In this document: positions 1-64,000 of the stretch, in pieces | How the letters are laid out: each line of letters opens with the position of its first letter | Position numbering within the stretch: the stretch's first letter is position 1 | Assembly (NCBI RefSeq): GCF_009753675.1 | Contig: NZ_WQLV01000001.1 | Coordinates: forward strand, 620,001 to 684,000 | Source: Parasedimentitalea huanghaiensis | GTDB lineage: Bacteria; Pseudomonadota; Alphaproteobacteria; Rhodobacterales; Rhodobacteraceae | Length of the DNA stretch: 64,000 bases | Reading direction: 5' to 3' | Program-made: the position numbers and the translations under genes | Notes under the pieces: model-generated | What the model was told of the DNA's origin: nothing | The model's database searches: none | The model's input: the letters and a program-made list of their open reading frames with translations, nothing else

Positions 1-1064
1 GTGAAAGCGCTGATGACATCGGTGCCACACCTGCAGCCCCGGCGGCCCCAGCCGCAGCCGCTGCGCCAGCAGAGCCGGGGCCTGTACCGGCGTCCTCTCC
101 TGCGCCAGCAGCCCCCGCCCCGGCGGCACCGGCAGCCGCAGATGGCACCCGGATCTTTGCATCGCCCCTTGCCCGCCGTATCGCGGCCAACAAAGGTCTG
201 GATCTGGCAACGCTGTCCGGATCTGGTCCCCGTGGTCGTATCGTCAAGGCAGACGTTGAAAATGCCGTGGTGGCACCTAAGCCTGCCGCCGCTGCGCCAG
301 TGGCCACGCCTGCTGCTGCCGCAGCACCGACCGGTCCATCGGCAGATATGGTTGCCAAGATGTACGCGGATCGCGACTACGACGAGGTCAGCCTTGACGG
401 AATGCGCAAAACCATTGCCGCACGTCTGTCCGAGGCCAAACAGACCATCCCACACTTCTACCTGCGCCGTGACATCCAGCTGGATGCACTGCTCAAGTTC
501 CGCGCTCAGCTGAACACACAGCTTGCGGGACGCGGTGTGAAACTCTCGGTCAACGATTTCATCATCAAGGCCGTCGCCATCGCCCTGCAACAGGTCCCCG
601 AGGCCAACGCAGTCTGGGCTGGTGATCGTGTGTTGCAGATGAAAGCGTCAGATGTAGCTGTAGCTGTGGCAATCGAGGGCGGCTTGTTCACCCCGGTTCT
701 GCAAGACGCAGACAGCAAGTCGCTGTCATCCTTGTCGACCCAGATGAAGGACATGGCCTCGCGTGCGCGCGACCGCAAACTGGCCCCCCATGAATATCAG
801 GGCGGATCCTTTGCGATCTCCAACCTGGGCATGTTTGGCATCGACAATTTCGACGCCATCGTGAACCCACCCCACGCCGGTATCCTGGCCGTGGGTGCGG
901 GCAAGAAGCAGCCCGTGGTTGGTGAAGATGGCGAGCTGAAAGTGGCGACCGTGATGTCGGTCACCATGTCGGTTGACCACCGCGTCATCGACGGAGCCCT
1001 AGGCGCCAACCTGCTGAACGCCATCGTCGACAATCTGGAAAACCCGATTGCCATGCTGGCCTAA
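1..1064 (+). CDS. pdhC: Pyruvate dehydrogenase E2 (dihydrolipoamide acetyltransferase), 3' part
   Basis: The gene is cut by the window start; the reading frame begins at base 3 and 353 residues are visible. E2 moves the acetyl group from lipoyl-lysine to CoA in the pyruvate dehydrogenase complex. The visible part starts with an Ala/Pro-rich linker, then a peripheral subunit-binding domain (about residues 50-85, with SPLARRIA and SGSGPRGRI), a second Ala/Pro linker, and the catalytic acyltransferase domain. The catalytic motif DHRVIDG lies close to the C-terminus, with His about residue 326 and Asp about 330 of the visible part. The lipoyl domain is outside the window. The binding domain plus the short linker fit E2 of pyruvate dehydrogenase best, but a 2-oxoglutarate dehydrogenase E2 is not formally excluded. 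The last 75 bases are repeated about 1.1 kb downstream. Confidence 0.9.
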   Translation, partial: ESADDIGATPAAPAAPAAAAAPAEPGPVPASSPAPAAPAPAAPAAADGTRIFASPLARRIAANKGLDLATLSGSGPRGRIVKADVENAVVAPKPAAAAPVATPAAAAAPTGPSADMVAKMYADRDYDEVSLDGMRKTIAARLSEAKQTIPHFYLRRDIQLDALLKFRAQLNTQLAGRGVKLSVNDFIIKAVAIALQQVPEANAVWAGDRVLQMKASDVAVAVAIEGGLFTPVLQDADSKSLSSLSTQMKDMASRARDRKLAPHEYQGGSFAISNLGMFGIDNFDAIVNPPHAGILAVGAGKKQPVVGEDGELKVATVMSVTMSVDHRVIDGALGANLLNAIVDNLENPIAMLA

Positions 1065-1086
1065 GGGTCGCTGGATAGGAATTGAT

Positions 1087-1117
1087 AAAGCCCCGGTCGT
1101 AATGGCCGGGGCTTTTT
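1087..1117 (+). terminator. Rho-independent terminator of the E2 gene
   Basis: A perfect 10-base stem (AAAGCCCCGG at 1087-1096 pairing with 1106-1115) with a 9-base loop is followed by a T run. It lies 23 bases after the E2 stop codon. Confidence 0.9.
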
Positions 1118-1240
1118 GTTTTAATAGCGCAGATGTGGATAAAATTTCTCACTTTGAGACCGATCTACCTTGAGCTAAGAATTCAAGGAAACGGATAAAA
1201 AGCTCTTGAGTATCACAACCACAAATTTTTTCTTTCTTAA

Positions 1241-1840
1241 ATGGACTTTCAAACAATGGTTTCTGGTACCATTTCACCTCTTTTGAATCGTAGCTCTAAT
1301 GCATGGCGCACCATACTCGCCGCACCTGCTGTACTTATGCTTATGGCCAGTCAGCCAAACGCTCAGACGGCAGTTTGCTCGAACTCTGAAACACTTGATC
1401 CTGGCTTCATTTCCCTCATTTCTGATCAATTCGACACCGATCGCGATGTCCTGTTGAACCCTGATGCCTCGTCATCAAAAGAAGCTTGGCCGGGATCTGA
1501 CCTACAGGTGTATGTTGCCAGCGGTGACTATGGCTCGGTACTTCGATGTGTTGAATACCTTGGTGTGGACCCCGCTCGCGTTGACCAAGAAGTCCAAGGA
1601 TTGAGAGAGAAACTTGGTCCAAGCTCAGAGGTCCGGCTTTCAGCAGATCAAGAAGGCGTAACAACAGATGTTGGCGCCTTGTTTGTCTTGGCTGAGAAAG
1701 ACGTTTTTATTCGCGTCTCAAAAGAAGAAAGCCTGATGTCTGCCGCAGCTGCGGTATTCGCCGCCTTGAATCTTAACGAACAATCGTGCTGGCTCAACCA
1801 AGAGTGTTTGAAAGCGGTTGAGGCTTATTGGGCAAAATGA
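1241..1840 (+). CDS. Secreted protein of unknown function
   Basis: This is a 199-residue protein I do not recognise. A hydrophobic stretch at about residues 25-37 after basic residues, followed by a likely cleavage region near residues 40-43 (PNAQ-T), suggests a Sec signal peptide. The mature part has four cysteines (about residues 46, 107, 183 and 189), compatible with disulphides in the periplasm. No catalytic motif is visible. The start is uncertain because no clear ribosome binding site precedes the ATG at 1241; an ATG at 1259 is an alternative. The gene stands alone between the E2 terminator and a gap full of gene remnants, so it may be a relatively recent arrival. Confidence 0.6.
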   Translation: MDFQTMVSGTISPLLNRSSNAWRTILAAPAVLMLMASQPNAQTAVCSNSETLDPGFISLISDQFDTDRDVLLNPDASSSKEAWPGSDLQVYVASGDYGSVLRCVEYLGVDPARVDQEVQGLREKLGPSSEVRLSADQEGVTTDVGALFVLAEKDVFIRVSKEESLMSAAAAVFAALNLNEQSCWLNQECLKAVEAYWAK

Positions 1841-1924
1841 ACCATTTCTGGTTATCCAATCATTTAATCTTGCGTGTCCCCACCGTGAGCCGCATGAAAA
1901 CCTGAGGCCCACCCAAGGTGTAAC

Positions 1925-1953
1925 AAAAAAGGGAGCGCAGCCGCCCCTTTCTT
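1925..1953 (-). terminator. Terminator-like hairpin, probably left over from the cysteine synthase remnant
   Basis: A GC-rich stem with a single bulged A (around 1930-1948) is flanked by six T on the minus-strand 3' side, the form expected for a minus-strand terminator. It lies about 50 bases downstream of the end of the antisense cysK remnant. On the plus strand it also carries a T-rich tail and could end the gene at 1241-1840. Confidence 0.7.
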
Positions 1954-1999
1954 CTTTGCCAAGAAACTCAATTGCGCGGCCTCTGCCGCCAACGCGACG

Positions 2000-2159
2000 C
2001 TAGCAGCAACACGCAGATCTGTACTTAAACCCAGGTGTCGAATACGACAGGGTCAGTTCCTCGTCGTCCCTCTCAGCCCCGATGCCATCGAACAGCGGGG
2101 GTGGACAGGTAACGTTCGCCGGTGTCTGGCAGCATGGCCAGGAAGACCGAGCCCTTGTC
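2000..2159 (-). pseudogene. Cysteine synthase 3' remnant, frameshifted
   Basis: Read on the minus strand, 2159-2097 encodes the cysteine synthase-like tail KGSVFLAMLPDTGERYLSTP. After a one-base frameshift near 2096, 2095-2003 continues with LFDGIGAERDDEEL and a conserved-looking STPG segment before a stop. Together they resemble the last 50 or so residues of O-acetylserine sulfhydrylases. No upstream part of the enzyme is present: the similarity stops at about 2159, where a copied E2 3' end begins on the other strand. The serine acetyltransferase gene that makes the substrate of this enzyme lies 1.6 kb away on the same strand, so a former cysE-cysK neighbourhood is plausible. The assignment rests on recalled family C-termini, not on an alignment. 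Confidence 0.6.
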
Positions 2160-2240
2160 ATCAATCTGCTGAACGCCATCGTCAACAATCTGGAAAAACC
2201 GATTGCCATACTGGCTTAAGACAGGCTGGGTAGAATGACC
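2145..2240 (+). pseudogene. Duplicate copy of the E2 gene 3' end
   Basis: Bases 2145-2219 align without gaps to bases 990-1064 of the E2 gene, with 65 of 75 positions the same by my count, and end at the same stop codon. The encoded tail reads NLLNAIVNNLEKPIAILA against NLLNAIVDNLENPIAMLA. Weak similarity runs about 20 bases past the stop. The first 12-15 bases of the match overlap the antisense cysK remnant and may be chance; the match is solid from about 2163. This is a gene scrap, not a functional gene. Confidence 0.8.
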
Positions 2241-2378
2241 GAGCCCTCGGGTGCCGTCCCGGGGACCTTCAGCGCGGCGGTAACGGAGGCACTGCGCTAC
2301 AAAGTCCAACGGCATTTTTGTCTCAGACAGGTTGAACCATCCCCGCTTCCTGCCTACTTAAGCTGTAAAGAGGCGCAT

Positions 2379-3635
2379 ATGAAAATTCTATTGATTGCAA
2401 TTGGTTCGCGCGGAGATGTACAGCCGTTTGTCGTGCTGGGGAACCGTCTGAAAGCTGAAGGACATGACGTCCACATTGCAGCAGCCGAAGGATTTTCGGC
2501 TATGATCTCAGAGGCAGGACTGGCGCACCATCCCTTGCCAATGGACCTTCAGGATCTGATGCAGTCTCCCGAAATCAAGTCTGCGCTCACCTCGTTCTCC
2601 GGCAAGATCAAGGCCTACCGTTGGACAAGCGAGATTATGAACCAACAGCTGAGCGCGATGTGGCAGATCGGCATGGATGTCGCGCCCGGACTGATTTTGT
2701 ACCACTTCAAGGGTGCACTGGCACCCTATCTAGCACGGAAACTCGGCATTCCTGCTTGGCCCATCATGCTGCAGCCGGGTTTCACTGCAACACGCCAGTA
2801 TCCGCAATTCCTTGTGGCGTCGCGCTCTCTTGGCCGGGTTGGCAATTTGGCCAGCCACAAAGCCATTGGTGCGCTGATCAAGGTCGGGACCAATTTGATG
2901 ATTAAGCGTTGGATCAAGGCGAGCGGGACAGATATTGGCCCCATGATGGATGTTCAGGCAGGTTATGCCCCTGATGGCTTGGTGACACGCCCCCATGCCT
3001 ATTCGCCCCACATAACGCCCCTTGCCCCGGATATGTCGGAGGCTGAAAAGCAGGTCGGTTACATATTTGCCAAACCAGAGGAGTTTACGCCGCCGCCTGC
3101 GCTGCAGTCTTTTCTGACAGAGGGTCCCAAACCAATTTATGTTGGATTTGGTTCGATGCCGGGCATTGATCATCAACGCATCAACACCGCACTCCTTGGG
3201 GCGCTTGAACAGACCGGCATTCGGGCTGTTGTCGCAACTGGCTGGGGTGGGTTTGCTGATTTATCTCCTGGACCAAATATTCATGTTCTTGAGGCGGTTC
3301 CACATACCTGGCTCTTTCCGCGTGTCGCTGCGGTGGTACATCACGGTGGATCCGGGACAACCCACGAAGGTCTCCGTTGGGGACGACCAAGCGTTGTCTG
3401 CCCACTTTTTGCCGACCAGCCCTTCTTTGGCCAACGTGTTGCCGATTTGGGCGTTGGCCCAGCCCCCATTGCCCAAAAACGCCTGACAGCAGACAAGCTT
3501 GCCTCCGCATTGGAGGCCGTCCTGAGCCCCGAGATGACTGCCAAGGCTGAAACGCTAGGCGCTTCGATGAAACACGAGGATGGCGCAGGCAAGATGGCGG
3601 AACTGATCGCTCAGATTGACGAGGTACCGTCCTAG
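2379..3635 (+). CDS. Family 1 glycosyltransferase (UGT/MGT-like)
   Basis: The protein of 418 residues resembles GT-B fold glycosyltransferases of family 1, which move a sugar from a nucleotide donor to a lipid, sterol or other small acceptor. The N-terminal Rossmann half opens with the family start SRGDVQPFVVLG (about residues 9-20). The C-terminal half carries the donor-binding signature HHGGSGTTHEGL (about residues 321-332) followed by PLFADQPFFGQRV. The ATG at 2379 was chosen because AAAGAGG lies just upstream and the family N-terminus starts there; the frame is open further upstream but that stretch looks non-coding. It is a single gene with no biosynthetic partners nearby, so donor and acceptor are unknown. 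Sterol/glycolipid glucosylation and macrolide-type inactivation are both possible. Confidence 0.8.
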   Translation: MKILLIAIGSRGDVQPFVVLGNRLKAEGHDVHIAAAEGFSAMISEAGLAHHPLPMDLQDLMQSPEIKSALTSFSGKIKAYRWTSEIMNQQLSAMWQIGMDVAPGLILYHFKGALAPYLARKLGIPAWPIMLQPGFTATRQYPQFLVASRSLGRVGNLASHKAIGALIKVGTNLMIKRWIKASGTDIGPMMDVQAGYAPDGLVTRPHAYSPHITPLAPDMSEAEKQVGYIFAKPEEFTPPPALQSFLTEGPKPIYVGFGSMPGIDHQRINTALLGALEQTGIRAVVATGWGGFADLSPGPNIHVLEAVPHTWLFPRVAAVVHHGGSGTTHEGLRWGRPSVVCPLFADQPFFGQRVADLGVGPAPIAQKRLTADKLASALEAVLSPEMTAKAETLGASMKHEDGAGKMAELIAQIDEVPS

Positions 3636-3707
3636 GCTTCTGTCACAGCAGTCGAAAACGCACCTGGTGAATTCACCCTGTCGGCGGCGGCCCTTTTGAT
3701 TTTATAC

Positions 3708-3750
3708 TGCGACAAAAACAAACACCTACCGAGAAAACTCTCGATAGGTG
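3708..3750 (-). terminator. Terminator of cysE
   Basis: A 12-base stem with one mismatch (3723-3734 with 3739-3750, AAAC loop) is followed on the minus strand by a T-rich run. It lies about 30 bases past the cysE stop. Confidence 0.85.
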
Positions 3751-3778
3751 CCAAAGTCTAGTACGAATTGGCTAAGGT

Positions 3779-4594
3779 CTATTTACCGCTACCGCAGGGA
3801 ACCACCTGATCCATATTGACGGCAGGTTGATCGCAGCCTGCCTCACCAACGATCTTGGCCGGAACCCCAGCTACAGTTGTGCACTCTGGGACTTCGTTCA
3901 GCACCACGGAACCGGCAGCAATACGACTGCATCGACCAACTTTGATGTTGCCCAACACCTTGGCACCGGCCCCGATCAACACGCCATCGGCGATCTTGGG
4001 GTGACGGTCTTCTTCTTCTTTGCCGGTCCCGCCCAGTGTCACGGAATGCAGCATCGACACGTTATTGCCAACCACTGCGGTCTCGCCGATCACAATGGAA
4101 TGGGCATGGTCGATCATGATCCCCTGCCCGACTTTGGCACCAGGATGGATATCGATGCCAAAAATTTCCGAGGTTCGCATCTGGAAGAAATAGGCCAGAT
4201 CCTCTTGCCCTTCCGTCCATAGGAAATGACTAACCCGGTAGGCCTGAACTGCCTGATATCCTTTGAAATACAGCACCGGCTGCAACAGACGATGACAGGC
4301 CGGATCACGATCATAGATCGCCATCAAATCCGCACGAGCGGATTCGACGATACTGGGAGACTTTGCAAAAGCATCATCAACAATCTCACGCAGCACCATC
4401 ATCGACATCTCGTTTGAGCTCAACTTGGCGGCAATGCGATACGACAAGGCTTTTTCAAGCGACGTGTGGTGTAGAATGCAGGCATGGATCAATCCGCCCA
4501 TCAAGGGCTGCGTGGCAACCGCTTCCTGAGCTTCGGCAGTGATCTGATCCCAAACCGGGTCAATCGATGTAACGGCGTGCTGTGTTTCAACCAT
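3779..4594 (-). CDS. cysE: Serine O-acetyltransferase
   Basis: This enzyme acetylates L-serine with acetyl-CoA to give O-acetylserine, the carbon skeleton for cysteine. The 271-residue protein has the helical N-terminal domain and a C-terminal left-handed beta-helix built of hexapeptide repeats (about residues 145-235). The catalytic pair of the family is visible: Asp148 in GIDIHPGAKVG and His163 in IDHAHS, followed by the VTLGGTG turn. The ATG at 4594 was chosen because AGGA precedes it and the upstream extension does not resemble the family. The gene stands alone on the minus strand and ends in its own terminator. A decayed cysteine synthase fragment lies 1.6 kb downstream. Confidence 0.93.
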   Translation of the reverse strand: MVETQHAVTSIDPVWDQITAEAQEAVATQPLMGGLIHACILHHTSLEKALSYRIAAKLSSNEMSMMVLREIVDDAFAKSPSIVESARADLMAIYDRDPACHRLLQPVLYFKGYQAVQAYRVSHFLWTEGQEDLAYFFQMRTSEIFGIDIHPGAKVGQGIMIDHAHSIVIGETAVVGNNVSMLHSVTLGGTGKEEEDRHPKIADGVLIGAGAKVLGNIKVGRCSRIAAGSVVLNEVPECTTVAGVPAKIVGEAGCDQPAVNMDQVVPCGSGK

Positions 4595-4730
4595 GGCTAT
4601 ACGTCCTATGCTGCTCTTAACAGTGGCATCTAAGATGCCTTTTGCCAAATGCAAAGTCTTGATGGCTCATATTCTCGTGTGGAATGAATCAGCAGCGGGT
4701 CTGCCATAACAAGATAGCAATGCCTCAAAC

Positions 4731-5015
4731 CTACGGGTCATAGCGCGTCATCAACCGGTGCAGTACCAAAGCAAAGCACTGGCAGTATTCGATGTTATCA
4801 AAGCTGGGCTCATCCGCCAGCTTGTAATACCTAGCCGCCGACATCAGTGACCCATTGCCATAAGAAGAGTGTAATCGTCCACTCAAACGCACATACTCCT
4901 CGGCCTGATCTGCCTGCACAAAAATATGCTGACAAAGCCCCTCACGCGCTTCCTTACCAACCAATAGCAGCGCCCGTGCCACCGAGGTCACATCCCCATG
5001 CAGCACCGGCCGCAT
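4731..5015 (-). CDS. Small protein appended to the GTA cluster
   Basis: This 94-residue protein follows the last recognised GTA gene, and its ATG overlaps the stop of that gene by one base (TGATG). I do not recognise a family with certainty. It has no signal peptide or membrane segment and contains several Cys and Tyr residues near the C-terminus. Coupling to the host-specificity gene suggests co-translation with the GTA tail proteins, so a role in particle assembly or release is possible, but it could be a host gene carried along downstream of the cluster. A GTG three bases upstream is an alternative start. Confidence 0.7.
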   Translation of the reverse strand: MRPVLHGDVTSVARALLLVGKEAREGLCQHIFVQADQAEEYVRLSGRLHSSYGNGSLMSAARYYKLADEPSFDNIEYCQCFALVLHRLMTRYDP

Positions 5016-8000
5016 CACCCTAAAATCACCATTGCTGGCAATCCCGCGCCATATCTGGAAGAGATTTGTGTCACTTCCACCCTGTCTCCGGCAATCACAC
5101 CATCCGCAACCTGCGCACCGGGGCTATAACTCCAACTTGGGGTGTTCACGCTATACTCCCCCACCAAGGTCTCGCCGCGCAGGACCTGAACGCGATACAG
5201 TTCTGTCTCTTCACCCAAGGGCACCTCGGGCAGATCCCAGCTGTCGCCATCAATCCGGGTACGGCGGATCCAAATGAACACCACATCCTCGCCCAGCGCA
5301 CCGACTTGTTCTAGATGGACCGGGCTGTAGGGGCGCAAGCCATTGCCATCAAAAGCCTCAGTCCTGTGGACATAAGAGGGATCATCATAGCCACGTCGAG
5401 CCGACCCAATGCGGTAATGCCGCGAAATCCGCCGCTGGGCCGGGGTCAGCCCTATCTGTGCAGGTGTTCCATCCAACCGTACAATCCAGGATCCCACGGG
5501 CCAGGTTGCGGGCATCAGCGCGTCACTCCCCAATTGCCCGCGCAAACGTCGCCGCAGCAGATAACTATCCGGACCGATCAGCTCCGCCTCCTGAAACTGT
5601 AAAAGCTCCCAGTTGCCGCTGGTACCGTCACCGATGGCCAGCAGATTGGCCCCATTCAACACCGCATCAGCCTCTCGGCTCTGCAAACTACCCGAAATCA
5701 AGCTCACATGCAGATCACCGCCTTGGTCCCAACGCCCGGTTGGAGCCGCCGCTAACGGGGATTTGGTGATACCAATAGTTGTCCCGGCAGCAATGATTTG
5801 ATCCAGCACATAGTTATCATCGCTGTTTGAATCATACACGGCCACTGTCCCTGGCCAGGGTTGTGCGGTCACCGCAAGAAGTGGCGCATGTGGGATTTCA
5901 TCGCCGTGCATCAGGGGAAGATCTAAAAATAGCGGCAACACCGGTACTGGGGCCGCAAAGGCCGTTAGCCCCGGCAGGTCTTCGGCCATCTCGGAAGGCG
6001 TATAAACCTCGGGTTCGATGCGCGCAGCTTCGGCCAGTTGCAATTCCGTCTGTTCCAGCTGATCTATCCGGTAAAGGGTTTTGGTACCATTGCTGTCTGG
6101 CAGCCGCACCACATCACCTGCGCCCAGCGCCATGGCAGATGGTGGCAGAGCAAAGCGGATAGTGTCCCGCGCCACCCGGGCCTCTGTCAGCCAACGTTCC
6201 ACCACCTGACGACCCTCACCACGGGTCAGGGCCAGCGGCAGATCGTTTTGGCTCACGGCGTGGGTGGCCTGATCCGGAAGCACTGCTTCTTCCCCCACCA
6301 CATCATGATCGCCGCCAGACAGCACAAACCGTAATCTGACCCGGCCTGCCAGTTCAGCCTCACTTTCGCGGATCTGCTCTGTACTCCCGTCTACTGCGTG
6401 ACTGATCGCCAACAGATCCGGATCCAGATCCACCGCCCCTAGCCCATTGCGCATCTGGAACGTCAGCACCCCATTGCGTTCAATCGCATCAAAGCCAAAG
6501 CGCAACATCAAGGGTTGCAGTGCCGCCCGTGCTTCGCCGACATCCGCGACAACATACCCGCGAACCACTCCGTGCAGCTGCGAGACGTCATAGCTGCCGG
6601 CCTCCAGCCCAGCGCGCTGACAGATCTCACCCACAACCGAGTCCAATGTGCGTTGCCCCACCCGGCCGTTCAACCAATGCCCTCTCGGGTGATTGTCGCC
6701 GTCGCTCCAAATATCCAGCGCATTGGGAAACACCGGAAAAGGACGGGCATCCCAGGCCCAGACATAAGCATTGGCCATATCCAGCATCGGCGCCCCGTAG
6801 ACCTCGGATATTGGATTATTCTCCACCTGTCCCCAGTGTCCCAGCACAGCGCGCAGATATTGGGTTTGGATCAGATCATCCCGCAATCCGTTTGAGAATT
6901 TTGGCAGTTGAGATTCCGAACTTTTGGGATCTAGAAATTTGTTGGGTTGATTGGTTCCCTTATCTAGGGCGGCACATCCCAGTTCGGTGAACCAAATGGG
7001 CTTACTCTGTGGCTCCCATGCAGTGGCCAAGGCCTGTCGCACACCACCAATGCGCTCATGATGGTCGTTGTGCCACCATCCAACTAAATCCTTGTAGCGC
7101 CAGATCCAATGTTCACTGTGAGCTGTATCCTTGATCTCTGTGCGGATCTGTGCCGCCTCGGCTTCGGGTGAGTGATAATACCAGTCAAAGCCTTCGCCAC
7201 CTTCGACATTGGCCTCCAGATAGGCAGGATCATAGATACTGGTCACCCCAGCCTGTGTATCCAGATGATCCTCTCCTTCGCGCCAATCCGACAACGGCAT
7301 GTAGTTGTCGATACCGATGAAATCGATATTGTCATCCGCCCATAGGGGATCCAGATGAAACAGGTGATCGCCTTCAGGGCTGTCATAGCCAAAATACTCG
7401 GACCAATCAGCGGCATAGCTGATCTTGGTCTCTGCCCCCAACAGGATCCGGGCCTCAGCCGCCAACTGCCGCAATGCCTCCACCGCAGCAAAACCAGCGG
7501 CCCCACGGATCTGGGTCAACCCGCGCATCTCGGAACCAATACAAAAAGCCTCAACCCCACCAGCCGCGGCACAGAGCGCTGCATAATGCAGGATGAACCG
7601 CGACAACGACCATTCCTCCGGGCCACTATAGGTTACAGTACCGTCCCCAATTGCAAAATCCGCCGCAGTCACCGTACCAACAAAGGCTGCTACCTCTGCA
7701 TCCGCTACCGCGGTCTGATCTGGTGTCCCTTCCCGCCCCGGAGCCACAGACAATGTGATCCGCCCCCGCCAGGGCAGATGTGGTTGATCCATGGCCCCGC
7801 TCCAGGGATCCGGCAGACCATTGCCCTGCTGCTGGTCCATCAGGATAAACGGATAGAACATCACCCGGCGTCCCTGATCCCGCATATGTCGGATCGCCTC
7901 AACCACCGAGGCATCCGCTGGGGTGCCACCATAAATTGGGCGGTCATCCTCTTGGGTGATGCCCTGAGCCGTGGAGCGGCTTACCCCGGATACAGTCCAG

Positions 8001-8941
8001 GGCATATTGCCCCCATCCGACAGCGCCTGCTCGACTTTGGGACGCAGGCTACAATGCCCACATCTCAGATCGCTGCCAAACCAACTCACAACCAACGAAG
8101 CCGCGTCACAGCTTGGCAGTTCCTCTTCCAGCGCCCGCATTGAGGTCAGGAAATCCGTTTGCCCCGAGGGCGCATGGCTATTGGCTGGTTGCGCCTGCCC
8201 TGGCCCGTGGTCGTAATGAACCGCTGTGGTGGCCAGGGTGTATTCACCCGTTCCCGGCATCAACGCCACTCCGCGCACCAGCTGACCGAGATCCTTTTCA
8301 TAGGTCACACTATCCGGTTGCTCTGCCCGGATTACTTCGAATGAAAATTGCGGCACCCGGTTGCCAAAAGGCTCCAGTGCAAGATCTTCGATCACCACAT
8401 AGGCGGTGCCGCGATAGGCAGGCACCTGATCTGCACCTTCAATTGCTGCAATAACCGGATCAGGGTCCTGATCCTGAGTGCCGGGGTACAAACGCAGGTT
8501 CAGATCTGCAATTAACACTTCCTCACCATCTGCCCAAACACGGGACACACTGGCCACTTCGCCTTCACACAGCGCAATCGCCAGCGAGACTGAATAGCTA
8601 TAGCGGGTCACGGTGGGCTGGCTAGGCGCACCTTTACCACCGCCACCGCTGATGGTTTTACTTTCCTGAAACTGCGAGGCCCAGATCACCTGCCCGCCAA
8701 TCCGCATCCGGCCATAGATCTGCGGAATCGGCGCGCCTTCGCTGGCATGGGTCAGGCGAAACCGGTCTACCTTGCCGGTTTCCACCGGATCCGACCCTGC
8801 GCCCAGCAACCGCGCATCAATCACCCGGCCCAATGTCGCACCAACAGCACGCCCCACAACAACGGATGAAAGCCCGGCCACCGTGCCCCCAACAGATCCC
8901 CCAAGTGCAGCCCCCGCTGCCGACAATAGAATGGTTGCCAT
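5015..8941 (-). CDS. GTA host-specificity / tail tip protein (gp15)
   Basis: This very large protein (1308 residues) corresponds to the last structural gene of the Rhodobacter-type GTA, forming the megatron-like tip of the tail that contacts the recipient cell. Its N-terminus is glycine/alanine rich and hydrophobic (about residues 3-35). The middle (roughly residues 430-760) matches the GTA TIM-barrel-like region, with features such as KISYAADWSEYFGY and IWFTELGCAALDKG. The C-terminal part is a beta-rich phage tail domain. Its ATG overlaps the stop of the upstream peptidase gene by one base. The length and position are as expected for this family, and no frame break is seen. Confidence 0.92.
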   Translation of the reverse strand: MATILLSAAGAALGGSVGGTVAGLSSVVVGRAVGATLGRVIDARLLGAGSDPVETGKVDRFRLTHASEGAPIPQIYGRMRIGGQVIWASQFQESKTISGGGGKGAPSQPTVTRYSYSVSLAIALCEGEVASVSRVWADGEEVLIADLNLRLYPGTQDQDPDPVIAAIEGADQVPAYRGTAYVVIEDLALEPFGNRVPQFSFEVIRAEQPDSVTYEKDLGQLVRGVALMPGTGEYTLATTAVHYDHGPGQAQPANSHAPSGQTDFLTSMRALEEELPSCDAASLVVSWFGSDLRCGHCSLRPKVEQALSDGGNMPWTVSGVSRSTAQGITQEDDRPIYGGTPADASVVEAIRHMRDQGRRVMFYPFILMDQQQGNGLPDPWSGAMDQPHLPWRGRITLSVAPGREGTPDQTAVADAEVAAFVGTVTAADFAIGDGTVTYSGPEEWSLSRFILHYAALCAAAGGVEAFCIGSEMRGLTQIRGAAGFAAVEALRQLAAEARILLGAETKISYAADWSEYFGYDSPEGDHLFHLDPLWADDNIDFIGIDNYMPLSDWREGEDHLDTQAGVTSIYDPAYLEANVEGGEGFDWYYHSPEAEAAQIRTEIKDTAHSEHWIWRYKDLVGWWHNDHHERIGGVRQALATAWEPQSKPIWFTELGCAALDKGTNQPNKFLDPKSSESQLPKFSNGLRDDLIQTQYLRAVLGHWGQVENNPISEVYGAPMLDMANAYVWAWDARPFPVFPNALDIWSDGDNHPRGHWLNGRVGQRTLDSVVGEICQRAGLEAGSYDVSQLHGVVRGYVVADVGEARAALQPLMLRFGFDAIERNGVLTFQMRNGLGAVDLDPDLLAISHAVDGSTEQIRESEAELAGRVRLRFVLSGGDHDVVGEEAVLPDQATHAVSQNDLPLALTRGEGRQVVERWLTEARVARDTIRFALPPSAMALGAGDVVRLPDSNGTKTLYRIDQLEQTELQLAEAARIEPEVYTPSEMAEDLPGLTAFAAPVPVLPLFLDLPLMHGDEIPHAPLLAVTAQPWPGTVAVYDSNSDDNYVLDQIIAAGTTIGITKSPLAAAPTGRWDQGGDLHVSLISGSLQSREADAVLNGANLLAIGDGTSGNWELLQFQEAELIGPDSYLLRRRLRGQLGSDALMPATWPVGSWIVRLDGTPAQIGLTPAQRRISRHYRIGSARRGYDDPSYVHRTEAFDGNGLRPYSPVHLEQVGALGEDVVFIWIRRTRIDGDSWDLPEVPLGEETELYRVQVLRGETLVGEYSVNTPSWSYSPGAQVADGVIAGDRVEVTQISSRYGAGLPAMVILG

Positions 8942-9387
8942 CAGATCTTCTCCTCGGGGAAGTGAAAGCGCGCGACGATACGACGGCGCCAGGGGATGCT
9001 GAGCGGGCTTTCGACAACACCGTGGCCCGAATAGGCATGGACAAACCGCCAGGGCTGTTCTGTGCGGGACTGGATCCCCAGATGTTTGGCCACCGCACCA
9101 TGTCGCATCCGAAACAGGATCACATCTCCAACAGCCGCCTGATCCAGTGGTTTACCCACGAGATATTGCATGGCTGCCTGCCACAGACGTTCCTCCCCCT
9201 GCGGTTCGGACCAATCCTTGGAATAGGCGGGCACCTGGGCAGGCCCTTCTCCCAGCACCTCTCGCCAGATCCCGCGCACCAGCCCCAGACAGTCACAGCC
9301 TGCGCCCTTGCTGGCCGCCTGATGCAAATAAGGGGTACCAATCCATGTCCGCGCCACCTGCACTACCTGATCCGCCAGCACAGTCAT
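8941..9387 (-). CDS. GTA NlpC/P60 cell wall peptidase (gp14)
   Basis: This 148-residue cysteine peptidase belongs to the NlpC/P60 family found in phage and GTA tails, where it cleaves peptide crosslinks in peptidoglycan during DNA delivery. The catalytic Cys33 sits in GAGCDCLGLVRG and the His102 in AKHLGIQ; both are intact. The ATG at 9387 forms an ATGA overlap with the stop of the upstream gene, which decides the start over the longer open frame. The order of DUF2163-type protein, NlpC peptidase and host-specificity protein is the standard GTA tail-tip module. Confidence 0.92.
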   Translation of the reverse strand: MTVLADQVVQVARTWIGTPYLHQAASKGAGCDCLGLVRGIWREVLGEGPAQVPAYSKDWSEPQGEERLWQAAMQYLVGKPLDQAAVGDVILFRMRHGAVAKHLGIQSRTEQPWRFVHAYSGHGVVESPLSIPWRRRIVARFHFPEEKI

Positions 9388-10274
9388 CTGCGACTGCCGC
9401 CGGTTGCAGTCCCGTTTTGCTTGGGCACCGACATCACCCAGTCTTCGCCGGGGATATCCGGGAAGCCTTGAAAATTGACCAAATTGTTGAATTTCAACCG
9501 ACAACTCTGCATCCGCTTATCGCACCCCGCCACCAGCTGAACCATATCGCCCGCTGCGATCTCTGCCCGCAACGGCTGCCACAGCTCGATCACCCGGAAG
9601 GTTCCCGTCGACCGGTCTTGCTTGATCACGCCGCCTAACCCCTGCGCTGCCCCAGACAGCACCTCTAGCTGCCCACGAGCAAACCATCCCGGTTCAAACC
9701 CAGCCAGATCCTGCCAGCGAAATTCCTGCTGCCTCTCGACCTGCTCGACAGGGAGTTGCTCGGTGTATCCCGGTGTATCCAGCGCAAACCGGCACGTTTC
9801 ATCGCCCAACACGGCCGTACAGGGTTTTTGATAGACCCGCCCCAAAGGTCGGTTCAAGGCTTCGCTCAGCCCCCGTAGTTCGGCATGGAAAGCACCGCCC
9901 GCGCGGCGCAATTGGCCCATGGATCCGCGAAACATCAACCAACGGGTGGTCACATCCGCCCAGTTCACCATCCAGCAGCGCACTTCGGCCCCATCAAACC
10001 GACCGGCCTCAATATCCGTTTCGCGTATAGCTGCGTCACTCAGCCCCCCAATCGCTTCGGTGTTGTCCACCGACAGTCCGGTCGCCTGTTGCAGCGCCAG
10101 CGCGGTCAAGCCGGTGCCGGCCTGGAAGCTGTAACCTTCAAACGCGAGGTTCTGGTCATGATCGGTAAATCCGTAGGTCACCCCATCAGCACGGGTGACA
10201 AGCCAGGCTCGGCACAGGGTGGTCAGGCCTTGCTCTACATGCGCCTGAAATGCAGCACTGACACCCGCTGTCAT
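9384..10274 (-). CDS. GTA tail protein, DUF2163 type (gp13)
   Basis: The 296-residue protein matches the conserved GTA/phage family with an N-terminal DUF2163 domain and a C-terminal BR0599-like domain, thought to form the hub or baseplate ring of the tail. The N-terminus (AFQAHVEQGLTTLCRAWLVT) and several conserved cysteines in the C-terminal third (CTAVLGDETCRF, CDKRMQSC) are typical; in relatives the cysteines of this region can bind an iron-sulphur cluster, which is inference here. It starts in an ATGA overlap with gp12 and ends in one with gp14. Confidence 0.9.
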   Translation of the reverse strand: MTAGVSAAFQAHVEQGLTTLCRAWLVTRADGVTYGFTDHDQNLAFEGYSFQAGTGLTALALQQATGLSVDNTEAIGGLSDAAIRETDIEAGRFDGAEVRCWMVNWADVTTRWLMFRGSMGQLRRAGGAFHAELRGLSEALNRPLGRVYQKPCTAVLGDETCRFALDTPGYTEQLPVEQVERQQEFRWQDLAGFEPGWFARGQLEVLSGAAQGLGGVIKQDRSTGTFRVIELWQPLRAEIAAGDMVQLVAGCDKRMQSCRLKFNNLVNFQGFPDIPGEDWVMSVPKQNGTATGGSRR

Positions 10275-10903
10275 ACCCGTACCTCGACCACTGGCACATT
10301 AGGCACGTCACCCGCCTGAAAGTTGGAAACACTGGTCAGGATCCGGTCAGTGTCAAAGCGCACCGGCACATCAAATTCAAACCCGGCAACAATGCTCATG
10401 CCTTCCGCAGGCGGATGTACAAAAGTGATCAGACCACTGGACACATCCAAAGAGAAATCCACGGTCTCGCGCAGTTCATCCTGTTCAACGCCCACCCGCA
10501 CCGAACCCGCCACAGGTTTGGCAATCGGGCGTTCATAAAGTTGGTCACCTGATTTATACGTTTTGCACAGCTGAAAGCTGACCGTGGTGCCATCCCCCAC
10601 CGCGATCACCTGATCACGATAATCAACGTCGCCCGAAGCCCGAGCGGATTTATAATCTGACCAGTCTTTCCAGCGGAACCCATGCATCTGGCCCTGTCGC
10701 GCTTCAAAAAATGCGATCAGCAATTCGATATCATCCAGCGACCGAAGCCCCAGCCCAGCGTCATAGCGCCTGCGCGAATGCGCCCAGGGGGTGTTGCGCT
10801 CCTCATGACCATTGGCCAGTGTCACCACGTCCGTGCGCCGCTCGGGACCACCAATAGAACCAAAGCTCAGGCTGGCTGGAAATCTTACCTCGTGGAACGT
10901 CAT
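10271..10903 (-). CDS. GTA distal tail protein, DUF2460 type (gp12)
   Basis: This 210-residue protein belongs to the DUF2460 family of GTA and phage tail proteins, which cap the tail tube and join it to the hub. The signature region HEERNTPWAHSRRRYDAGLG (about residues 35-54) and GFRWKDWSDYKS (about 80-91) is clear. The ATG at 10903 was chosen because GGAG lies 9 bases upstream; a TTG 15 bases further up is unlikely. There is a 93-base gap to the tape measure gene upstream and an ATGA overlap with gp13 downstream. Confidence 0.92.
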   Translation of the reverse strand: MTFHEVRFPASLSFGSIGGPERRTDVVTLANGHEERNTPWAHSRRRYDAGLGLRSLDDIELLIAFFEARQGQMHGFRWKDWSDYKSARASGDVDYRDQVIAVGDGTTVSFQLCKTYKSGDQLYERPIAKPVAGSVRVGVEQDELRETVDFSLDVSSGLITFVHPPAEGMSIVAGFEFDVPVRFDTDRILTSVSNFQAGDVPNVPVVEVRV

Positions 10904-10996
10904 AGCTGCTGTCTCCAATCCTGCTCATGGCTGGTGTCTTGTCTTGATCCCAAGATCAGGCGCGCCCGGCCTATCGACCGGGCAGCGCGATGGCCT

Positions 10997-11656
10997 TTAC
11001 CGATTGCGGTTGCCACGCCCCAAGGCCCGGCTCATCTGTGCGGCGATTTGGCCCTGGCTGCGGGCAAAGCTGTGCACGTCAGGCGTGGTGACATTCATCA
11101 CCACCTTGACTGACCCGCCACTGCCACCGCGCACCCCCAATGCACCATCCGGGCCACGTGCCAGCGGCAGGATCGCCTCGGGGCCTGCTTCGCCCATCAA
11201 CCCGGTGCCACCACGCATGGGAAAACTTGTTGCACCACTGACCACGCCACCGCGCGCAAAAGGCATCACCCGGCCTTGGGAAAACGCAGCACCATCGCCA
11301 AAAGGCAGCAGCCCACTGATCAACCCTGCCACTCCATCGGACAGCAACCCACCGACGTGGTCGGTCACCGGCTTGATCGCCGCGTTGTAAGTGGTCTGGA
11401 TCATTGAACGCGCCACGGTTTCCAGCGCCTCGGAAAGTTTCATGCCGTCAAAGGCCACTCCGTCAAAGGCGCGACGCAGCCCTTTGGACATGCCGCGTTC
11501 CAACGTGGCGGCATCACGCCCGGTGGCCGCAAACGCCTCACGCACGCGGCGCAGTTCAGCGTCAAAGGTCGCCGCCATACCGGCAGCGTCACCTAATGCA
11601 TCGCCCAGGCCCTCGCTTTGGGCCTCAAGATCCGATAATGCCTCGTGATCACTCAT
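10997..11656 (-). CDS. GTA tape measure protein (gp11)
   Basis: The 219-residue protein has the expected position, between the tail assembly chaperone gene and the distal tail gene. Its N-terminus is an alpha-helical, acidic, coiled-coil-prone stretch (about residues 1-60). The middle is glycine- and hydrophobic-rich (about 100-135) and the C-terminus has the FARGGVV and GLMGEAGPEAILPL motifs seen at the ends of phage tape measure proteins. It is very short for a tape measure, which agrees with the short tail of GTA particles. It overlaps the upstream gene by 8 bases. Confidence 0.88.
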   Translation of the reverse strand: MSDHEALSDLEAQSEGLGDALGDAAGMAATFDAELRRVREAFAATGRDAATLERGMSKGLRRAFDGVAFDGMKLSEALETVARSMIQTTYNAAIKPVTDHVGGLLSDGVAGLISGLLPFGDGAAFSQGRVMPFARGGVVSGATSFPMRGGTGLMGEAGPEAILPLARGPDGALGVRGGSGGSVKVVMNVTTPDVHSFARSQGQIAAQMSRALGRGNRNR

Positions 11657-11858
11657 TTTTTTCTCCCGTGTCGATGGGTTGGTCAGGAAATGCCGCCATC
11701 AAGCTGGCCAAACCGGCCTGACCCATCGGAGTTTGATCAACACCCTGACCCAACATCAGACTCAGCTCGGCTGGGGTGAGGCGCCAAAACTGGTCTGGTG
11801 TTAGCCGCAACCCAACCAGCCCAGCTCGCATCAGAGCAGACCAGTCAAGTGTTTTCAT
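11649..11858 (-). CDS. GTA tail assembly chaperone, small (gp10.1)
   Basis: This 69-residue protein matches the small phage tail assembly chaperone family placed just before the GTA tape measure. The recognisable core is GLRLTPDQFWRLTPAELSLML (about residues 16-36). It overlaps gp10 by 4 bases (ATGA) and the tape measure gene by 8 bases, so the three are probably translated in a coupled manner, as in phages where paired chaperones coat the tape measure. Confidence 0.88.
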   Translation of the reverse strand: MKTLDWSALMRAGLVGLRLTPDQFWRLTPAELSLMLGQGVDQTPMGQAGLASLMAAFPDQPIDTGEKNE

Positions 11859-12175
11859 GTCTCTTCTGGCGTCATGAAGGCCCGCGCCAAGAGCTGTGCT
11901 GCAGCGCGTGCCGCCATCAGTACCCCACCTTCTATTTCTGCTTTGGCCAAATCCGAAGGCGTCATCGCGTGTCCGCCCCCCTGCAGCCCAGCAGCAATCA
12001 ACGCCAGTACGTCACCCGCGGAAAACCCACCACTTTCGAACCGCTGCACCAGATCCACCAGAGATCCAACCGCCAGGGAGTGCTCCAGCTCTGCCAAAGC
12101 CCCCAGCGTCAGTTTCATCACCCGAGGGGTTCCTTCGATCACCAGCGTCACTTCACCTGCCCAAGGATTGCTCAT
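11855..12175 (-). CDS. GTA gp10 family protein
   Basis: The 106-residue protein matches the gene transfer agent gp10 family, a tail assembly chaperone candidate upstream of the tape measure. It begins with a beta-rich segment (AGEVTLVIEGTPRVMKLTLG) and continues as an alanine-rich helical domain with LAELEHSLAVGSL. It starts 3 bases after the stop of the major tail gene and ends in an ATGA overlap with gp10.1. The tail chaperone role is inferred from the position and by analogy with phage G/GT proteins. Confidence 0.87.
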   Translation of the reverse strand: MSNPWAGEVTLVIEGTPRVMKLTLGALAELEHSLAVGSLVDLVQRFESGGFSAGDVLALIAAGLQGGGHAMTPSDLAKAEIEGGVLMAARAAAQLLARAFMTPEET

Positions 12176-12178
12176 GGC

Positions 12179-12592
12179 TCAAACCGCGGTAAAGGTCAGC
12201 GCACCCGCGCTGGCCAAGGCCAGTTCATAGGTGGCCTCACCATTGTGGCTGCCGGCGTATTCCAAAGCGGAGACCTGAAATGCACCTTCGACGATGCCAA
12301 AATCTGGGATGATCACCTGAAAGTCCGGTGTTTCGCCATCAAAGAACAACTGCCGTGCACGTTCATCAGATCCCGCATCGCGAAACACACCCGACCCCGA
12401 AATAGAGGCAGACCGAACCCCAGCACCCGACAGCAGCTCGCGCCAACCGCCCTGACTTTCCAAGCTGGTGACATCCACCGTTTCCGCATTGAAACTGATC
12501 CGCGTGGCGCGCAGCCCTGCGAGAGTTTCAAACTGTCCATCGCCGGTCATGTCCACCTTGACCAAGAGATCCTTGCCGTTTTGGGCCGTCAT
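12179..12592 (-). CDS. GTA major tail protein (gp9)
   Basis: This 137-residue protein is the tail tube subunit, of the TP901-1-like major tail protein family. Typical features are AQNGKDLLVKVDMTGDGQFETL near the start, the segment VDVTSLESQGGWRELL (about residues 39-54) and a short conserved C-terminus. A strong ribosome binding site (GGAG, 7 bases before the ATG) fits the large number of copies needed per particle. It follows the DUF3168 tail terminator gene after about 88 bases. Confidence 0.9.
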   Translation of the reverse strand: MTAQNGKDLLVKVDMTGDGQFETLAGLRATRISFNAETVDVTSLESQGGWRELLSGAGVRSASISGSGVFRDAGSDERARQLFFDGETPDFQVIIPDFGIVEGAFQVSALEYAGSHNGEATYELALASAGALTFTAV

Positions 12593-12680
12593 TTCGTTTC
12601 TCCAATTACTTCAAAGTACTAGGCATCACTTTTACGTCCCCCGACCGACAGATCAGGCTCCGCCTCATGTTCTATGGCCC

Positions 12681-13079
12681 TTAGTCATCCTCAACCCGGG
12701 CGCGAAACCGTAACTCGATCCGACGGCTTCCATCGCTCAATCGTCTGGCATTGGCGCGGTCAAACCACAGGCCAATCAGCTGTCCCCGTGACAGGACCAG
12801 CGGGGCGCTGATCAAACTATCACAAAGCGTAGAAGCCAGTTGTTTTGCGCTTGAAAATCCGGCGCTATCCGAATGAATTGAAAGGGTAAATCGATGCAAT
12901 GCACCAGCGCCGGACTTGTCCGACCCGTCGCGCACATCTTCATCTCCCAACAGCACATAGATTGGCGGCACTGTGCCCGATGGCAGCGCATCATGGATGG
13001 CTATACCAGCCAGCGCAGGATCGTTGCCCAGATGTTGAAACACGGCCGATTGCAATGCAGCAGACAAAGCATAGCTCAT
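12681..13079 (-). CDS. GTA tail terminator, DUF3168 family (gp8)
   Basis: The 132-residue protein belongs to the DUF3168 family, which forms the ring that ends the tail tube at the neck. It starts with the typical ALSAALQSAVFQHLGNDPAL and has the central IYVLLGDEDVRDGSDKSG segment. It overlaps gp7 by 4 bases (ATGA). Confidence 0.88.
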   Translation of the reverse strand: MSYALSAALQSAVFQHLGNDPALAGIAIHDALPSGTVPPIYVLLGDEDVRDGSDKSGAGALHRFTLSIHSDSAGFSSAKQLASTLCDSLISAPLVLSRGQLIGLWFDRANARRLSDGSRRIELRFRARVEDD

Positions 13080-13414
13080 GCCGAGATCTCCTCTTGCACA
13101 AAACAGGTCAGATACCGCCCCAAGGCGTCTGCCTCGGCCACGGCATGGATCACAAACAATCGTGCGCCATCACGGAACCGTTGGTCCGGACGTGGGCGAC
13201 TGGCAGATCCAACCGGAGAGGCCCGCAGGGTCACCCGATAGCGTTGAAGCGAAAGATCGGCCCCTCCCTGCACTTTGCTTCGCCCCGTAAGCGGTTGAAA
13301 TTCAGCCCATATTTCACCTAATGCCTGCCATGTTTCTACATGACCACCGCTACCATCACTGGCGCGCTGTGGATCCTCTAGCGTCAGACGGCGCGACAGA
13401 ACCGGCGCAGTCAT
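13076..13414 (-). CDS. GTA head-tail adaptor (gp7)
   Basis: This 112-residue protein is a head-tail joining protein of the phage head-closure type. The family features are an N-terminal LEDP segment, a central WAEFQPLTGRS and a C-terminal beta-rich region. ATGA overlaps with both neighbours place it within the tightly coupled neck gene block gp6-gp7-gp8. Confidence 0.88.
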   Translation of the reverse strand: MTAPVLSRRLTLEDPQRASDGSGGHVETWQALGEIWAEFQPLTGRSKVQGGADLSLQRYRVTLRASPVGSASRPRPDQRFRDGARLFVIHAVAEADALGRYLTCFVQEEISA

Positions 13415-14010
13415 TGCATCCGCCCCAGGCTGAGCCGGACGACGCGATACCGTTCAATCAGGCTGGTGACACCAAAGGGCATGCAGCCACCGGACAGGCC
13501 GGTGTCATCGCGGTATTGGTAATAATGCGATGCCAGCATCAGCACAGCCTGACCCAGATCAGCCGGAAGCCCGCCCCAATCTGTCGCAATGCCCGCCGTC
13601 AAGGTGATGCGTAGCGCACCACCAGTACCCACAAGGGGGAACAGGCTGCCTGTTGGGCAGAGCTTCGGATGTTGGCTGTCCTGGATCAAATGGTACTGGC
13701 TGGACGCCAGTATCTCTTCGACGCCCTCGGCATCTACCTGAACCACAGCACTGACTTCTGTCACCGGCACCAGGGGCAACACCTGCGCCGATCGATCATT
13801 CCACTGGTGCAAGTTGAGAACAAACTGCCGCGATAACAGAACCTTACCGGTCCTTGCTTCGATCGCGGCGATGGCGGCCCGCAGGAAACTGATCAAGACC
13901 TCGTCTTGCAGGCTGTCTTCGCCAAACCCGGTCCCCAGCCGCAGATGCGCCTTGAACGGCTCTAACGGCAGCGCGGCCTCGGGCACCGGCGTTTGTTCGG
14001 TCAACATCAT
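13411..14010 (-). CDS. GTA head-tail connector (gp6)
   Basis: The 199-residue protein matches the phiE125 gp8-like head-tail connector family that binds below the portal. The N-terminal PLEPFKAHLRL segment followed by two helices and a beta domain is typical. The ATG at 14010 was chosen because GGAG lies 7 bases upstream and the family begins there; a longer open frame upstream (to 14163) does not look like the family. Confidence 0.87.
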   Translation of the reverse strand: MMLTEQTPVPEAALPLEPFKAHLRLGTGFGEDSLQDEVLISFLRAAIAAIEARTGKVLLSRQFVLNLHQWNDRSAQVLPLVPVTEVSAVVQVDAEGVEEILASSQYHLIQDSQHPKLCPTGSLFPLVGTGGALRITLTAGIATDWGGLPADLGQAVLMLASHYYQYRDDTGLSGGCMPFGVTSLIERYRVVRLSLGRMQ

Positions 14011-14175
14011 CACATTACTCCGCAAACTGACGTCCCTTTGGGACAGAATTGAAAACAGCGGGCGCACCTCTCCCCATGCCGCTCGGACGGAGGGGAGCAG
14101 CTGGACGGCACAGAGGTGGTTGAAGTGCACCCGCTCACGCAGCCGGGTTGCCGGCCGCGTCATCGGCTTGACGGT

Positions 14176-15357
14176 TTAGGTCAGGCCGAATTTCAGCAGC
14201 TTGATGGCAGCAAAATCACTGACATCTCCGCCGACGCGTTTGGTGGCATAAAACAACACATGGGGCTTGGCGCTGAACGGATCGCGCAACACTCGCAAAT
14301 CGGGACGTTCAGCAATGGTGTAGCCAGCAGAGAAATCCCCAAAAGCGACGGAGTAGCTGTTGCTGTCCACATCCGGCATATCTTCAGCCACCAACACAGG
14401 ATATCCCATCAGCCGTGCAGGTTCACCCGCCGCAAGCCCATCCGACCACAAGAACCGGCCATCACCATCTTTTAGCTTGCGGATCAGCCCGGCAGTCTTT
14501 GAATTCATTATGAAAACACCGTTTGCGCGATACTGCGCCCCAAGCGCGTACACCAGATCAACAATGGCATCCCCATCGCCAATACTGCCGTCACTGCCAG
14601 TCACAACATAGCCGACGTTGCCCCAACTCCAGCTGTCATTATCCACCACAGGATGGGTCAGAATACCGGTTGGTTTGTCGAGCCCGTCACCATTCAAAAA
14701 GGCCGAGGCTTCGGCGCGGGCAAACTTGTCCGCAATCCGCCCGGCCAACCAGGACTCGATGTCAAATGCACTGTCATCCAGCAGCCGTTGCGAGGCCTTG
14801 GGGAGTGCGCTTAACTCGTGCAGTGGGATGGTAATCCGGTCGATCACCGGAGTGCTGGTTTCAACGCTGGGATCTGTTTCGGTTGCCCAGCCCGCACCGA
14901 CATCTGTATGGTCGATCAACACGTCGTAGGATGTGGCCTCGACTGTCACCACTGCAGCGATAGAGCGGATTGATGCGGTAGACTGAAGGACCGAAGTAAC
15001 CGTTTCTGCGGTCACCGGATCGACCAGATATCCGCCGTCACTGTTCACCGCAGTAGACAGAGATTTTCCATCCAGTTGCAGGCCACGCAGCCCATCATCA
15101 TCGCCAGATCGCAAATAGGTCTGAAACGCTTTTTGATGTGGCGCACCTAGCTCAACTCCGGCAGACAATTGCGGCCGCGCAGTCATTTGGGTTTTTCGAT
15201 CCAACATGGTCACTCGCTCTTCTGTTTGTTTCAATTTTGCGTTGATATCTTCCCGGAACTCTTTGAAATCACCTGTAAAACCATTCACCTCTTGGGTGAC
15301 TTCGAGAATAAGAGGGGCGGCGTCCACTACCTGAGCCGAGGGAGGAGTATTGCTCAT
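14176..15357 (-). CDS. GTA major capsid protein, HK97 fold (gp5)
   Basis: The 393-residue protein is the shell subunit. Its N-terminal 70-100 residues form a predicted coiled-coil scaffolding (delta) domain, removed in this family by the neighbouring protease. The mature part begins around SLSTAVNSDGGYLVDPVTAE (about residues 98-117) and continues as a typical HK97 fold with SWGNVGYVVTG and MGYPVLVAEDMP. The ribosome binding site AGGA lies 7 bases before the ATG. Gene order protease then capsid is standard. Confidence 0.93.
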   Translation of the reverse strand: MSNTPPSAQVVDAAPLILEVTQEVNGFTGDFKEFREDINAKLKQTEERVTMLDRKTQMTARPQLSAGVELGAPHQKAFQTYLRSGDDDGLRGLQLDGKSLSTAVNSDGGYLVDPVTAETVTSVLQSTASIRSIAAVVTVEATSYDVLIDHTDVGAGWATETDPSVETSTPVIDRITIPLHELSALPKASQRLLDDSAFDIESWLAGRIADKFARAEASAFLNGDGLDKPTGILTHPVVDNDSWSWGNVGYVVTGSDGSIGDGDAIVDLVYALGAQYRANGVFIMNSKTAGLIRKLKDGDGRFLWSDGLAAGEPARLMGYPVLVAEDMPDVDSNSYSVAFGDFSAGYTIAERPDLRVLRDPFSAKPHVLFYATKRVGGDVSDFAAIKLLKFGLT

Positions 15358-15399
15358 CTACATGTCCTGTCTGTTTGATTGTTGCGCTAATGCACCCTG

Positions 15400-15957
15400 T
15401 CAGTGCGCGGCCATCTGTTGACGCGCCCGCTTCAATGCCGAAGTCATATCGTGTAGTGCCGCCACAACAGGGTCTTGCGCCTCTTTGGTTGTTACTCGCG
15501 CGGTGGGCAGCATTGGAAATGTCACCAAAGACACCTCCCACAGGTCAACTTCACAAAGACGGCGTTCGCCCTTGTCCCCTTTGCTGGCCCGTTTTGTACG
15601 ATAGCCAATCGACAACCCGTCAATCGCCCCTGCAGCAATCAGTGCTGCGGCCTCTGCTCCACGGCGGGTTTCAACCAAAAGACGGCCCTTTACCCATAAC
15701 CCGCGTTCATCCTCGCGCACCTGGTCCCAAACCCCAATCGGTTGGGATGGATCATGTTGCCATAGCATTTTTACCTTACTTCCACGGGCAGACAGGGCTG
15801 CAAGCGAGGCAGCATAGGCGCCCTTCATGACCATGTCGCCACATTGATCAACCTCGCCAAACCGGCTTGCGTAGCCCTGAATGATGCTGCCCTCGGTTAG
15901 GCTGATCGCCATTTTCGAAGAGGTGAATTTATGTTCCAACTGGGATGTGTAATCCAT
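15400..15957 (-). CDS. GTA prohead protease (gp4)
   Basis: This 185-residue serine protease of the HK97 prohead family matures the capsid by removing the delta domain. The catalytic His68 is in MLWQHDPSQPIG and the Ser116 in GLSIGY; both are present. The ATG at 15957 has GGAG 6 bases upstream and is preferred over the ATG 12 bases further up, which lies within that ribosome binding site region. Confidence 0.9.
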   Translation of the reverse strand: MDYTSQLEHKFTSSKMAISLTEGSIIQGYASRFGEVDQCGDMVMKGAYAASLAALSARGSKVKMLWQHDPSQPIGVWDQVREDERGLWVKGRLLVETRRGAEAAALIAAGAIDGLSIGYRTKRASKGDKGERRLCEVDLWEVSLVTFPMLPTARVTTKEAQDPVVAALHDMTSALKRARQQMAAH

Positions 15958-15985
15958 CAGAAACTCCATGTAACATATTGAATTA

Positions 15986-16201
15986 TTACAACATCAGGAA
16001 TGATCGAAAGGCCTGTGCCAAAACCACCGCAGCCACGCCGTAAACTGTGAACCACAACCGGCGATCTAACCGTTCCATCATCTGTTCCAGACGGTCTAAC
16101 CGCCGGTTTAGATTATCCTGCTGCAGCTGGTTCACTCTCTCATGCGCCGCCAGACGTAACCCCGGTGCGCAATCAAAGGAGGGTGGATACCCGTCATTCA
16201 T
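15986..16201 (-). CDS. GTA gp3.5-like small membrane protein
   Basis: This 71-residue protein sits between portal and protease genes, where Rhodobacter-type GTAs have a small gene. Residues about 22-50 form a charged coiled-coil stretch (RVNQLQQDNLNRRLDRLEQM) and residues about 50-68 a single membrane segment. Its ATG overlaps the portal stop by 8 bases and GGAGG lies just upstream. Its role is not established; a membrane-linked assembly or release function is a guess. Confidence 0.8.
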   Translation of the reverse strand: MNDGYPPSFDCAPGLRLAAHERVNQLQQDNLNRRLDRLEQMMERLDRRLWFTVYGVAAVVLAQAFRSFLML

Positions 16202-17375
16202 CCTCCGCACCTCCGTCTTCTGGCGGCAAACCCAACAAGGTCCGCTTTTCACTTCGGCTTAAAAACTCAGCCGAGCTAACCCGCGCCCATTGCGCGTCTC
16301 GCTCACTGGACAATGCCGCCACCTGATCAAGATCCGGCTTCAACGTTAGGGGTTCACCGTTAAATCCCGTCAGCCAATGCATCAATGTTGCGACGACGCG
16401 GGTGACCAACGGTACTATTGTTAGCCGGTAGAACGCCCGATTGGCTTCTTGGTAATTGGCATATGTCGCATCACCCTGGATCCCCAGCAGCATTGGAGGA
16501 ACCCCAAAGGCCAGCGCAATTTCACGCGCGGCTGCCTCTTTGGTCTTCTGGAACTCCATATCGCTGGGCGAAAAGCCCATAGGTTTCCAATCCAGACCAC
16601 CTTCCAAGACCATTGGCCTTCCGGCGTTGCGTGCACCCTGAAAATTCGCTTCTATTTCGTCACTTAGACGGCGGAACTGATCATCTGCCATGGTCCCCTG
16701 TCCATCAGATCCTTTCCAAACCAAGGCCCCCGAGGGACGTGCGGCGTTGTCCAACAATGCCTTGGACCACCGAGAGGCGCTGTTGTGAACGTCCACCGCC
16801 ATTGCTGCCGCCTGAAGCGGTGACAGACCGTAATGATCGTCCTGAGGATGGAAACTTTTGATATGGCATACGGACGAGCGAGTTCCGGCTATCTCAAAGC
16901 GATGTTTGCGCCCGCCCACCTGATAGTCATACCCCTGCGGCCAGCCATCGGTGCCGGGCACCACAGTAACCCGGTCCGAGCGCAACACATGCAGCTCCAA
17001 TGGCAACCCGTCGTCTCCAGCCACGGCCTCGACATAGGCATTGCCGGACAGAAGCAACTGACCAAACAGAGTTTCAAACAGTTCGGCCCGCCCTTGCGCG
17101 GCATTTGGATGGGCAAGAAGGGCCAGCACCGGATGCTGTTCAAACCGTTGCTGTTGATCCTGTAGCACCAAAGGCAGCGCTGCCGCTGACTCGGCGATCA
17201 GTTTGACACAGCGAAAGCCAACTGGGTTGCCTGCGAAACCGCTGCGGATCAAAGAACTGCTGTCGCGCGGGCTCCAGGCGGCACGACCCGCACTGTGCCA
17301 GGCCACCACATGGGATGCAGCGCTTGCCTTTTGCTCGATAGGTTTGTTTTTGCGCCTCAGGACGTCAAAGACCAT
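16194..17375 (-). CDS. GTA portal protein, HK97 family (gp3)
   Basis: The 393-residue portal forms the twelve-fold DNA entry ring at one capsid vertex and docks the terminase. The family is recognised by GFAGNPVGFRCVKLIAESAA near residue 47, LLLSGNAYVEAV (about 109-120), HPNAAQGRAELFETL and the segment AFGVPPMLLGI in the C-terminal half. GAGGA lies upstream of the ATG. It is separated from the large terminase gene by about 180 bases containing a hairpin. Confidence 0.92.
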   Translation of the reverse strand: MVFDVLRRKNKPIEQKASAASHVVAWHSAGRAAWSPRDSSSLIRSGFAGNPVGFRCVKLIAESAAALPLVLQDQQQRFEQHPVLALLAHPNAAQGRAELFETLFGQLLLSGNAYVEAVAGDDGLPLELHVLRSDRVTVVPGTDGWPQGYDYQVGGRKHRFEIAGTRSSVCHIKSFHPQDDHYGLSPLQAAAMAVDVHNSASRWSKALLDNAARPSGALVWKGSDGQGTMADDQFRRLSDEIEANFQGARNAGRPMVLEGGLDWKPMGFSPSDMEFQKTKEAAAREIALAFGVPPMLLGIQGDATYANYQEANRAFYRLTIVPLVTRVVATLMHWLTGFNGEPLTLKPDLDQVAALSSERDAQWARVSSAEFLSRSEKRTLLGLPPEDGGAEDE

Positions 17376-17524
17376 GACTATTCCTCATCCTCAAGTTTGG
17401 GACACTGTCGCCCCTTTGCTGAGAAAGTTATCCCTGATGGCCCTGAAGATTTTCGATCCAGAGCGAACGCCACCTGCGCAACACCTAGTGAACAAAAGCC
17501 CATATTAATCTGAATTCATTGAGT

Positions 17525-17552
17525 AAACGCCTGCCAGAAAGGCAGGCGCTTT
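17525..17552 (-). terminator. Hairpin between large terminase and portal genes
   Basis: A perfect 8-base stem (17528-17535 with 17541-17548, loop of 5) sits 9 bases after the large terminase stop. On the minus strand only three T follow, so it would be a weak terminator; on the plus strand four T follow. It may act as an attenuator or RNA stabiliser inside the GTA transcript. Confidence 0.6.
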
Positions 17553-17556
17553 TGTA

Positions 17557-18858
17557 TTACAGGGCTCTGAGCCGGGGCCTGAGCACCATGGCTGCGGGGC
17601 TGATTATCAGATCATGCAAAGCCCAGACCAGTGCATCCACCCGGTCCGGAGAACCCGCCCCCTGATATCCTTGCGACGTCATTTGGCACATCTGCTGTTC
17701 CAGATCCGCCAGGCCCGGCGCATGCAGCACCCGCCCCTGTTCGTACAGTGCAGCGACCGGCTCCGCGCGGGCCGATTTCCCGCGACTGGCGTGCAGTGGC
17801 TTGTAGGGCACCAAAGGGTCCACTTGCCGCAATACATTCTCCACCAGTGCTCCGCCCTGATTAACCTCGGCGACCAAACGATCAGCGCCAAATTCCTGCA
17901 TTGCGGCAATTGCAGCCTGGGCCCATGCCAGCGGCCTAACCCCCTGGACGGTTCGGTCCGCCAGCACATAGGCGCGCCAGTCTTGTGGCGGCCCCTGCAG
18001 AATGGCACCGGTCACGACAATCCCGCAGGCATCTGACGTTTTGCCAGCACTCACCGCCGGATCAACAGCCACCACCACGCGATCCAGTTTAGGAACGTGA
18101 TCCTGCAGCGCCGCCTGAACCATTTTACCGGTCCACAATGCGCCTTCGACATCTGACAGCAGAACACCTTCCAGCTCCTGTCGCCCAAGCCGCGTCCCTG
18201 CATATCGTGCCCGTACTTCGGTCAGGAAGGACGGCGCCAGATTGGCCCGGTTTGCCTCTGTTGTAGCATGGGTTTCGACTGTGGAGGGAAGCGCCAGTAT
18301 GTCACGCAGGACCTGAGCATTCCGCGGCGTGGTGGTGACACACACCCTTGGGTCCTGCCCCAGTCGCAGGGCAAATTGCAGCATATCCCAACTGGACCGA
18401 GCTTTTTTCCATTTGGCCAGTTCATCGGCCCAGGCCGCATCAAACTGAGGCCCGCGCAGCGCCTCGGGATCGTGGGCAGAAAAGGCCTGCGCTGTCGCGC
18501 CATTGGGCCAGATTAACTTGCGCTCACCAGCCTTCCATGTGGGCCGTCGATCCGGCGGTGAACAGGCAAGAATGCCACTGTCCCCCTGCACCATTACATC
18601 ACGCACCTGATCATAGGTTTCGCCCAACAAGGCCACGCGCCGGGCAGACCCCGGTTCCATCGGCAGGCTGCCTTCGACCTGTGCGCGCACCCATTCGGCC
18701 CCGGCACGGGTTTTGCCTGCTCCGCGCCCTCCCAGAATGACCCAGGACCGCCAGTCGCCTGTGGGTGGCACCTGATGCGACAGGGCCCAGTGTTCGAACA
18801 GATAGGGCAGCGCAATCAGCAGTTCATCCGGCAGTTCTTCCAGAAACATCTCGCTCAT
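17557..18858 (-). CDS. GTA large terminase (gp2)
   Basis: This 433-residue motor-nuclease packages host DNA into GTA heads. The Walker A motif GGRGAGKT lies at about residues 43-50. A Walker B-like segment DAAWADELAKW is near residue 145. The RNase H-like nuclease domain has acidic residues in VVAVDPAVSAGKTSD and LVAEVNQGGALVEN, with a further Asp in SPDRVDALVWALHDL. The ATG at 18858 overlaps the small terminase gene by about 35 bases; an ATG 9 bases downstream is an alternative. All motor and nuclease residues look intact. Confidence 0.92.
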   Translation of the reverse strand: MSEMFLEELPDELLIALPYLFEHWALSHQVPPTGDWRSWVILGGRGAGKTRAGAEWVRAQVEGSLPMEPGSARRVALLGETYDQVRDVMVQGDSGILACSPPDRRPTWKAGERKLIWPNGATAQAFSAHDPEALRGPQFDAAWADELAKWKKARSSWDMLQFALRLGQDPRVCVTTTPRNAQVLRDILALPSTVETHATTEANRANLAPSFLTEVRARYAGTRLGRQELEGVLLSDVEGALWTGKMVQAALQDHVPKLDRVVVAVDPAVSAGKTSDACGIVVTGAILQGPPQDWRAYVLADRTVQGVRPLAWAQAAIAAMQEFGADRLVAEVNQGGALVENVLRQVDPLVPYKPLHASRGKSARAEPVAALYEQGRVLHAPGLADLEQQMCQMTSQGYQGAGSPDRVDALVWALHDLIISPAAMVLRPRLRAL

Positions 18859-19180
18859 CACAGCAGGTACGTAAGGAAGCAAGTCGGCAGCGCAGATCGG
18901 AGCGCAGGCTGTCGAGATCAAGGGCGGGGCCGCTTTCTGTGAGGGATGCAAATTGGCTGCTTTGTGCGACAAGGGTTTTCTCCACTTTCTGGCAGTCCCG
19001 GATAAGCCCCTCAAGCTTGGCGAGTTGTGGTTTTGAGATGTCGCCGCCCACCTCTTGTTCAGCCTCCAGCTGCTCGCGCAGGGCCTCGGCCTCGTTGCGC
19101 AATCGCATGATGGACTCCTGTAGAGACCGAAGCAGATCAGCGGTTTTTTCTATGTCTGGAGACAGTGGGTTTTGCACCAT
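18824..19180 (-). CDS. GTA small terminase (gp1)
   Basis: The 118-residue protein is the first gene of the GTA cluster. It is mostly helical with a coiled-coil-prone centre (about residues 10-45, LRNEAEALREQLEAEQEVGG), as in GTA small terminases, which activate the large subunit without recognising a specific pac site. The ATG at 19180 was chosen because AGGAAA lies about 9 bases upstream; the frame stays open to 19276, and ATG 19213 is an alternative. Confidence 0.82.
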   Translation of the reverse strand: MVQNPLSPDIEKTADLLRSLQESIMRLRNEAEALREQLEAEQEVGGDISKPQLAKLEGLIRDCQKVEKTLVAQSSQFASLTESGPALDLDSLRSDLRCRLASLRTCCDERDVSGRTAG

Positions 19181-19361
19181 AGTCTGGATTTCCTCATGCG
19201 TTGTGATCCACATGAGAGACTCAAAACGGCCAAAGGAGTTGAACCCAAAGGCCGCTGTGATGTCTTCCAACTGCAATACAATCTATACGCGAAAATCTTG
19301 CAAAAGTCAAGACTTACAGGACAAGGTGCGTTCGGTGGGTAGGCAACAGCCAGCTATACCG
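19181..19361 (-). promoter_or_regulatory. Putative GTA promoter region
   Basis: This 180-base stretch lies between the first GTA gene and the next gene upstream on the same strand. The GTA structural transcript of R. capsulatus starts just upstream of gp1 and depends on the activator GafA; the same is expected here. I see no clear CtrA box and no convincing -35/-10 pair. Confidence 0.4.
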
Positions 19362-19754
19362 TCAGGCGTCCAAGTTAGTTTCAAGACTCACTGAGACATT
19401 CAACTTATTGCCGTCCAAATCGCGCACATAGGCTCCATAGTAATCTGGATGATAGCTGCGCGGGCCGGGTTTGCCTTCGTCTGTACCGCCGCACTCCAGC
19501 GCCGTTGCGTGAAACGCGCGTACGGCCGCAGCATCCGGCGCGTAGAACATGAACTGGCTGCCATTGCCGAAGGTGGCCGGTTGGTCGTTAAAGGGTACGA
19601 TGAGAAACACGCTTATTCGCCCATCAGCGCCTGCATAGCCCACTTCGCGCGGTTCGGTCAGGACACGGCGCATGCCGACGGTTGCCAGGACAGTGTCGTA
19701 GAACTGAGTGGCGGCAGTGATGTCATTGGTGCCGATGCATACGCCGGATAGCAT
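19362..19754 (-). CDS. VOC (glyoxalase-like) family protein
   Basis: This 130-residue protein has a vicinal oxygen chelate fold with two beta-alpha-beta-beta-beta modules. The first begins CIGTNDITAATQFYDTVLATVG and the second contains YHPDYYGAYVRDLDGNKL, the typical ending of glyoxalase/dioxygenase-like VOC proteins. AAGGA lies upstream of the ATG. The substrate is unknown; such proteins include glyoxalases, isomerases and antibiotic-binding proteins. It stands alone before the GTA promoter region. Confidence 0.85.
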   Translation of the reverse strand: MLSGVCIGTNDITAATQFYDTVLATVGMRRVLTEPREVGYAGADGRISVFLIVPFNDQPATFGNGSQFMFYAPDAAAVRAFHATALECGGTDEGKPGPRSYHPDYYGAYVRDLDGNKLNVSVSLETNLDA

Positions 19755-19863
19755 GGTTGGTGTTTCCTTTGGCTGAGTTGATTTCTATGGTGCATATTCA
19801 CTAACTCACATGGATCGCACCGAATATTGCTCAGCGCACTATGAATTAAGTATCTCTAGAAAA

Positions 19864-20133
19864 TCACTCTTTTTTCGATTTCCAGAAACCATAAACCAGA
19901 AGAAAGCAGAACAGCGGCATCATAAAGAAAACAATAAAATCGCCGAGTGTCGCGTATCCGCTATCGTAGTAACTTTTTGGAAGATACGTCCTCCAAGCAA
20001 TTAACAATGGAAACATCCACCCACAGGCCTGCAGAGCAGGAAGGCTATACCTCCAGAACTCCCTCAGTAGGCTTACGAAACCTACTTGCTTCACTTTGGT
20101 CTCCCGGTTCACGCTTGGCTGCCGTTTCCCCAA
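19864..20133 (-). CDS. Small membrane protein of unknown function
   Basis: The frame encodes up to 89 residues with two hydrophobic segments (about residues 30-48 and 66-84) and a Lys-rich C-terminus. I recognise no family. The start is weak: the longest form uses TTG at 20133 without a clear ribosome binding site. Confidence 0.45.
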   Translation of the reverse strand: MGKRQPSVNRETKVKQVGFVSLLREFWRYSLPALQACGWMFPLLIAWRTYLPKSYYDSGYATLGDFIVFFMMPLFCFLLVYGFWKSKKE

Positions 20134-20435
20134 GCCACTAACAGCAGAGCGTTCGATGCGGATAATACGGCAACTTATGTTGCAGTCACTTTAGTGGGTT
20201 GTGAGGTGAGAAGCCAGATCCCGGATAGAGGGTGTGTGATCTGTGGGCACAATCCCCATGCAGCTCAGTTGAGCTAAAGCACACCTCCCCAAGGGCAGTG
20301 CCTGACCTTGGGCGTGCTGTAAGCACGCATTCAGCGTGGCGGAAAGGTTAGGCGCGGTCCGGCGGTGCCGGACCTAGTTCGTTTTTCGTGTGCACTAGAA
20401 ATTGGATAATTCCAGCTACAAGGTTGAGTACGCAT
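20134..20435. other. Intergenic region with a row of palindromes
   Basis: No gene is seen. Three hairpins follow one another: 20288-20312 (CCCAAGG with CCTTGGG), 20312-20328 (GCGTGCT, 3-base loop, AGCACGC) and 20356-20374 (GGTCCGGC, 3-base loop, GCCGGACC), the last followed by a short T run at 20381-20385. A further palindrome AGCTCA-GT-TGAGCT lies at 20262-20275. Confidence 0.6.
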
Positions 20436-20681
20436 TTAGAAATCAAAAAGGTCCTCTAAAAACCCACCGCGTTTTTTCTTCTTTTTATAGCTGTGATCCT
20501 CATATCCGCGATCTCTATCCCGGTGTTGTTGGGGCGCCGGCGCTGACATTGCCCCGCGCTCGATGATTTTGTCCAGCTCTCCACGGTCCAGCCAAACACC
20601 GCGGCATTGGGGGCAATAATCGATCTCAACACCTGAACGATCCGTAATCACAAGAGTTGTTCCGTCAATTGGGCACTTCAC
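20436..20681 (-). CDS. Zinc-ribbon protein, TFIIB-like
   Basis: This 81-residue protein has the zf-TFIIB type zinc ribbon: CPIDGTTL near the start and CPQCRGVWLDRGELDKI about 20 residues later, giving four zinc ligands in all. The C-terminus is a charged, Lys-rich tail ending in an acidic/aromatic patch (FLEDLFDF). The start is GTG at 20681, supported by AAAGGAG 8 bases upstream. Function is unknown. Confidence 0.85.
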   Translation of the reverse strand: MKCPIDGTTLVITDRSGVEIDYCPQCRGVWLDRGELDKIIERGAMSAPAPQQHRDRDRGYEDHSYKKKKKRGGFLEDLFDF

Positions 20682-20840
20682 AAGTATGTCTCCTTTGAAC
20701 TCATCACGTTCGATTTAGGAGCACCCAGCATGACTGACATCCGTATTATTAGGTAGGCGGCGCGGGAAACTTCCAATGTTCAAACCGGTTTCCGCGCGTG
20801 CGCTTGCTTACCCCCATCACCAAACAATGCCATAGACGCA

Positions 20841-20870
20841 AAAAAGGGCGCCGAAGCGCCCTCTTCTTTT
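20841..20870 (-). terminator. Terminator of the fab-mltG cluster
   Basis: GGGCGC (20846-20851), CGAA loop, GCGCCC (20856-20861), flanked by five A on the left (five T on the minus strand) and a T-rich run on the right. It lies 25 bases past the mltG stop and may work in both directions. Confidence 0.85.
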
Positions 20871-20885
20871 GGCCAACGGCCAATA

Positions 20886-22040
20886 TCAGTTGTTTTGTCG
20901 TTCCGCTTCAATCGCGCGCCATTTCACGACGTTGCGATTGTGCTGTTCAAGCGTTTCGGCAAAGGCGTGGCCCCCGGTGCCATCAGCCACAAAGAACACG
21001 TAGTCAGTTGTGTCGGGATCCACAGCCGCCTGAAGGCTGGCCATGCCTGGGTTGGCAATAGGGGTCGGTGGCAGGCCTTCGATCACATAGGTGTTCCACG
21101 GTGTGACCTTGCGCAGCTCACTTTGGCGCAGGCCACGGCCCAAGACGCCTTCGCCCTTAGTGACGCCATAGATCACTGTGGGGTCAGTTTGCAGGCGCAT
21201 GCCGCGATTCAGGCGGTTGGTGAAGACACTGGCAACCTGACGACGCTCATTCGGGACACCGGTTTCTTTCTCAATAATCGAGGCAAGGATCAGCATTTCT
21301 TCGGGGTTTGCCAGTGGCAACCCATCGGTGCGGGCCTCCCACGCGGCATTGATGCGCAGCTGTTGGCGTTCCTGCATCTCAGCAAGAATATCAGCCCGCT
21401 TGGAACCCGGCACCACTTCATAGCTATCCGGCGCCAGCATGCCCTCGGGTGGGCGTTCGCCTGGATCGCCATCCAGCACATCCATCGCCTTGAGCGCCTC
21501 AACCACCTGCCAGCTGGTCACACCTTCGGCCAGAGCAATGCGATATCGGGTATCTGCTTCTGAACGCTTTTCCGTGTACACGGCAGGTGTTTCGTCAACA
21601 CCGGGCTGGAATTCTGCACGTTCAACAAATTTGTTGCTGGCCGGATCCAGTTCACGCACCTCGGCAAAAATACGCGTGATGCCAACGCGGTAAACAATCT
21701 CGGTCCCACAGGAGCTCGCACCCGCAGTGGTCACCTGCGCCACGATTTCTTCCATTGAAGAACCCGCATCGACCAAAAAACTACCCGCCTTGAGCAGGCC
21801 GGTTTTTTCGCTGTATTTGGCACCGATACGGAACATTGCCCCATTGGTCACCGCGCCCTGCTCTTCCAGGTCGCGGCTCACCTTGGTCATGTTCGAGCCC
21901 CGCTCTACCCGCAGGCAGATCGCTGTTTCCAGCGGTCCACTTGCAGTATATTGCGACTTACCCCAGAGGATTACCCCCCCAAGGAGAAACAGCCCTACCA
22001 CCAGGAAGGTCAGCATATTTGAGGCAAGGCTACGCCACAT
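20886..22040 (-). CDS. mltG: Endolytic murein transglycosylase
   Basis: This inner-membrane enzyme cuts nascent glycan strands and helps set their length. The 384-residue protein has one N-terminal membrane segment (about residues 8-26), a LysM-like periplasmic region and the YceG/MltG catalytic domain. The catalytic Glu257 lies in LASIIEKETG, followed by RRQVASVFTNRL and MRLQTDPTVIYG. Its ATG overlaps the fabF stop by one base (TGATG), so it is coupled to fatty acid synthesis, a common arrangement in bacteria. Confidence 0.93.
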   Translation of the reverse strand: MWRSLASNMLTFLVVGLFLLGGVILWGKSQYTASGPLETAICLRVERGSNMTKVSRDLEEQGAVTNGAMFRIGAKYSEKTGLLKAGSFLVDAGSSMEEIVAQVTTAGASSCGTEIVYRVGITRIFAEVRELDPASNKFVERAEFQPGVDETPAVYTEKRSEADTRYRIALAEGVTSWQVVEALKAMDVLDGDPGERPPEGMLAPDSYEVVPGSKRADILAEMQERQQLRINAAWEARTDGLPLANPEEMLILASIIEKETGVPNERRQVASVFTNRLNRGMRLQTDPTVIYGVTKGEGVLGRGLRQSELRKVTPWNTYVIEGLPPTPIANPGMASLQAAVDPDTTDYVFFVADGTGGHAFAETLEQHNRNVVKWRAIEAERQNN

Positions 22041-23305
22041 CAGTCAGCGCGCCCAAAGATGACGGATGCGTTGGTGCCACCAAAGCCAAAGGAATTGGAC
22101 AGGGCCACATCGATTTTACGAGCGCGTTTGGCATTAGGGGCCAGATCAACCACCGATTCAACCGCCGGATTGTCCAGGTTGATCGTTGGCGGGGCAACCT
22201 GATCACGGATAGCCAGGATCGAGAAGATCGCCTCGATCGCGCCAGCAGCCCCCAACAGGTGGCCGGTGGACGATTTGGTCGACGACATTGTGACCGAAGC
22301 GGCATCGTCACCGAGCATCCGCTCAACTGCACCCAGTTCAATGGTATCAGCCATGGTCGAGGTGCCATGCGCATTGATGTAATCAATATCTGCAGGTTTC
22401 AGGCCAGCATTGGCCAGAGCAGCCCGCATGGAGCGTTCACCGCCCTCACCTGTCTCGGATGGCGCTGTGATATGATAGGCATCGCCAGACATGCCATAGC
22501 CCAGAACTTCGGCATAGATTTTTGCGCCGCGCGCTTTGGCGTGTTCGTATTCTTCCAGAACCACCACACCGGCCCCTTCGCCCATCACGAATCCATCGCG
22601 GTCGGCGTCATAGGGTCGGCTAGCCTTGGTCGGGTCGTCAGCCATTTTGGTCGACAGCGCCTTACAGGCATTAAAGCCCGCAATACCAATTTCACAAATA
22701 GCGGCTTCGGCGCCACCAGCAATCATGACATCGGCATCACCGGCTTTGATCAGACGACTGGCGTCTCCAATAGCGTGGGCACCGGTGGAACAGGCGGTCA
22801 CAACAGAGTGGTTCGGACCCTTGAACCCAAAACGGATCGAAACCTGCCCAGAGATCAGGTTGATCAGCGCGCCGGGGATAAAGAACGGGGATACCCGACG
22901 GGGGCCGCGTTCTTTCATCATGACTGCGGTGTCCGCGATCGAGCTAAGGCCACCAATACCGGAGCCAATCATCACGCCGGTACGAAACTGATCTTCTTCA
23001 GTTTCAGCAGTCCAGCCAGCATCACGCACCGCCATATCAGCGGCTGCGATTCCATAGAGAATGAAATCATCGACCTTACGCTGTTCTTTTTTCGCCAGCC
23101 ATTCGTCAGGGTTAAAGGTACCATCGGAGCCATCGCCGCGTGGAACTTCGCAGGCATAGGTGGTGGCAACGCCGCTTTCAACGGCATCAAACAGGGTAAT
23201 CGGGCCCGCGCCGGACTGACCGTCCAACAGACGCGACCAGCTTTCTTCGACACCGCTGGCCAGCGGCGTGACCAATCCCAGACCGGTAACAACAACTCGA
23301 CGCAT
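22040..23305 (-). CDS. fabF: 3-oxoacyl-[ACP] synthase II
   Basis: FabF elongates acyl-ACP by condensation with malonyl-ACP and drives cis-vaccenate formation. The 421-residue protein carries the Cys-His-His triad: Cys172 in VTACSTGAHAIG, His313 in NAHGTSTMAD and His349 in SSTKSSTGHLLGAAG. The ATG at 23305 has GGAGAGCAAGGA upstream and matches the family start MRRVVVTGLG. It follows the hisA-like gene after 297 bases and is coupled to mltG. Confidence 0.95.
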   Translation of the reverse strand: MRRVVVTGLGLVTPLASGVEESWSRLLDGQSGAGPITLFDAVESGVATTYACEVPRGDGSDGTFNPDEWLAKKEQRKVDDFILYGIAAADMAVRDAGWTAETEEDQFRTGVMIGSGIGGLSSIADTAVMMKERGPRRVSPFFIPGALINLISGQVSIRFGFKGPNHSVVTACSTGAHAIGDASRLIKAGDADVMIAGGAEAAICEIGIAGFNACKALSTKMADDPTKASRPYDADRDGFVMGEGAGVVVLEEYEHAKARGAKIYAEVLGYGMSGDAYHITAPSETGEGGERSMRAALANAGLKPADIDYINAHGTSTMADTIELGAVERMLGDDAASVTMSSTKSSTGHLLGAAGAIEAIFSILAIRDQVAPPTINLDNPAVESVVDLAPNAKRARKIDVALSNSFGFGGTNASVIFGRAD

Positions 23306-23602
23306 TCCTTGCTCTCCTTTGCCTCGGCAATTCGGTTTCAAATAGCTCAGATTGCCACAAAAGTGCAAGTGGCCCGAATGTCGGACGATTTAACGGGGAA
23401 CTCACGGCTGAGGCAGCATGTGGTTAACCCATAGCAGTCAAACTGATGCTGTAGTGAGAACAGTTACAAGGTTCCTAGCCCTCACCGCGTTCCCGAGGGC
23501 AGGATAGGTGCAGACCGCGATCGTGAGCCACGCCTTCGCGGTCTGCTTCCAAATTGTTGAACGCGCAACTTTTGGCCATACAAGCAGTTTTCCGCCTGTG
23601 GA

Positions 23603-24346
23603 TCAGAGCAATTCCGCCACGGCTTCGGGTTCAGGTATCGCCATTTGCAATGCGTCTTCAACTGTCAGCGTTTTGCGGAACAGCGCCCGCCCCACCAGCG
23701 CGCCTGAGATAGAGCCAATGTATTTCAACCGTGAGATATCATCAGCCTTGCGTACCACACCGCTGGCAATGACCGGAGCCTTGGCCGCGCTGGCCAACCC
23801 CGCAATCAGCCCCAGCTGGGCCTCGACATCTGACATATCACTGTCGATATCGGTAATTATGATGCCAGCAAACGGCGCGTCGCCGAACGCCTCGATAAAG
23901 CCCTGAGGTGTAAAGGCACCGGGCTGGCGCCAGCCGTCGCTCATCACCTGCCCTTGCCAGATATCAACGGCCAAAACGATCTGATCCGGGTGCTGTCTGG
24001 CCAATTCCTCAACCAATGTTGGATCACGCAAGGCCAGCGTTCCCACAACAATACGCCCAACGCCTTTTTCAAGCCAGTGTTCGATGTGTTCGCGGCTGCG
24101 CATGCCGCCGCCCAGTTGGACCGGAATACCAACGTTACGAATAATGTCTTCGATCAGCTCTGCATTGTCACCATTGCCTTCGATCGCGTTGAAATCGGTC
24201 AGGTGCATCCACTCCGCACCCGCTGCGGCAAAGCTATGAGCAGTTTCAACCGGATCTACATGCCACAGCATTGGCTCATCCAGCCGCCCCTTGTCCAGGG
24301 TCACACAATGCCCGTTCTGCAATTCCATCGTAGGGTAAATCATCAT
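23603..24346 (-). CDS. HisA-like TIM-barrel isomerase paralogue
   Basis: The 247-residue protein belongs to the HisA/HisF family (phosphoribosylformimino-5-aminoimidazole carboxamide ribotide isomerase). Phosphate-binding loops PVQLGGGMR and ASGVV, with GALVGRALF near the end, are present, as is the second conserved Asp in LAVDIWQGQVMSDGW. The first catalytic Asp of HisA (in the motif AxDL near residue 8) is replaced by Glu8 (PTMELQNG). It sits between acpP and fabF, far from other his genes, so it is probably a second HisA-like protein with a changed or relaxed role. GGAGG lies 9 bases before the ATG at 24346. Confidence 0.8.
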   Translation of the reverse strand: MMIYPTMELQNGHCVTLDKGRLDEPMLWHVDPVETAHSFAAAGAEWMHLTDFNAIEGNGDNAELIEDIIRNVGIPVQLGGGMRSREHIEHWLEKGVGRIVVGTLALRDPTLVEELARQHPDQIVLAVDIWQGQVMSDGWRQPGAFTPQGFIEAFGDAPFAGIIITDIDSDMSDVEAQLGLIAGLASAAKAPVIASGVVRKADDISRLKYIGSISGALVGRALFRKTLTVEDALQMAIPEPEAVAELL

Positions 24347-24437
24347 GGTGGGCTGCCTCCAGTTACATCGACTGAGGCATGATAGCATATCGCGCCCCTC
24401 AAATCTGAGACTGGGCTGAAAATTGCCGGAGGCCGCA

Positions 24438-24473
24438 AACAAAAACGGCGTCTTCCGTTTGGAAAACGCCGTT
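24438..24473 (-). terminator. Terminator of acpP
   Basis: A 13-base stem with one mismatch (24444-24456 with 24461-24473, loop GTTT) is followed on the minus strand by five T. It lies 30 bases past the acpP stop and separates acpP from the hisA-like gene. Confidence 0.88.
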
Positions 24474-24502
24474 CAGATCATCACCAGAAGGTGACGGAAA
24501 GC

Positions 24503-24736
24503 TTAGGAAGCTTCAGTGATGAATTTCACTGCGTCGCCGAAGGACTGGATAGTCTCAGCAGCGTCGTCAGGAATTTCAATGCCGAACTCTTCTTCGAACG
24601 CCATAACCAGCTCAACTGTGTCCAGGCTGTCTGCGCCCAGATCGTCGATGAACGATGCGTTCTCGGTCACTTTGTCTTCTTCAACACCCAGGTGCTCTAC
24701 AACGATCTTTTTTACGCGGTCTGCGACGTCGCTCAT
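24503..24736 (-). CDS. acpP: Acyl carrier protein
   Basis: The small acidic protein of 77 residues carries the growing acyl chain on a 4'-phosphopantetheine arm. The attachment Ser37 lies in [17 protein letters not shown]. Length and sequence are standard. GAGGA precedes the ATG. It has its own terminator, fitting the high and separate expression usual for acpP. Confidence 0.97.
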
Positions 24737-25052
24737 GTCAATTCCTCGTCAATTCAGGGCTCTATCTGCCCGTTTCTGCCCTTGCCCGCACGGGGGGACA
24801 TGTTTTGCCCAATCCGGGCGGTTCGATCCCCGACCAGCGGGGGTGCCGCATGGTCCCGTAAAGGAAGCCATTGAAGCAAATATGCGCCGCCTATAGCACA
24901 GCTAACAGCAGAGGCAAACGATTTCGCTTGGTCATTTACTTGCTTTGTCTACCATTTACAGGCGTCAAGCGACGCAGATGGGAGCACCATTGGTCCCTTA
25001 CAAGGAGTGCCCTGAATTTATTGGGCAATCCAGTATTTTTTTCGCGGCAAGC
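24737..25052 (-). promoter_or_regulatory. Gap between fabG and acpP, probable acpP promoter
   Basis: No gene is seen in these 316 bases. The part near 24737-24870 is GC-rich, the rest AT-rich. It must hold the acpP promoter and leader; I cannot single out the boxes. Confidence 0.4.
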
Positions 25053-25790
25053 TTATAGCATCGCCATGCCACCATTGACGTGCAGCGTTGTGCCCGTGAC
25101 ATAGGCTGCCTCTGCGCTGGCAAGATACAGCACGGCAGCTGCGATCTCTTTCGAATCCCCCATGCGACCGGCCGGGATCTGGGTCAGAATCGCGTCTTTC
25201 TGAGTGTCGTTCAGTTTGTCTGTCATTGCAGTTGCAATGAAGCCCGGTGCAACGGCGTTGACGGTGATGCCCCGGTTGGCGACCTCATAAGCCAGCGATT
25301 TCGACATGCCAACCATACCCGCCTTGGACGCAGCATAGTTGCCCTGCCCCGGATTGCCGGTGGCACCAACAATGGACGAGATATTGATGATACGGCCCCA
25401 GCGGGCTTTCATCATGCCGCGCAGCACGCCACGACACAGACGCATGGTAGAAGTCAGATTGACATTGATAACGCTATCCCACTCGTCATCTTTCATTCGC
25501 ATAAACAGGTTGTCACGGGTGATACCGGCATTATTGACCAGAATATCAACAGAACCCATTGCCGCGATTGCTGCTTTTGGCAGGGCTTCAACCGAGTCTT
25601 TTTCAGACAGGTTACAGGTCAGCACATGGGCGCGCTCACCCAGTTCAGCGGCCAGCGCCTGCAGGGGTTCTTCGCGGGTACCAGACAGCACCACAGTGGC
25701 ACCAGCGGCGTGAAGGCTGCGTGCAATGTCGCCGCCAATGCCACCGGATGCGCCGGTGATCAGAGCGTTCTTGCCAGTCAAATCAAACAT
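25053..25790 (-). CDS. fabG: 3-oxoacyl-[ACP] reductase
   Basis: FabG reduces 3-oxoacyl-ACP with NADPH in each elongation round. The 245-residue SDR protein has the cofactor motif TGASGGIGG (residues 12-20), NNAG at 86-89, and the catalytic Ser139, Tyr152 and Lys156 (NYAASKAG). It lies 62 bases after fabD on the same strand. AAAGGAC precedes the ATG. Confidence 0.95.
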   Translation of the reverse strand: MFDLTGKNALITGASGGIGGDIARSLHAAGATVVLSGTREEPLQALAAELGERAHVLTCNLSEKDSVEALPKAAIAAMGSVDILVNNAGITRDNLFMRMKDDEWDSVINVNLTSTMRLCRGVLRGMMKARWGRIINISSIVGATGNPGQGNYAASKAGMVGMSKSLAYEVANRGITVNAVAPGFIATAMTDKLNDTQKDAILTQIPAGRMGDSKEIAAAVLYLASAEAAYVTGTTLHVNGGMAML

Positions 25791-25852
25791 ATCTTGTCCT
25801 TTAAGGTTCCGCTGCGCCTGCTTTGACGCATTGGAATTGGAATATCTATCGC

Positions 25853-26788
25853 TTAAGCTTCGGCGGCTGCCTTGGCATTCTCCGGCGTACCAACCTGTCG
25901 GCTGGTCAGGCTGCGGTCGATCTTGCGGATCATCCCGGACAAGGCTTTGCCCGCGCCAACTTCCCAGAACTCCGTCACGCCTTTGGCAGCCATGGCCTGA
26001 ACACTTTCGCGCCAGCGCACAGAACCGGTGACCTGCTCGACCAGCAGCGCACGAATTTCAGCGGGATCTGTCACCACATCCGCCCGCACGTTTGCGATCA
26101 GCGGTACAGCTGGAGATTTGATTTCAACAGCAGCCAGAGCCTCTGCCATGACATCTGCGGCAGGCTGCATCAGGGCGCAGTGGAACGGTGCGCTCACCGG
26201 CAGCATGACTGCACGCTTGGCGCCGCGCGTCTTGGCGATCTCCGCCGCACGTTCAACAGCGGCTTTGTGACCCGACACTACCACTTGGGTTGGATCATTG
26301 TCATTGGCTGCTTGAACAACTTCGCCGTCAGTTGCAGCCTCGGCCGCAACCTCTTTGACAGTTTCAAAGTCCAGCCCCAGCAGCGCAGCCATCGCCCCAA
26401 CACCAACGGGCACAGCACTTTGCATGGCCTGCCCACGGGTCCGCAGCAAGCGGGCAGTATCAGACACCGAAATGGCACCCGAAGCGGCCAGCGCAGAGTA
26501 TTCTCCCAGGGAGTGGCCCGCGACAAACGCGGCCTTGTCGATAGTGATACCTTCTGCTTCCAGCGCACGTAGCGCGGCAAGTGAAGTGGCCATCAGCGCG
26601 GGTTGAGCATTTTGCGTCAGTGTCAGCGAATCTATGTCGCCCTCCCAAATCAGGCCGCTCAGGTTTTCACCCAGCGCCGCGTCGACTTCGTCGAAGACGG
26701 CCTTGGCAGCCGGATAGGCATCAGCCAGCGCCTTGCCCATTCCAATTGTCTGCGCGCCCTGTCCGGGAAAAACGAATGCGATAGTCAT
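25853..26788 (-). CDS. fabD: Malonyl-CoA:ACP transacylase
   Basis: FabD loads malonate onto ACP. The 311-residue protein has the nucleophile Ser93 in GHSLGEYSAL and the catalytic His203 in SAPFHCALM, and begins with the family start FVFPGQGAQ. The ATG at 26788 follows GGGG at the right spacing. It heads the fab cluster, divergent from the cytochrome b561-YceI gene. Confidence 0.95.
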   Translation of the reverse strand: MTIAFVFPGQGAQTIGMGKALADAYPAAKAVFDEVDAALGENLSGLIWEGDIDSLTLTQNAQPALMATSLAALRALEAEGITIDKAAFVAGHSLGEYSALAASGAISVSDTARLLRTRGQAMQSAVPVGVGAMAALLGLDFETVKEVAAEAATDGEVVQAANDNDPTQVVVSGHKAAVERAAEIAKTRGAKRAVMLPVSAPFHCALMQPAADVMAEALAAVEIKSPAVPLIANVRADVVTDPAEIRALLVEQVTGSVRWRESVQAMAAKGVTEFWEVGAGKALSGMIRKIDRSLTSRQVGTPENAKAAAEA

Positions 26789-26971
26789 CAAGGACCCCAT
26801 CTACTCAGATACTTTACGGTTTTTGCCGGTTTAGCGACCTGCGCGCCATCACACAAGAGAGCTGCTTGTGTCCGCACGACTCCTGTGCGTTGGCGGACAG
26901 CTCTCAGCGTTGCAACCCAAGGTCCGATAGGTAGGGTATGCACAACAGATCCCTTCAAGAGGTAGTCGCTC

Positions 26972-28201
26972 GTGTCTTCCAATAATAGCTTTGCCAGTTA
27001 CGGCAGTATCGCCAAAAGTTTCCACTGGCTGACCGCCCTGCTGATCTTCTCCGCCTTCCCGCTTGGTTACTTTGCCAATGAGCTTGCCCATGAAATCACA
27101 GGTCCTGATTTTGATGGATCAAAAGATGTAATCGAGCGAGCCACACTGTTGTTTTCTATACATAAGACAGTGGGCGTGGCGATGTTCTTTGTTGGTGTGT
27201 TGCGCATTGTGTGGGCGGTGACACAAGAAAAGCCCGGCCTGCTACACCCCGAAAACAAACCCGAGGCCCTGGCCGCAGAAACCGTTCACTGGGTTCTATA
27301 CGCATCGCTGGTGCTTGCCCCCCTTAGTGGCTGGATTCACCATGCTGCTACGGTCGGATATGCGCCTATCTGGTGGCCGCTTGGTCAGAATCTGCCGTTT
27401 ATCCCAAAGTCGGAGGGTCTGGCTGAAATCTTTGCCGGGTTGCACTGGATCTTTGTCTGGACCCTGCTTGCAACCGTGGCGCTGCATATTGCAGGAGCGC
27501 TAAAACACCAGATCATTGACCGTGACGCAACATTGCAGCGGATGCTGCCGGGTCGCCGCAATTTGCCCCAGCCCCCCGCCCAAGCGCACAGCCTGATGCC
27601 TGCCGTAGTTGCTTTGGCGGTTTTTGCTGCTGTGTTGACAGGTGGGGCTACTACAGGCGTCTTCCAGACACATACCGCAGGTAACGCTGACAGCGATATT
27701 CAACTGGCCGAAGTTCTGTCTGGTTGGACCGTGACAGAAGGTGTGCTGGGAATTGAAGTAACGCAGATGGGCGGACAGGTTGCCGGATCGTTTGCAGACT
27801 GGACAGCCGCAATCACTTTTGACGACCCTGCCGCCCCCGGTCCCGCGGGTGATGTTGAAGTGATCATTGCGATCCCTTCGTTAAGCCTTGGTACAGTGAC
27901 GGCTCAGGCCATGGGGGCCGACTACTTCGACAGTGCCACCTATCCTACGGCGGTCTTCAAAGCTGACATTGAAAAGCTGGACCAGGGCTACCAGGCTGTG
28001 GGAACACTGACGATCCGGGACAAGGTTTTGCCGATCACCCTGCCCTTTACGCTGGATCTGCAGAATGACGCTGCCAAGATGAAAGCCGAGCTTACATTGA
28101 ACCGACTTGATTTTGACATCGGTCGCAGCCTGCCAGATGAAAGCTCGCTTGGCTTTGCAGTGATCGTCAATATTGAGCTCGATGCGCTGCGAGCAAAATA
28201 G
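26972..28201 (+). CDS. Cytochrome b561 - YceI fusion protein
   Basis: The 409-residue protein joins a four-helix cytochrome b561-type membrane domain (residues about 10-190) to a periplasmic YceI domain (about 240-407) through a fifth hydrophobic segment (about 208-228). Likely haem ligands are His18 (KSFHWLTA), the His of FSIHKTVG, and histidines in VHWVLYAS and LHIAGALKH. YceI domains are lipocalin-like barrels that bind polyisoprenoids such as ubiquinone, so the fusion may pass electrons between the quinone pool and a bound isoprenoid; that is inference. The start is GTG at 26972 with AAGAGG 9 bases upstream. Two stand-alone YceI genes lie 1.6 and 2.4 kb away. Confidence 0.88.
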   Translation: MSSNNSFASYGSIAKSFHWLTALLIFSAFPLGYFANELAHEITGPDFDGSKDVIERATLLFSIHKTVGVAMFFVGVLRIVWAVTQEKPGLLHPENKPEALAAETVHWVLYASLVLAPLSGWIHHAATVGYAPIWWPLGQNLPFIPKSEGLAEIFAGLHWIFVWTLLATVALHIAGALKHQIIDRDATLQRMLPGRRNLPQPPAQAHSLMPAVVALAVFAAVLTGGATTGVFQTHTAGNADSDIQLAEVLSGWTVTEGVLGIEVTQMGGQVAGSFADWTAAITFDDPAAPGPAGDVEVIIAIPSLSLGTVTAQAMGADYFDSATYPTAVFKADIEKLDQGYQAVGTLTIRDKVLPITLPFTLDLQNDAAKMKAELTLNRLDFDIGRSLPDESSLGFAVIVNIELDALRAK

Positions 28202-28287
28202 AAGTTCGCATCAAATGCGTCGTTCCAGCTTCTTGAAAATGCAAGACTGGGACGACACAGACGACCCGCAACTGTGTCCTTCCTCTT

Positions 28288-29787
28288 GTGACAATGTTCT
28301 TCTATCGTAGTGAAAATCCACTGGTAGAGGTCGCCTGCACATTGCCCCCCACCGAAGACGACACTGAAGCCTTGCCTTCGCGCCGGACGTTCTTTTCTGG
28401 TCTTGGGGCATCCGCATTGCTGGGGAGTGGGTGTAGCGTAGGAGAGGACTTCGAAAGCCCCTCCACCTCGCTTCCAGATCAGTACTTCCACACCCGTGAA
28501 AAAGACGCCCAATCCCGGGGCGCCGCTGAGTGGTGGAAGAAATTTAATGACCCGTCGCTGAACCGGCTTGTCGAGCTGGGCCTGGCGCAGAATTTGGACG
28601 TCCAGAAAGCTGTCGAACGCATTGAACAATCCCGTGCCATTTTAAGTGGTGCCGGCTATCCAATTTCAGGGGTGACGCGTATCGGCGAAGCCAAAGCTAC
28701 AGGTGGCGGCACCGATGGACGCGCTGAAAGTGGGTTTGTGCGGGCCGAAGCGAGCTGGCAGCTGGATTTGTATGGTCAATTGAAGCGAGAACGCGAAGCG
28801 GCATCCTATCGGCTGGCATCGGCATTTGCGGATGCCAATGTTGCCCGGACAACTTTACTAGACGAATTGGTGACGGCCTATATCGACCTTCGGTTCTATC
28901 AGGAGCTTATTCGGGTCAACCAGCGGGTTGTTGCGTCACGCGAAGAGACCCTGCAAGCGACCCAGACTGCCCAGAGACAAACCGCCCAGAGCGGCGATGT
29001 GGTTACGGACGAGGACACCACTGAGGTCACAGAGGTCACAGAGCTGGATGTTGCACAGGCAAAATCTCTTGTTGCGACCGCCAAGGCAGAACTGCCTGAA
29101 GCAACCATCCTGTTCTTCAAATCTGCATCGCGTATTGGTCGTCTTCTGGGCCAAGCCTGGGAGCGACCTCGCGGCGGGTTAGATAAAAAGGCTCCGCAGC
29201 CCGGCCCGGATACGACTGGGCTAAAAGTTGGCATTCCCGCAGATCTGGTCCGCAACCGTCCTGATGTTCTATTTGCTGAAAACCGTCTGGCCGAAGCCGT
29301 GGCGCTGGCGGGTGTTGCCGAGGCAGAGCTGTATCCACGCCTGCAGCTGACCGGGAACCTGAATGTCAATTATTCAGGTAGCGACTGGCTGCCCACGGCC
29401 GGGTTTTTCAGAGTTGGGCTGGATGTCCCGTTGTTTGACCTTCCGGAACGCCGTGCAAAAGTTGCAGCCCAGCAAGCGCGCGCTGCTGAGCTATTGCTGG
29501 AGTGGAAAGAACGTGTCGTTGAAGCAGTGGAAGAGGTACAGAACGCGCTGATAAGCCTCAAATTTCATAAGGATGCCGTTGCTGCAACACATGACGCACT
29601 GGATGCCAAGCGCGACGTTCTGAAGTTAGCACGTGAGGGCTATATTGCCGGTGACATCGGTTTTTTACAGGTTCTCGACGCTGAGCGGTCGCTATTGTCG
29701 AATGAAAATGCGCTGGCGCTGGACCGGCGCAATTTTGCGGTGGACTTTGTCCAGCTCAATGTAGCGCTGGGCGGCAGCTACGGTTAA
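28288..29787 (+). CDS. Outer membrane efflux factor, NodT/TolC family lipoprotein
   Basis: The 499-residue protein is a TolC-like channel subunit for RND or similar efflux pumps. Two outer-membrane-efflux repeats are seen with typical EASWQLDLYGQLKREREAA and GLDVPLFDLPERRAKVAAQQ segments. A lipobox (LLGSGC) puts a lipidated Cys at residue 49. It is preceded by SRRTFFSGLG, a twin-arginine-like motif unusual for this family. An acidic insertion rich in Glu, Asp, Thr and Val (about residues 235-255) lies before the second half. No pump or adaptor gene is adjacent. The true start is unclear (GTG 28288, ATG 28294 or a later TTG near the RR), since no ribosome binding site is clear. Confidence 0.82.
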   Translation: MTMFFYRSENPLVEVACTLPPTEDDTEALPSRRTFFSGLGASALLGSGCSVGEDFESPSTSLPDQYFHTREKDAQSRGAAEWWKKFNDPSLNRLVELGLAQNLDVQKAVERIEQSRAILSGAGYPISGVTRIGEAKATGGGTDGRAESGFVRAEASWQLDLYGQLKREREAASYRLASAFADANVARTTLLDELVTAYIDLRFYQELIRVNQRVVASREETLQATQTAQRQTAQSGDVVTDEDTTEVTEVTELDVAQAKSLVATAKAELPEATILFFKSASRIGRLLGQAWERPRGGLDKKAPQPGPDTTGLKVGIPADLVRNRPDVLFAENRLAEAVALAGVAEAELYPRLQLTGNLNVNYSGSDWLPTAGFFRVGLDVPLFDLPERRAKVAAQQARAAELLLEWKERVVEAVEEVQNALISLKFHKDAVAATHDALDAKRDVLKLAREGYIAGDIGFLQVLDAERSLLSNENALALDRRNFAVDFVQLNVALGGSYG

Positions 29788-29819
29788 CCACGCGCAGCCG
29801 GACTGCTCTTCGCGCATCA

Positions 29820-30392
29820 TCAATCCGCTTTCATTGCTTCGATCGAGATCAGGATTGTCACTTCGTCCCCAACAAAGGGCGCAAATTTTCCCAAATCGAA
29901 TTGCGACCGCAAGATTGAGGCGCTGGCGTTAAACCCGACCCAAGGCTTACCAACCATGGGGTGATCTCCCATCTGATTGAGAACCGTGTCCAGAACAACA
30001 GGTCTGGTGATGCCATTCAGGGTCAGGTCACCGGAAATCAAAGCAGATGTTTCGCCTGTCACCTCGACCTTGGTGGACTTAAAACTGATCAGTTCATTCT
30101 CGTCCGCCCCAAAGAAATCTTTGGACATGAAATGATCATGGCGCTCTTGCCAGCCGGTAAACATCGACTGCGCAGGCATCGAAACTGTCACACTAGACCC
30201 TTCCGGGTTTTCCTGATCGAACATCACTTCGCCCTGAAAGCCTGAAAACAAACCACGGGACGTCGAATACCCCAGGTGGTTATAGCTAAAGACAATTTGG
30301 CTGTGCGGCGCATCCAGCAAGTATTTTTCTGGCGCAGAAAAAGCCGCTGTCGCGGCAAAGGCAACAAATGCGGCAATCAAAGGGGTTTTCAT
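29820..30392 (-). CDS. YceI family periplasmic protein
   Basis: This 190-residue secreted protein has a Sec signal peptide (about residues 1-19) followed by a complete YceI domain (YLLDAPHSQIVFSYNHLGYS ... GDLTLNGITRPVVL). YceI proteins are lipocalin-like barrels that bind polyisoprenoids in the periplasm. It is a paralogue of the next gene upstream and of the C-terminal half of the b561 fusion. GGAGG precedes the ATG. Confidence 0.9.
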   Translation of the reverse strand: MKTPLIAAFVAFAATAAFSAPEKYLLDAPHSQIVFSYNHLGYSTSRGLFSGFQGEVMFDQENPEGSSVTVSMPAQSMFTGWQERHDHFMSKDFFGADENELISFKSTKVEVTGETSALISGDLTLNGITRPVVLDTVLNQMGDHPMVGKPWVGFNASASILRSQFDLGKFAPFVGDEVTILISIEAMKAD

Positions 30393-30485
30393 CGGAAAGC
30401 CTCCAAAAGAACATAAGGTCCTTATTCAAAATGGCGCAAACCCACCCAAAGAAAAGCGGCCATACTTAATAACCACGCCAAAACG

Positions 30486-30516
30486 CAAAACCCCCGACAT
30501 GTAACACGCCGGAGGT
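30486..30516 (-). terminator. Terminator between the two YceI genes
   Basis: ACCCCCG (30490-30496) pairs with CGGAGGT (30510-30516) with one wobble; on the minus strand it is followed by TTTTGCGTTTT. It lies 46 bases past the upstream YceI gene. Confidence 0.75.
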
Positions 30517-30561
30517 TGCTGGCCCCTAAGGGGACCCGAGGTAACCAGAATTGAATTCTGC

Positions 30562-31137
30562 TTATTCGGCTTTCATAGCTTCAACCGAAATCTGGATTGA
30601 AACTTCATCGCTGACAAACGGGGCAAATTTACCCAGTTCAAAATCAGAACGCAGTACAGTTGTTGTTGCATCGAAACCGGCCCATGGCTTACCCGCCATC
30701 GGGTGGTCGCCGGCCTGGTTCAGGTTTGCGGCAAGGACAACAGGTTTGGTCACACCATTCAGTGTCAAATCGCCGGTGATATTGGCGGTGGTTTCGCCAG
30801 TCACTTCAATACCGGTTGAGGTAAAGCTGACCATATCGTCATCAGTCGCACCAAAGAAGTCCTGAGACATGAAGTGGCCAAAACGCTCTTCCCAACCGGT
30901 GAACATGGATTTTACTGGCATCGTCACCGAAACACTGGAACCAGCCGGGTTTTCCTGGTCGAACATGACGTCGCCCTCAAAGCCTGAAAACAGTCCCCAA
31001 GTGGTTGAAAAACCAAGGTGGTTGTAGCTGAACAGGATCTGGCTGTGGCTGGCGTCCAGCACATATTTTTCTGGGGAAGCAAACGCTCCGGTGGCAGCGA
31101 CAGTGGCTAGGGCGGCGGCAAGCAGGGTCTTTTTCAT
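30562..31137 (-). CDS. YceI family periplasmic protein
   Basis: This 191-residue secreted protein has a signal peptide (about residues 1-21, cleaved after AFA) and a full YceI domain (YVLDASHSQILFSYNHLGFS, GDLTLNGVTKPVVL). It is closely similar to the protein encoded just downstream and has the same length, so the pair is a tandem duplication, each with its own signal. The ATG at 31137 has GGAG 9 bases upstream; the frame upstream of it is non-family sequence. Confidence 0.92.
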   Translation of the reverse strand: MKKTLLAAALATVAATGAFASPEKYVLDASHSQILFSYNHLGFSTTWGLFSGFEGDVMFDQENPAGSSVSVTMPVKSMFTGWEERFGHFMSQDFFGATDDDMVSFTSTGIEVTGETTANITGDLTLNGVTKPVVLAANLNQAGDHPMAGKPWAGFDATTTVLRSDFELGKFAPFVSDEVSIQISVEAMKAE

Positions 31138-31294
31138 TTGGAGGAGCTCCGGTTGAACAATTGATATGGCAATAGAACTGGTCGCTACTGTCCAAAAAGG
31201 GAAGTCAGCAAAAACCAACATATTCTGTGACCCTACGAACAGAACGCCCGGCCGCAACTGGGCCGGGTGCTTTCTCGCGCAGATGTGAAGTGGA

Positions 31295-31828
31295 TCAGCT
31301 CAGGATTGGCACCACGCCGCTCAATTGGTCACGTAGCAATTGGCGCGTGGTTCCAACGTTGATGGGCAACCTGATCAGCAAGGAGCCATCAATTTCGAAC
31401 AATTCAACCGAACGATCCTTGAACCGAACGCTGCCGAGACTGTCATAGCCACGCCGAAGAACTGTGCGCGGACGTCCTTTGTTGGAGCGTTGCAGCACTC
31501 TGAGCTCACGTCGAATTGGGTCGAAATAGGCATCTGGGTGACTGTCAGGATCATTGATCATCATCAAAGCGATGCCGGCGAATAGGAAAAATATCGAAAC
31601 ACCTATTTTGATCAGCGCCATCTCAGGGTCATAAGCAGCACCAGGCATCAACCACATTCCGGTAGAACTGAGCACCATAGCAGCACCAAGAACCCGCAGA
31701 ACTAACGACCGCAGTTGCCAGTTAGGGCGAAAGGTGAGCACCAAGGGCAGCGCCTCAGCCATTGCATAGAGCCCACGAGCTGGGGCCGTTCCAGAAGTAT
31801 TCGTCGGGATTTGGTCAGTAGCTGTCAT
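31295..31828 (-). CDS. Membrane protein with a cytoplasmic tail, unknown function
   Basis: The 177-residue protein has two membrane segments (about residues 44-62 and 70-92) followed by a basic, beta-rich C-terminal domain of about 80 residues (RRELRVLQRSNKGRPRTVLR, SLLIRLPINVG), as in bacterial PH-like membrane proteins. I do not recognise a name. A TTAA-N7-TTAAC box lies 42-57 bases upstream of the start. Confidence 0.75.
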   Translation of the reverse strand: MTATDQIPTNTSGTAPARGLYAMAEALPLVLTFRPNWQLRSLVLRVLGAAMVLSSTGMWLMPGAAYDPEMALIKIGVSIFFLFAGIALMMINDPDSHPDAYFDPIRRELRVLQRSNKGRPRTVLRRGYDSLGSVRFKDRSVELFEIDGSLLIRLPINVGTTRQLLRDQLSGVVPILS

Positions 31829-31869
31829 AACGTCTGCCCTTCCTGTTTCACCGCACCTTCAAGATGCCG

Positions 31870-31885
31870 TTAATGTCTCGTTAAC
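31870..31885. promoter_or_regulatory. CtrA-type binding box
   Basis: TTAA-TGTCTCG-TTAAC matches the alphaproteobacterial CtrA consensus TTAA-N7-TTAAC exactly. It is 42 bases upstream of the membrane protein gene that starts at 31828 on the minus strand. Confidence 0.7.
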
Positions 31886-32126
31886 CTTAATCAAGTCCAA
31901 CAATGCGACCGCAATGGGGCAGATGCGGGGAAAATACCGGGCAATCACGGTCAATGTTGTCAACCTGGAAGCAGGGTGCATCTGATGGCTTGCCCTTTTG
32001 GCCACAGGATGTATATGGGGGCTTCCTTTCGTACTAATTTCGATCCGCGCAGACTCTCGTGGTAGGGCAGCGGAAGGTTCAAACGCCCTGCCTTTGAAAT
32101 GCGCCTTGAATATAACAGGAGCTCAC
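31886..32126 (+). promoter_or_regulatory. Leader region of the rpsF operon
   Basis: No gene is seen. A hairpin GGCAG (32066-32070) with CTGCC (32088-32092) lies 35-60 bases before rpsF, where many bacteria have an S6:S18 autoregulatory element. The characteristic bulge motif cannot be confirmed by eye. Confidence 0.35.
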
Positions 32127-32480
32127 ATGCCACTATATGAGCATGTAATGATTGCGCGTCAGGACCTGTCCAACACGCAAGCAGAAGGTCTCATCGAACA
32201 TTTCGGTGCTGTTCTGTCCGACAATGGCGGTAGCCTGGTCGACAGCGAGTACTGGGGCGTCAAAACGATGGCCTACAAGATCAACAAAAACCGTAAGGGC
32301 CACTATGCCTTCCTGCGTACCGATGCTCCGGCACCGGCGATCCAGGAAATGGAGCGCCTGATGCGTCTGCATGACGACGTTATGCGTGTTCTGACCATCA
32401 AGATGGACGAGCACAAAGAGGGCCCTTCGGTCCAGATGCAGAAACGTGACGAACGCGACACCCGTCGCGAGCGCCGTTGA
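32127..32480 (+). CDS. rpsF: 30S ribosomal protein S6
   Basis: The 117-residue protein matches S6, which pairs with S18 on the platform of the small subunit. It starts MPLYEHVMIARQDLS and has the core YWGVKTMAYKINKNRKGHY (about residues 50-68), with the basic tail common in alphaproteobacteria. AGGAG lies 5 bases upstream of the ATG. It heads the operon rpsF-rpsR-rplI. Confidence 0.96.
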   Translation: MPLYEHVMIARQDLSNTQAEGLIEHFGAVLSDNGGSLVDSEYWGVKTMAYKINKNRKGHYAFLRTDAPAPAIQEMERLMRLHDDVMRVLTIKMDEHKEGPSVQMQKRDERDTRRERR

Positions 32481-32508
32481 TCGCTGCTTAGGAAAAGGAC
32501 GCTAAACC

Positions 32509-32736
32509 ATGGCCGCAAAACCATTTTTCCGTCGTCGTAAAGTTTGCCCATTCTCGGGCGACAATGCACCGGCGATCGACTACAAAGACACTCGTCTTCT
32601 GCAGCGCTACATCTCTGAGCGTGGCAAGATTGTTCCATCGCGGATCACCGCAGTATCGGCAAAAAAGCAGCGTGAACTGTCTCGTGCTATCAAGCGCGCT
32701 CGTTTTCTCGCTCTGCTGCCATACGCTGTTAAGTAA
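32509..32736 (+). CDS. rpsR: 30S ribosomal protein S18
   Basis: The 75-residue protein is standard S18, with [10 protein letters not shown] at the N-terminus and [12 protein letters not shown] near the end. It follows rpsF by 28 bases and precedes rplI by 12. Confidence 0.97.
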
Positions 32737-32748
32737 GGAGACACTGAC

Positions 32749-33360
32749 ATGAAAGTTATCCTTCTTGAGCGCGTAGCGAAACTGGGCCAGATGGGCGACG
32801 TTGTTGACGTCAAACCTGGCTACGCTCGCAACTTCCTGCTGCCTCAGGGCAAAGGCTTGTCTGCTTCCGCAGCCAACATTGCCAATTTTGAAAACCAGAA
32901 AGCGCAGCTTGAAGCCCGCAATCTGGAGACCAAAACTGAAGCAGAAGCTCTGGGCGAAAAGCTGGCTGGCCAGCAGTTCGTTGTGATTCGTTCGGCATCA
33001 GATGCTGGCGCTCTGTACGGGTCGGTCACACCGCGTGACGCCGCAGAAGCCGCAACTGCTGAAGGTTTCTCGGTCGACAAAAAGCAGATCGCTTTGATCC
33101 ACCCGATCAAAGACCTTGGTCTGCACGCTGTTGCTGTCAACCTGCACCCCGAAGTTACAGTTGAGATCGAAATGAACGTTGCGCGTTCGGCTGAAGAAGC
33201 TGAACTGCAGGCATCGGGCAAGTCGATCCAGGAACTGGCCGCGGAAGAAGAAGCCGCTGCTGATTTCGAAATTTCGGAACTGTTTGACGATATCGGTTCG
33301 GCAGCATCAGATGATGATGACGCTCCGATGGCTGACGCTCCGGTTGCTGACGAAGCTTAA
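32749..33360 (+). CDS. rplI: 50S ribosomal protein L9 with acidic C-terminal extension
   Basis: L9 has an N-terminal RNA-binding domain ([20 protein letters not shown]), a long linking helix and a C-terminal domain (to about residue 150). Here it has 203 residues, about 50 more than E. coli L9. The extra tail (about 160-203) is Glu/Asp/Ala rich. Such acidic extensions are known in alphaproteobacterial L9. TAAGGAG lies upstream of the ATG. Confidence 0.95.
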
Positions 33361-33387
33361 TTGCTTCTCACTATGCTATGATTTTGG

Positions 33388-33416
33388 AAAGGCCGCCCTT
33401 CATGGGCGGCCTTTTT
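33388..33416 (+). terminator. Terminator of the rpsF-rpsR-rplI operon
   Basis: GGCCGCCC (33391-33398) and GGGCGGCC (33404-33411), extended by AAA/TTT, loop of 5, then five T. Confidence 0.95.
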
Positions 33417-33495
33417 CTGTGTCAGGTCTGGTCCGATCCTTTTTGTACCCTAACCTTGTTTTACTGATTACACATTTTGCACAAGGATACGGACA

Positions 33496-33855
33496 ATGGC
33501 TGGCAAATTTCTGACCCTTGCCACACTGGCCTTGCTACTGGCTGGATGTGACACTGTCCCAGTAGACGCACCTTTACAGTTAAGTGGCGCACCGGGGGCA
33601 AATTTTGATTCTGATGAGGCCCAGTGCCGCGCCGCAGCGCGTCAGGTCGGTGCCAACCATATCCAAAAGACCGCAGCTATTGGCGGCGTTGGTGGCGCTT
33701 TGGCTGGCGCAACTGAAAACCGTGACAAAGCAGCAGTCGGAGCCGTTGTTGGCGCGGTTGTCGGTGCGGCAGTCGGTGATGCACAGGTCAAGCAGGCACA
33801 GCGCGACTATTTGGTTCGATGCATGCAGCAGGCTGGCCATCCAGTAATTGGCTGA
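33496..33855 (+). CDS. Glycine-zipper lipoprotein
   Basis: The 119-residue protein has a lipoprotein signal with lipobox LLAGC (Cys18) and, at about residues 64-95, a glycine-zipper stretch (GGVGGALAGATENRDKAAVG and following GAVVGAVVG), as in outer membrane-associated small lipoproteins of the 17-kDa antigen/OmpA-linked type. Two further cysteines flank it. AAGGAT precedes the ATG. The role is probably in the envelope but is not defined. Confidence 0.8.
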   Translation: MAGKFLTLATLALLLAGCDTVPVDAPLQLSGAPGANFDSDEAQCRAAARQVGANHIQKTAAIGGVGGALAGATENRDKAAVGAVVGAVVGAAVGDAQVKQAQRDYLVRCMQQAGHPVIG

Positions 33856-33975
33856 TGCAACGTTTGGCAGCCAACACCGGTTCGGTCAAGAATCGCCGAC
33901 CACATTGCCGATTGGTTGCCTAACTCTACGCTGCTGCTAGATTAATCGGCACCATCGTGAACCGGGGGACATCAA

Positions 33976-34446
33976 ATGCATCGTCGAACAGTTCTGGGCC
34001 TCATTGCCCTGCCGATCCTAATTGCCGCTTGCAGCAGTAGCCGGGCGGATCAGTACTCGGACGATTTCAACCCTCCGCTGTACCCCAATGAAACCTCGGA
34101 ATTGCGCAAACAGATCAACCATTGGGCCGATCATTATGAGGTCCCGCGCGCATTGGTGCACCGGCTGGCAATCCGCGAAAGTACCCACCGCCCCTGGGCA
34201 ATAAACCGGCCATACTACGGATTACTGCAGATCCTTCCCGCCACCGCACGTTCAATGGGATTCAAAGGTCATGCCAAAGACCTGCTAGATGCAGACACAA
34301 ATCTGGAGTTTGCTGTCAAATATCTGCGAGGAGCCTGGTTGATATCAGACGGCAGTCAGGACATGGCCGTGAAACACTATTCACGCGGCTATTATCATGA
34401 GGCCAAACGGCGCGGGATGCTGAAAGAGACCGGGTTGGTGAACTGA
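33976..34446 (+). CDS. Lytic transglycosylase lipoprotein (SLT domain)
   Basis: The 156-residue lipoprotein (lipobox IAAC, Cys19) carries a compact SLT lysozyme-like domain. The catalytic Glu68 lies in LAIRESTHRPWAIN, followed by YYGLLQILPATARSMGF and a C-terminal AVKYLRGAW. It cleaves the glycan backbone of peptidoglycan at the outer membrane. It is short, with no repeat domains. Confidence 0.9.
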   Translation: MHRRTVLGLIALPILIAACSSSRADQYSDDFNPPLYPNETSELRKQINHWADHYEVPRALVHRLAIRESTHRPWAINRPYYGLLQILPATARSMGFKGHAKDLLDADTNLEFAVKYLRGAWLISDGSQDMAVKHYSRGYYHEAKRRGMLKETGLVN

Positions 34447-34453
34447 GTTCAGT

Positions 34454-34486
34454 TGTGATCCGGCCGAGACCGGATCACAGGTTTTT
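34454..34486 (+). terminator. Terminator of the transglycosylase gene
   Basis: TGTGATCCGG (34454-34463) pairs with 34470-34479, followed by a run of five T. Confidence 0.9.
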
Positions 34487-35174
34487 AGTCTTCTGGGCTC
34501 AACACTTTCCAGATCAATGCTCCTAAAGCGGCCCCAGCCAAAGGCGCCAGCCAAAACAGCCAAAGTTGAGCCAGAGCCGGACCATCAGCGAACAGTGCCA
34601 CGCCCGTTGAACGTGCTGGATTGACTGAAGTATTGGTCACCGGGATAGAGATCAGGTGGATAAGGACCAACCCAAGACCAATGGCAATCGGAGCAAATCC
34701 CGAAGGAGCCCCGGCAGAGGTTGCGCCCAGAATGATGATTAGAAACATCGCAGTCATCACCACTTCAGTCACCAGTGCCGCTGTCAGACCATACCCCTGC
34801 GGCGAGGCCTCGCCATAGCCATTTGAGGCAAAACCGCCAACGCCGGTGAACCCTGCCCCGCCTGAGACAATGATGTATAGGACAACGGCGGCGGCAGTCG
34901 CGCCGATCACCTGTGCAACCCAATAAGGGATCAGATCTTTCGCGTCGAACCGCCCGGCAATCATCAGTCCCAGCGAAACCGCCGGATTGAAATGCCCGCC
35001 AGAAATATGACCGACGGCAAAGGCCATAGTCAGGACTGTCAAGCCAAACGCCAGACTAACCCCTAGCCAGCCAATGCCGACATCCGCGACACCGGCCGCT
35101 AAAACGGCGCTGCCGCACCCCCCCAGAACCAACCAGAATGTCCCGATGAACTCTGCCAATAATTTCTTGGTCAT
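34485..35174 (-). CDS. aqpZ: Aquaporin Z-type water channel
   Basis: The 229-residue protein has six membrane helices and the two NPA boxes ([10 protein letters not shown] about residue 60, and [12 protein letters not shown] about residue 183) of the MIP family. The Arg after the second NPA and the His before it in helix 5 fit a strict water channel (AqpZ) over a glycerol facilitator. GGAGG precedes the ATG. It converges with the transglycosylase gene. Confidence 0.93.
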
Positions 35175-35381
35175 GCTTTACCTCCAAATTGAATGATCTC
35201 CGCATAGCACACTTAATGCGTTAGGAGCATAAGCTTGAAAACAAACACCTTCTGCTGTCGACCCAATGCAACAGAAGGTTATCCGTTGAATAAAGAAACT
35301 CGTGCAACAAGAATGTCATATGATTGCGCTAGCACCATGCTATCCTGACCCGATAACAAAAATAAGCTTTGGGAGTTCGCT

Positions 35382-37340
35382 ATGCCTATTCGGATCGATC
35401 GACGTTCATTCTTGGCCGGCAGTGCCGGTCTTATCGCACTGCATCCATTTTCTGTTCAAGCCGCCAGCAACCAGGTACACTTGCGCTTGATGGAAACAAC
35501 CGACTTGCACGTGCATGTGTTCCCCTATGACTATTACGCCGACAAACCCCGTGACACCGTTGGTCTGGCCCGCACCGCGTCGATCGTAAAAGAGATCCGC
35601 GCCGAGGCCACCAACTCGCTGCTGCTGGACAATGGTGACTTTCTGCAGGGCAACCCGATGGGCGATTACATCGCCTATGAGCGCGGCATGAAAGAGGGTG
35701 ATATGCACCCGGTAATCGCTGCGATGAACACACTGGGATTTGAAGCCTCAACTCTTGGCAACCACGAGTTCAATTACGGGCTCGATTTCCTGATGAAATC
35801 GCTGGCCGGGGCGAATTACCCAGTGGTCTGCGCCAATATCTCAACCGAGACCGGCGCTGGCCCGCGTGACGACAAGACCCTGCTGCCGCCCTATGTGATG
35901 ATCGAGCGTGAACTAACCGATGGTGCCGGCGCGACACATCCGATCAAGATCGGCTTGATTGGCTTTGTGCCTCCTCAAGTGATGAACTGGGACCGTCGCC
36001 ACCTAGAGGGCAACGTTCAGGCCCGTGATATTCTGGAATGTGCCCGCGCCTATGTGCCCGAGATGAAGGAAAAGGGTGCAGATATCATCATCGCTCTGTC
36101 CCACTCGGGTATTGGGTCGGCGGATGAAACAGAAGGCATGGAGAATGCCTCGGTTCCATTGGCAGCTGTTGAGGGTATTGATGCCATCATGACCGGCCAC
36201 AGCCACCTTGTGTTCCCGTCCTCCAAATACGCCGACTTTGCTGGTGTAGACGCCGACAAGGGCACCATTCACGGCAAGCCCGCCACCATGGGCGGGTTCT
36301 GGGGCAGTCACCTTGGCCTGATTGACCTGATGCTGGAACGCGATGGCAACGGCTGGCGTGTGGTTGGGCATGGCTCTGAAGCACGCCCCATTTCCAAGCG
36401 CAACGAAGACCGCAGCTATACGGCTTTGGTTGAAGACGATGCTGCAGTTCTGGCAGCTGTGGCAACAGAGCACGATGAGACACTGGCTTATGTCCGTCGC
36501 GCAGTTGGTAAAACAGATGCACCATTGCACAGCTATTTCGCACTGGTGGCGGATGATCCTTCGGTGCAGATCGTGTCCAAGGCCCAGCAATGGTACATTG
36601 GCGAGATGCTGAAAGGCACCGAATACGAAGGCCTGCCAATCCTGTCGGCAGCGGCGCCGTTCAAGGCCGGCGGTCGTGGAGGCCCTGAGTATTATACAGA
36701 CGTGCCCAAGGGCGATGTGGCAATCAAGAACGTGGCCGACCTGTATCTGTACCCAAATACAGCCCGCGCGGTGCTGGTGTCGGGCCAACAGGTCAAGGAT
36801 TGGCTGGAACGCTCGGCTGGTATCTTTAATCAGGTTGAGGTCGGCAAAGGTGATCAGGTTCTGCTGAACCCGTCCTTCCCCAGCTACAACTTTGATGTGA
36901 TCGACGGGGTGACCTATCAGATCGACCTGTCGCAGCCATCCAAGTTTGGCCCCAAGGGTGAACCGGGGGATGACAGTGCCAACCGGATCGTGAACCTGAT
37001 GTACAATGGCGCGCCTTTGGATATGGATGCCCAGTTCATCATCGCCACCAACAACTACCGCGCCAGTGGCGGCGGTAAGTTCCCCGGTGCGATGGGTGAC
37101 ACCATTGTGTTCGAAGGTCCGGATACCAACCGCGACGTGATTGTGCGGTACATCGTTGAAAACGGCACCATCAGCCCGCGTGCTGATGCAAACTGGTCCT
37201 TTGCCCCCCTGCCCGGCACTTCTGTGCTGTTTGATACCGGCCCCAAGGCCAAAGACTATGTGGGCAGCGTCGAGGGGATGAAGATCGCACCAGCCGGTGA
37301 AGGCCCCGAAGGTTTTGCGCGGTTCAAGATCGATCTGTAA
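35382..37340 (+). CDS. cpdB: Periplasmic 2',3'-cyclic-nucleotide 2'-phosphodiesterase / 3'-nucleotidase
   Basis: The 652-residue protein has a Tat-like signal (DRRSFLAG, residues 6-13, then a hydrophobic stretch ending in VQAAS). The N-terminal metallophosphatase domain has the metal-binding motifs TTDLHVH, LDNGDFLQGNP, GNHEFNYG and GHSHLVFP. The C-terminal nucleotidase domain has the substrate-stacking region ending FSFAPL-like (here NWSFAPLPG). It scavenges phosphate and nucleosides from cyclic and 3' nucleotides. GGGAG precedes the ATG. Export by Tat in a metal-loaded state is inferred. Confidence 0.92.
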   Translation: MPIRIDRRSFLAGSAGLIALHPFSVQAASNQVHLRLMETTDLHVHVFPYDYYADKPRDTVGLARTASIVKEIRAEATNSLLLDNGDFLQGNPMGDYIAYERGMKEGDMHPVIAAMNTLGFEASTLGNHEFNYGLDFLMKSLAGANYPVVCANISTETGAGPRDDKTLLPPYVMIERELTDGAGATHPIKIGLIGFVPPQVMNWDRRHLEGNVQARDILECARAYVPEMKEKGADIIIALSHSGIGSADETEGMENASVPLAAVEGIDAIMTGHSHLVFPSSKYADFAGVDADKGTIHGKPATMGGFWGSHLGLIDLMLERDGNGWRVVGHGSEARPISKRNEDRSYTALVEDDAAVLAAVATEHDETLAYVRRAVGKTDAPLHSYFALVADDPSVQIVSKAQQWYIGEMLKGTEYEGLPILSAAAPFKAGGRGGPEYYTDVPKGDVAIKNVADLYLYPNTARAVLVSGQQVKDWLERSAGIFNQVEVGKGDQVLLNPSFPSYNFDVIDGVTYQIDLSQPSKFGPKGEPGDDSANRIVNLMYNGAPLDMDAQFIIATNNYRASGGGKFPGAMGDTIVFEGPDTNRDVIVRYIVENGTISPRADANWSFAPLPGTSVLFDTGPKAKDYVGSVEGMKIAPAGEGPEGFARFKIDL

Positions 37341-37399
37341 AATAAAAATGGCCGCTCCGGTATTTCTGGGGTGGCCACACATTCAAGGATGACAATTTT

Positions 37400-37678
37400 T
37401 TGAGTTTCAAACTTCCCACCTGGGCAGACATAAAGCTATATTTCAGTGTTCCAAAGTATAGAAAGCCCTTTAGTATACTACTTTTGATGGCAGCAGCACC
37501 GGAAATCGGTCTGCTGTATTACGTCATTTATGAACCAGAACACTACCTCAACCACCGGATAAGCAGGTCCGCCCCGCTTTTAGTTTGGCTCTACCCACCA
37601 GTAATACTGCCTCTATTCTTGTTCGGCATCAAAGAGGCCGCTTCCAACCTTCGGCTTGAGAAGATCAAAGAGGAATAG
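37400..37678 (+). CDS. Small membrane protein of unknown function
   Basis: The 92-residue frame starts at a TTG with AAGGAT upstream and encodes two hydrophobic segments (about residues 23-43 and 57-77) with a charged C-terminus. I do not recognise it. It follows cpdB by 60 bases on the same strand. Confidence 0.5.
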   Translation: MSFKLPTWADIKLYFSVPKYRKPFSILLLMAAAPEIGLLYYVIYEPEHYLNHRISRSAPLLVWLYPPVILPLFLFGIKEAASNLRLEKIKEE

Positions 37679-37746
37679 CTCACCTTACTTTTACCCGTCA
37701 GCAAAATCGCTAACAACATACAAGTATTGCGCAACTGCGTAGGCTC

Positions 37747-38649
37747 TCATTTATAACTTGTGTCTTTGGCAAAATGCTCGGCCAGCAAGTCAAACACCAT
37801 ACGAATACGGCGACTGCTGTGCAGCTCGCGGTGGGTAACCAACCAAACTGGCACATCAAAGGGTTCCATGTCGGGAAAGGCTGCTTCTACCCCCGGCGTG
37901 CGCTGGGCCACATCGTCCGTCATCACAGCCAAGCCCAAACCAGCCTTGACCATTTCCCACAGGGTGACACTGCTGGAGCTGATCATTTTGTAATTCGCTC
38001 GGTCGAGCTTCAAACCGCGCCCGGACAGCACACGCAATGAGCGCAGGTAGTGGTCTTGCCCGATGAAATCCACGCCAGCTAAATCCTGATTGGTATCAGG
38101 GCGGCCGATCTGATCAAGATAACGATAGGCCCCATAGAGCCGCGCCTGTGTTTGGCCCAGTTTCTTGGCGGTCAGGTCAGGCTGTTCCGGCTGCACGTGT
38201 CGAATTGCAATGTCCGCCTCTCGTGCAGTCAGGTCGCTCACCTTGTCAGAGGCCACCAGTCTGATTTCGATCCCCGGCGCCTGCTGCCTAATACTCGCAA
38301 CAAAGGGCGGCAACATGTAGGCCATCATGGCCTCGGTTGCTGTGATGGAAACCTCGCCCTCGACGGATTGCGACTGCCCTGAGGCGGTCAGCGAGATTTG
38401 CCCTGCCGCCTGCAGCATGGCACGGGCTTGTTCGACCAGTTCAAGGCCGGATTTGGTCAAGTCCATCCTGCGGCCGTTACGTTCGAACAAGGTGACGCCC
38501 AGATCCGCCTCTAGCGCGGCGATCTGACGGCCCAAAGTGGGCTGGGTCAGCCCAAGTACACGCGCCGCAGCCGAGAACGAACCCTCGTCCACGGTGGCCA
38601 AGAAGGCGCGGATTTGATTCCAGTCGAAAGAGACAGATTTCCATTCCAT
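37747..38649 (-). CDS. LysR family transcriptional regulator
   Basis: The 300-residue protein has an N-terminal winged HTH (WNQIRAFLATVDEGSFSAAA, LTQPTLGRQIAALE, about residues 10-65) and a periplasmic-binding-like effector domain. It is divergent from the NAD(P)-binding protein gene at 38770, which is the likely target, with the operator in the 120-base gap. The ATG at 38649 is chosen by family length; its ribosome binding site is weak. Confidence 0.88.
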   Translation of the reverse strand: MEWKSVSFDWNQIRAFLATVDEGSFSAAARVLGLTQPTLGRQIAALEADLGVTLFERNGRRMDLTKSGLELVEQARAMLQAAGQISLTASGQSQSVEGEVSITATEAMMAYMLPPFVASIRQQAPGIEIRLVASDKVSDLTAREADIAIRHVQPEQPDLTAKKLGQTQARLYGAYRYLDQIGRPDTNQDLAGVDFIGQDHYLRSLRVLSGRGLKLDRANYKMISSSSVTLWEMVKAGLGLAVMTDDVAQRTPGVEAAFPDMEPFDVPVWLVTHRELHSSRRIRMVFDLLAEHFAKDTSYK

Positions 38650-38769
38650 GCATTTTTGTATGCCAGAAGTGCAAACCTTGGCAATTCCTATGCGCACACA
38701 TCGGAACTATCTGGGTTATGAAACGGGCGCGGCTTTGCGCCCAATGAAAACAAACCAAGGATCACATCA

Positions 38770-39432
38770 ATGACTAAGCAAAACCTGGTTATTTTCGGAG
38801 CCTCTGGAAACTGCGGCCAATGGGCTGTCAAATCTGCCATTGCACAGGGCTATAATGTACGCGTGCTGATCCGCCCCGGATCCAAAGCGGACTTTCCCGA
38901 TGGAGTAGAGATCATGCACGGAGATGTCGTGGACGCACAAACAGTGGACCGCGCGGTGCAAGGCCAAGGCGCGGTGCTGTCTTGTCTAGGTATCAAACGG
39001 AAATCCGCATCCAACCCCTGGTCCCCTGTGGTTTCCCCTGTTGATCTGGCGGAACAAAGTGCCAAGAACATCGTCGCGGCGATGAAGCGTCATGGCGTCG
39101 AACGAGTGGTGTCCATCAGCGCCGCCGGGGTTGCGGAAAGCTGGTCACAGATCAACCCGGTGATGCGGTTTTTGGTCAAGTCGAGCAATGTATCTGTTGC
39201 CTATCATGATTTGGCCAAGATGGAGCAGGTATATAAAGATAGCGGTCTGGACAGTCTTGCCTTGCGACCCGTTACCTTGGTCGATGGTGAAGCAACCGGA
39301 GACGCACGGATTGTTGAGCGTTATCGGCTGTCTTCGAAAATCAACCGCGCCGATGTTGGCCACTATATGGTAGAGGCGATAACACGAAAATCTCCCTACT
39401 CTGCCCCGGCCGAGATGATCAGCGCCACTTAG
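38770..39432 (+). CDS. NAD(P)-binding oxidoreductase (atypical SDR, NmrA-like)
   Basis: The 220-residue protein opens with a Rossmann fold (VIFGASGNCGQWAV, GxxGxxG at about residues 10-16) and a basic residue after the second strand that suggests NADPH. There is no YxxxK catalytic pair, so it is an atypical SDR of the NmrA/flavin-reductase-like type. AAGGA precedes the ATG. It is divergent from the LysR gene. Confidence 0.85.
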   Translation: MTKQNLVIFGASGNCGQWAVKSAIAQGYNVRVLIRPGSKADFPDGVEIMHGDVVDAQTVDRAVQGQGAVLSCLGIKRKSASNPWSPVVSPVDLAEQSAKNIVAAMKRHGVERVVSISAAGVAESWSQINPVMRFLVKSSNVSVAYHDLAKMEQVYKDSGLDSLALRPVTLVDGEATGDARIVERYRLSSKINRADVGHYMVEAITRKSPYSAPAEMISAT

Positions 39433-39491
39433 TCTTGTCGAGCAAGATGTTGGGTTCTATTGTCGCGTGACTTTGCGAAAAGGCGCGACAC

Positions 39492-40109
39492 ATGACCCCC
39501 ACTCTCTATTCCTTCCGCCGTTGTCCCTATGCGATGCGGGCACGACTGGCGCTGGCCGCGTCCGGTCAGCAGGTTGAACTGCGCGAAGTGGTCCTGCGGG
39601 AAAAACCAGCCGCGTTCCTTGAGGCCTCGCCCAGTGCGACTGTGCCCTGTCTGGTCACCAAAGATGGTGCCATCGACGAGAGCCTGGACATCATGACATG
39701 GGCCCTGCGCCGATCCGACCCCGAAGGCTGGCTTAATATGCCGGATGCCGGATGGGAGTGGATCAGCCGCGCAGACGGGCCATTCAAAGACGCACTGGAC
39801 CACACCAAATACGCCAGCCGGTATCCCGAAATGGATTCTTCTGAACAGCGTGCACTGGCTGGTGCATTTCTGGCGGAACTGGATCAACAGATTGAACAAT
39901 GGGTTTTTACTAAGCCAAGTTTGGCAGATTACGCGATTCTACCTTTTGTTCGGCAGTTTGCCTTTATCGACAAAGATTGGTTCGATGCCCAACCTTGGCC
40001 GAAATTACAAGCGTGGCTGGAACGCTTCCTGATCTCAGATCGGTTTGCGTCAATCATGAGCAAATACCCACAGTGGGCTGAGGGGAACGAAACAGTTCCC
40101 TTCCCTTAG
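39492..40109 (+). CDS. Glutathione S-transferase-like protein
   Basis: The 205-residue protein has a thioredoxin-like N-terminal domain (LYSFRRCPYAMRARLAL, with a CPYA site at about residues 11-14) containing SATVPCLV, and a helical C-terminal domain (LADYAILPFVRQF). It is GST-like and may act on a glutathione adduct; the substrate is unknown. It lies 60 bases after the oxidoreductase gene. Confidence 0.85.
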   Translation: MTPTLYSFRRCPYAMRARLALAASGQQVELREVVLREKPAAFLEASPSATVPCLVTKDGAIDESLDIMTWALRRSDPEGWLNMPDAGWEWISRADGPFKDALDHTKYASRYPEMDSSEQRALAGAFLAELDQQIEQWVFTKPSLADYAILPFVRQFAFIDKDWFDAQPWPKLQAWLERFLISDRFASIMSKYPQWAEGNETVPFP

Positions 40110-40483
40110 CCTGGTGAGGCGACAAAACAACGCCTTGCTTTGGATCCACTGCACGGCTGCCCTGTAATTCACAACCAACCCTTAAGGCCCAAGACCAAGC
40201 CAACTGAAAAAGTAGTGGAATTTGTTTAGCAAAGTGACTGATTCCTTACTCAGGACTGCCTTTAAAGGGATCCCCAACCCCTAATTCGCCTTCGTGGTCA
40301 CATTTCTTCAATGTCTATTTCCAAAAATTCATAAATCAGATGCCCAATTTTAGACACAAATGAGCCATGAAACGGAAAATCATTATTTCACGCAACACTT
40401 TGGAATTAGCCGACAAACCTGAAACGTTTGCAGTTTCCAACGCCACAATTCGAGACAACACCACTAAAAATAAAGCAGATAGA
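40110..40483. other. Non-coding stretch before the flagellin repeat
   Basis: These bases lack a convincing gene and become AT-rich to the right. I see no terminator-quality hairpin or known RNA. Confidence 0.5.
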
Positions 40484-40534
40484 GTAAGGAATTATCAATT
40501 TTTCATAATTCTTTAATTAGCACCTCGTTCACAA

Positions 40535-40550
40535 TTAAGGTTCTGTTAAC
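40535..40550. promoter_or_regulatory. CtrA-type box upstream of flagellin 1
   Basis: TTAA-GGTTCTG-TTAAC fits the CtrA consensus exactly. It lies 157 bases before the flagellin start codon. Confidence 0.65.
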
Positions 40551-40629
40551 ACTTGAAAACCAAATATGAAGGTGCACTCTGGGTGGGGTGGCGTGAATAA
40601 GTTGAGTTAATAATCGAACGACTATTCGC

Positions 40630-40662
40630 AGTGTCAGAATGGCCCTTTTACAGCCGATAAAG
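40630..40662 (+). promoter_or_regulatory. Flagellin promoter element
   Basis: The stretch has GCCGATAA (sigma-28-type -10 box) after TGTCAGAATGG. It also fits GG-N10-GC, the core of a sigma-54 promoter. Only one reading can be right; the sigma-28 -35 box is poor. An identical element precedes flagellin 2. Confidence 0.45.
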
Positions 40663-40671
40663 GCGAAACAA

Positions 40672-40689
40672 ACGTGAGGGAACTCACGT
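40672..40689 (+). promoter_or_regulatory. 5'-UTR hairpin of flagellin 1
   Basis: ACGTGAG, loop GGAA, CTCACGT: a perfect 7-base stem closed by a GNRA tetraloop, ending 17 bases before the ATG. It is kept without change in copy 2 (42199-42216). It could bind FlbT, which controls flagellin mRNA in Caulobacter. Confidence 0.65.
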
Positions 40690-40706
40690 AATTAGGGATT
40701 ATTATT

Positions 40707-41552
40707 ATGACAAGCCTTCTGACAAACAATGGCGCAATGGTTGCTCTTCAGACATTGCAGACTGTTACCAACAACCTGACTGAAACACAGACACAGATTT
40801 CGACCGGTAAACGCGTTGGATCCGCCAGTGATAACGCTGCCGTTTGGGCCATTTCCAAGACAATGGAATCCGACATCGCGGGTTTTGAATCGATCTCGGA
40901 CAGCCTGGCCTTGGGTGAAGCAACTGTTGCTGTTGCTTCTGCCGGTGCTGAGCAAGTTGTTGAAAAGCTGACTGAAATCAAAGAACTGCTGGTCTCTGCG
41001 CAGTCTGAGAACGTCGATCACGACAAAATTCAGAACGACATCACCAAGAAAACCGAGCAGGTTGCCTCGATCATTTCTGCCGCTCAGTTTAACGGTGCCA
41101 ACCTGTTGGCCACTGATGTAGATGGCAACGGTGCGACCTCATTGGGTGTTCTGGCCTCGTTAGACCGGGTTGGTGCAACTGGTACCCCTTCGGCAACTGA
41201 AATCGCTGTTGATACCGTTGATTTTGAAGCCAATGTTGACCTTTCGGGCATGACAACAGTTGCCGATGCCACCAGTGCTGCGACTGCTCTGGGTGAAATC
41301 GAAGCCTTCCTGACCACCGCCATCGATGGCGCTGCGGCTCTGGGTGCTGACTCCTCCCGCCTCAAGGACCAGGGCGGCTTTGTGAACAAGCTGACCAACG
41401 CCATGAAGCAGGGTATCAGTGCGCTGACAGACACCAACATGGAAGAAGCCTCTGCCCGACTAAAAGCGCTGCAGACACAGCAGCAACTGGCCGTACAGAC
41501 CCTGTCGATCGCCAACAACGCACCTTCGGCAGTGATGCAGCTGTTCCGCTAA
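40707..41552 (+). CDS. Flagellin 1
   Basis: The 281-residue protein is a short flagellin. The N-terminal D0/D1 helix (SLLTNNGAMVALQTLQTVTN, ISTGKRVGSASDNAAVWAIS) and the C-terminal helix (SARLKALQTQQQLAVQTLSI ... AVMQLFR) are standard; the middle (about 135-190) is brief, so there is no D2/D3 surface domain. It builds the flagellar filament outside the cell. It is almost identical to flagellin 2 at both ends and differs mainly in the middle. Regulation is probably by CtrA and at the mRNA level. Confidence 0.94.
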   Translation: MTSLLTNNGAMVALQTLQTVTNNLTETQTQISTGKRVGSASDNAAVWAISKTMESDIAGFESISDSLALGEATVAVASAGAEQVVEKLTEIKELLVSAQSENVDHDKIQNDITKKTEQVASIISAAQFNGANLLATDVDGNGATSLGVLASLDRVGATGTPSATEIAVDTVDFEANVDLSGMTTVADATSAATALGEIEAFLTTAIDGAAALGADSSRLKDQGGFVNKLTNAMKQGISALTDTNMEEASARLKALQTQQQLAVQTLSIANNAPSAVMQLFR

Positions 41553-41585
41553 GAACACCACCCGAGGCACAAATGTGCCATCTAG

Positions 41586-41615
41586 AAAAGGTCGCCCTAA
41601 TTGGGCGGCCTTTTT
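41586..41615 (+). terminator. Terminator of flagellin 1
   Basis: GGTCGCCC (41590-41597) and GGGCGGCC (41603-41610) with one wobble, then five T. Confidence 0.92.
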
Positions 41616-42010
41616 GCGTTTTCAGGGCCGAGATGTTAATGCACCCGCATTTTGAAACCGCCACGAGCTATAGCTGAGAAAAAAGCTCCAATAAAGTCCT
41701 AGGAAATCCTTACCCCCCAAAGGCTCCTCAGGCCGAAGCCCGTTACATCGTATTAATGAGTCTTGCGGTTACCCTACTCAAACCGACCAATTCGGACCGT
41801 TCAAACTGCAGGTCACGCCCTAAACTTACATTTTTTTAAGATGTGATTGTAGAGATCGTTGTTTTTGGCGCCTCAATGCAGCCTCAAATTCGCCCAAAAT
41901 ACGAAAAGCAACATGTCGACAACACATTGAAAATAAAAAGAAATGCAAGATTTCGCAAATACTCCCCTGCCATATTTCGCCCGTACTTTATCAATTTCCG
42001 TAAGGAACAG
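41616..42010. other. Spacer between the flagellin copies
   Basis: About 395 bases with no gene that I can support. It is AT-rich towards the right. Confidence 0.5.
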
Positions 42011-42233
42011 GTAAGGAATAATCAATTTTTCATAGTTCTTTAATTAGCAAACAATTCATAATTAGGGTTCTGTTAACACTTACCAACCAAATATGAAGGT
42101 GCACTCTGGGTGGGGTGGCGTGGATAAGTTGAGTTAATAATCGAACGACTATTCACAGTGTCAGAATGGCCCTTTTACAGCCGATAAAGGCGAAACAAAC
42201 GTGAGGGAACTCACGTAATTAGGGATTATTATT

Positions 42234-43082
42234 ATGACAAGCCTTCTGACAAACAATGGCGCAATGGTTGCTCTTCAGACATTGCAGACTGTTACCAACA
42301 ACCTGACTGAAACACAGACACAGATTTCGACCGGTAAGCGCGTTGGATCCGCCAGTGACAACGCCGCCGTTTGGGCCATTTCCAAGACCATGGAATCCGA
42401 CATCTCAGGTTTTGAAGCCATCTCTGACAGCCTGGCCCTGGGTGAAGCAACTGTTGCTGTTGCCTCTGCCGGTGCTGAGCAGGTTGTTGAAAAGCTGACA
42501 GAAATCAAAGAACTGCTGGTCTCTGCGCAGTCCGAGAACGTCGATCACGACAAAATTCAGAACGACATCACCAAGAAAACTGAACAGGTTGCTTCGATCA
42601 TTTCTGCCGCTCAGTTTAACGGTGCTAACCTGCTGGCAGCAGATGTTGACGGCAACGGCGCCACCTCAGTCGGTGTTCTGGCCTCTCTGGACCGTGTAGG
42701 CGCAACAGGTACCCCTGCAGCCACAGAGATCTCTATCGATACTGTGGACTTCGAAACTGACATCGACCTTGCGTCCAACTTGACGACAGTGTCCGACGCT
42801 GCCAGTGCTGCGACTGCTCTGGGTGAAATCGAAGCCTTCCTGACCACCGCCATCGATGGCGCTGCGGCTCTGGGTGCTGACTCCTCTCGCCTCAAGGACC
42901 AGGGCGGCTTTGTGAACAAGCTGTCGAACGCCATGAAGCAGGGTATCAGTGCGCTGACAGACACCAACATGGAAGAAGCATCAGCCCGCCTGAAAGCGCT
43001 GCAGACGCAGCAGCAGCTGGCCGTACAGACGCTGTCGATCGCCAACAATGCACCTTCGGCAGTTATGCAGCTGTTCCGCTAA
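42234..43082 (+). CDS. Flagellin 2
   Basis: The 282-residue flagellin is a tandem duplicate of flagellin 1. The N-terminal 50 residues are the same and the C-terminal 90 nearly so; the differences cluster in the short variable part (about 140-195) with one extra residue. The same leader hairpin and promoter element precede it, but the CtrA-type box has a substitution, so the two copies may differ in timing or level. Confidence 0.94.
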   Translation: MTSLLTNNGAMVALQTLQTVTNNLTETQTQISTGKRVGSASDNAAVWAISKTMESDISGFEAISDSLALGEATVAVASAGAEQVVEKLTEIKELLVSAQSENVDHDKIQNDITKKTEQVASIISAAQFNGANLLAADVDGNGATSVGVLASLDRVGATGTPAATEISIDTVDFETDIDLASNLTTVSDAASAATALGEIEAFLTTAIDGAAALGADSSRLKDQGGFVNKLSNAMKQGISALTDTNMEEASARLKALQTQQQLAVQTLSIANNAPSAVMQLFR

Positions 43083-43115
43083 GACTGACCTCCACGGCAC
43101 TCAGGTGCCATCTAC

Positions 43116-43145
43116 AAAAGGCCGTCCTTCTTGGGCGGCCTTTTT
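43116..43145 (+). terminator. Terminator of flagellin 2
   Basis: GGCCGTCC (43120-43127) and GGGCGGCC (43133-43140), one wobble, then five T. Confidence 0.92.
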
Positions 43146-43231
43146 GCGTGTTACCACGAACACCACGTTATGCGTTGTTTCCAACGTCTTGGTAGGAAAC
43201 AGGGCCTCGCTCATCCGATGCGCTGTCCAAA

Positions 43232-43264
43232 CAAAAAGGCCGCTCAAATGAGCGGCCTTTTCGA
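43232..43264 (-). terminator. Terminator of tig
   Basis: GGCCGCTC (43238-43245), loop AAAT, GAGCGGCC (43250-43257), with T runs on both sides; on the minus strand it lies 24 bases past the tig stop. Confidence 0.9.
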
Positions 43265-43281
43265 AACTATCAAAGTAAGAC

Positions 43282-44613
43282 TTACTCTTCTTCGAGCGCT
43301 TCAACAGCTTTCTGCAGATCGTCTTTGGAGACTTCTTTTTCTGCAACTTCGGCCAGTTCAAACACATAGTCGATGACTTTGTCTTCAAAGATTGGCGCGC
43401 GCAGCTGCTGTTGCATCTGAGCGTTCTTCTGGATGAATTCAAAGAACTCACGCTCTTGGCCCGGATACTGACGTGCCTGGCCCATGATGGCCTGGGTCAT
43501 TTCAGCGTCGGTCACTTCAACTTCGGCTTTTTGACCCAGTTCAGCCAACAGCAGGCCCAGACGTACGCGACGTGTAGCAAGAGTGGTGTGCTCTTCTGTG
43601 GTTTCGATCTCTGGGTGATCGTGACCGGTTACTTCTGGGTTGTCTTCGTGCCACAGCTGGTGCGCGATTTGACCGGCTTCAGCTTCGACCAGCGACGGTG
43701 GCAGGTCAAACGAGACCAGCGCATCCAGCGCATCCAAAGTAGCGCGTTTCATCACTGCGCGCGATGCACCAGCGTATTCCGCTTCTAGACGCTCGGAAAT
43801 CTGACCCTTCAGACCGTCCAGATCTTCAGCGCCAAACTTCTTGGCCAGCTCGTCATTCAGCTCAGCCGCAACCGGAGCTTTGACTTCTTTGACTGTGCAA
43901 GCAAAAACAGCGTCTTTGCCAGCCAGGTTCTCGGCGCCGTACTCAGTTGGGAAAGTGACTTTAACGTCTTTTTCTTCACCGGCCTTCAGGCCAACCAGCT
44001 GCTCTTCGAAGCCAGGAATGAAGGAGTTTGAGCCCAGAACCAGCGGGTAGTCTTCGCCAGCGCCGCCATCAAAGGCAACGTCGTCAACTTTGCCCAGGAA
44101 GTCGATGACAACCTGGTCGCCGTCTTCAGCAGCAACACCTTCGTCGCGCGCTGCGAAATCCTGAGCAGTTTCGGCCAGGTTGGCCAAAGCTTCATCAACG
44201 TCAGCTTCACCGGCTTTGACAACCAGCTTTTCCAACGACACGGATTTCAGATCGACTTCGGGAATTTCTGGCAGCGCTTCGTAGGACATGTCAACGCTGA
44301 CATCGTCGCCTGGCTTCCAGTCTTCGTTGGTCATTTTGACGTCCGGCTGCATTGCAGGACGGTCACCGCTGTCCTCAAAATGCTTGTTCATGGCGCCATC
44401 GATAGTTTCCTGCATCGCTTCGCCCATAAGACGTTCGCCATACTGCTTTTTCAGCAATGCCATAGGCACCTTGCCCTTGCGGAAACCTTTCATTTCGATT
44501 TCCGGCTGAGCTTCAACCAGCTTTTCGTTTACCTTGGCGTCCAGTTCGGCCGCAGCAACGGTAATCGCATAGCCGCGTTTCAGACCTTCGTTCAGCGTCT
44601 CGGTGACCTGCAT
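43282..44613 (-). CDS. tig: Trigger factor
   Basis: The 443-residue ribosome-bound chaperone meets nascent chains and has prolyl isomerase activity. Order: N-terminal ribosome-binding domain with the signature [17 protein letters not shown] (about residues 43-59), PPIase domain (about 160-240, [31 protein letters not shown]), C-terminal helical substrate cradle. The ATG at 44613 (GGGGA upstream) gives the family N-terminus [13 protein letters not shown]. It sits among flagellin and porin genes by itself. Confidence 0.95.
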
Positions 44614-44764
44614 GATATTCCCCATAGAGATTCGGGGCATGCACATAGGCATCCCCCCAGATAAATTTGACGCCTTTTATTTCTACTAAGCGCGTGGCGC
44701 AAGAGGCATTGCCACCTGATGACGACAGATGGGCGGGAAAGCTCCTTATTTGGCCGCAGAAAAG

Positions 44765-44791
44765 GAAAAAACACGCCCCAAGGGACGTGTT
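44765..44791 (-). terminator. Terminator of porin 1
   Basis: A 10-base stem (44770-44779 with 44782-44791, one wobble) followed on the minus strand by six T. Confidence 0.88.
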
Positions 44792-44821
44792 TTCTTGAAT
44801 CTGGTGCTTTGATAGAAAGCT

Positions 44822-45940
44822 TTAGAACTTCCAGCGGGCACCGGCCATGATCACACTACTGTCATTATAGCTAGTCGAAGTAGTGTCTTCGTAGGAGTAG
44901 TCGCGGTAGGCCAAGTATGCCTCGACATTGTAGTTGTCGATTTTCTGAACTGCAGCAATGCCCCAAGAAGTGGCGGAGTCACCGGTCGAGGCCATATCCG
45001 AGCCGTCGTAGTAATCAACCGAGAAGGAGGTCGAGCCCAGGGATGTCCAGTTAGTAGTATACCCCAGTTTGGCATAGCCATAGCTACCCGCAATGTCGCG
45101 TTCACCTGCAGCGACAGCCAGGGACACGCCTGTTGGCTTGTGTTCGATCGCCGCCGACCCAACGATGTCGCGCGTGTCTGCCTTGCCAGTCTCTTCAGTC
45201 CATGCTGCACCCAAGGCAGCTTCGAAGGCAAAGTCGCCCAAATTGGCGTTACCATAGCGAACCGCAACATCATATGTTTCACGGTCGTTGTTAGTTTTCA
45301 GAATGTCAGTACCGTAAGATGCAGACACAGTGAAACCATTCAGGTTGATGGAGTCATAGCGAACACGACCCAAACGACCACCGTCGTAGTCAGAAAACAC
45401 ATCCCCAACATCAATCGAGCTGAGTGTCCCAGTTGATGTCCGGAAGGCATAGCCGCCAGCGGGATCAGCAACCGCAACACCGGCTACAACACCGGTTCCG
45501 GACCGGTCACTGCCTGCGATACCATCAGACGCCATCGAGCCCTGACCAGCAGAGAAGCGGCCAAAACGAGCGGTATCAAACTGCAGGTCAACGTGGCGGA
45601 TATTGGTGCGGTCCCAGCTCAGTGTATCACCTGTGGAGGTCTGGCTGACACCACTGGAACTGCGAAGACCGAAAGCAGTTTCAAATTTGAACTGGAGGGT
45701 GTTTTCACCATAGGCCTGTTTCAGCCGAAAACCGATGCGGGAATTGGATCCCGAGTTATCGACCAGGCGGTTATAGGTCTCTGTACCATCGTCGTAAGAT
45801 TGGAAGGACGGATCAAACTGGCCATACCAAGTAAAGCTACCGCCGGTGTCATTTTCATAGGTGGGACCCGCAAAGGCGGGTGATGCGATGGCGGCAGTCA
45901 GTGCGATTGCGCTGGCGCTTGCTGCAAACTTAATGCTCAT
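44822..45940 (-). CDS. Outer membrane porin 1
   Basis: The 372-residue protein has a Sec signal peptide (cleaved after AFA, residue 24) and a 16-strand-type general porin barrel, starting with GSFTWYGQFDPSFQSYDDG and ending in the strand GARWKF with the C-terminal Phe needed for outer membrane assembly. An acidic loop and Arg clusters fit a trimeric diffusion porin. GGAG lies upstream of the ATG. Two CRP-like palindromes lie 150-210 bases upstream. It is a paralogue of porin 2. Confidence 0.92.
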   Translation of the reverse strand: MSIKFAASASAIALTAAIASPAFAGPTYENDTGGSFTWYGQFDPSFQSYDDGTETYNRLVDNSGSNSRIGFRLKQAYGENTLQFKFETAFGLRSSSGVSQTSTGDTLSWDRTNIRHVDLQFDTARFGRFSAGQGSMASDGIAGSDRSGTGVVAGVAVADPAGGYAFRTSTGTLSSIDVGDVFSDYDGGRLGRVRYDSINLNGFTVSASYGTDILKTNNDRETYDVAVRYGNANLGDFAFEAALGAAWTEETGKADTRDIVGSAAIEHKPTGVSLAVAAGERDIAGSYGYAKLGYTTNWTSLGSTSFSVDYYDGSDMASTGDSATSWGIAAVQKIDNYNVEAYLAYRDYSYEDTTSTSYNDSSVIMAGARWKF

Positions 45941-46244
45941 GAGTGAGTGCTCCTAGTTCCTCATAAAGGTCGGCACCCCTCGTTCCATCCATAAGGGATC
46001 CGACTTAGGAATAGCGGCTATCACGCGTTTTTTTCAGATCCGAGACTTGAAGTTCAGGACGGGAAAACAGGCTGTCAAAAATAGCAAAAAATTCACAGAT
46101 CTGTGATGTTTTATTCTTTTACTACAACACCTTATGTGAACCAGATCACACAACTCAACTACTGTGAGAATTTCATTATGCTATCAACCATCTCATTTAG
46201 AATCACAAGGTTTATCTTCACTGGACTGAACTTGCTTTTGCGGC
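45941..46244 (-). promoter_or_regulatory. Porin 1 upstream region with CRP-like sites
   Basis: No gene is seen. TCACAGATCTGTGA (46093-46106) is a perfect 14-base palindrome, and TGTGA-ACCAGA-TCACA (46135-46150) matches the CRP/FNR-family half-sites exactly. The centres are 43 bases apart, about four helical turns. Porin 1 starts at 45940. Confidence 0.55.
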
Positions 46245-46278
46245 AGAAAAGAGAAACGCCCCCAATTCATGGGAGCGT
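46245..46278 (-). terminator. Terminator of porin 2
   Basis: ACGCCCCC (46256-46263) with GGGAGCGT (46271-46278), one wobble, followed on the minus strand by a T-rich run. Confidence 0.8.
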
Positions 46279-46303
46279 ATTCCAAATTTGCAATGTAGGG
46301 GTT

Positions 46304-47410
46304 TCAGAACTTCCAGCGTGCCCCAAACAACACTGATTCAATGTCTCGATAAGATGTTGTGACCTCAGAGAACTCATAACTGCGCAGACCTAGGTAGGCT
46401 TCCATATTCACGCTGTCGATATTTTGTACGGCACCTATACCAAAGACGCGGGTCGACGATCCACTGGTGTTGAAGTTTGAACCATCATAGAGATCGACGC
46501 CCAGGGCTGTCTGCCCAATGGCGAACCAATCCCCTTTGTAGCCAAGTTTGCCATAGACATAGTCTTCACCGGTGTCGCGGCTGCCAACGGCCATCGAAAC
46601 ATTGAACCCACTATCAAGTAACACGCTGAAAGATCCAAAGGTGTCATCACGGTCCACCCCATTTCTATCTCGGCGTGAAAATCCAACCCCGCCGGTGAAC
46701 TTACCACCGCTGAACTCATTGGCGTACCGCAGGGCAACGTCATAGAATTTGTCGTTACTGTAGCTGGCAAGGATCTCCTCCCCTGCCGCAAGCGAAACTG
46801 AGAAACCACTGAAATCAGGTGAGTCATACCGCACCCTGCCCCGTCGTCCGCCATCAAAGCTGGAGGTGACTGAACTGATAGATACCGAAGACGCTGTACC
46901 GGCAGAGGTACGGAACGTAAAACTACCGGCTGTGTCACCGATGCCGTTATAAAGGACCAGACTGGTTCCGGAAAAATCTGTATCCGCAATGCCATCAGTC
47001 GCCATACTGCCTTGGCCCAGATAAAACTTACCGTAGGTTCCGCTGTCATAGGCGAAATCGACCTTACGCAGGTTGGTGCGGCTCCAATCCACACCTTTTG
47101 GGGTGAAGGTCTGGCTGACGCCATCGGAAGCGCGCAACCCAAGTGCCGTTTCGAAATTGAAGGTAAAAGTACCGCTGCCCACAGGCTGGTTCACCCAGAT
47201 CCCCACGCGCGTGTTTGAATGGGAGTTATCAACCAGATTGCTTGTGCTGCCTACGCCGTCATCCACCATCTGAAACGCAGGGTTGAATTGGCCATAAATA
47301 CTAACAAAACCGCCAGAATTATTATCGTACTTCAATTCCGCCTGAACAGGCAGAGCAGCCAACCCTGCCGCTACTGCAAAAAGCGCTGACCTTCTCCAAA
47401 ATGTTGTCAT
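46304..47410 (-). CDS. Outer membrane porin 2
   Basis: The 368-residue protein is a second porin of the same family, with a signal peptide (cleaved near VQA-E, about residue 24), GGFVSIYGQFNPAFQMVDDG at the start of the barrel and LFGARWKF at the end. It shares motifs such as VDNSHSNTRVG and GQGSMATDGIADTD with porin 1 and probably arose by duplication. The ATG at 47410 starts the signal peptide; the frame is open 16 codons further up without support. Confidence 0.9.
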   Translation of the reverse strand: MTTFWRRSALFAVAAGLAALPVQAELKYDNNSGGFVSIYGQFNPAFQMVDDGVGSTSNLVDNSHSNTRVGIWVNQPVGSGTFTFNFETALGLRASDGVSQTFTPKGVDWSRTNLRKVDFAYDSGTYGKFYLGQGSMATDGIADTDFSGTSLVLYNGIGDTAGSFTFRTSAGTASSVSISSVTSSFDGGRRGRVRYDSPDFSGFSVSLAAGEEILASYSNDKFYDVALRYANEFSGGKFTGGVGFSRRDRNGVDRDDTFGSFSVLLDSGFNVSMAVGSRDTGEDYVYGKLGYKGDWFAIGQTALGVDLYDGSNFNTSGSSTRVFGIGAVQNIDSVNMEAYLGLRSYEFSEVTTSYRDIESVLFGARWKF

Positions 47411-47874
47411 GACAATTGCCCACTGAATAAAACACTCTATCCCTTTGAGATGTAGCATCCTGTCCGTGAAGAAAAGGGTTTAGTTGATACACCATTGTAG
47501 TCATTGCATATTCACCACACGACAACCGATCAAAACAGATCAAGATGTCCTTCAGCTGTGCGCCTGTAACAGGTTGAACGGGTCGTCAAACTCTAGGAAT
47601 CGCCCTCATCCAATCCCAGATCTGCACCCTTCAAACGGCTTGCAAACACAACGGTCGGCTTCATTAAATTTAGTCCTTTATGAGAATGAATTCAGATCCT
47701 GGCATTAAGGATTTAGTCGTAATCTGGGCATAGATAAAGTCCTGCACCTTGTACTAAGGGGGCACGGCGACCACGGGTCGATCGTATTGTCAGAATGACG
47801 CCAAAGGCCAACCAGAGCGGTTCGGCTGTAAATGGGGTCAAAAAACCCCCAATATGACTAAAGGAATACATGCT
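47411..47874. other. Divergent promoter region between porin 2 and flagellin 3
   Basis: About 460 bases without a gene. Near the right end, TGTCAGAATG (47788-47797) recurs from the flagellin 1 and 2 leaders. A hairpin TGGGG (47833-47837) with CCCCCA (47846-47851) lies just before the ribosome binding site of flagellin 3. The GCCGATAA element and the GGAA hairpin of the other copies are missing. Confidence 0.5.
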
Positions 47875-48723
47875 ATGACAAGCATTCTGACAAACAATGG
47901 CGCAATGGTTGCTCTTCAGACTCTGCAGTCTGTGAACGACAATCTGACCACTGCTCAGAACGAAATTTCCACCGGTAAACGCGTTGGATCCGCCAGCGAC
48001 AACGCCGCTGTATGGGCGATTTCGAAAACAATGGAATCCGATATCGCGGGTTTCGAAGCCATCTCCGAAAGCCTTTCAGTTGGTGAAGCCACTGTTTCGG
48101 TTGCTTCGGCTGGTGCTGAGCAGATCGTTGAAAAACTGACTGAAATCAAAGAGCTGATCGTTTCCGCTCAGTCTGAAAACGTCGACCACACCAAGATCCA
48201 AAACGACATCGACGCAAAAGCTGAACAGGTTACAGCAATCATCAACGCTGCTCAGTTCAACGGTGCAAACCTGCTGATGGCTGACGTTGATGGCAATGGC
48301 GCGACATCTTTGGGTGTTTTGGCCTCGCTTGACCGTGTTGGCGCAACTGGCACTCCCACCGCGACCGAAATCACTGTTACTACAGTTGACTTTGAAACCA
48401 ACATCGACCTGGCCTCAAACCTGACATCGTTCACCAACGTCACAGATGCGACAACCGCACTGGGTGAAATTGAAACTGTCCTGGCCGTGGCCATCACTGG
48501 TGCCGCTGCACTGGGCGCTGACACAGCTCGCCTGAAAGATCAGGGTGATTTTGTTGGTAAACTGACAGACTCCATGAAAATGGGTGTTAGCTCGATGACA
48601 GACACCAACATGGAAGAAGCTTCGGCCCGATTGAAGGCCCTGCAAACCCAGCAACAGCTGGCTGTGCAGTCGCTCTCGATTGCAAACGGTGCGCCACAGT
48701 CGATCATGACACTGTTCCGCTAA
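47875..48723 (+). CDS. Flagellin 3
   Basis: The 282-residue flagellin has the same layout as flagellins 1 and 2 but is clearly more diverged (SILTNNGAMVALQTLQSVND, ISTGKRVGSASDNAAVWAIS, C-terminal QSIMTLFR). It has its own, different leader, so it is an older duplicate with separate control. AAAGGA precedes the ATG at 47875, about 10 bases away; the frame is open 7 codons further up. Confidence 0.93.
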   Translation: MTSILTNNGAMVALQTLQSVNDNLTTAQNEISTGKRVGSASDNAAVWAISKTMESDIAGFEAISESLSVGEATVSVASAGAEQIVEKLTEIKELIVSAQSENVDHTKIQNDIDAKAEQVTAIINAAQFNGANLLMADVDGNGATSLGVLASLDRVGATGTPTATEITVTTVDFETNIDLASNLTSFTNVTDATTALGEIETVLAVAITGAAALGADTARLKDQGDFVGKLTDSMKMGVSSMTDTNMEEASARLKALQTQQQLAVQSLSIANGAPQSIMTLFR

Positions 48724-48733
48724 ACCGATCTTT

Positions 48734-48763
48734 GGTTCGGGGCGCCTTAGCGTGCCCCGAACC
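48734..48763 (+). terminator. Hairpin after flagellin 3
   Basis: A perfect 10-base stem (GGTTCGGGGC with GCCCCGAACC, loop of 10) lies 11 bases past the stop codon. No T run follows, so it may protect the 3' end or stop transcription with help. Confidence 0.6.
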
Positions 48764-48879
48764 GACCAACCCAGTATCCCCTTAAAATAAATCAGATAAC
48801 ACGCAGTGATCGAACCGTATCGCACAGCGTCGCTTTTTAGCGTTTGCTCCCGCTGGAGTTTGAACGCAAACCCCGCATC

Positions 48880-49209
48880 TTATTCCGACAACAAAACCTG
48901 CTGCACAGCCTCATCCCAACCGAGGTAGTATGCGTCTCCATCATGGATTACGGGACGCGCCATCAATTTGGGCTTAGCAGCCAATTGATCCTCCGCCTCT
49001 GAATGCTTCAGCCAATCGCTCAACGACCGCCAATCATTTGTTGTTCGATCCACCAACCGATCCCCAAACTCAGCGATCAACGTCGCAAGCTCCGTTTCAC
49101 TCAATGGCTCAGCCCGCACATCACGGAAGACCACATCTTTACCCGCCTGCTCCATTGCCTTGAGGGCTTTCTTGCAAGTTGAGCATGTGTTTAGTCCGTA
49201 AATTATCAT
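48880..49209 (-). CDS. ArsC/Spx-family thioredoxin-fold protein
   Basis: The 109-residue protein starts MIIYGLNTCSTCKKAL with a CxxC motif (Cys9 and Cys12) and has KPKLMARPVIHDG, the ArsC/YffB/Spx signature with the anion-binding Arg. It may be an arsenate reductase-like or YffB-like redox protein; no ars genes are nearby. The ATG at 49209 has GGAG 7 bases upstream; an ATG six bases earlier is too close to it. Confidence 0.88.
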   Translation of the reverse strand: MIIYGLNTCSTCKKALKAMEQAGKDVVFRDVRAEPLSETELATLIAEFGDRLVDRTTNDWRSLSDWLKHSEAEDQLAAKPKLMARPVIHDGDAYYLGWDEAVQQVLLSE

Positions 49210-49350
49210 GAGCATTCTCCTTTAAGGTCGGCGCTGCAACCTCCTGCATTCTGCCTTTTTATACAAGAGACACTGTTTAGCCAGGCATTCGAAGTGCACC
49301 AGAGTTGTTGTGCGAGAAAAGATGACTTCACCGGCCCACGAAGAGGTAAA

Positions 49351-50154
49351 CTAGCCAAGAAGAGACCGGCACAACGGGGACGTTGGATCTTGCAAACCGT
49401 CGAGTACTGTAAAATGGTTGTGCTCACCCTCGACGAATACGCTCGTATCACAATCGAGCCCCTCCCACATCATAGCGAGCAATTTAGACTGCCTGATAAA
49501 CTCTGGTCGTTCCCCACCACCAACCCAAGCCGTCAAGCGGTGCGCGTTTCGCGGCTTGTGCAAAACCGCACTTTCGCGCGTTGCCTCCGCACCATCCAGA
49601 CACAGTGTTTCATTCATCTTGGTATGCAACAGCGGCCGCAAATCATGCAATCCGCTGAGAGACAACGTATGTACAATCCGCTTTGCTACACTCTCAGGAA
49701 GTGGTGAATCCTCACAAATCATCCGGGTCACAAGGTGCCCACCTGCAGAATGTCCGACAAGACGGATGGGGCCTGCTATTTTCTGCGCAGCAACGGCAAT
49801 GGCCCCACCAATTTGCTGAGTTATTTCAGATATTCGAACATCTGGAGTCAGTGTATAGCTTGGTATGCAAACCGCCCATCCACTTGCACGGACTCCTTCA
49901 GCCAAATTGGTCCAGTAAGATTTGTCCAGCCTCATCCAAAAACCGCCGTGCACAAAGACAACCAGGCCCTGCGCTTCAGCCTCTGGATGGACAAGGTCGA
50001 ACCGCTCCCTTTCTGATGGGCCATATGCGATATCCAAATCGATGTTTGGCGTGTTTTCGCGGTAACTCGCAGCGCGCGCTGCCCAGATGCCGGGCAGCGC
50101 GTCAGATCCTTCGACATGCGCCATATTTGCAAAAGCATCATCCCAATCTTGCAT
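49351..50154 (-). CDS. Alpha/beta hydrolase (esterase or formamidase-like)
   Basis: The 267-residue protein has the HGG oxyanion motif (VVFVHGGFWMRLDKSYW, about residues 68-84), the nucleophile elbow GHSAGGHL, and late Asp (near LDCD) and His (GEHNHFTVL) for a triad. It resembles the kynurenine formamidase/carboxylesterase branch. It is the last gene of the cupin-monooxygenase-hydrolase operon, 14 bases after the monooxygenase. A substrate made by that enzyme, for example an ester, is likely. Confidence 0.87.
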   Translation of the reverse strand: MQDWDDAFANMAHVEGSDALPGIWAARAASYRENTPNIDLDIAYGPSERERFDLVHPEAEAQGLVVFVHGGFWMRLDKSYWTNLAEGVRASGWAVCIPSYTLTPDVRISEITQQIGGAIAVAAQKIAGPIRLVGHSAGGHLVTRMICEDSPLPESVAKRIVHTLSLSGLHDLRPLLHTKMNETLCLDGAEATRESAVLHKPRNAHRLTAWVGGGERPEFIRQSKLLAMMWEGLDCDTSVFVEGEHNHFTVLDGLQDPTSPLCRSLLG

Positions 50155-50168
50155 GTCGAATTTTCCTC

Positions 50169-51656
50169 TTATTGAGCTTGATACTGTGGAGTAGATGCAA
50201 GGTATTCACCGTAGGCTGGCGCGTTGGGGTATGAGAACTGCTCTGCCAGAGGGTTGTTACGCTTGCGTTTTGTCGCCCCCATATCCCCAAGCAATTCGTC
50301 AAAATGCTTGAAGTGGAACGGCGCTGAGCAAAGCCCGCCATAAACCTGAGCTGCCGGGCGTTCCTTGCGGCGCCAATCCAGCATCATCTGCATGTTCCGT
50401 TCCATGTCATCACGGCTTGGCTGGCGTTCCAATTGCCCATCAGCATACCGGACCAGCCAGTTTGCGACCATTTCAGCAGACAGGATTGTGCAGAAACTGG
50501 AGTTGAAACCGACAAAACCCATTTCGGGCAGGTCCGGGTTCACCGCAAGACGGAATGTCCGGTACTGGCCATCAGCTTCGATCAGCTTGTCGCGGTATGT
50601 CTTATCCAGATAAGGAATACCCAGTTTCCATCCCACCGCCAGAACAGAGACATCACATTTAACCCGGTCGCCCGTGGTCAGGACAATTTCATCGCCATCA
50701 TAGTGATCAAAAGTGCCCTGGATGGGTTTAACTGCGCCCGATTTAAAACTTTCAAACAGACCAGGTGTCACGATGGGAAGCGAACAGGATGCCTCTTTTT
50801 CAATTGGGGTGTCCGGGACCATATTCCATTTCTTTAGGCCCAACTGCGCCTTCAGCAGGGTCTCGAGCCCACGAAAGTTCGCCCAGACCAGCGGCTTCAA
50901 CGCCAATGCAATCACCCGCTGCAACGGGTTCTTTCCCCATTGGTTGAACTGCTGTTCCTGCGCCCGCATATAAAGCAGCCGCTTAAAGTTGATTCCGCCA
51001 ACAAAATAGGGAATCCGCCAGACATTCTCTCGGTAGACCATAGTGACCTGTTTAGCGCCATTTTTGGCGGCGTTTACGGCAATGTCGGTGGCCGATTTCG
51101 ACCCACCAAGCACAACCACGTGCTTGCCCTGCATCATCGACGGATCCGTATAGTCCGAAGAGTGCATCACCTCCCCCCCCTGCGCGACAAAAGCGTCCTG
51201 ACCGGGGTGCGAGATAATGTTCTTTTCGGAAAACTGCCCGGTGCAAATGGAAACAAAATCGAAATCTTGCGTCCGACTGCGCCCAGCCTCGTTGATAGTC
51301 AACGTCCACCCTGGCTTGCCATCTGCCCGACGGTCCATAGACGTGATATCGGTGTTCAATCTGAACAGGCGGCTTAGATTATGCTTGGCGGCATAAGAAT
51401 GCAGATATGCATGAACCTGAGGCCCCTTGGGCCACTCCGGATAGTCCTCGGGCATGGGGTGATCTGTATAGCAATACAGATCCTTGGGGGATTGAGTCTG
51501 CACGCCTGGGTAAGATCGAGATAACTCCCATACACCGCCGAAATCATGGCTGCGTTCAAATCCGATAACCCGGTGACCTTTTTCGTCAAACGCCTTGGCC
51601 GCAGCCAAGCCGCTGACGCCGCCGCCGATGACGGCGACTGTCTTTCGCTTTACCAT
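50169..51656 (-). CDS. Flavin-containing monooxygenase (class B)
   Basis: The 495-residue protein has the FAD motif GGGVSGLAAAKAFDEKG (about residues 10-26), an NADP motif VVLGGSKSATDIAV, and a class B signature of the form GxxxHxxxY (GGEVMHSSDY). Enzymes of this type oxygenate N, S or, in Baeyer-Villiger fashion, ketones. The ATG at 51656 has GAGG 9 bases upstream. It lies 10 bases after the cupin gene and 14 before the hydrolase; the set points to a small catabolic pathway. The substrate is unknown. Confidence 0.88.
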   Translation of the reverse strand: MVKRKTVAVIGGGVSGLAAAKAFDEKGHRVIGFERSHDFGGVWELSRSYPGVQTQSPKDLYCYTDHPMPEDYPEWPKGPQVHAYLHSYAAKHNLSRLFRLNTDITSMDRRADGKPGWTLTINEAGRSRTQDFDFVSICTGQFSEKNIISHPGQDAFVAQGGEVMHSSDYTDPSMMQGKHVVVLGGSKSATDIAVNAAKNGAKQVTMVYRENVWRIPYFVGGINFKRLLYMRAQEQQFNQWGKNPLQRVIALALKPLVWANFRGLETLLKAQLGLKKWNMVPDTPIEKEASCSLPIVTPGLFESFKSGAVKPIQGTFDHYDGDEIVLTTGDRVKCDVSVLAVGWKLGIPYLDKTYRDKLIEADGQYRTFRLAVNPDLPEMGFVGFNSSFCTILSAEMVANWLVRYADGQLERQPSRDDMERNMQMMLDWRRKERPAAQVYGGLCSAPFHFKHFDELLGDMGATKRKRNNPLAEQFSYPNAPAYGEYLASTPQYQAQ

Positions 51657-51666
51657 GTTTATGACC

Positions 51667-52125
51667 TCAAGCTTCCGGCGGCGGCAGGAAATCAACTTCG
51701 TGCAGTGCAGACAAACGCACCAGTTCTGCGGGGTCAGTGACACCGTCTAACGCGACAAACAGGTCGTACAACTTGCGCGATGGCGCAACGCCAAAGATGC
51801 ATTTGGCGGATTTGCCGGACCGGTTAAAAATACCGTGTGCAACCCCCATCGGCATCCGGACTGTATCACCGGGGCCAGCCTGATGGATGCTGGGCGCCCC
51901 TTTGTCATGTCCGAACTCAACGTCCAGATTACCCTCAAGAAGATAGATCCACTCGTCTTGTGTGGGATGGATATGAGGTGGCACAAAGGTATCAGCAGGA
52001 ACATCCGCGTGCCAGGTAAAGGCGTTATCGCTCAGTAGCTTTGGCGTGTAGGTCTGCCCGACCACATTCCAGGATGCACCATTGATCCCGTCTGAGGCCG
52101 CAGTAATTCCGATTGTTGTCGTCAT
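51667..52125 (-). CDS. Cupin domain protein
   Basis: The 152-residue protein has a single cupin with metal-binding histidines in VPPHIHPTQDEWIYLLEG (about residues 55-72) and MGVAHGIFNRSG (about 100-111). Such proteins act as dioxygenases, isomerases or sensors. Its ribosome binding site is GGGAGG, 7 bases from the ATG. It is the first gene of the operon, divergent from the AraC-type regulator. Confidence 0.85.
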   Translation of the reverse strand: MTTTIGITAASDGINGASWNVVGQTYTPKLLSDNAFTWHADVPADTFVPPHIHPTQDEWIYLLEGNLDVEFGHDKGAPSIHQAGPGDTVRMPMGVAHGIFNRSGKSAKCIFGVAPSRKLYDLFVALDGVTDPAELVRLSALHEVDFLPPPEA

Positions 52126-52252
52126 ATCATTTCCTCCCTGTCCTGATATATCGTCACAAAAGCCTAGCAAGTCGGCCCCCAAGGCTTTGTCCAAAAAGCG
52201 CAACAATTTCTCCGCCACAGCATAAGTCTTTATTTTAAGCTTGAAATTTATT

Positions 52253-53260
52253 ATGCTGCTAAGGATGACGCGAACAGGACAGGACGTTTCTGCCGAGCCC
52301 CTGCGGGCACATCGGCTTTTTCAAACGCAAGACATTGATCTGGCGCGCCAGTTCGTGACCCAAAAGTTTTGCGACCACGATTTGGTTCCGACATCTTCAC
52401 ACCATTGCTTTGATACCCGCCACAATCATGTCGCGGGTCAGATGCTGTCCTTAAATTATCTGAAGTACTCCAGCGAAGTCTCGATTAACCCGGGGGAACT
52501 GGATCGCTTTTACTTGATCCAGGTGCCAATTCATGGGCAAGCAACCGTTACAAATGGCTCAAAAGAAGTAGATGTATCGATCAACACGGCCAGCGTTCTA
52601 AACCCCATGCAAAATACGCAGATGACCTGGTTCGAAGGTTGCGAAAAACTGCTGCTCCAAATTGACAAAGCCGCGTTACAAACCTCTGCCGAAGCGCTTG
52701 TTGGAATGCCGTTGGGGCAGCCTGTTGTCTTTGACCCAAAAGTAGACATGGCTTTGCCTGCAACATCAGCCTGGTGTCACACCCTGAAAGACGCTGTGAA
52801 AGTCGCGCAAAATGGCGGTGCATTTGGGGACAGTGCTTTTCGGCATCAGGCAATGTTGGAAGAAAACCTGATCTTTGGTTTCCTAAGCTGCCAGAAAAGC
52901 ACGATCAGCCACTTCTTTGTGAATGATGAAAAAGCGCTTTCATCCAGTCAACTCCGCCGCGCGAAAACATATATGCTGGAAAACCTTGCTGAGCCGATCA
53001 CGCTGTCAGATTTAGCTTATCAGGCCGGATGCAGTCTAAGAAGCCTGCAATGTGGTTTCAAAAAGTCCTATGGGTGTAGCCCCATGCAATACCTGCAAAA
53101 ACAAAGACTTGGCTATGCTCATTTTCTGTTACAGTCGTTGCCACCCGACCATCTTGTAAGCTCGGTCGCCTACGATTGTGGTTTCACACATCTGGGTCGG
53201 TTTTCGATTGCTTACCGAAAGGCATTTGGTCAATCGCCGAAAAAGACCTTGGGGCGTTAA
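52253..53260 (+). CDS. AraC family transcriptional regulator
   Basis: The 335-residue protein has an AraC-binding-like N-terminal domain and, in its last 100 residues, two HTH motifs (ITLSDLAYQAGCSLRSLQCG, and VSSVAYDCGFTHLGRFSIAY). It is divergent from the cupin gene across 127 bases and most likely controls that operon. The start is uncertain: ATG 52253, ATG 52265 and TTG 52241 are all open and none has a good ribosome binding site. Confidence 0.87.
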   Translation: MLLRMTRTGQDVSAEPLRAHRLFQTQDIDLARQFVTQKFCDHDLVPTSSHHCFDTRHNHVAGQMLSLNYLKYSSEVSINPGELDRFYLIQVPIHGQATVTNGSKEVDVSINTASVLNPMQNTQMTWFEGCEKLLLQIDKAALQTSAEALVGMPLGQPVVFDPKVDMALPATSAWCHTLKDAVKVAQNGGAFGDSAFRHQAMLEENLIFGFLSCQKSTISHFFVNDEKALSSSQLRRAKTYMLENLAEPITLSDLAYQAGCSLRSLQCGFKKSYGCSPMQYLQKQRLGYAHFLLQSLPPDHLVSSVAYDCGFTHLGRFSIAYRKAFGQSPKKTLGR

Positions 53261-53325
53261 CAGCCACAACAGGTTATGTGGTGAAACTTTGGTTGGGGAA
53301 AATGCGGCAAAATTCGCCCCCAAAA

Positions 53326-53361
53326 CAAAACCCCCACAACCAAATGGCGGCGGGGGTTTTG
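53326..53361 (-). terminator. Terminator of rpsU
   Basis: CAAAACCCCC (53326-53335) pairs perfectly with GGGGGTTTTG (53352-53361); TTTTGTTTTG follows on the minus strand. It may also serve the AraC gene on the plus strand. Confidence 0.88.
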
Positions 53362-53385
53362 CAGTTCGTCAAAATCCAATATGAT

Positions 53386-53592
53386 TTACATCATACCTTC
53401 ACGCTCTAGCTTCTTACGAGCCAACTTACGGGCACGACGAATCGCTTCCGCTTTCTGGCGCGCATTCTTCTCGGACGGCTTCTCGAAATGTTGCTTAAGC
53501 TTCATTTCACGGAAAACGCCTTCCTTTTGGAGCTTTTTCTTCAGAACTCTAAGGGCTTGATCGACATTGTTGTCGCGAACACTAACCTGCAT
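53386..53592 (-). CDS. rpsU: 30S ribosomal protein S21
   Basis: The 68-residue, very basic protein is standard S21 ([20 protein letters not shown], then Lys/Arg-rich helices). It joins the 30S platform and helps start-site selection. AGAGGTGG lies upstream of the ATG. Confidence 0.96.
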
Positions 53593-53944
53593 GTGGTTTT
53601 CACCACCTCTCTAGTTTGAAGTTGCAATGATTTGCAGGAATTGGCCTCATAGCAATTTTGTTTTCGTTTGTACAGCATAACAGTTTCAAGTCACGCAATT
53701 GCAGTGAATTTGCCCAGCCCGGCTGTATCACTTCGGGTGAAAGCATCTGAAGTGACCCACAAAATAGACAGAGGGTTTGTCGTATCACTGGTCACCCGTG
53801 CCGTGATCATCCCATAAGGCAGGTTCGCCCTCACCCTCTTTGTTCAAGGGATCGCTATTTTCACCACGATATGATGTGTGAGGCAGAACGGCCCAACCGC
53901 ATTTCTGCACCGAAAGCAAATGAACGCAGGTGCGAGTTTATCAG
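53593..53944. other. Intergenic stretch upstream of rpsU
   Basis: About 350 bases with no supported gene. It should contain the rpsU promoter at its left side. No repeat or RNA is recognised. Confidence 0.45.
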
Positions 53945-54619
53945 CTATTGCATAAACGGCAGACCGGTACAGACCGGTTCTGCACTCGCATCATCGACAA
54001 CCATTTTTCCGATAATTCCGTCAGAGTCCGCTGTTGCACGGACGTATACCTCAACGGTCCAGTTGTCGGGCCCACTACAAAGTGTATCAGCGCCAAAAGA
54101 CACACTGACGATGTTTTCCATCACATCAGCGGTGGTTTCTCCGTAAGGCATGCCAAGCAAATGGGCCGCGGCAGCTGCTTTGATTTCTGCCTGCGTCGAT
54201 CGCGTTTGCAGGGTACCGCCGCGCTCACCGGCAAATTCCTTTGTTGGCTCTGCGTTGCAATATCCCCAAAGCCCTGACCAATAATTCCCGTCATAATCGA
54301 ATGATAAGTCCAACTTGCCCCATGCATTTGTACGTATATTGGGGAATTGCAAATCAGCGGTACAAGGTTCCGAAGATTCTGCTTCAGCCCAGTATCCGTA
54401 GTATTTTCCATCCGCTCCGGGACTGGAAAAATACATAAATGCCGATCCATTTTCATATGAAGCAAAGCAAAGATCCGACCTGATACAGCTGAGCTCCATC
54501 ACCCCCCAGCTTGTCTCGTAGAAAGTCCCATTTGGCAATGTCTGGGCCGAAGCGCCTGTTACCAAAAGAAGAAAGGGAACTTGGGAACCAATTCGGTATA
54601 GATTTTGATACAAAGTCAT
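53945..54619 (-). CDS. Secreted protein of unknown function
   Basis: The 224-residue protein has a signal peptide (about residues 1-25, cleavage near ASA-Q). The mature part is rich in Tyr, Trp, Gly and Cys (six cysteines), with repeated short turns such as DGKYYGYWAEA and DGNYWSGLWGYC, which suggests a beta-structured, disulphide-bonded periplasmic or extracellular protein. I do not recognise a family. It is the last gene before the IS remnant and the tRNA fragment. Confidence 0.7.
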   Translation of the reverse strand: MTLYQNLYRIGSQVPFLLLVTGASAQTLPNGTFYETSWGVMELSCIRSDLCFASYENGSAFMYFSSPGADGKYYGYWAEAESSEPCTADLQFPNIRTNAWGKLDLSFDYDGNYWSGLWGYCNAEPTKEFAGERGGTLQTRSTQAEIKAAAAAHLLGMPYGETTADVMENIVSVSFGADTLCSGPDNWTVEVYVRATADSDGIIGKMVVDDASAEPVCTGLPFMQ

Positions 54620-54723
54620 CGGTCTTCTAATCCTTATTTGAGAAAAGGAAGTGGTCCAAACCTGTCGGTATATTGAAAGACAAGCAAGCTTTATCGCGTC
54701 GCCGCTAAAATGAGATCACGGGT

Positions 54724-55175
54724 GGCTTAGTTGTACAAATCCACAGACGCTCGTAATTCTCCTTTTCTTGGCGGGACTTAACCTGCGATCCCTGTCGCAG
54801 GTTGACCAAGGGCAATGTAGCGATAGAGCGGCGCGACGCGGATTTGGACTTCCGCGAACCGACGGTCAAAATCCCTGGCCATGAGGCTTTGCCCCTCAAC
54901 TTCTAACAATGCATCTTAGTCTCGACGCGGCGCCCGCGGAGCTAACCGCTCCTACGCCGCAGAGTACAGCCCAGATATCGTAATGTGTTTACGGCTTTGT
55001 TCCGGGCAAAGGCTCCTGCCTTGTCGGTTGCCACGACTTGGTACTCTTGCGCGATGGAATAACAGCACAGGCATTCCACTCGCCTTCGCCCTATAGCTTG
55101 ATGCCGGTGCTATCGGTCAAGCGGTCACGGACTCCGAGATACGGAAGGCTCACGTCCGGCCTCTTTTGATGGTGG
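54724..55175 (-). mobile_element. Decayed IS5-family insertion sequence
   Basis: On the minus strand 55171-55031 reads as an IS5-type transposase (PDVSLPYL, DSTGIKL, an in-frame TAG at 55091-55093, GEGEWNA), then jumps to the later motif AVIPSRKSTKSW, so an internal part is deleted. In another frame 54905-54778 gives the C-terminus (GQSLMARDFDRRFAEVQIRV ... ATGIAG stop). GGCTTAGTTGTACAAAT at 54724-54740 resembles the terminal inverted repeat of this group. The other end is missing; similarity fades just before the tRNA fragment. Confidence 0.8.
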
Positions 55176-55206
55176 CAACGGGTGTTAAAGCCATCAAAAA
55201 ACAAAG

Positions 55207-55260
55207 TGGTGCGGGTGAAGGGACTCGAACCCCCACGCCTCGCGGCGCCAGAACCTAAAT
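55207..55260 (-). other. tRNA-Leu(UAG) 3' fragment, probable attachment site
   Basis: Read on the minus strand, these 54 bases run from the anticodon loop (TTTAGGT, anticodon TAG) through the variable arm, the T arm (GGGGGTTCGAGTCCC) and the acceptor strand CACCCGCA to the encoded CCA. The 5' half of the tRNA is absent. A 3' tRNA fragment is the usual scar of tyrosine-integrase insertion into a tRNA gene. The orientation puts the old chromosome to the left and the element to the right. Confidence 0.85.
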
Positions 55261-55348
55261 TTTACGTGGATTGTTGAAATTCAAAGGCTTAATCAAAAAG
55301 TTTCCCAAGACATAGCAAGAACGAAGGAAGAAAGCGGGAAATGCTCTT

Positions 55349-55534
55349 TCAACTTGATTTGCGAATAATTCGCGCGCCGTGCTGTAGAGTAGCTGTCTGG
55401 TTGGACGACAGCTTTAGCACTACAATCTCGAAAAGCGGACTTGCGACGGCCATACCGTCCGCCGGCTGATCTGAAACAATATGGCCATTCTGATCACGAA
55501 CCACGATGCGGTGATCAACTTGTATTTTCCCCAA
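55349..55534 (-). CDS. Small protein of unknown function
   Basis: The 61-residue frame starts at TTG 55534 with AAAGGA 7 bases upstream. It has no signal or membrane segment; a hydrophobic patch (about residues 29-42, ASPLFEIVVLKL) is flanked by charged stretches. It is not recognised. It lies 110 bases downstream of the repeat protein gene in the same direction. Confidence 0.45.
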   Translation of the reverse strand: MGKIQVDHRIVVRDQNGHIVSDQPADGMAVASPLFEIVVLKLSSNQTATLQHGARIIRKSS

Positions 55535-55648
55535 GCTGATTTCCTTTCACTCACTAGCGCTTTTGATCTTTGTTACCCGATTTGAAAAAAGGAACAAACC
55601 GCAAACAAATGCGAATTTCGAAAACCGCAAGATATGGTCTGCAGCTTT

Positions 55649-58117
55649 TTATCGGTTCGCCAGTGCCTTTGCCATTTCTACAGCCTGGTCCGCAGGACTA
55701 CTCGCCTTTGAAAACTCAACCTTGTCAGCAGCCAAAGCTGTTGAAAGTTGATCAAAAGCTGCTACATCGATTTTAGTAAGCCCTTCCGATAGCAGTTCAA
55801 GAGCATCCGCACGACTGTGATGGAAACCAGCTAGGCGAATGTTGTAACGGTAAAGCCCACCAAGCGTTGCCAATAGAAAAAGTAAAAGAATACCGGGTGG
55901 CATTTGCTGTGCCAATGTTTGCCACCACCCGTCTTGGTTCGAACGCAGAAGTTCATTCCAACCTTGCAAGCAAGAAAGGGTCAAAGCCTCTAGGTTTCCA
56001 TTGGGCTCAGACACCTTTGCGTTGCTTCGCGGCTCTAATTCACCTCTGCAAATTGTCAGAAATTTCTCAAAGTCCCGATTTTCCTCTTCGCGGACCAATG
56101 ATTGTGGAAACTGATTTAGAACTTCTAAGTTCGCCTCAGCGTCCATCAAACGGTTGCTCTGAAATTCAAGTTCAGCCTGAAGACGTGCTACTTGTCGACG
56201 CCTAGGAGTAAGAACATTAAAAATATGCCTAGGCTGCTCATCCATGAAAAAAATCAGCTTTTCCAGCTGAGTTCTTTCCTTGGTCAGCAAGCCCTCCGAT
56301 CCAATCACAAAATCGGCAGCATTTTCATTACTAACTAGTCCCGAACTCCCAAGCGATGCTACGGCATCAGATAGATGAGACCCAAATCTCATCAACAGGT
56401 TATAGCCATAGAAAAACGCCTCTCCCTCCCCCAGATCGACATGTTTAACAAATCCACCCTGATACTCCGGTAAAGCAGAGAGTGTAAATGAGGCCCCACT
56501 ATCGCTTGATTGAAAGGTCGAGTTCCCACCTCCGTAAATGACTATTGTGCTATCGCCCAAGATGGCATGTTCTTCGTAAGCGAAACTGGAATCGATTCCC
56601 CCTGGCTCTGCGGGATACGAAAATGAAACTCCGTTGTCCGTAGATCTGAGAATCGCACCCGAGGTCCCAAAGATAAGAACGGTTCCGTCACCCATGACCG
56701 CAATTTCGTTGTAAACTTCATTGTCAATTATTCCCTTACCCCAACCTGTTAGAGAAAAAGTACTTCCATCACTCCTGGGTATTGTTGAATGCGAAAATGA
56801 AACTCCATTGTCTTCTGATCTGAGGAACGCGTGTTCATCCCCTACAATCAACACAACGCCTCCACTTAGTTTGGCATGTTTGTAGAATACTCCATCGATA
56901 CGTGTATCCTCTGGCAACTCTGAATACGAAAAGGAGGCCCCATAGTCCTCTGATCTAAGAACTTTCCCTTCGTCGCCGAAAACCAGCAACACGCCGTCGC
57001 CCAAGTCTGAAATTCCATGGGTCCTGCCCCATCCTTCTTTGTCCGTCAGCAAAAATGAACGAGAAAAGGAGGTTCCGTTATTCATCGATCTAAGAACCGT
57101 TCCGTAGTCCCCAAAAATCAAGAATACACCGTCTCCCAGATCGGCAAAATGATGATAAATCTCAGCGGGCTGCAGATCATCATGCAATGCAGAGCGAGTA
57201 AATGAGCCACCTCTGTCCCTCGAAATGAGGATTTTGCCATTACTTCCAAAAACCAGAATTGAACCGTCGCCCAATTTGGCATAATCGACGAAGCGTTGCT
57301 CAATGCCCGTCTTCCAGTCTGGCAGAGCAGAGGCTACAAAAGTAGCCCCACTATCGATTGACTGGAAAACCGCGCCATTACTTCCAAGAATTACAACCGT
57401 GCCATCATCTAAATCGACAATGTCATAGACACTTCCGGCACCGTCTAGTTCTTCTGGAAGTGTCGAGATCGAAAAGGAAATGCCGTTGTTTGTCGATCTA
57501 AGAACCGTTCCGTAATCCCCAAAAATCAGCACGGTGCCATCAGACAATTTGATATGCTCAATAAAGTCCTCAGTTTCGTTGAGCCCCTCAGGCAAAACAA
57601 CCCTCTGAGAATACTCTTTGACGACCGACACCCTCAAAAACGAATCTCTATTTCCATAAAGAAGCACGTCGTTTCCTAGTTGAACGTGCCCAGAGAAATT
57701 AAGTTCTTGGTTATTTTCCGATTGAAAGGATCCATCCGTGAATTTCGCCCCCAACTCCAACTCAATCCTCTTTTGAGTAGCTACACGCTTCGAAGATATG
57801 GTGTTGATCGCATCTTCAGCCTTTGTCGTGGTCAAAACCAATGCACCACGTCGTCCATCAACATACAGTTTCCAAAAAGGTTGGCCTAAATAAAAAAACA
57901 GACCCACTACGACCACTAGATACAGGAAAAGCAATAGCCGTGATGCCCGAACTGCAGCTGTCGTAGCACGCAGGCGTTGCTGACGAACCAATCCACCAAT
58001 ACGACCATCAGGAACATTCCATTCGGCATTGAGAGCCGCGTATCTTAGGTCAACTCGGCGATCAAATTCTGCCTGCAAACCATGCGAGTAACTATTTTTC
58101 ACAATATGATCGCCCAT
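55649..58117 (-). CDS. Two-TM membrane protein with eight BNR-like repeats
   Basis: The 822-residue protein has a basic N-terminus, one membrane segment (about residues 60-78), a large external domain, a second membrane segment (about 740-756) and a cytoplasmic tail. The external domain has eight repeats of about 45 residues (roughly residues 188-550), each of the type LGDGTVLIFGDYGTVLRS-(S/T)xxNGxSFSxSxLPE, i.e. BNR/Asp-box blades as in sialidase- or Ycf48-like propellers. A helical stretch (about 610-690) follows. No catalytic residues of sialidases are evident. The ATG at 58117 is used; the ribosome binding site is weak. It closes a likely operon with the two genes upstream. Confidence 0.8.
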   Translation of the reverse strand: MGDHIVKNSYSHGLQAEFDRRVDLRYAALNAEWNVPDGRIGGLVRQQRLRATTAAVRASRLLLFLYLVVVVGLFFYLGQPFWKLYVDGRRGALVLTTTKAEDAINTISSKRVATQKRIELELGAKFTDGSFQSENNQELNFSGHVQLGNDVLLYGNRDSFLRVSVVKEYSQRVVLPEGLNETEDFIEHIKLSDGTVLIFGDYGTVLRSTNNGISFSISTLPEELDGAGSVYDIVDLDDGTVVILGSNGAVFQSIDSGATFVASALPDWKTGIEQRFVDYAKLGDGSILVFGSNGKILISRDRGGSFTRSALHDDLQPAEIYHHFADLGDGVFLIFGDYGTVLRSMNNGTSFSRSFLLTDKEGWGRTHGISDLGDGVLLVFGDEGKVLRSEDYGASFSYSELPEDTRIDGVFYKHAKLSGGVVLIVGDEHAFLRSEDNGVSFSHSTIPRSDGSTFSLTGWGKGIIDNEVYNEIAVMGDGTVLIFGTSGAILRSTDNGVSFSYPAEPGGIDSSFAYEEHAILGDSTIVIYGGGNSTFQSSDSGASFTLSALPEYQGGFVKHVDLGEGEAFFYGYNLLMRFGSHLSDAVASLGSSGLVSNENAADFVIGSEGLLTKERTQLEKLIFFMDEQPRHIFNVLTPRRRQVARLQAELEFQSNRLMDAEANLEVLNQFPQSLVREEENRDFEKFLTICRGELEPRSNAKVSEPNGNLEALTLSCLQGWNELLRSNQDGWWQTLAQQMPPGILLLFLLATLGGLYRYNIRLAGFHHSRADALELLSEGLTKIDVAAFDQLSTALAADKVEFSKASSPADQAVEMAKALANR

Positions 58118-58151
58118 GTTCAAACACTATTTCTGACTCCACTGTTGGTTC

Positions 58152-58550
58152 TTAACGACAGTACCCAGCACGTCGAATTCGTGATTTGGCCGCGGGCGTT
58201 TCTAGATGGCGATACCGACCACCAGAGTATCGCTGGCAATCAAGCGCATAACCCGCAGAGATTACCGCAGCACCAATGTCTTCCCCTCCGGCGTAGCAGA
58301 TTCCGATGTATCGGTCATAAGACCGCACGCCATTCAATTGACAATCGATCGATTTCCCCGTCAAGAAATTCACCATCCAACGCCGAGCATCTTTACCCGC
58401 ACTCGTTTTCAATTCTGGAGCATCAACGCCCTGCAGCCGGACAGGTGTTCCATCAACAACAATCGTATCTGCGTCCCGAACCTGAAGACTTGCAGACAAA
58501 ACTGGACCGGTAGCAAACAGAGCTACCGCAAGCAAAATGCTGAACTTCAA
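58152..58550 (-). CDS. Secreted thermonuclease-like nuclease
   Basis: The protein of about 132 residues has a signal peptide (to about residue 20) and a staphylococcal nuclease-type OB-fold domain: VRDADTIVVDGTPVRLQGVDAPELKT-like start (Asp, Arg and Glu of the active site present) and SYDRYIGICY (second Arg). It would act on DNA or RNA outside the cytoplasm. The start is TTG at 58550, supported by GGGAGG 7 bases upstream. It lies 18 bases after a small membrane protein gene and 34 before the BNR-repeat gene. Confidence 0.85.
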   Translation of the reverse strand: MKFSILLAVALFATGPVLSASLQVRDADTIVVDGTPVRLQGVDAPELKTSAGKDARRWMVNFLTGKSIDCQLNGVRSYDRYIGICYAGGEDIGAAVISAGYALDCQRYSGGRYRHLETPAAKSRIRRAGYCR

Positions 58551-58583
58551 AAATTTCCCTCCCAAACTGGACCTGTTCTGAGC

Positions 58584-58787
58584 CTAACCCTCACGAATTT
58601 CAGCCAAAATCGCCGCGAGGGCCAAAAAGATGAGGCAAAAGGCTGCGACCGAGATATTTAGGTCTAGGTCCCTTCCTGGACCCGCGTACCGCAGAGCAGC
58701 CTCGTCATTTGCAAAAAGTTTTATTGACGCGCTAAACGCGCTCAGCCCGATCCCGAACCATCCTACAATACGCAAGATTGCAACCAA
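58584..58787 (-). CDS. Small two-TM membrane protein
   Basis: The 67-residue frame begins at TTG 58787 with a strong TAAGGAGG 8 bases upstream. It has two hydrophobic segments (about residues 3-22 and 42-62). No family is recognised. It heads the likely operon with the nuclease and the BNR-repeat protein; all three genes start with, or lie in, TTG-rich start contexts. Confidence 0.65.
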   Translation of the reverse strand: MVAILRIVGWFGIGLSAFSASIKLFANDEAALRYAGPGRDLDLNISVAAFCLIFLALAAILAEIREG

Positions 58788-59035
58788 TTAAAATTCCTCC
58801 TTAAATAAATCAAATCACCAGTATTCGCCTAATCGCAAACTGGCCTCTCTAGCTGGAACTACCCTAGGTAGGGGATTGCTCCTTAATTGAACGCCCGTGA
58901 TCTCGAAGCGGCATAATCAATTTTGTCAAATGAACAGGACTGGGCTGCGCTGATAGATAGTTGTTGCCGCGCTGACAGGTCCTTAATCTCTTCGCAGTGC
59001 AGCCTCCCGGTATTCTGTCGTGAGTGGTGACCGTC

Positions 59036-60598
59036 TCAGACAGGTGCATTTGCCTTATTCTTCATGAGAACCACTACCTCCTTGCCAATTTTATCTAGGT
59101 TCTCGTTGACAAATTTTTCGACTAGAGGTCTGCAAACCTTTTCAGATTTAGCCTTTTTTTCGATTGCAGATCCCGCAATCTCTGGCGTTTCCCCCAACTT
59201 AACCACACGGTTACATATATCGATATGGTAAGAGTTGTACCAATTCACGAAATACTCCAAAATCGACGATGACCCGGTCGACCAAACAACATCCACGGCC
59301 TTATTTACGACTTTCATGGAAATGTCTGCTTCTACAAGATTTGGATAAAGAAATAGCAGTTCACCTCCATATTTTTTGAAAAGATAAGGCTGCATTTTGC
59401 GCAGATTTTTATCAATAACTTTCCCTATCAAGCCGCTTTTTTGGATGTACCGTCCCATTTCATCAGCGAAGGGAGTAAGGCGTTTTGCTATTGCGCCCCC
59501 CACTTTAGAGAGTACGACACCCTCTGCTGATTTGATTGCGACACGGCAGGTTGCCCCTTTAAATCCTCCGTTGGCTGTCCATTTAGAGGAGTTCAGGAGA
59601 CCACTGAACGCTTCGGTCAGTGATTGTTTATAGCCAGCAGTTATAGCTGATGCCAGAACAGGTTTTCTGGTAATAAGCGTGAGCATAATCTCCAACGCAA
59701 CAGTGGATACGTCATCAGCAACCGACACAACATCTAAAAAAGCGTCAACAGAGGCCCCACTATCATCAACTGTCTTCTGTAAGGTACGCCCTGCAATGTT
59801 TATATATGTGATTGCGTTCCTTCGATGTTTGTCCCCTGTGCTCATGCTTTTTGCATCAATCTGTGCAACTTTTGTTTTTGCCTTTTTTATTGCAGTTTCT
59901 GCCTTGGAAAGATTGTCGCCAGCGGTTTTATAGTATCGCATATTCCCCGCGAGCAAGACGGCTGCTGAGGCGATGGTATCATTATGTAGGATATTGTAGG
60001 CGCGTCGAACACTTGCAATACGTTCTTCAACCGACCTTACTTGCTCAGATAAGCTATTAGACAACTGTTTGAGACATTTTTCTATTTCGGAATCGTCGCC
60101 AGCACACTGCTTGCCCCCGATTTTGATCACTCGAACTCTTTTGTCTTCTTTTTTTGCGGCGGGTTTACTCAGAGCTTTGTGTGTGGCTCCGTCTGGAGTG
60201 ATGACGCCATCAACTCGCAGGCATTTTTCCTTTTGAAAGGCCTTAAGAGCAGTGAGGAATGAGCTGTCAACTTTTGGCGTCATAGAGACTTCTTTGAACC
60301 CCACACTCTTGGCATGTTTGTTCAAAAGTTGCTTGATGGTTTTCAGGTCGTCGGGGCGGTTCAAGCTCCACTTACCAAGTCCAATCTGCGCATATATCTT
60401 GCCAGTTGGCATCTTAATTTTAGGGACGAAGACCTCCCAGCCAGGTTCAATTTTGCTAGGAACCTTAGTCTTTTTGCGAAGTTCTTTATTGAAAGGCGCA
60501 GCCCAGATTTCTTTTTTCCAGTCAACAATCATATATGCCTTGGCAATCTCAGATAGCGTTTCACCCTTCTTTACAATGTGCTTTTGAGTTGCGGCCAT
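59036..60598 (-). CDS. LysM / peptidoglycan-binding protein with large unknown C-terminus
   Basis: The 520-residue protein starts with a LysM domain (HIVKKGETLSEIAKAY ... IEPGWEVFVP, about residues 7-60). A peptidoglycan-binding-like segment follows (about 70-145, LKTIKQLLNKHAKSVGF, VDGVITPDGATHKALS). Residues about 175-265 are helical and Lys-rich; the remainder (about 270-510) has alternating hydrophobic stretches and three or four cysteines. There is no signal peptide. LysM plus PG-binding modules without a signal occur in cargo of contractile systems and in toxins, but nothing here proves that. GAGGA lies upstream of the ATG. Confidence 0.75.
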   Translation of the reverse strand: MAATQKHIVKKGETLSEIAKAYMIVDWKKEIWAAPFNKELRKKTKVPSKIEPGWEVFVPKIKMPTGKIYAQIGLGKWSLNRPDDLKTIKQLLNKHAKSVGFKEVSMTPKVDSSFLTALKAFQKEKCLRVDGVITPDGATHKALSKPAAKKEDKRVRVIKIGGKQCAGDDSEIEKCLKQLSNSLSEQVRSVEERIASVRRAYNILHNDTIASAAVLLAGNMRYYKTAGDNLSKAETAIKKAKTKVAQIDAKSMSTGDKHRRNAITYINIAGRTLQKTVDDSGASVDAFLDVVSVADDVSTVALEIMLTLITRKPVLASAITAGYKQSLTEAFSGLLNSSKWTANGGFKGATCRVAIKSAEGVVLSKVGGAIAKRLTPFADEMGRYIQKSGLIGKVIDKNLRKMQPYLFKKYGGELLFLYPNLVEADISMKVVNKAVDVVWSTGSSSILEYFVNWYNSYHIDICNRVVKLGETPEIAGSAIEKKAKSEKVCRPLVEKFVNENLDKIGKEVVVLMKNKANAPV

Positions 60599-61101
60599 TC
60601 AATATTCCTCACACAATCAAAAAAACGCTGCATATGCCGCAATAACATTACCAACCGCGTTTTCTAATGAGCAACGCACAGTCTTTGGGCAATATGATAA
60701 GTATAGTTGAGGTTTACCGTTTCTAAAGGAAAATCGAACTGGGTTGAAATTCAACCATGAGTAACTGTTGTATATTTGGAGTGGATTACCACTCCACCTG
60801 GTTGAAGGTGCGGGTTTTCAGATACTGGTGACATAGGCGAACTGGAACTGCCACAGTTTGACGCCTCTCCGGTATTGGACTTGGACCGATACACAGCGCC
60901 ACTCATCACTCGGCAGAATATCCGCCGACACAAATGCAAATTCCGCTCCACGCCGTAAAGCTAGCTCTTCACCATGCACCGCCACATCCGATGGGTCTGT
61001 GAACAAGAACTGAGGAACTACCGGCTGATCAAAGTCGACTAGATCATCCAAACCCGAACTTTCTCAGACATGCTTTACTCGCCTCGCAAAGTGCCTTTTG
61101 T
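60599..61101. other. Gap with one doubtful small frame
   Basis: About 500 bases. The minus strand holds an open frame of 77 codons (60818-61051) starting at TTG without a clear ribosome binding site. The ATG just upstream (about 61072) leads into a different frame that ends after ten codons, so the stretch may be a broken gene. No family is recognised. Confidence 0.35.
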
Positions 61102-61980
61102 TCATCTGCGCGGAGTTGCTAGAGAGTTAAGAAATAGTCCAATGAACACGATCCCGAACAATGTTTGCAATGCAACTAACATCCTCCCTCGGTGTGTGAC
61201 TGGCGCAATATCCCCATATCCGAGCGTAGTAATTGTAACGGTACTGAAATACAGCATTCTCGCAAATTTTCCGTCCAAGGCGTCGAGACCACCCGCGGAC
61301 GCTGACCTAAAGAGAATGACATCGTCCACTATTTTACTCGGCAAAACTATGCTTGGCAAACCTAATGTCGTCTCTTCATCAACGGTACCGAAACAACTGT
61401 TCGCGGCTTGCGCGATACTCGAATAAGATATTTTTGTTTCCCCTGTATAAGATTCGTTCTTCACAAATAGTGCGGTCCGTCCTCCGACACCGAATTGCTT
61501 CGTCTTGGTGTTCAACTGATACTTACTTGCATTTCTACCGGGGATTTCAAAATGGTCTATGTGGTGGCGTGAGTAGCCAACCACAAGACCTTCGGGTGGT
61601 AGTGTTCCAAATGACCTATCTGCCCTGTAATCTCCGACAGTCAAAAAAGCGTCGCGTCCTCTTCCTTCAAACCAACTGTCCTCGACATCAGGATCGAAGC
61701 CAGAAACTTCAGAACTGAAGCCATAAATTGCGATTTCGGCTCGTCCGGTTTCGAGGTCCAATGATGGGTAAATCTTGAACGGTACAAGAACATCGCAACC
61801 CTCTGCCGCGCTGATCAGATGACTTTCAATTCTCCGTGCTAACTCGTCTAGTTGTGGGTCGAAATGCAGGTTGGATGACCTAAAATCTCTTGAAAAGAAT
61901 GAGTAGATCAGAGCGAAAAGTGGGATTAAAAGGAGATATGCTAGTCCCCACACAAATCTTCTTATTGCAGCGAGTTTCAT
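61102..61980 (-). CDS. Two-TM potassium channel with large external domain
   Basis: The 292-residue protein has an N-terminal membrane helix (about residues 9-29), about 195 residues outside the membrane, and then a pore module: filter TITTLGYGD (about 249-257) and a second helix (about 266-286). The filter is the K+ signature TxGYGD with Leu in it (TTLGYGD). In most bacterial channels the two helices flank the pore closely; here the first helix is far away. The external domain is rich in charged residues with three cysteines. AAGGAAG precedes the ATG. Confidence 0.83.
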   Translation of the reverse strand: MKLAAIRRFVWGLAYLLLIPLFALIYSFFSRDFRSSNLHFDPQLDELARRIESHLISAAEGCDVLVPFKIYPSLDLETGRAEIAIYGFSSEVSGFDPDVEDSWFEGRGRDAFLTVGDYRADRSFGTLPPEGLVVGYSRHHIDHFEIPGRNASKYQLNTKTKQFGVGGRTALFVKNESYTGETKISYSSIAQAANSCFGTVDEETTLGLPSIVLPSKIVDDVILFRSASAGGLDALDGKFARMLYFSTVTITTLGYGDIAPVTHRGRMLVALQTLFGIVFIGLFLNSLATPRR

Positions 61981-62157
61981 TTTATTCTTCCTTCGCGAGC
62001 CAGCAGCGACGGTAGAGCCCGAATTGCATGCTCGCGATCTCCTCTAAACTTTCCACTGCCTACATTACCCAAGAAAACTTGCTTTCATCAAATTCAATTC
62101 ACACTGCAGAATCTATCCCACCTTTCAAGAACTACACGTAATAGCTCCTTTGTTGGA

Positions 62158-62913
62158 CTAAGTTGTCCCCCAGTCATCAGCTCGATCCGATGGCTTAGGC
62201 CATCTTGATATCTCATCCATGTGCCCTTCAAATAGACCCTTATTTCTCAAAAATTCTATGTGTGTGATGTACCTAGATCGAAACATTCCTTCCAGCGCTT
62301 GAAAGTTCGAAACGCGAGAATGAGCAACTGATGCTATAATCAGATCGTGAAAGTTGATAGCCAGATCAACTGCGGAAACATGGAGCTCCACTAGTTGACG
62401 AGACGCCCCACCAGCTTGGGCAGCTTCCATCAATTCATCTTTCGATTTTATCAAACTTTCACCTCCCGCTCGCGCATTTAGAGATAGCTCGATCTCTAAG
62501 GTAGTTTCTCGACCTTCTCCATTGATGCTGGAAATCGAAATGGGTCGCCGCATGCTTTCGGTGATGTGAAGGTGAATTTCTCGTACCGTGGACTCTAGAT
62601 CTGCCCGTTTTTCGCGATCGTTCTGGCGTTTTATTTCCTCAGAGCGATGTCGGATTTCTTGAGAGATAGCATATGCTGAGATTGGTATCGCAATCGCGGT
62701 TACCAACGAGGACATGTAACCCGCGAATTTGACAAAATCCGTATCCACCCAAGTATCCGGGTAAGGCAAAAGGTATGCGCTTGCGCCAGCAGCAATTACC
62801 GCTACCCCCAAAAACAATACGATTTTCAAAATTCTCTCCTTAATCGGATTCGGTTCCGAGCCCCGCCCAATCGGTCCAGATCCAAACTGGTCGCACTGGT
62901 GGGGTTGTATCAA
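62158..62913 (-). CDS. Membrane protein with coiled-coil, unknown function
   Basis: The 251-residue protein has two membrane segments (about residues 28-50 and 63-83) followed by a charged helix (about 87-120, RHRSEEIKRQNDREKRADLE) and a mixed C-terminal domain. It starts at TTG 62913, overlapping the stop of the HEPN-like gene by 4 bases (TTGA), so it is co-translated with it. I recognise no family. Confidence 0.7.
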   Translation of the reverse strand: MIQPHQCDQFGSGPIGRGSEPNPIKERILKIVLFLGVAVIAAGASAYLLPYPDTWVDTDFVKFAGYMSSLVTAIAIPISAYAISQEIRHRSEEIKRQNDREKRADLESTVREIHLHITESMRRPISISSINGEGRETTLEIELSLNARAGGESLIKSKDELMEAAQAGGASRQLVELHVSAVDLAINFHDLIIASVAHSRVSNFQALEGMFRSRYITHIEFLRNKGLFEGHMDEISRWPKPSDRADDWGTT

Positions 62914-63398
62914 TCACCCCTATTTTTGTTGACAGGTGAGACGCCACGCAAGTTAAACTTCTTACCACGTTTATCGGCCACGCTTTGACCGACAGCCTTA
63001 AACAAAACACCGGCAAGATCTTGAAGCGCATCGTCTCGCAGACCCCTACGAATACCGCCCATAAAGTATCTATCGCGAGTAAACGTTTCCGTATCTTCTA
63101 TCAGGGTCAACACTTCAAATTGTTCCTCAGAAATTTTTAGCCCCAGCGAACGGCAGCAAGATCCAATAGCGCCAACTTTGTGAGAAAAGGTCCTTCTAAT
63201 CTCGCTTTCCGACATATCCTGTAAGAGCAAATAGGCCTTCAGATACAACTCTATCGCCATGACAAACAACTGACGTCTTGGAAAGGCTGGAAGATAACTA
63301 GTTTTCGTCGCATCCTCCAATAGAAGTCGCAATGCGGAGGTCTCATAGCTGCGCCCAACATTTACATAACCTATTGCTGGATCATGGATATCACCCAT
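62910..63398 (-). CDS. HEPN-like protein
   Basis: The 162-residue helical protein has an early segment (RRQLFVMAIELYLKAYLLLQ, about residues 41-60) and a RRTFSH segment (about 68-73, R-x4-H) before SLGLKISEEQF, resembling HEPN domains, which often act as RNases or nucleotide-binding partners in defence and toxin-antitoxin systems. The RX4-6H element is loose and not proof of RNase activity. AAGGAG lies 6 bases before the ATG. It lies 12 bases after the 119-residue gene and overlaps the membrane protein gene. Confidence 0.6.
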   Translation of the reverse strand: MGDIHDPAIGYVNVGRSYETSALRLLLEDATKTSYLPAFPRRQLFVMAIELYLKAYLLLQDMSESEIRRTFSHKVGAIGSCCRSLGLKISEEQFEVLTLIEDTETFTRDRYFMGGIRRGLRDDALQDLAGVLFKAVGQSVADKRGKKFNLRGVSPVNKNRGD

Positions 63399-63410
63399 AT
63401 CAGGCTCCTT

Positions 63411-63770
63411 TTATGTACCTTCCACACCAGCACCAATAACCTCGGAAACAAGCTCATAGAGAGCTGCAGCGGCATGCTCAGCACTCGGAATATCAAGATT
63501 CTTCAGGGATATAACTTTTGCTGACATCAAGTACTCAGACTGCTTAGTGGCGTAACTGCGATAAATATCAGCAGCCCGGTCACGAACTTCTTCTGCACGA
63601 GCATCTATCCTTGCTTCCAAGGCTGGTTCCAGCGAAATAAAATCGAAATCCACATCCGCCTTTGTCCTTCGTGTCAAACACAAAACATATGGGATTTGTT
63701 CCTTCTGGCAACGTTTGTAATGCAGATCAATTGCTCTCACGTCCGCTTTCGCGGCCTTCAAATATGACAT
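63411..63770 (-). CDS. Small protein of unknown function, first gene of a three-gene cassette
   Basis: The 119-residue protein is helical and charged, with LHYKRCQKEQIPYVLCLTRR near the start (about residues 16-35). No signal or membrane segment is seen. AAGGAG lies 10 bases before the ATG at 63770. Spacing of 12 bases to the HEPN-like gene makes a shared transcript likely. I do not recognise a family. Confidence 0.6.
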   Translation of the reverse strand: MSYLKAAKADVRAIDLHYKRCQKEQIPYVLCLTRRTKADVDFDFISLEPALEARIDARAEEVRDRAADIYRSYATKQSEYLMSAKVISLKNLDIPSAEHAAAALYELVSEVIGAGVEGT

Positions 63771-63917
63771 TCTAACAATTCTCCTTAGCTGGACATTCAA
63801 CATCTAACTACCTCAAAACGCACTCAAGTCACTTGATCAAAATCTAAAACAACTACAAATTGCAAGCGCCAGCCTACCGCTTGAAACATTTAGATTGATC
63901 CCGACTAGGAAATATTC

Positions 63918-64000
63918 ATGAAGTTCATTTGTTCGACAACTATTATGACGATGGTACTTGCATCAGTTGCAATCGCAGCACCCGTTGAAATTATCCAATC
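63918..64000 (+). CDS. Secreted protein, start only
   Basis: An ATG at 63918 preceded by AGGA opens a frame to the window end (27 complete codons). The N-terminus has a Lys, then a hydrophobic stretch ending in VAIAAPVE, which fits a Sec signal peptide. It is divergent from the three-gene cassette. Confidence 0.55.
   Translation, partial: MKFICSTTIMTMVLASVAIAAPVEIIQ

Follow-up and report, generated by a model that had tools for sequence, protein, structure and literature searches.

A probable siphovirus-type prophage in a tRNA-Leu(UAG) gene and a few unusual passengers towards its tRNA-stub end

The window analysed here is a 64,000-nucleotide stretch of Parasedimentitalea huanghaiensis DNA, and coordinates above 64000 refer to its extension to the right. 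The right end of the window and the element that continues beyond it hold the following features:

54724-55201, minus strand: remnant of a decayed DDE transposase; belongs to the chromosomal flank, not to the prophage
55202-55260, minus strand: att repeat at the far end of the prophage, made up of a tRNA-Leu(UAG) 3' fragment and 5 bp past the tRNA 3' end
55649-58123, minus strand: passenger, 824 aa protein, BNR/Ycf48-like beta-propeller repeats, hydrophobic stretches close to its two ends
58152-58565, minus strand: passenger, 137 aa SNase-like nuclease (Pfam SNase, 2.4e-7; phrog_452 endonuclease, 5.6e-13)
59036-60598, minus strand: passenger, 520 aa protein, LysM-like and peptidoglycan-binding-like motifs at the N-terminus
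61102-61980, minus strand: passenger, 292 aa protein, potassium-channel-like pore at the C-terminus (Ion_trans_2, 1.2e-14; phrog_7872, 1.3e-9)
62158-62913, minus strand: passenger, 251 aa protein, hydrophobic segments seen by eye, 4-base overlap with the next gene
62910-63398, minus strand: passenger, 162 aa protein, HEPN-like by eye
63411-63803, minus strand: passenger, open frame for a 130 aa protein
63918-64295 (63918-64000 in the window), plus strand: passenger, 125 aa protein, N-terminus signal-peptide-like by eye
55202-97578 of the extended window (675202-717578 of contig C11): prophage, bounded by the att repeats

The fragment at 55207-55260 is identical (54/54) to bases 32-85 of an intact tRNA-Leu(UAG), which run from where the anticodon loop begins through CCA. 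This agrees with the first-pass annotation, which had described a 54-base remnant without the 5' half. ARAGORN called no tRNA in the window; in the extended sequence it found one intact tRNA-Leu(UAG) at 97525-97609 on the minus strand, 33.5 kb beyond the window, on the side where the intact gene had been expected if the element lay to the right of the fragment. Both copies share the minus-strand orientation, and with the tRNA 3' end at 97525 the fragment, further left, is downstream of it. The uninterrupted repeat is 59 bp long (55202-55260 against 97520-97578, 59/59 identical), with 63/64 identity over 55197-55260, and no third att copy was found inside the prophage. The tRNA copies are separated by 42.3 kb, within the 2-200 kb interval of the Islander signature. 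A search with the fragment over the entire 4.86 Mb genome gave E = 2.8e-25; with a longer query containing the whole tRNA, the next-best places in the same genome, presumably other tRNA genes, were at about 2e-7.

An integrase gene at 96429-97430 (phrog_1, 2.2e-36; Pfam Phage_integrase, 3.1e-15) ends 94 bases short of the tRNA, in agreement with its predicted place at the tRNA end beyond the window. Between the repeats lie genes for a repressor, replication, small and large terminase, portal, head, connector, tail, holin and endolysin; terminase, portal, capsid/protease, tail tape measure and tail J were all found with PHROGs. The large terminase matched GpA_ATPase (7.1e-56) and GpA_nuclease (1.7e-53), and the repressor matched phrog_4 (2.5e-17), so that with repressor and integrase both lysogeny genes are present. 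The gene set suggests a siphovirus type, and the prophage looks complete in its Roseobacter-type host.

Because of the exact repeat, the intact tRNA, the adjoining integrase, the phage gene set and the patchy distribution, all of which were observed directly, we read 55202-97578 as a 42.3 kb siphovirus-type prophage in the tRNA-Leu(UAG) gene (probability about 0.96), with the window ending inside it and showing its passenger end only. The tyrosine integrase would have recombined a phage attP with the host tRNA gene at a segment present in both, anticodon loop through CCA. The intact tRNA now at 97525-97609 would then combine the 5' half of the host gene with a 3' half brought by the phage, and the original host 3' half would have been displaced to 55207-55260. 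The position of the crossover in the anticodon loop and the direction of transfer are putative, as are the inducibility of the prophage and the roles of its passengers. A free phage with a matching attP was not found.

The preference of the integrase was examined in its relatives, grouped by pairwise identity. At least 50% identity was accompanied by an adjoining intact tRNA-Leu(UAG) at seven of eight other loci, and 39-42% identity at none of four. Two observations were counted against the prophage reading: a second, long piece of the tRNA was not seen in four of the eight genomes with a close integrase (G249, G098, G087, G318), and fragment and intact tRNA lay on different contigs in three (G115, G244, G271). 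In the remaining genome, G117, the intact tRNA and a 61-base match to its 3' part are 13.1 kb apart with the integrase in between. This island is like the prophage in its integrase (about 50% identical) and in using the same tRNA-Leu(UAG), but it consists of about 13 kb of metabolic genes: the eight frames scanned comprise an IS110-type transposase, a phosphoribosyltransferase, a peptidase M20, a dihydroorotate dehydrogenase, an iron-sulfur/FAD partner and a three-part TRAP transporter. Among its frames of at least 80 aa, none but the integrase matched this prophage. These loci point to an integrase group that keeps to tRNA-Leu(UAG) across several genera and serves phage and metabolic island alike.

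Since short parts of the tRNA fragment recur elsewhere in the genome, it might be a chance or duplication remnant with no tie to integration. This is hardly credible given the 59 identical bases in the right orientation and configuration, the integrase at the tRNA and the phage genes in between, and G117 shows the same arrangement of tRNA plus fragment. It is also somewhat unlikely that the prophage has decayed to the point where excision is no longer possible. Decay is seen in other elements with an integrase of this group, by a stop codon in the G271 integrase and a partial integrase match in G098, but here the frames of integrase, repressor, terminase, portal, capsid, tape measure, tail J, holin and endolysin are open.

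Outside the prophage, the pieces at 54724-55201 come from a broken transposase. Its intact relative matched Pfam DDE_Tnp_1 and DDE_Tnp_1_5, and related genomes hold similar pieces in several copies. Among the relatives compared, the left flank is common to G004 only, which is largely colinear with 204-54723 of the window; identity stops at 54723, where the decayed transposase starts. Of about 18 kb of G004 sequence past this divergence, 9 kb were searched in the genome under study and gave partial matches of at most 82%, scattered over several contigs. The right flank was matched in all seven same-genus genomes at 71-93% DNA identity, reaching into the frame 98353-99927. In G004, G006 and G007 the contig with the tRNA breaks off no more than 0.75 kb from it, that of G004 stopping 128 bases past it in sequence that by eye resembles another insertion sequence. 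The other four (G001, G002, G003, G005) are readable for about 18 kb or more to the left of the tRNA. A clean empty site, with 55206 joined to the tRNA, was not found, which was counted against the best explanation. Directly past the tRNA 3' end these four lacked the left-flank DNA of the genome under study, and the sole DNA shared with it there was a partial integrase in G001. The 55.3-64 kb block, whose presence in the same place in all relatives would have told against the island proposed in the first-pass annotation, was absent at the DNA level from all seven same-genus genomes (G001 being only 85% complete); one of them, G005, has two of its genes elsewhere.

The G+C content is 46.3% in 55.3-64.3 kb, 55.3% in the element's remaining 33 kb and 54.7% in the left flank. 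The right part had been described as richer in A+T, which holds for 55.3-64.3 kb but not for the remaining 33 kb, and the dip begins at about 52 kb, outside the element. Composition was therefore rejected as a marker of the element boundary, as the dip starts left of 55.2 kb. A composition shift at about 64 kb is internal to the prophage and was counted against the best explanation.

The genes from 55.3 kb to beyond the window had been taken as cargo, mostly unfamiliar; they do form the passenger end of the prophage, and the profile libraries bear out the latter description for 55.3-64 kb. The block would consist of A+T-rich passenger ('moron') genes, some of them probably acquired from the gene pool of the host. 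Alternatively, it could be a small island in its own right that was caught at a later time between prophage and att site and does not belong to the phage genome. Its lower G+C than the remaining element, the lack of recognised phage structural genes in it and the 83-84% homologues of two of its genes in G005, amid genes without a match to the prophage, would fit such an origin. It is nevertheless improbable, as no third tRNA fragment delimits the block, the frames scanned in it revealed no second integrase, and it sits within the prophage's own att sites. Passenger genes commonly sit within prophage att sites.

The 824 aa protein, membrane-anchored to judge by eye from its hydrophobic ends, matched PSII_BNR (1.6e-11) and Sortilin-Vps10 (8.7e-11) in Pfam and phrog_8700 (1.2e-17); phage records gave a single weak match (E 3e-5) and the viral contig scan no relative. 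The N-terminus of the SNase-like protein resembles a signal peptide by eye. The 520 aa protein showed LysM (0.0021) and PG_binding_1 (0.0003), both under the Pfam cut-off, as well as phrog_1493 and the endolysin phrog_380 at about 2e-5; searches of phage records, viral contigs and plasmids gave nothing for it. The 292 aa protein contains TTLGYGDI, which we take to be a potassium-channel-like pore motif; a search of 294 other family genomes gave it no relative at E ≤ 1e-20, and in the viral contig scan one contig gave a short match to the pore only. The 251 aa protein, probably a membrane protein, had no match in Pfam, PHROGs, PADLOC, NCBIfam or plasmids. Pfam, PHROGs, PADLOC and NCBIfam gave none for the 162 aa and 130 aa proteins, nor did PHROGs, Pfam and PADLOC for the 125 aa protein. 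The 162 aa protein has an 83% identical homologue in G005, among neighbours without a match to this prophage, and weak relatives in two of 294 other family genomes and one plasmid record; the 84% identical homologue of the 125 aa protein in G005 is on a different contig.

PADLOC found no known defence system among eight passenger proteins (0 matches), and this assignment was rejected. It would be a long shot to see in the 162 aa, 251 aa, channel-pore, LysM-like, secreted-looking nuclease and propeller proteins an undescribed membrane-acting module of superinfection exclusion or abortive infection. Alignment-free structure prediction gave a mean pLDDT of 43.4 for the 162 aa and 37.3 for the 520 aa protein, and the models were therefore too poor for a fold search. 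The passenger genes are candidate lysogen traits.

A sigma factor and glutathione S-transferase (GST) pair was also considered as a phage speciality. This was rejected, since the pair stands side by side in all three other genomes with a close sigma factor (197 others searched) without other prophage-like frames: the 15-20 kb fetched around those pairs gave no further match to this prophage among frames of 80 aa or more. The pair therefore looks captured from hosts. Among the papers listed by a literature search, none dealt with a pairing of a SigZ/ECF sigma factor with a GST in a prophage, judged by titles and the starts of abstracts.

Among phage records, the top-ranked portal matches were the Paracoccus phages vB_PsuS_Psul1 and vB_PbeS_Pben1 (37% identity over 91-92%), which are distant in this comparison of the portal protein alone; the viral contig scan gave one portal relative (68%) on a 6.8 kb contig. 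The direct repeat of Sulfitobacter temperate phages A and D, likewise at a tRNA-Leu, is 15 bp (PMC7305329) versus 59 bp here. In the Islander report, the table lists an anticodon-centred subsite for 2083 of 3919 islands and a 3' fragment for 3760 (PMC4383910). Like the tRNA islands described there, this element has a tyrosine integrase, an intact tRNA and a displaced 3' fragment with the island in between, and the features that could be tested against that description show no difference. A tRNA-Leu prophage with a displaced 3' stub is a known, textbook arrangement with nothing unexpected in kind, and the stub, read from raw sequence, correctly foretold the end of the element and the location of tRNA and integrase 33 kb off.

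The tRNA fragment of the window marks the left end of a prophage of 42.3 kb (55202-97578, coordinates past 64000 being continued to the right). The element is an ordinary prophage integrated in a tRNA gene, and the end seen in the window carries a block of passenger genes, some of them without an assigned family. The window covers bases 620001-684000 of contig C11. The whole genome (4.86 Mb) was searched with the sequence 55101-55400, and besides the query site itself one match was found, at C11:717515-717578 on the same contig (98% over 64 bases, E 2.8e-25). ARAGORN found no tRNA in the 64-kb window; in the contig sequence taken out to 724000, it identified a single intact tRNA-Leu(UAG), which lies on the minus strand at 97525-97609. 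The repeat runs without interruption for 59 bases (55202-55260 and 97520-97578), and no third copy was found between the two in the 104 kb compared, where next-best matches were of at most 12 bases. Since the intact tRNA and this repeat place the fragment at tRNA bases 32-85, the first-pass description of a tRNA-Leu(UAG) fragment running from the anticodon loop to CCA was exact. The intact tRNA and the integrase that it had expected beyond base 64000 are both present. The observation is confirmed, and the interpretation as an integrated island bounded by the fragment is supported by the repeat, the tRNA, the integrase, the phage genes listed below and the distribution of the block among relatives.

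Phage genes between the two repeats
96429-97430, tyrosine integrase, adjoining the tRNA
92119-92835, CI-like repressor, inward of the integrase
90333-91049, replication initiator, inward of the integrase
85583-86236, minus strand, small terminase, first of the late genes
83445-85580, minus strand, large terminase (GpA ATPase and nuclease domains)
83240-83443, minus strand, head-tail adaptor
81738-83240, minus strand, portal
79364-81922, minus strand, head protease and major head protein
78931-79263, minus strand, head decoration protein
among the tail genes, minus strand, tail terminator (weak match)
among the tail genes, minus strand, major tail protein
74760-77030, minus strand, tape measure
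69931-73617, minus strand, tail J
68143-68388, holin, after tail J
67328-68074, endolysin, after the holin
down to 64806, tail or tail fibre genes, after the endolysin

A minor-tail-like gene at 86368-87051 (L005:2368-3051 in the fetched locus; phrog_1924, 1.2e-54) precedes the small terminase, apart from the other tail genes, which is an unusual order; the remaining gene order is ordinary for a siphovirus-type phage. Against 50,697 phage records, the portal gave 263 matches, every one below 60%, the top-ranked relatives being Paracoccus phages at 37% identity. In the early region, a 482 aa frame (93073-94521, L005:9073-10521) gave only a weak PHROG match and none in Pfam, NCBIfam or PADLOC. 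The prophage also has, in a stretch of 47.5% G+C (87397-88746, L005:3397-4746), a gene for a SigZ-like ECF sigma factor and, next after it, one resembling glutathione S-transferase genes. The sigma factor scored 212.3 bits with NF007215 (cut-off 212) and also exceeded the cut-off of TIGR02959. A close sigma factor was found in three other family genomes; in all three the pair is adjacent, and no further match to this prophage was found near it.

The passenger block (55.3-64.3 kb) comprises eight genes, seven of them on the minus strand. Their products include a propeller-repeat protein, an SNase-like nuclease, a LysM-like protein and a protein with a potassium-channel-like pore, and no family was found for four of the eight. 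G+C content is 46.3% in the block, 55.3% in the remaining 33 kb of the prophage and 54.7% in the left flank. In a DNA-level search of the seven same-genus genomes, the block as a whole was absent from all, and one genome (G005) had two pieces of about the length of a gene, each at a separate place elsewhere. One is a homologue of the 162 aa gene (83% protein identity), the other of the 125 aa gene (84%), and nothing else in the surrounding 13-20 kb stretches matched this prophage. Protein searches in 294 other family genomes (matches listed from G008 on; G001-G007 covered at DNA level only) were made with three of the eight passenger proteins, the channel, 520 aa and 162 aa ones. Relatives numbered zero for the channel protein (E≤1e-20), six for the 520 aa protein (E≤1e-6; one of more than 300 residues, 25% identical) and two for the 162 aa protein (E≤1e-4). 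Activity of the prophage, like the function of its passengers, is putative.

An empty site was sought in the same-genus genomes, four of which could be read for about 18 kb or more past the tRNA, and none was found. On the left side, colinearity with the same-genus genome G004 holds over most of 204-54723, mainly at 95%, interrupted by a few short gaps and stretches of lower similarity. Past that point it carries different genes, and its tRNA lies on a separate contig that ends 128 bases beyond it. Between 54724 and 55201, broken pieces of a decayed DDE transposase directly adjoin the att fragment on its outer side; several copies of similar pieces occur in other family genomes. In G001, also of the genus, a phage-like cluster matching 4960-19754 sits 3.6 kb from tRNA-Leu(UAG), with a partial integrase. 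The tRNA-Leu(UAG) site thus seems to be one of recurrent insertion, and what directly adjoins the prophage on the left is not a stable reference. The window cluster itself (5015-19014) resembles a gene transfer agent cluster; the domains recognised in it are GTA_TIM, Rcc01698 C-terminal, capsid, portal and terminase. Farther along the flank are three flagellin genes (40707-41552, 42234-43082 and 47854-48723), with cross-matching copies also in G004.

Integrase matches at E≤1e-60 were found in 12 of the 294 other family genomes. Rhodophyticola porphyridii (Roseobacteraceae) gave a match of 65%, in a search that found seven loci; the other six, from other groups, matched only weakly (25-28%, or 36 residues) and were left out. 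This closest named integrase and the gene-transfer-agent-like cluster of the window point to the Roseobacter group as the probable placement of the host. Twelve loci were checked for tRNAs, 11 from the 294-genome draw plus locus L047; G019 (39%), one of the 12 genomes, contributed none. Identity was at least 50% at eight, G098 among them over 154 residues only, and at seven of these the integrase lies next to an intact tRNA-Leu(UAG). At the eighth (G271), a tRNA-Leu fragment lies about 0.26 kb past the integrase, which has a stop codon. At the four loci with 39-42% identity, the 4 kb examined contained no intact tRNA-Leu(UAG); one of them adjoins tRNA-Leu(CAA).

Second tRNA copies were sought in the eight genomes with a close integrase, with a mixed outcome. 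In G115, G244 and G271, fragments end at almost the same base, on contigs other than that of the intact tRNA, and no second copy was shown in G249, G098, G087 or G318 (R. porphyridii). In G117, a 61-base match lies at a distance of 13.1 kb from the intact tRNA, with the integrase in between. This interval (L126, G117:C1:1340001-1356000; eight frames scanned) shares the tRNA and a related integrase with the prophage. It carries an IS110-type transposase gene as well as genes for dihydroorotate dehydrogenase, phosphoribosyltransferase, peptidase and a TRAP transporter. Of the frames there that reach 80 aa, only the integrase matches this prophage.

According to the Islander rule (PMC4383910), a tRNA gene is split on integration and made whole again by the island, whose far end is marked by the displaced fragment; the paper tabulates 2083 islands with an anticodon-centred subsite. 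The prophage agrees with it in fragment, configuration, orientation, integrase and length. Crossover would occur within the anticodon loop, and the content of attP is likewise a predicted one. Within the Roseobacter clade, Sulfitobacter phages A and D are a precedent for integration at a tRNA-Leu; their repeat is of 15 bp (PMC7305329), whereas that of this prophage spans 59 bases.
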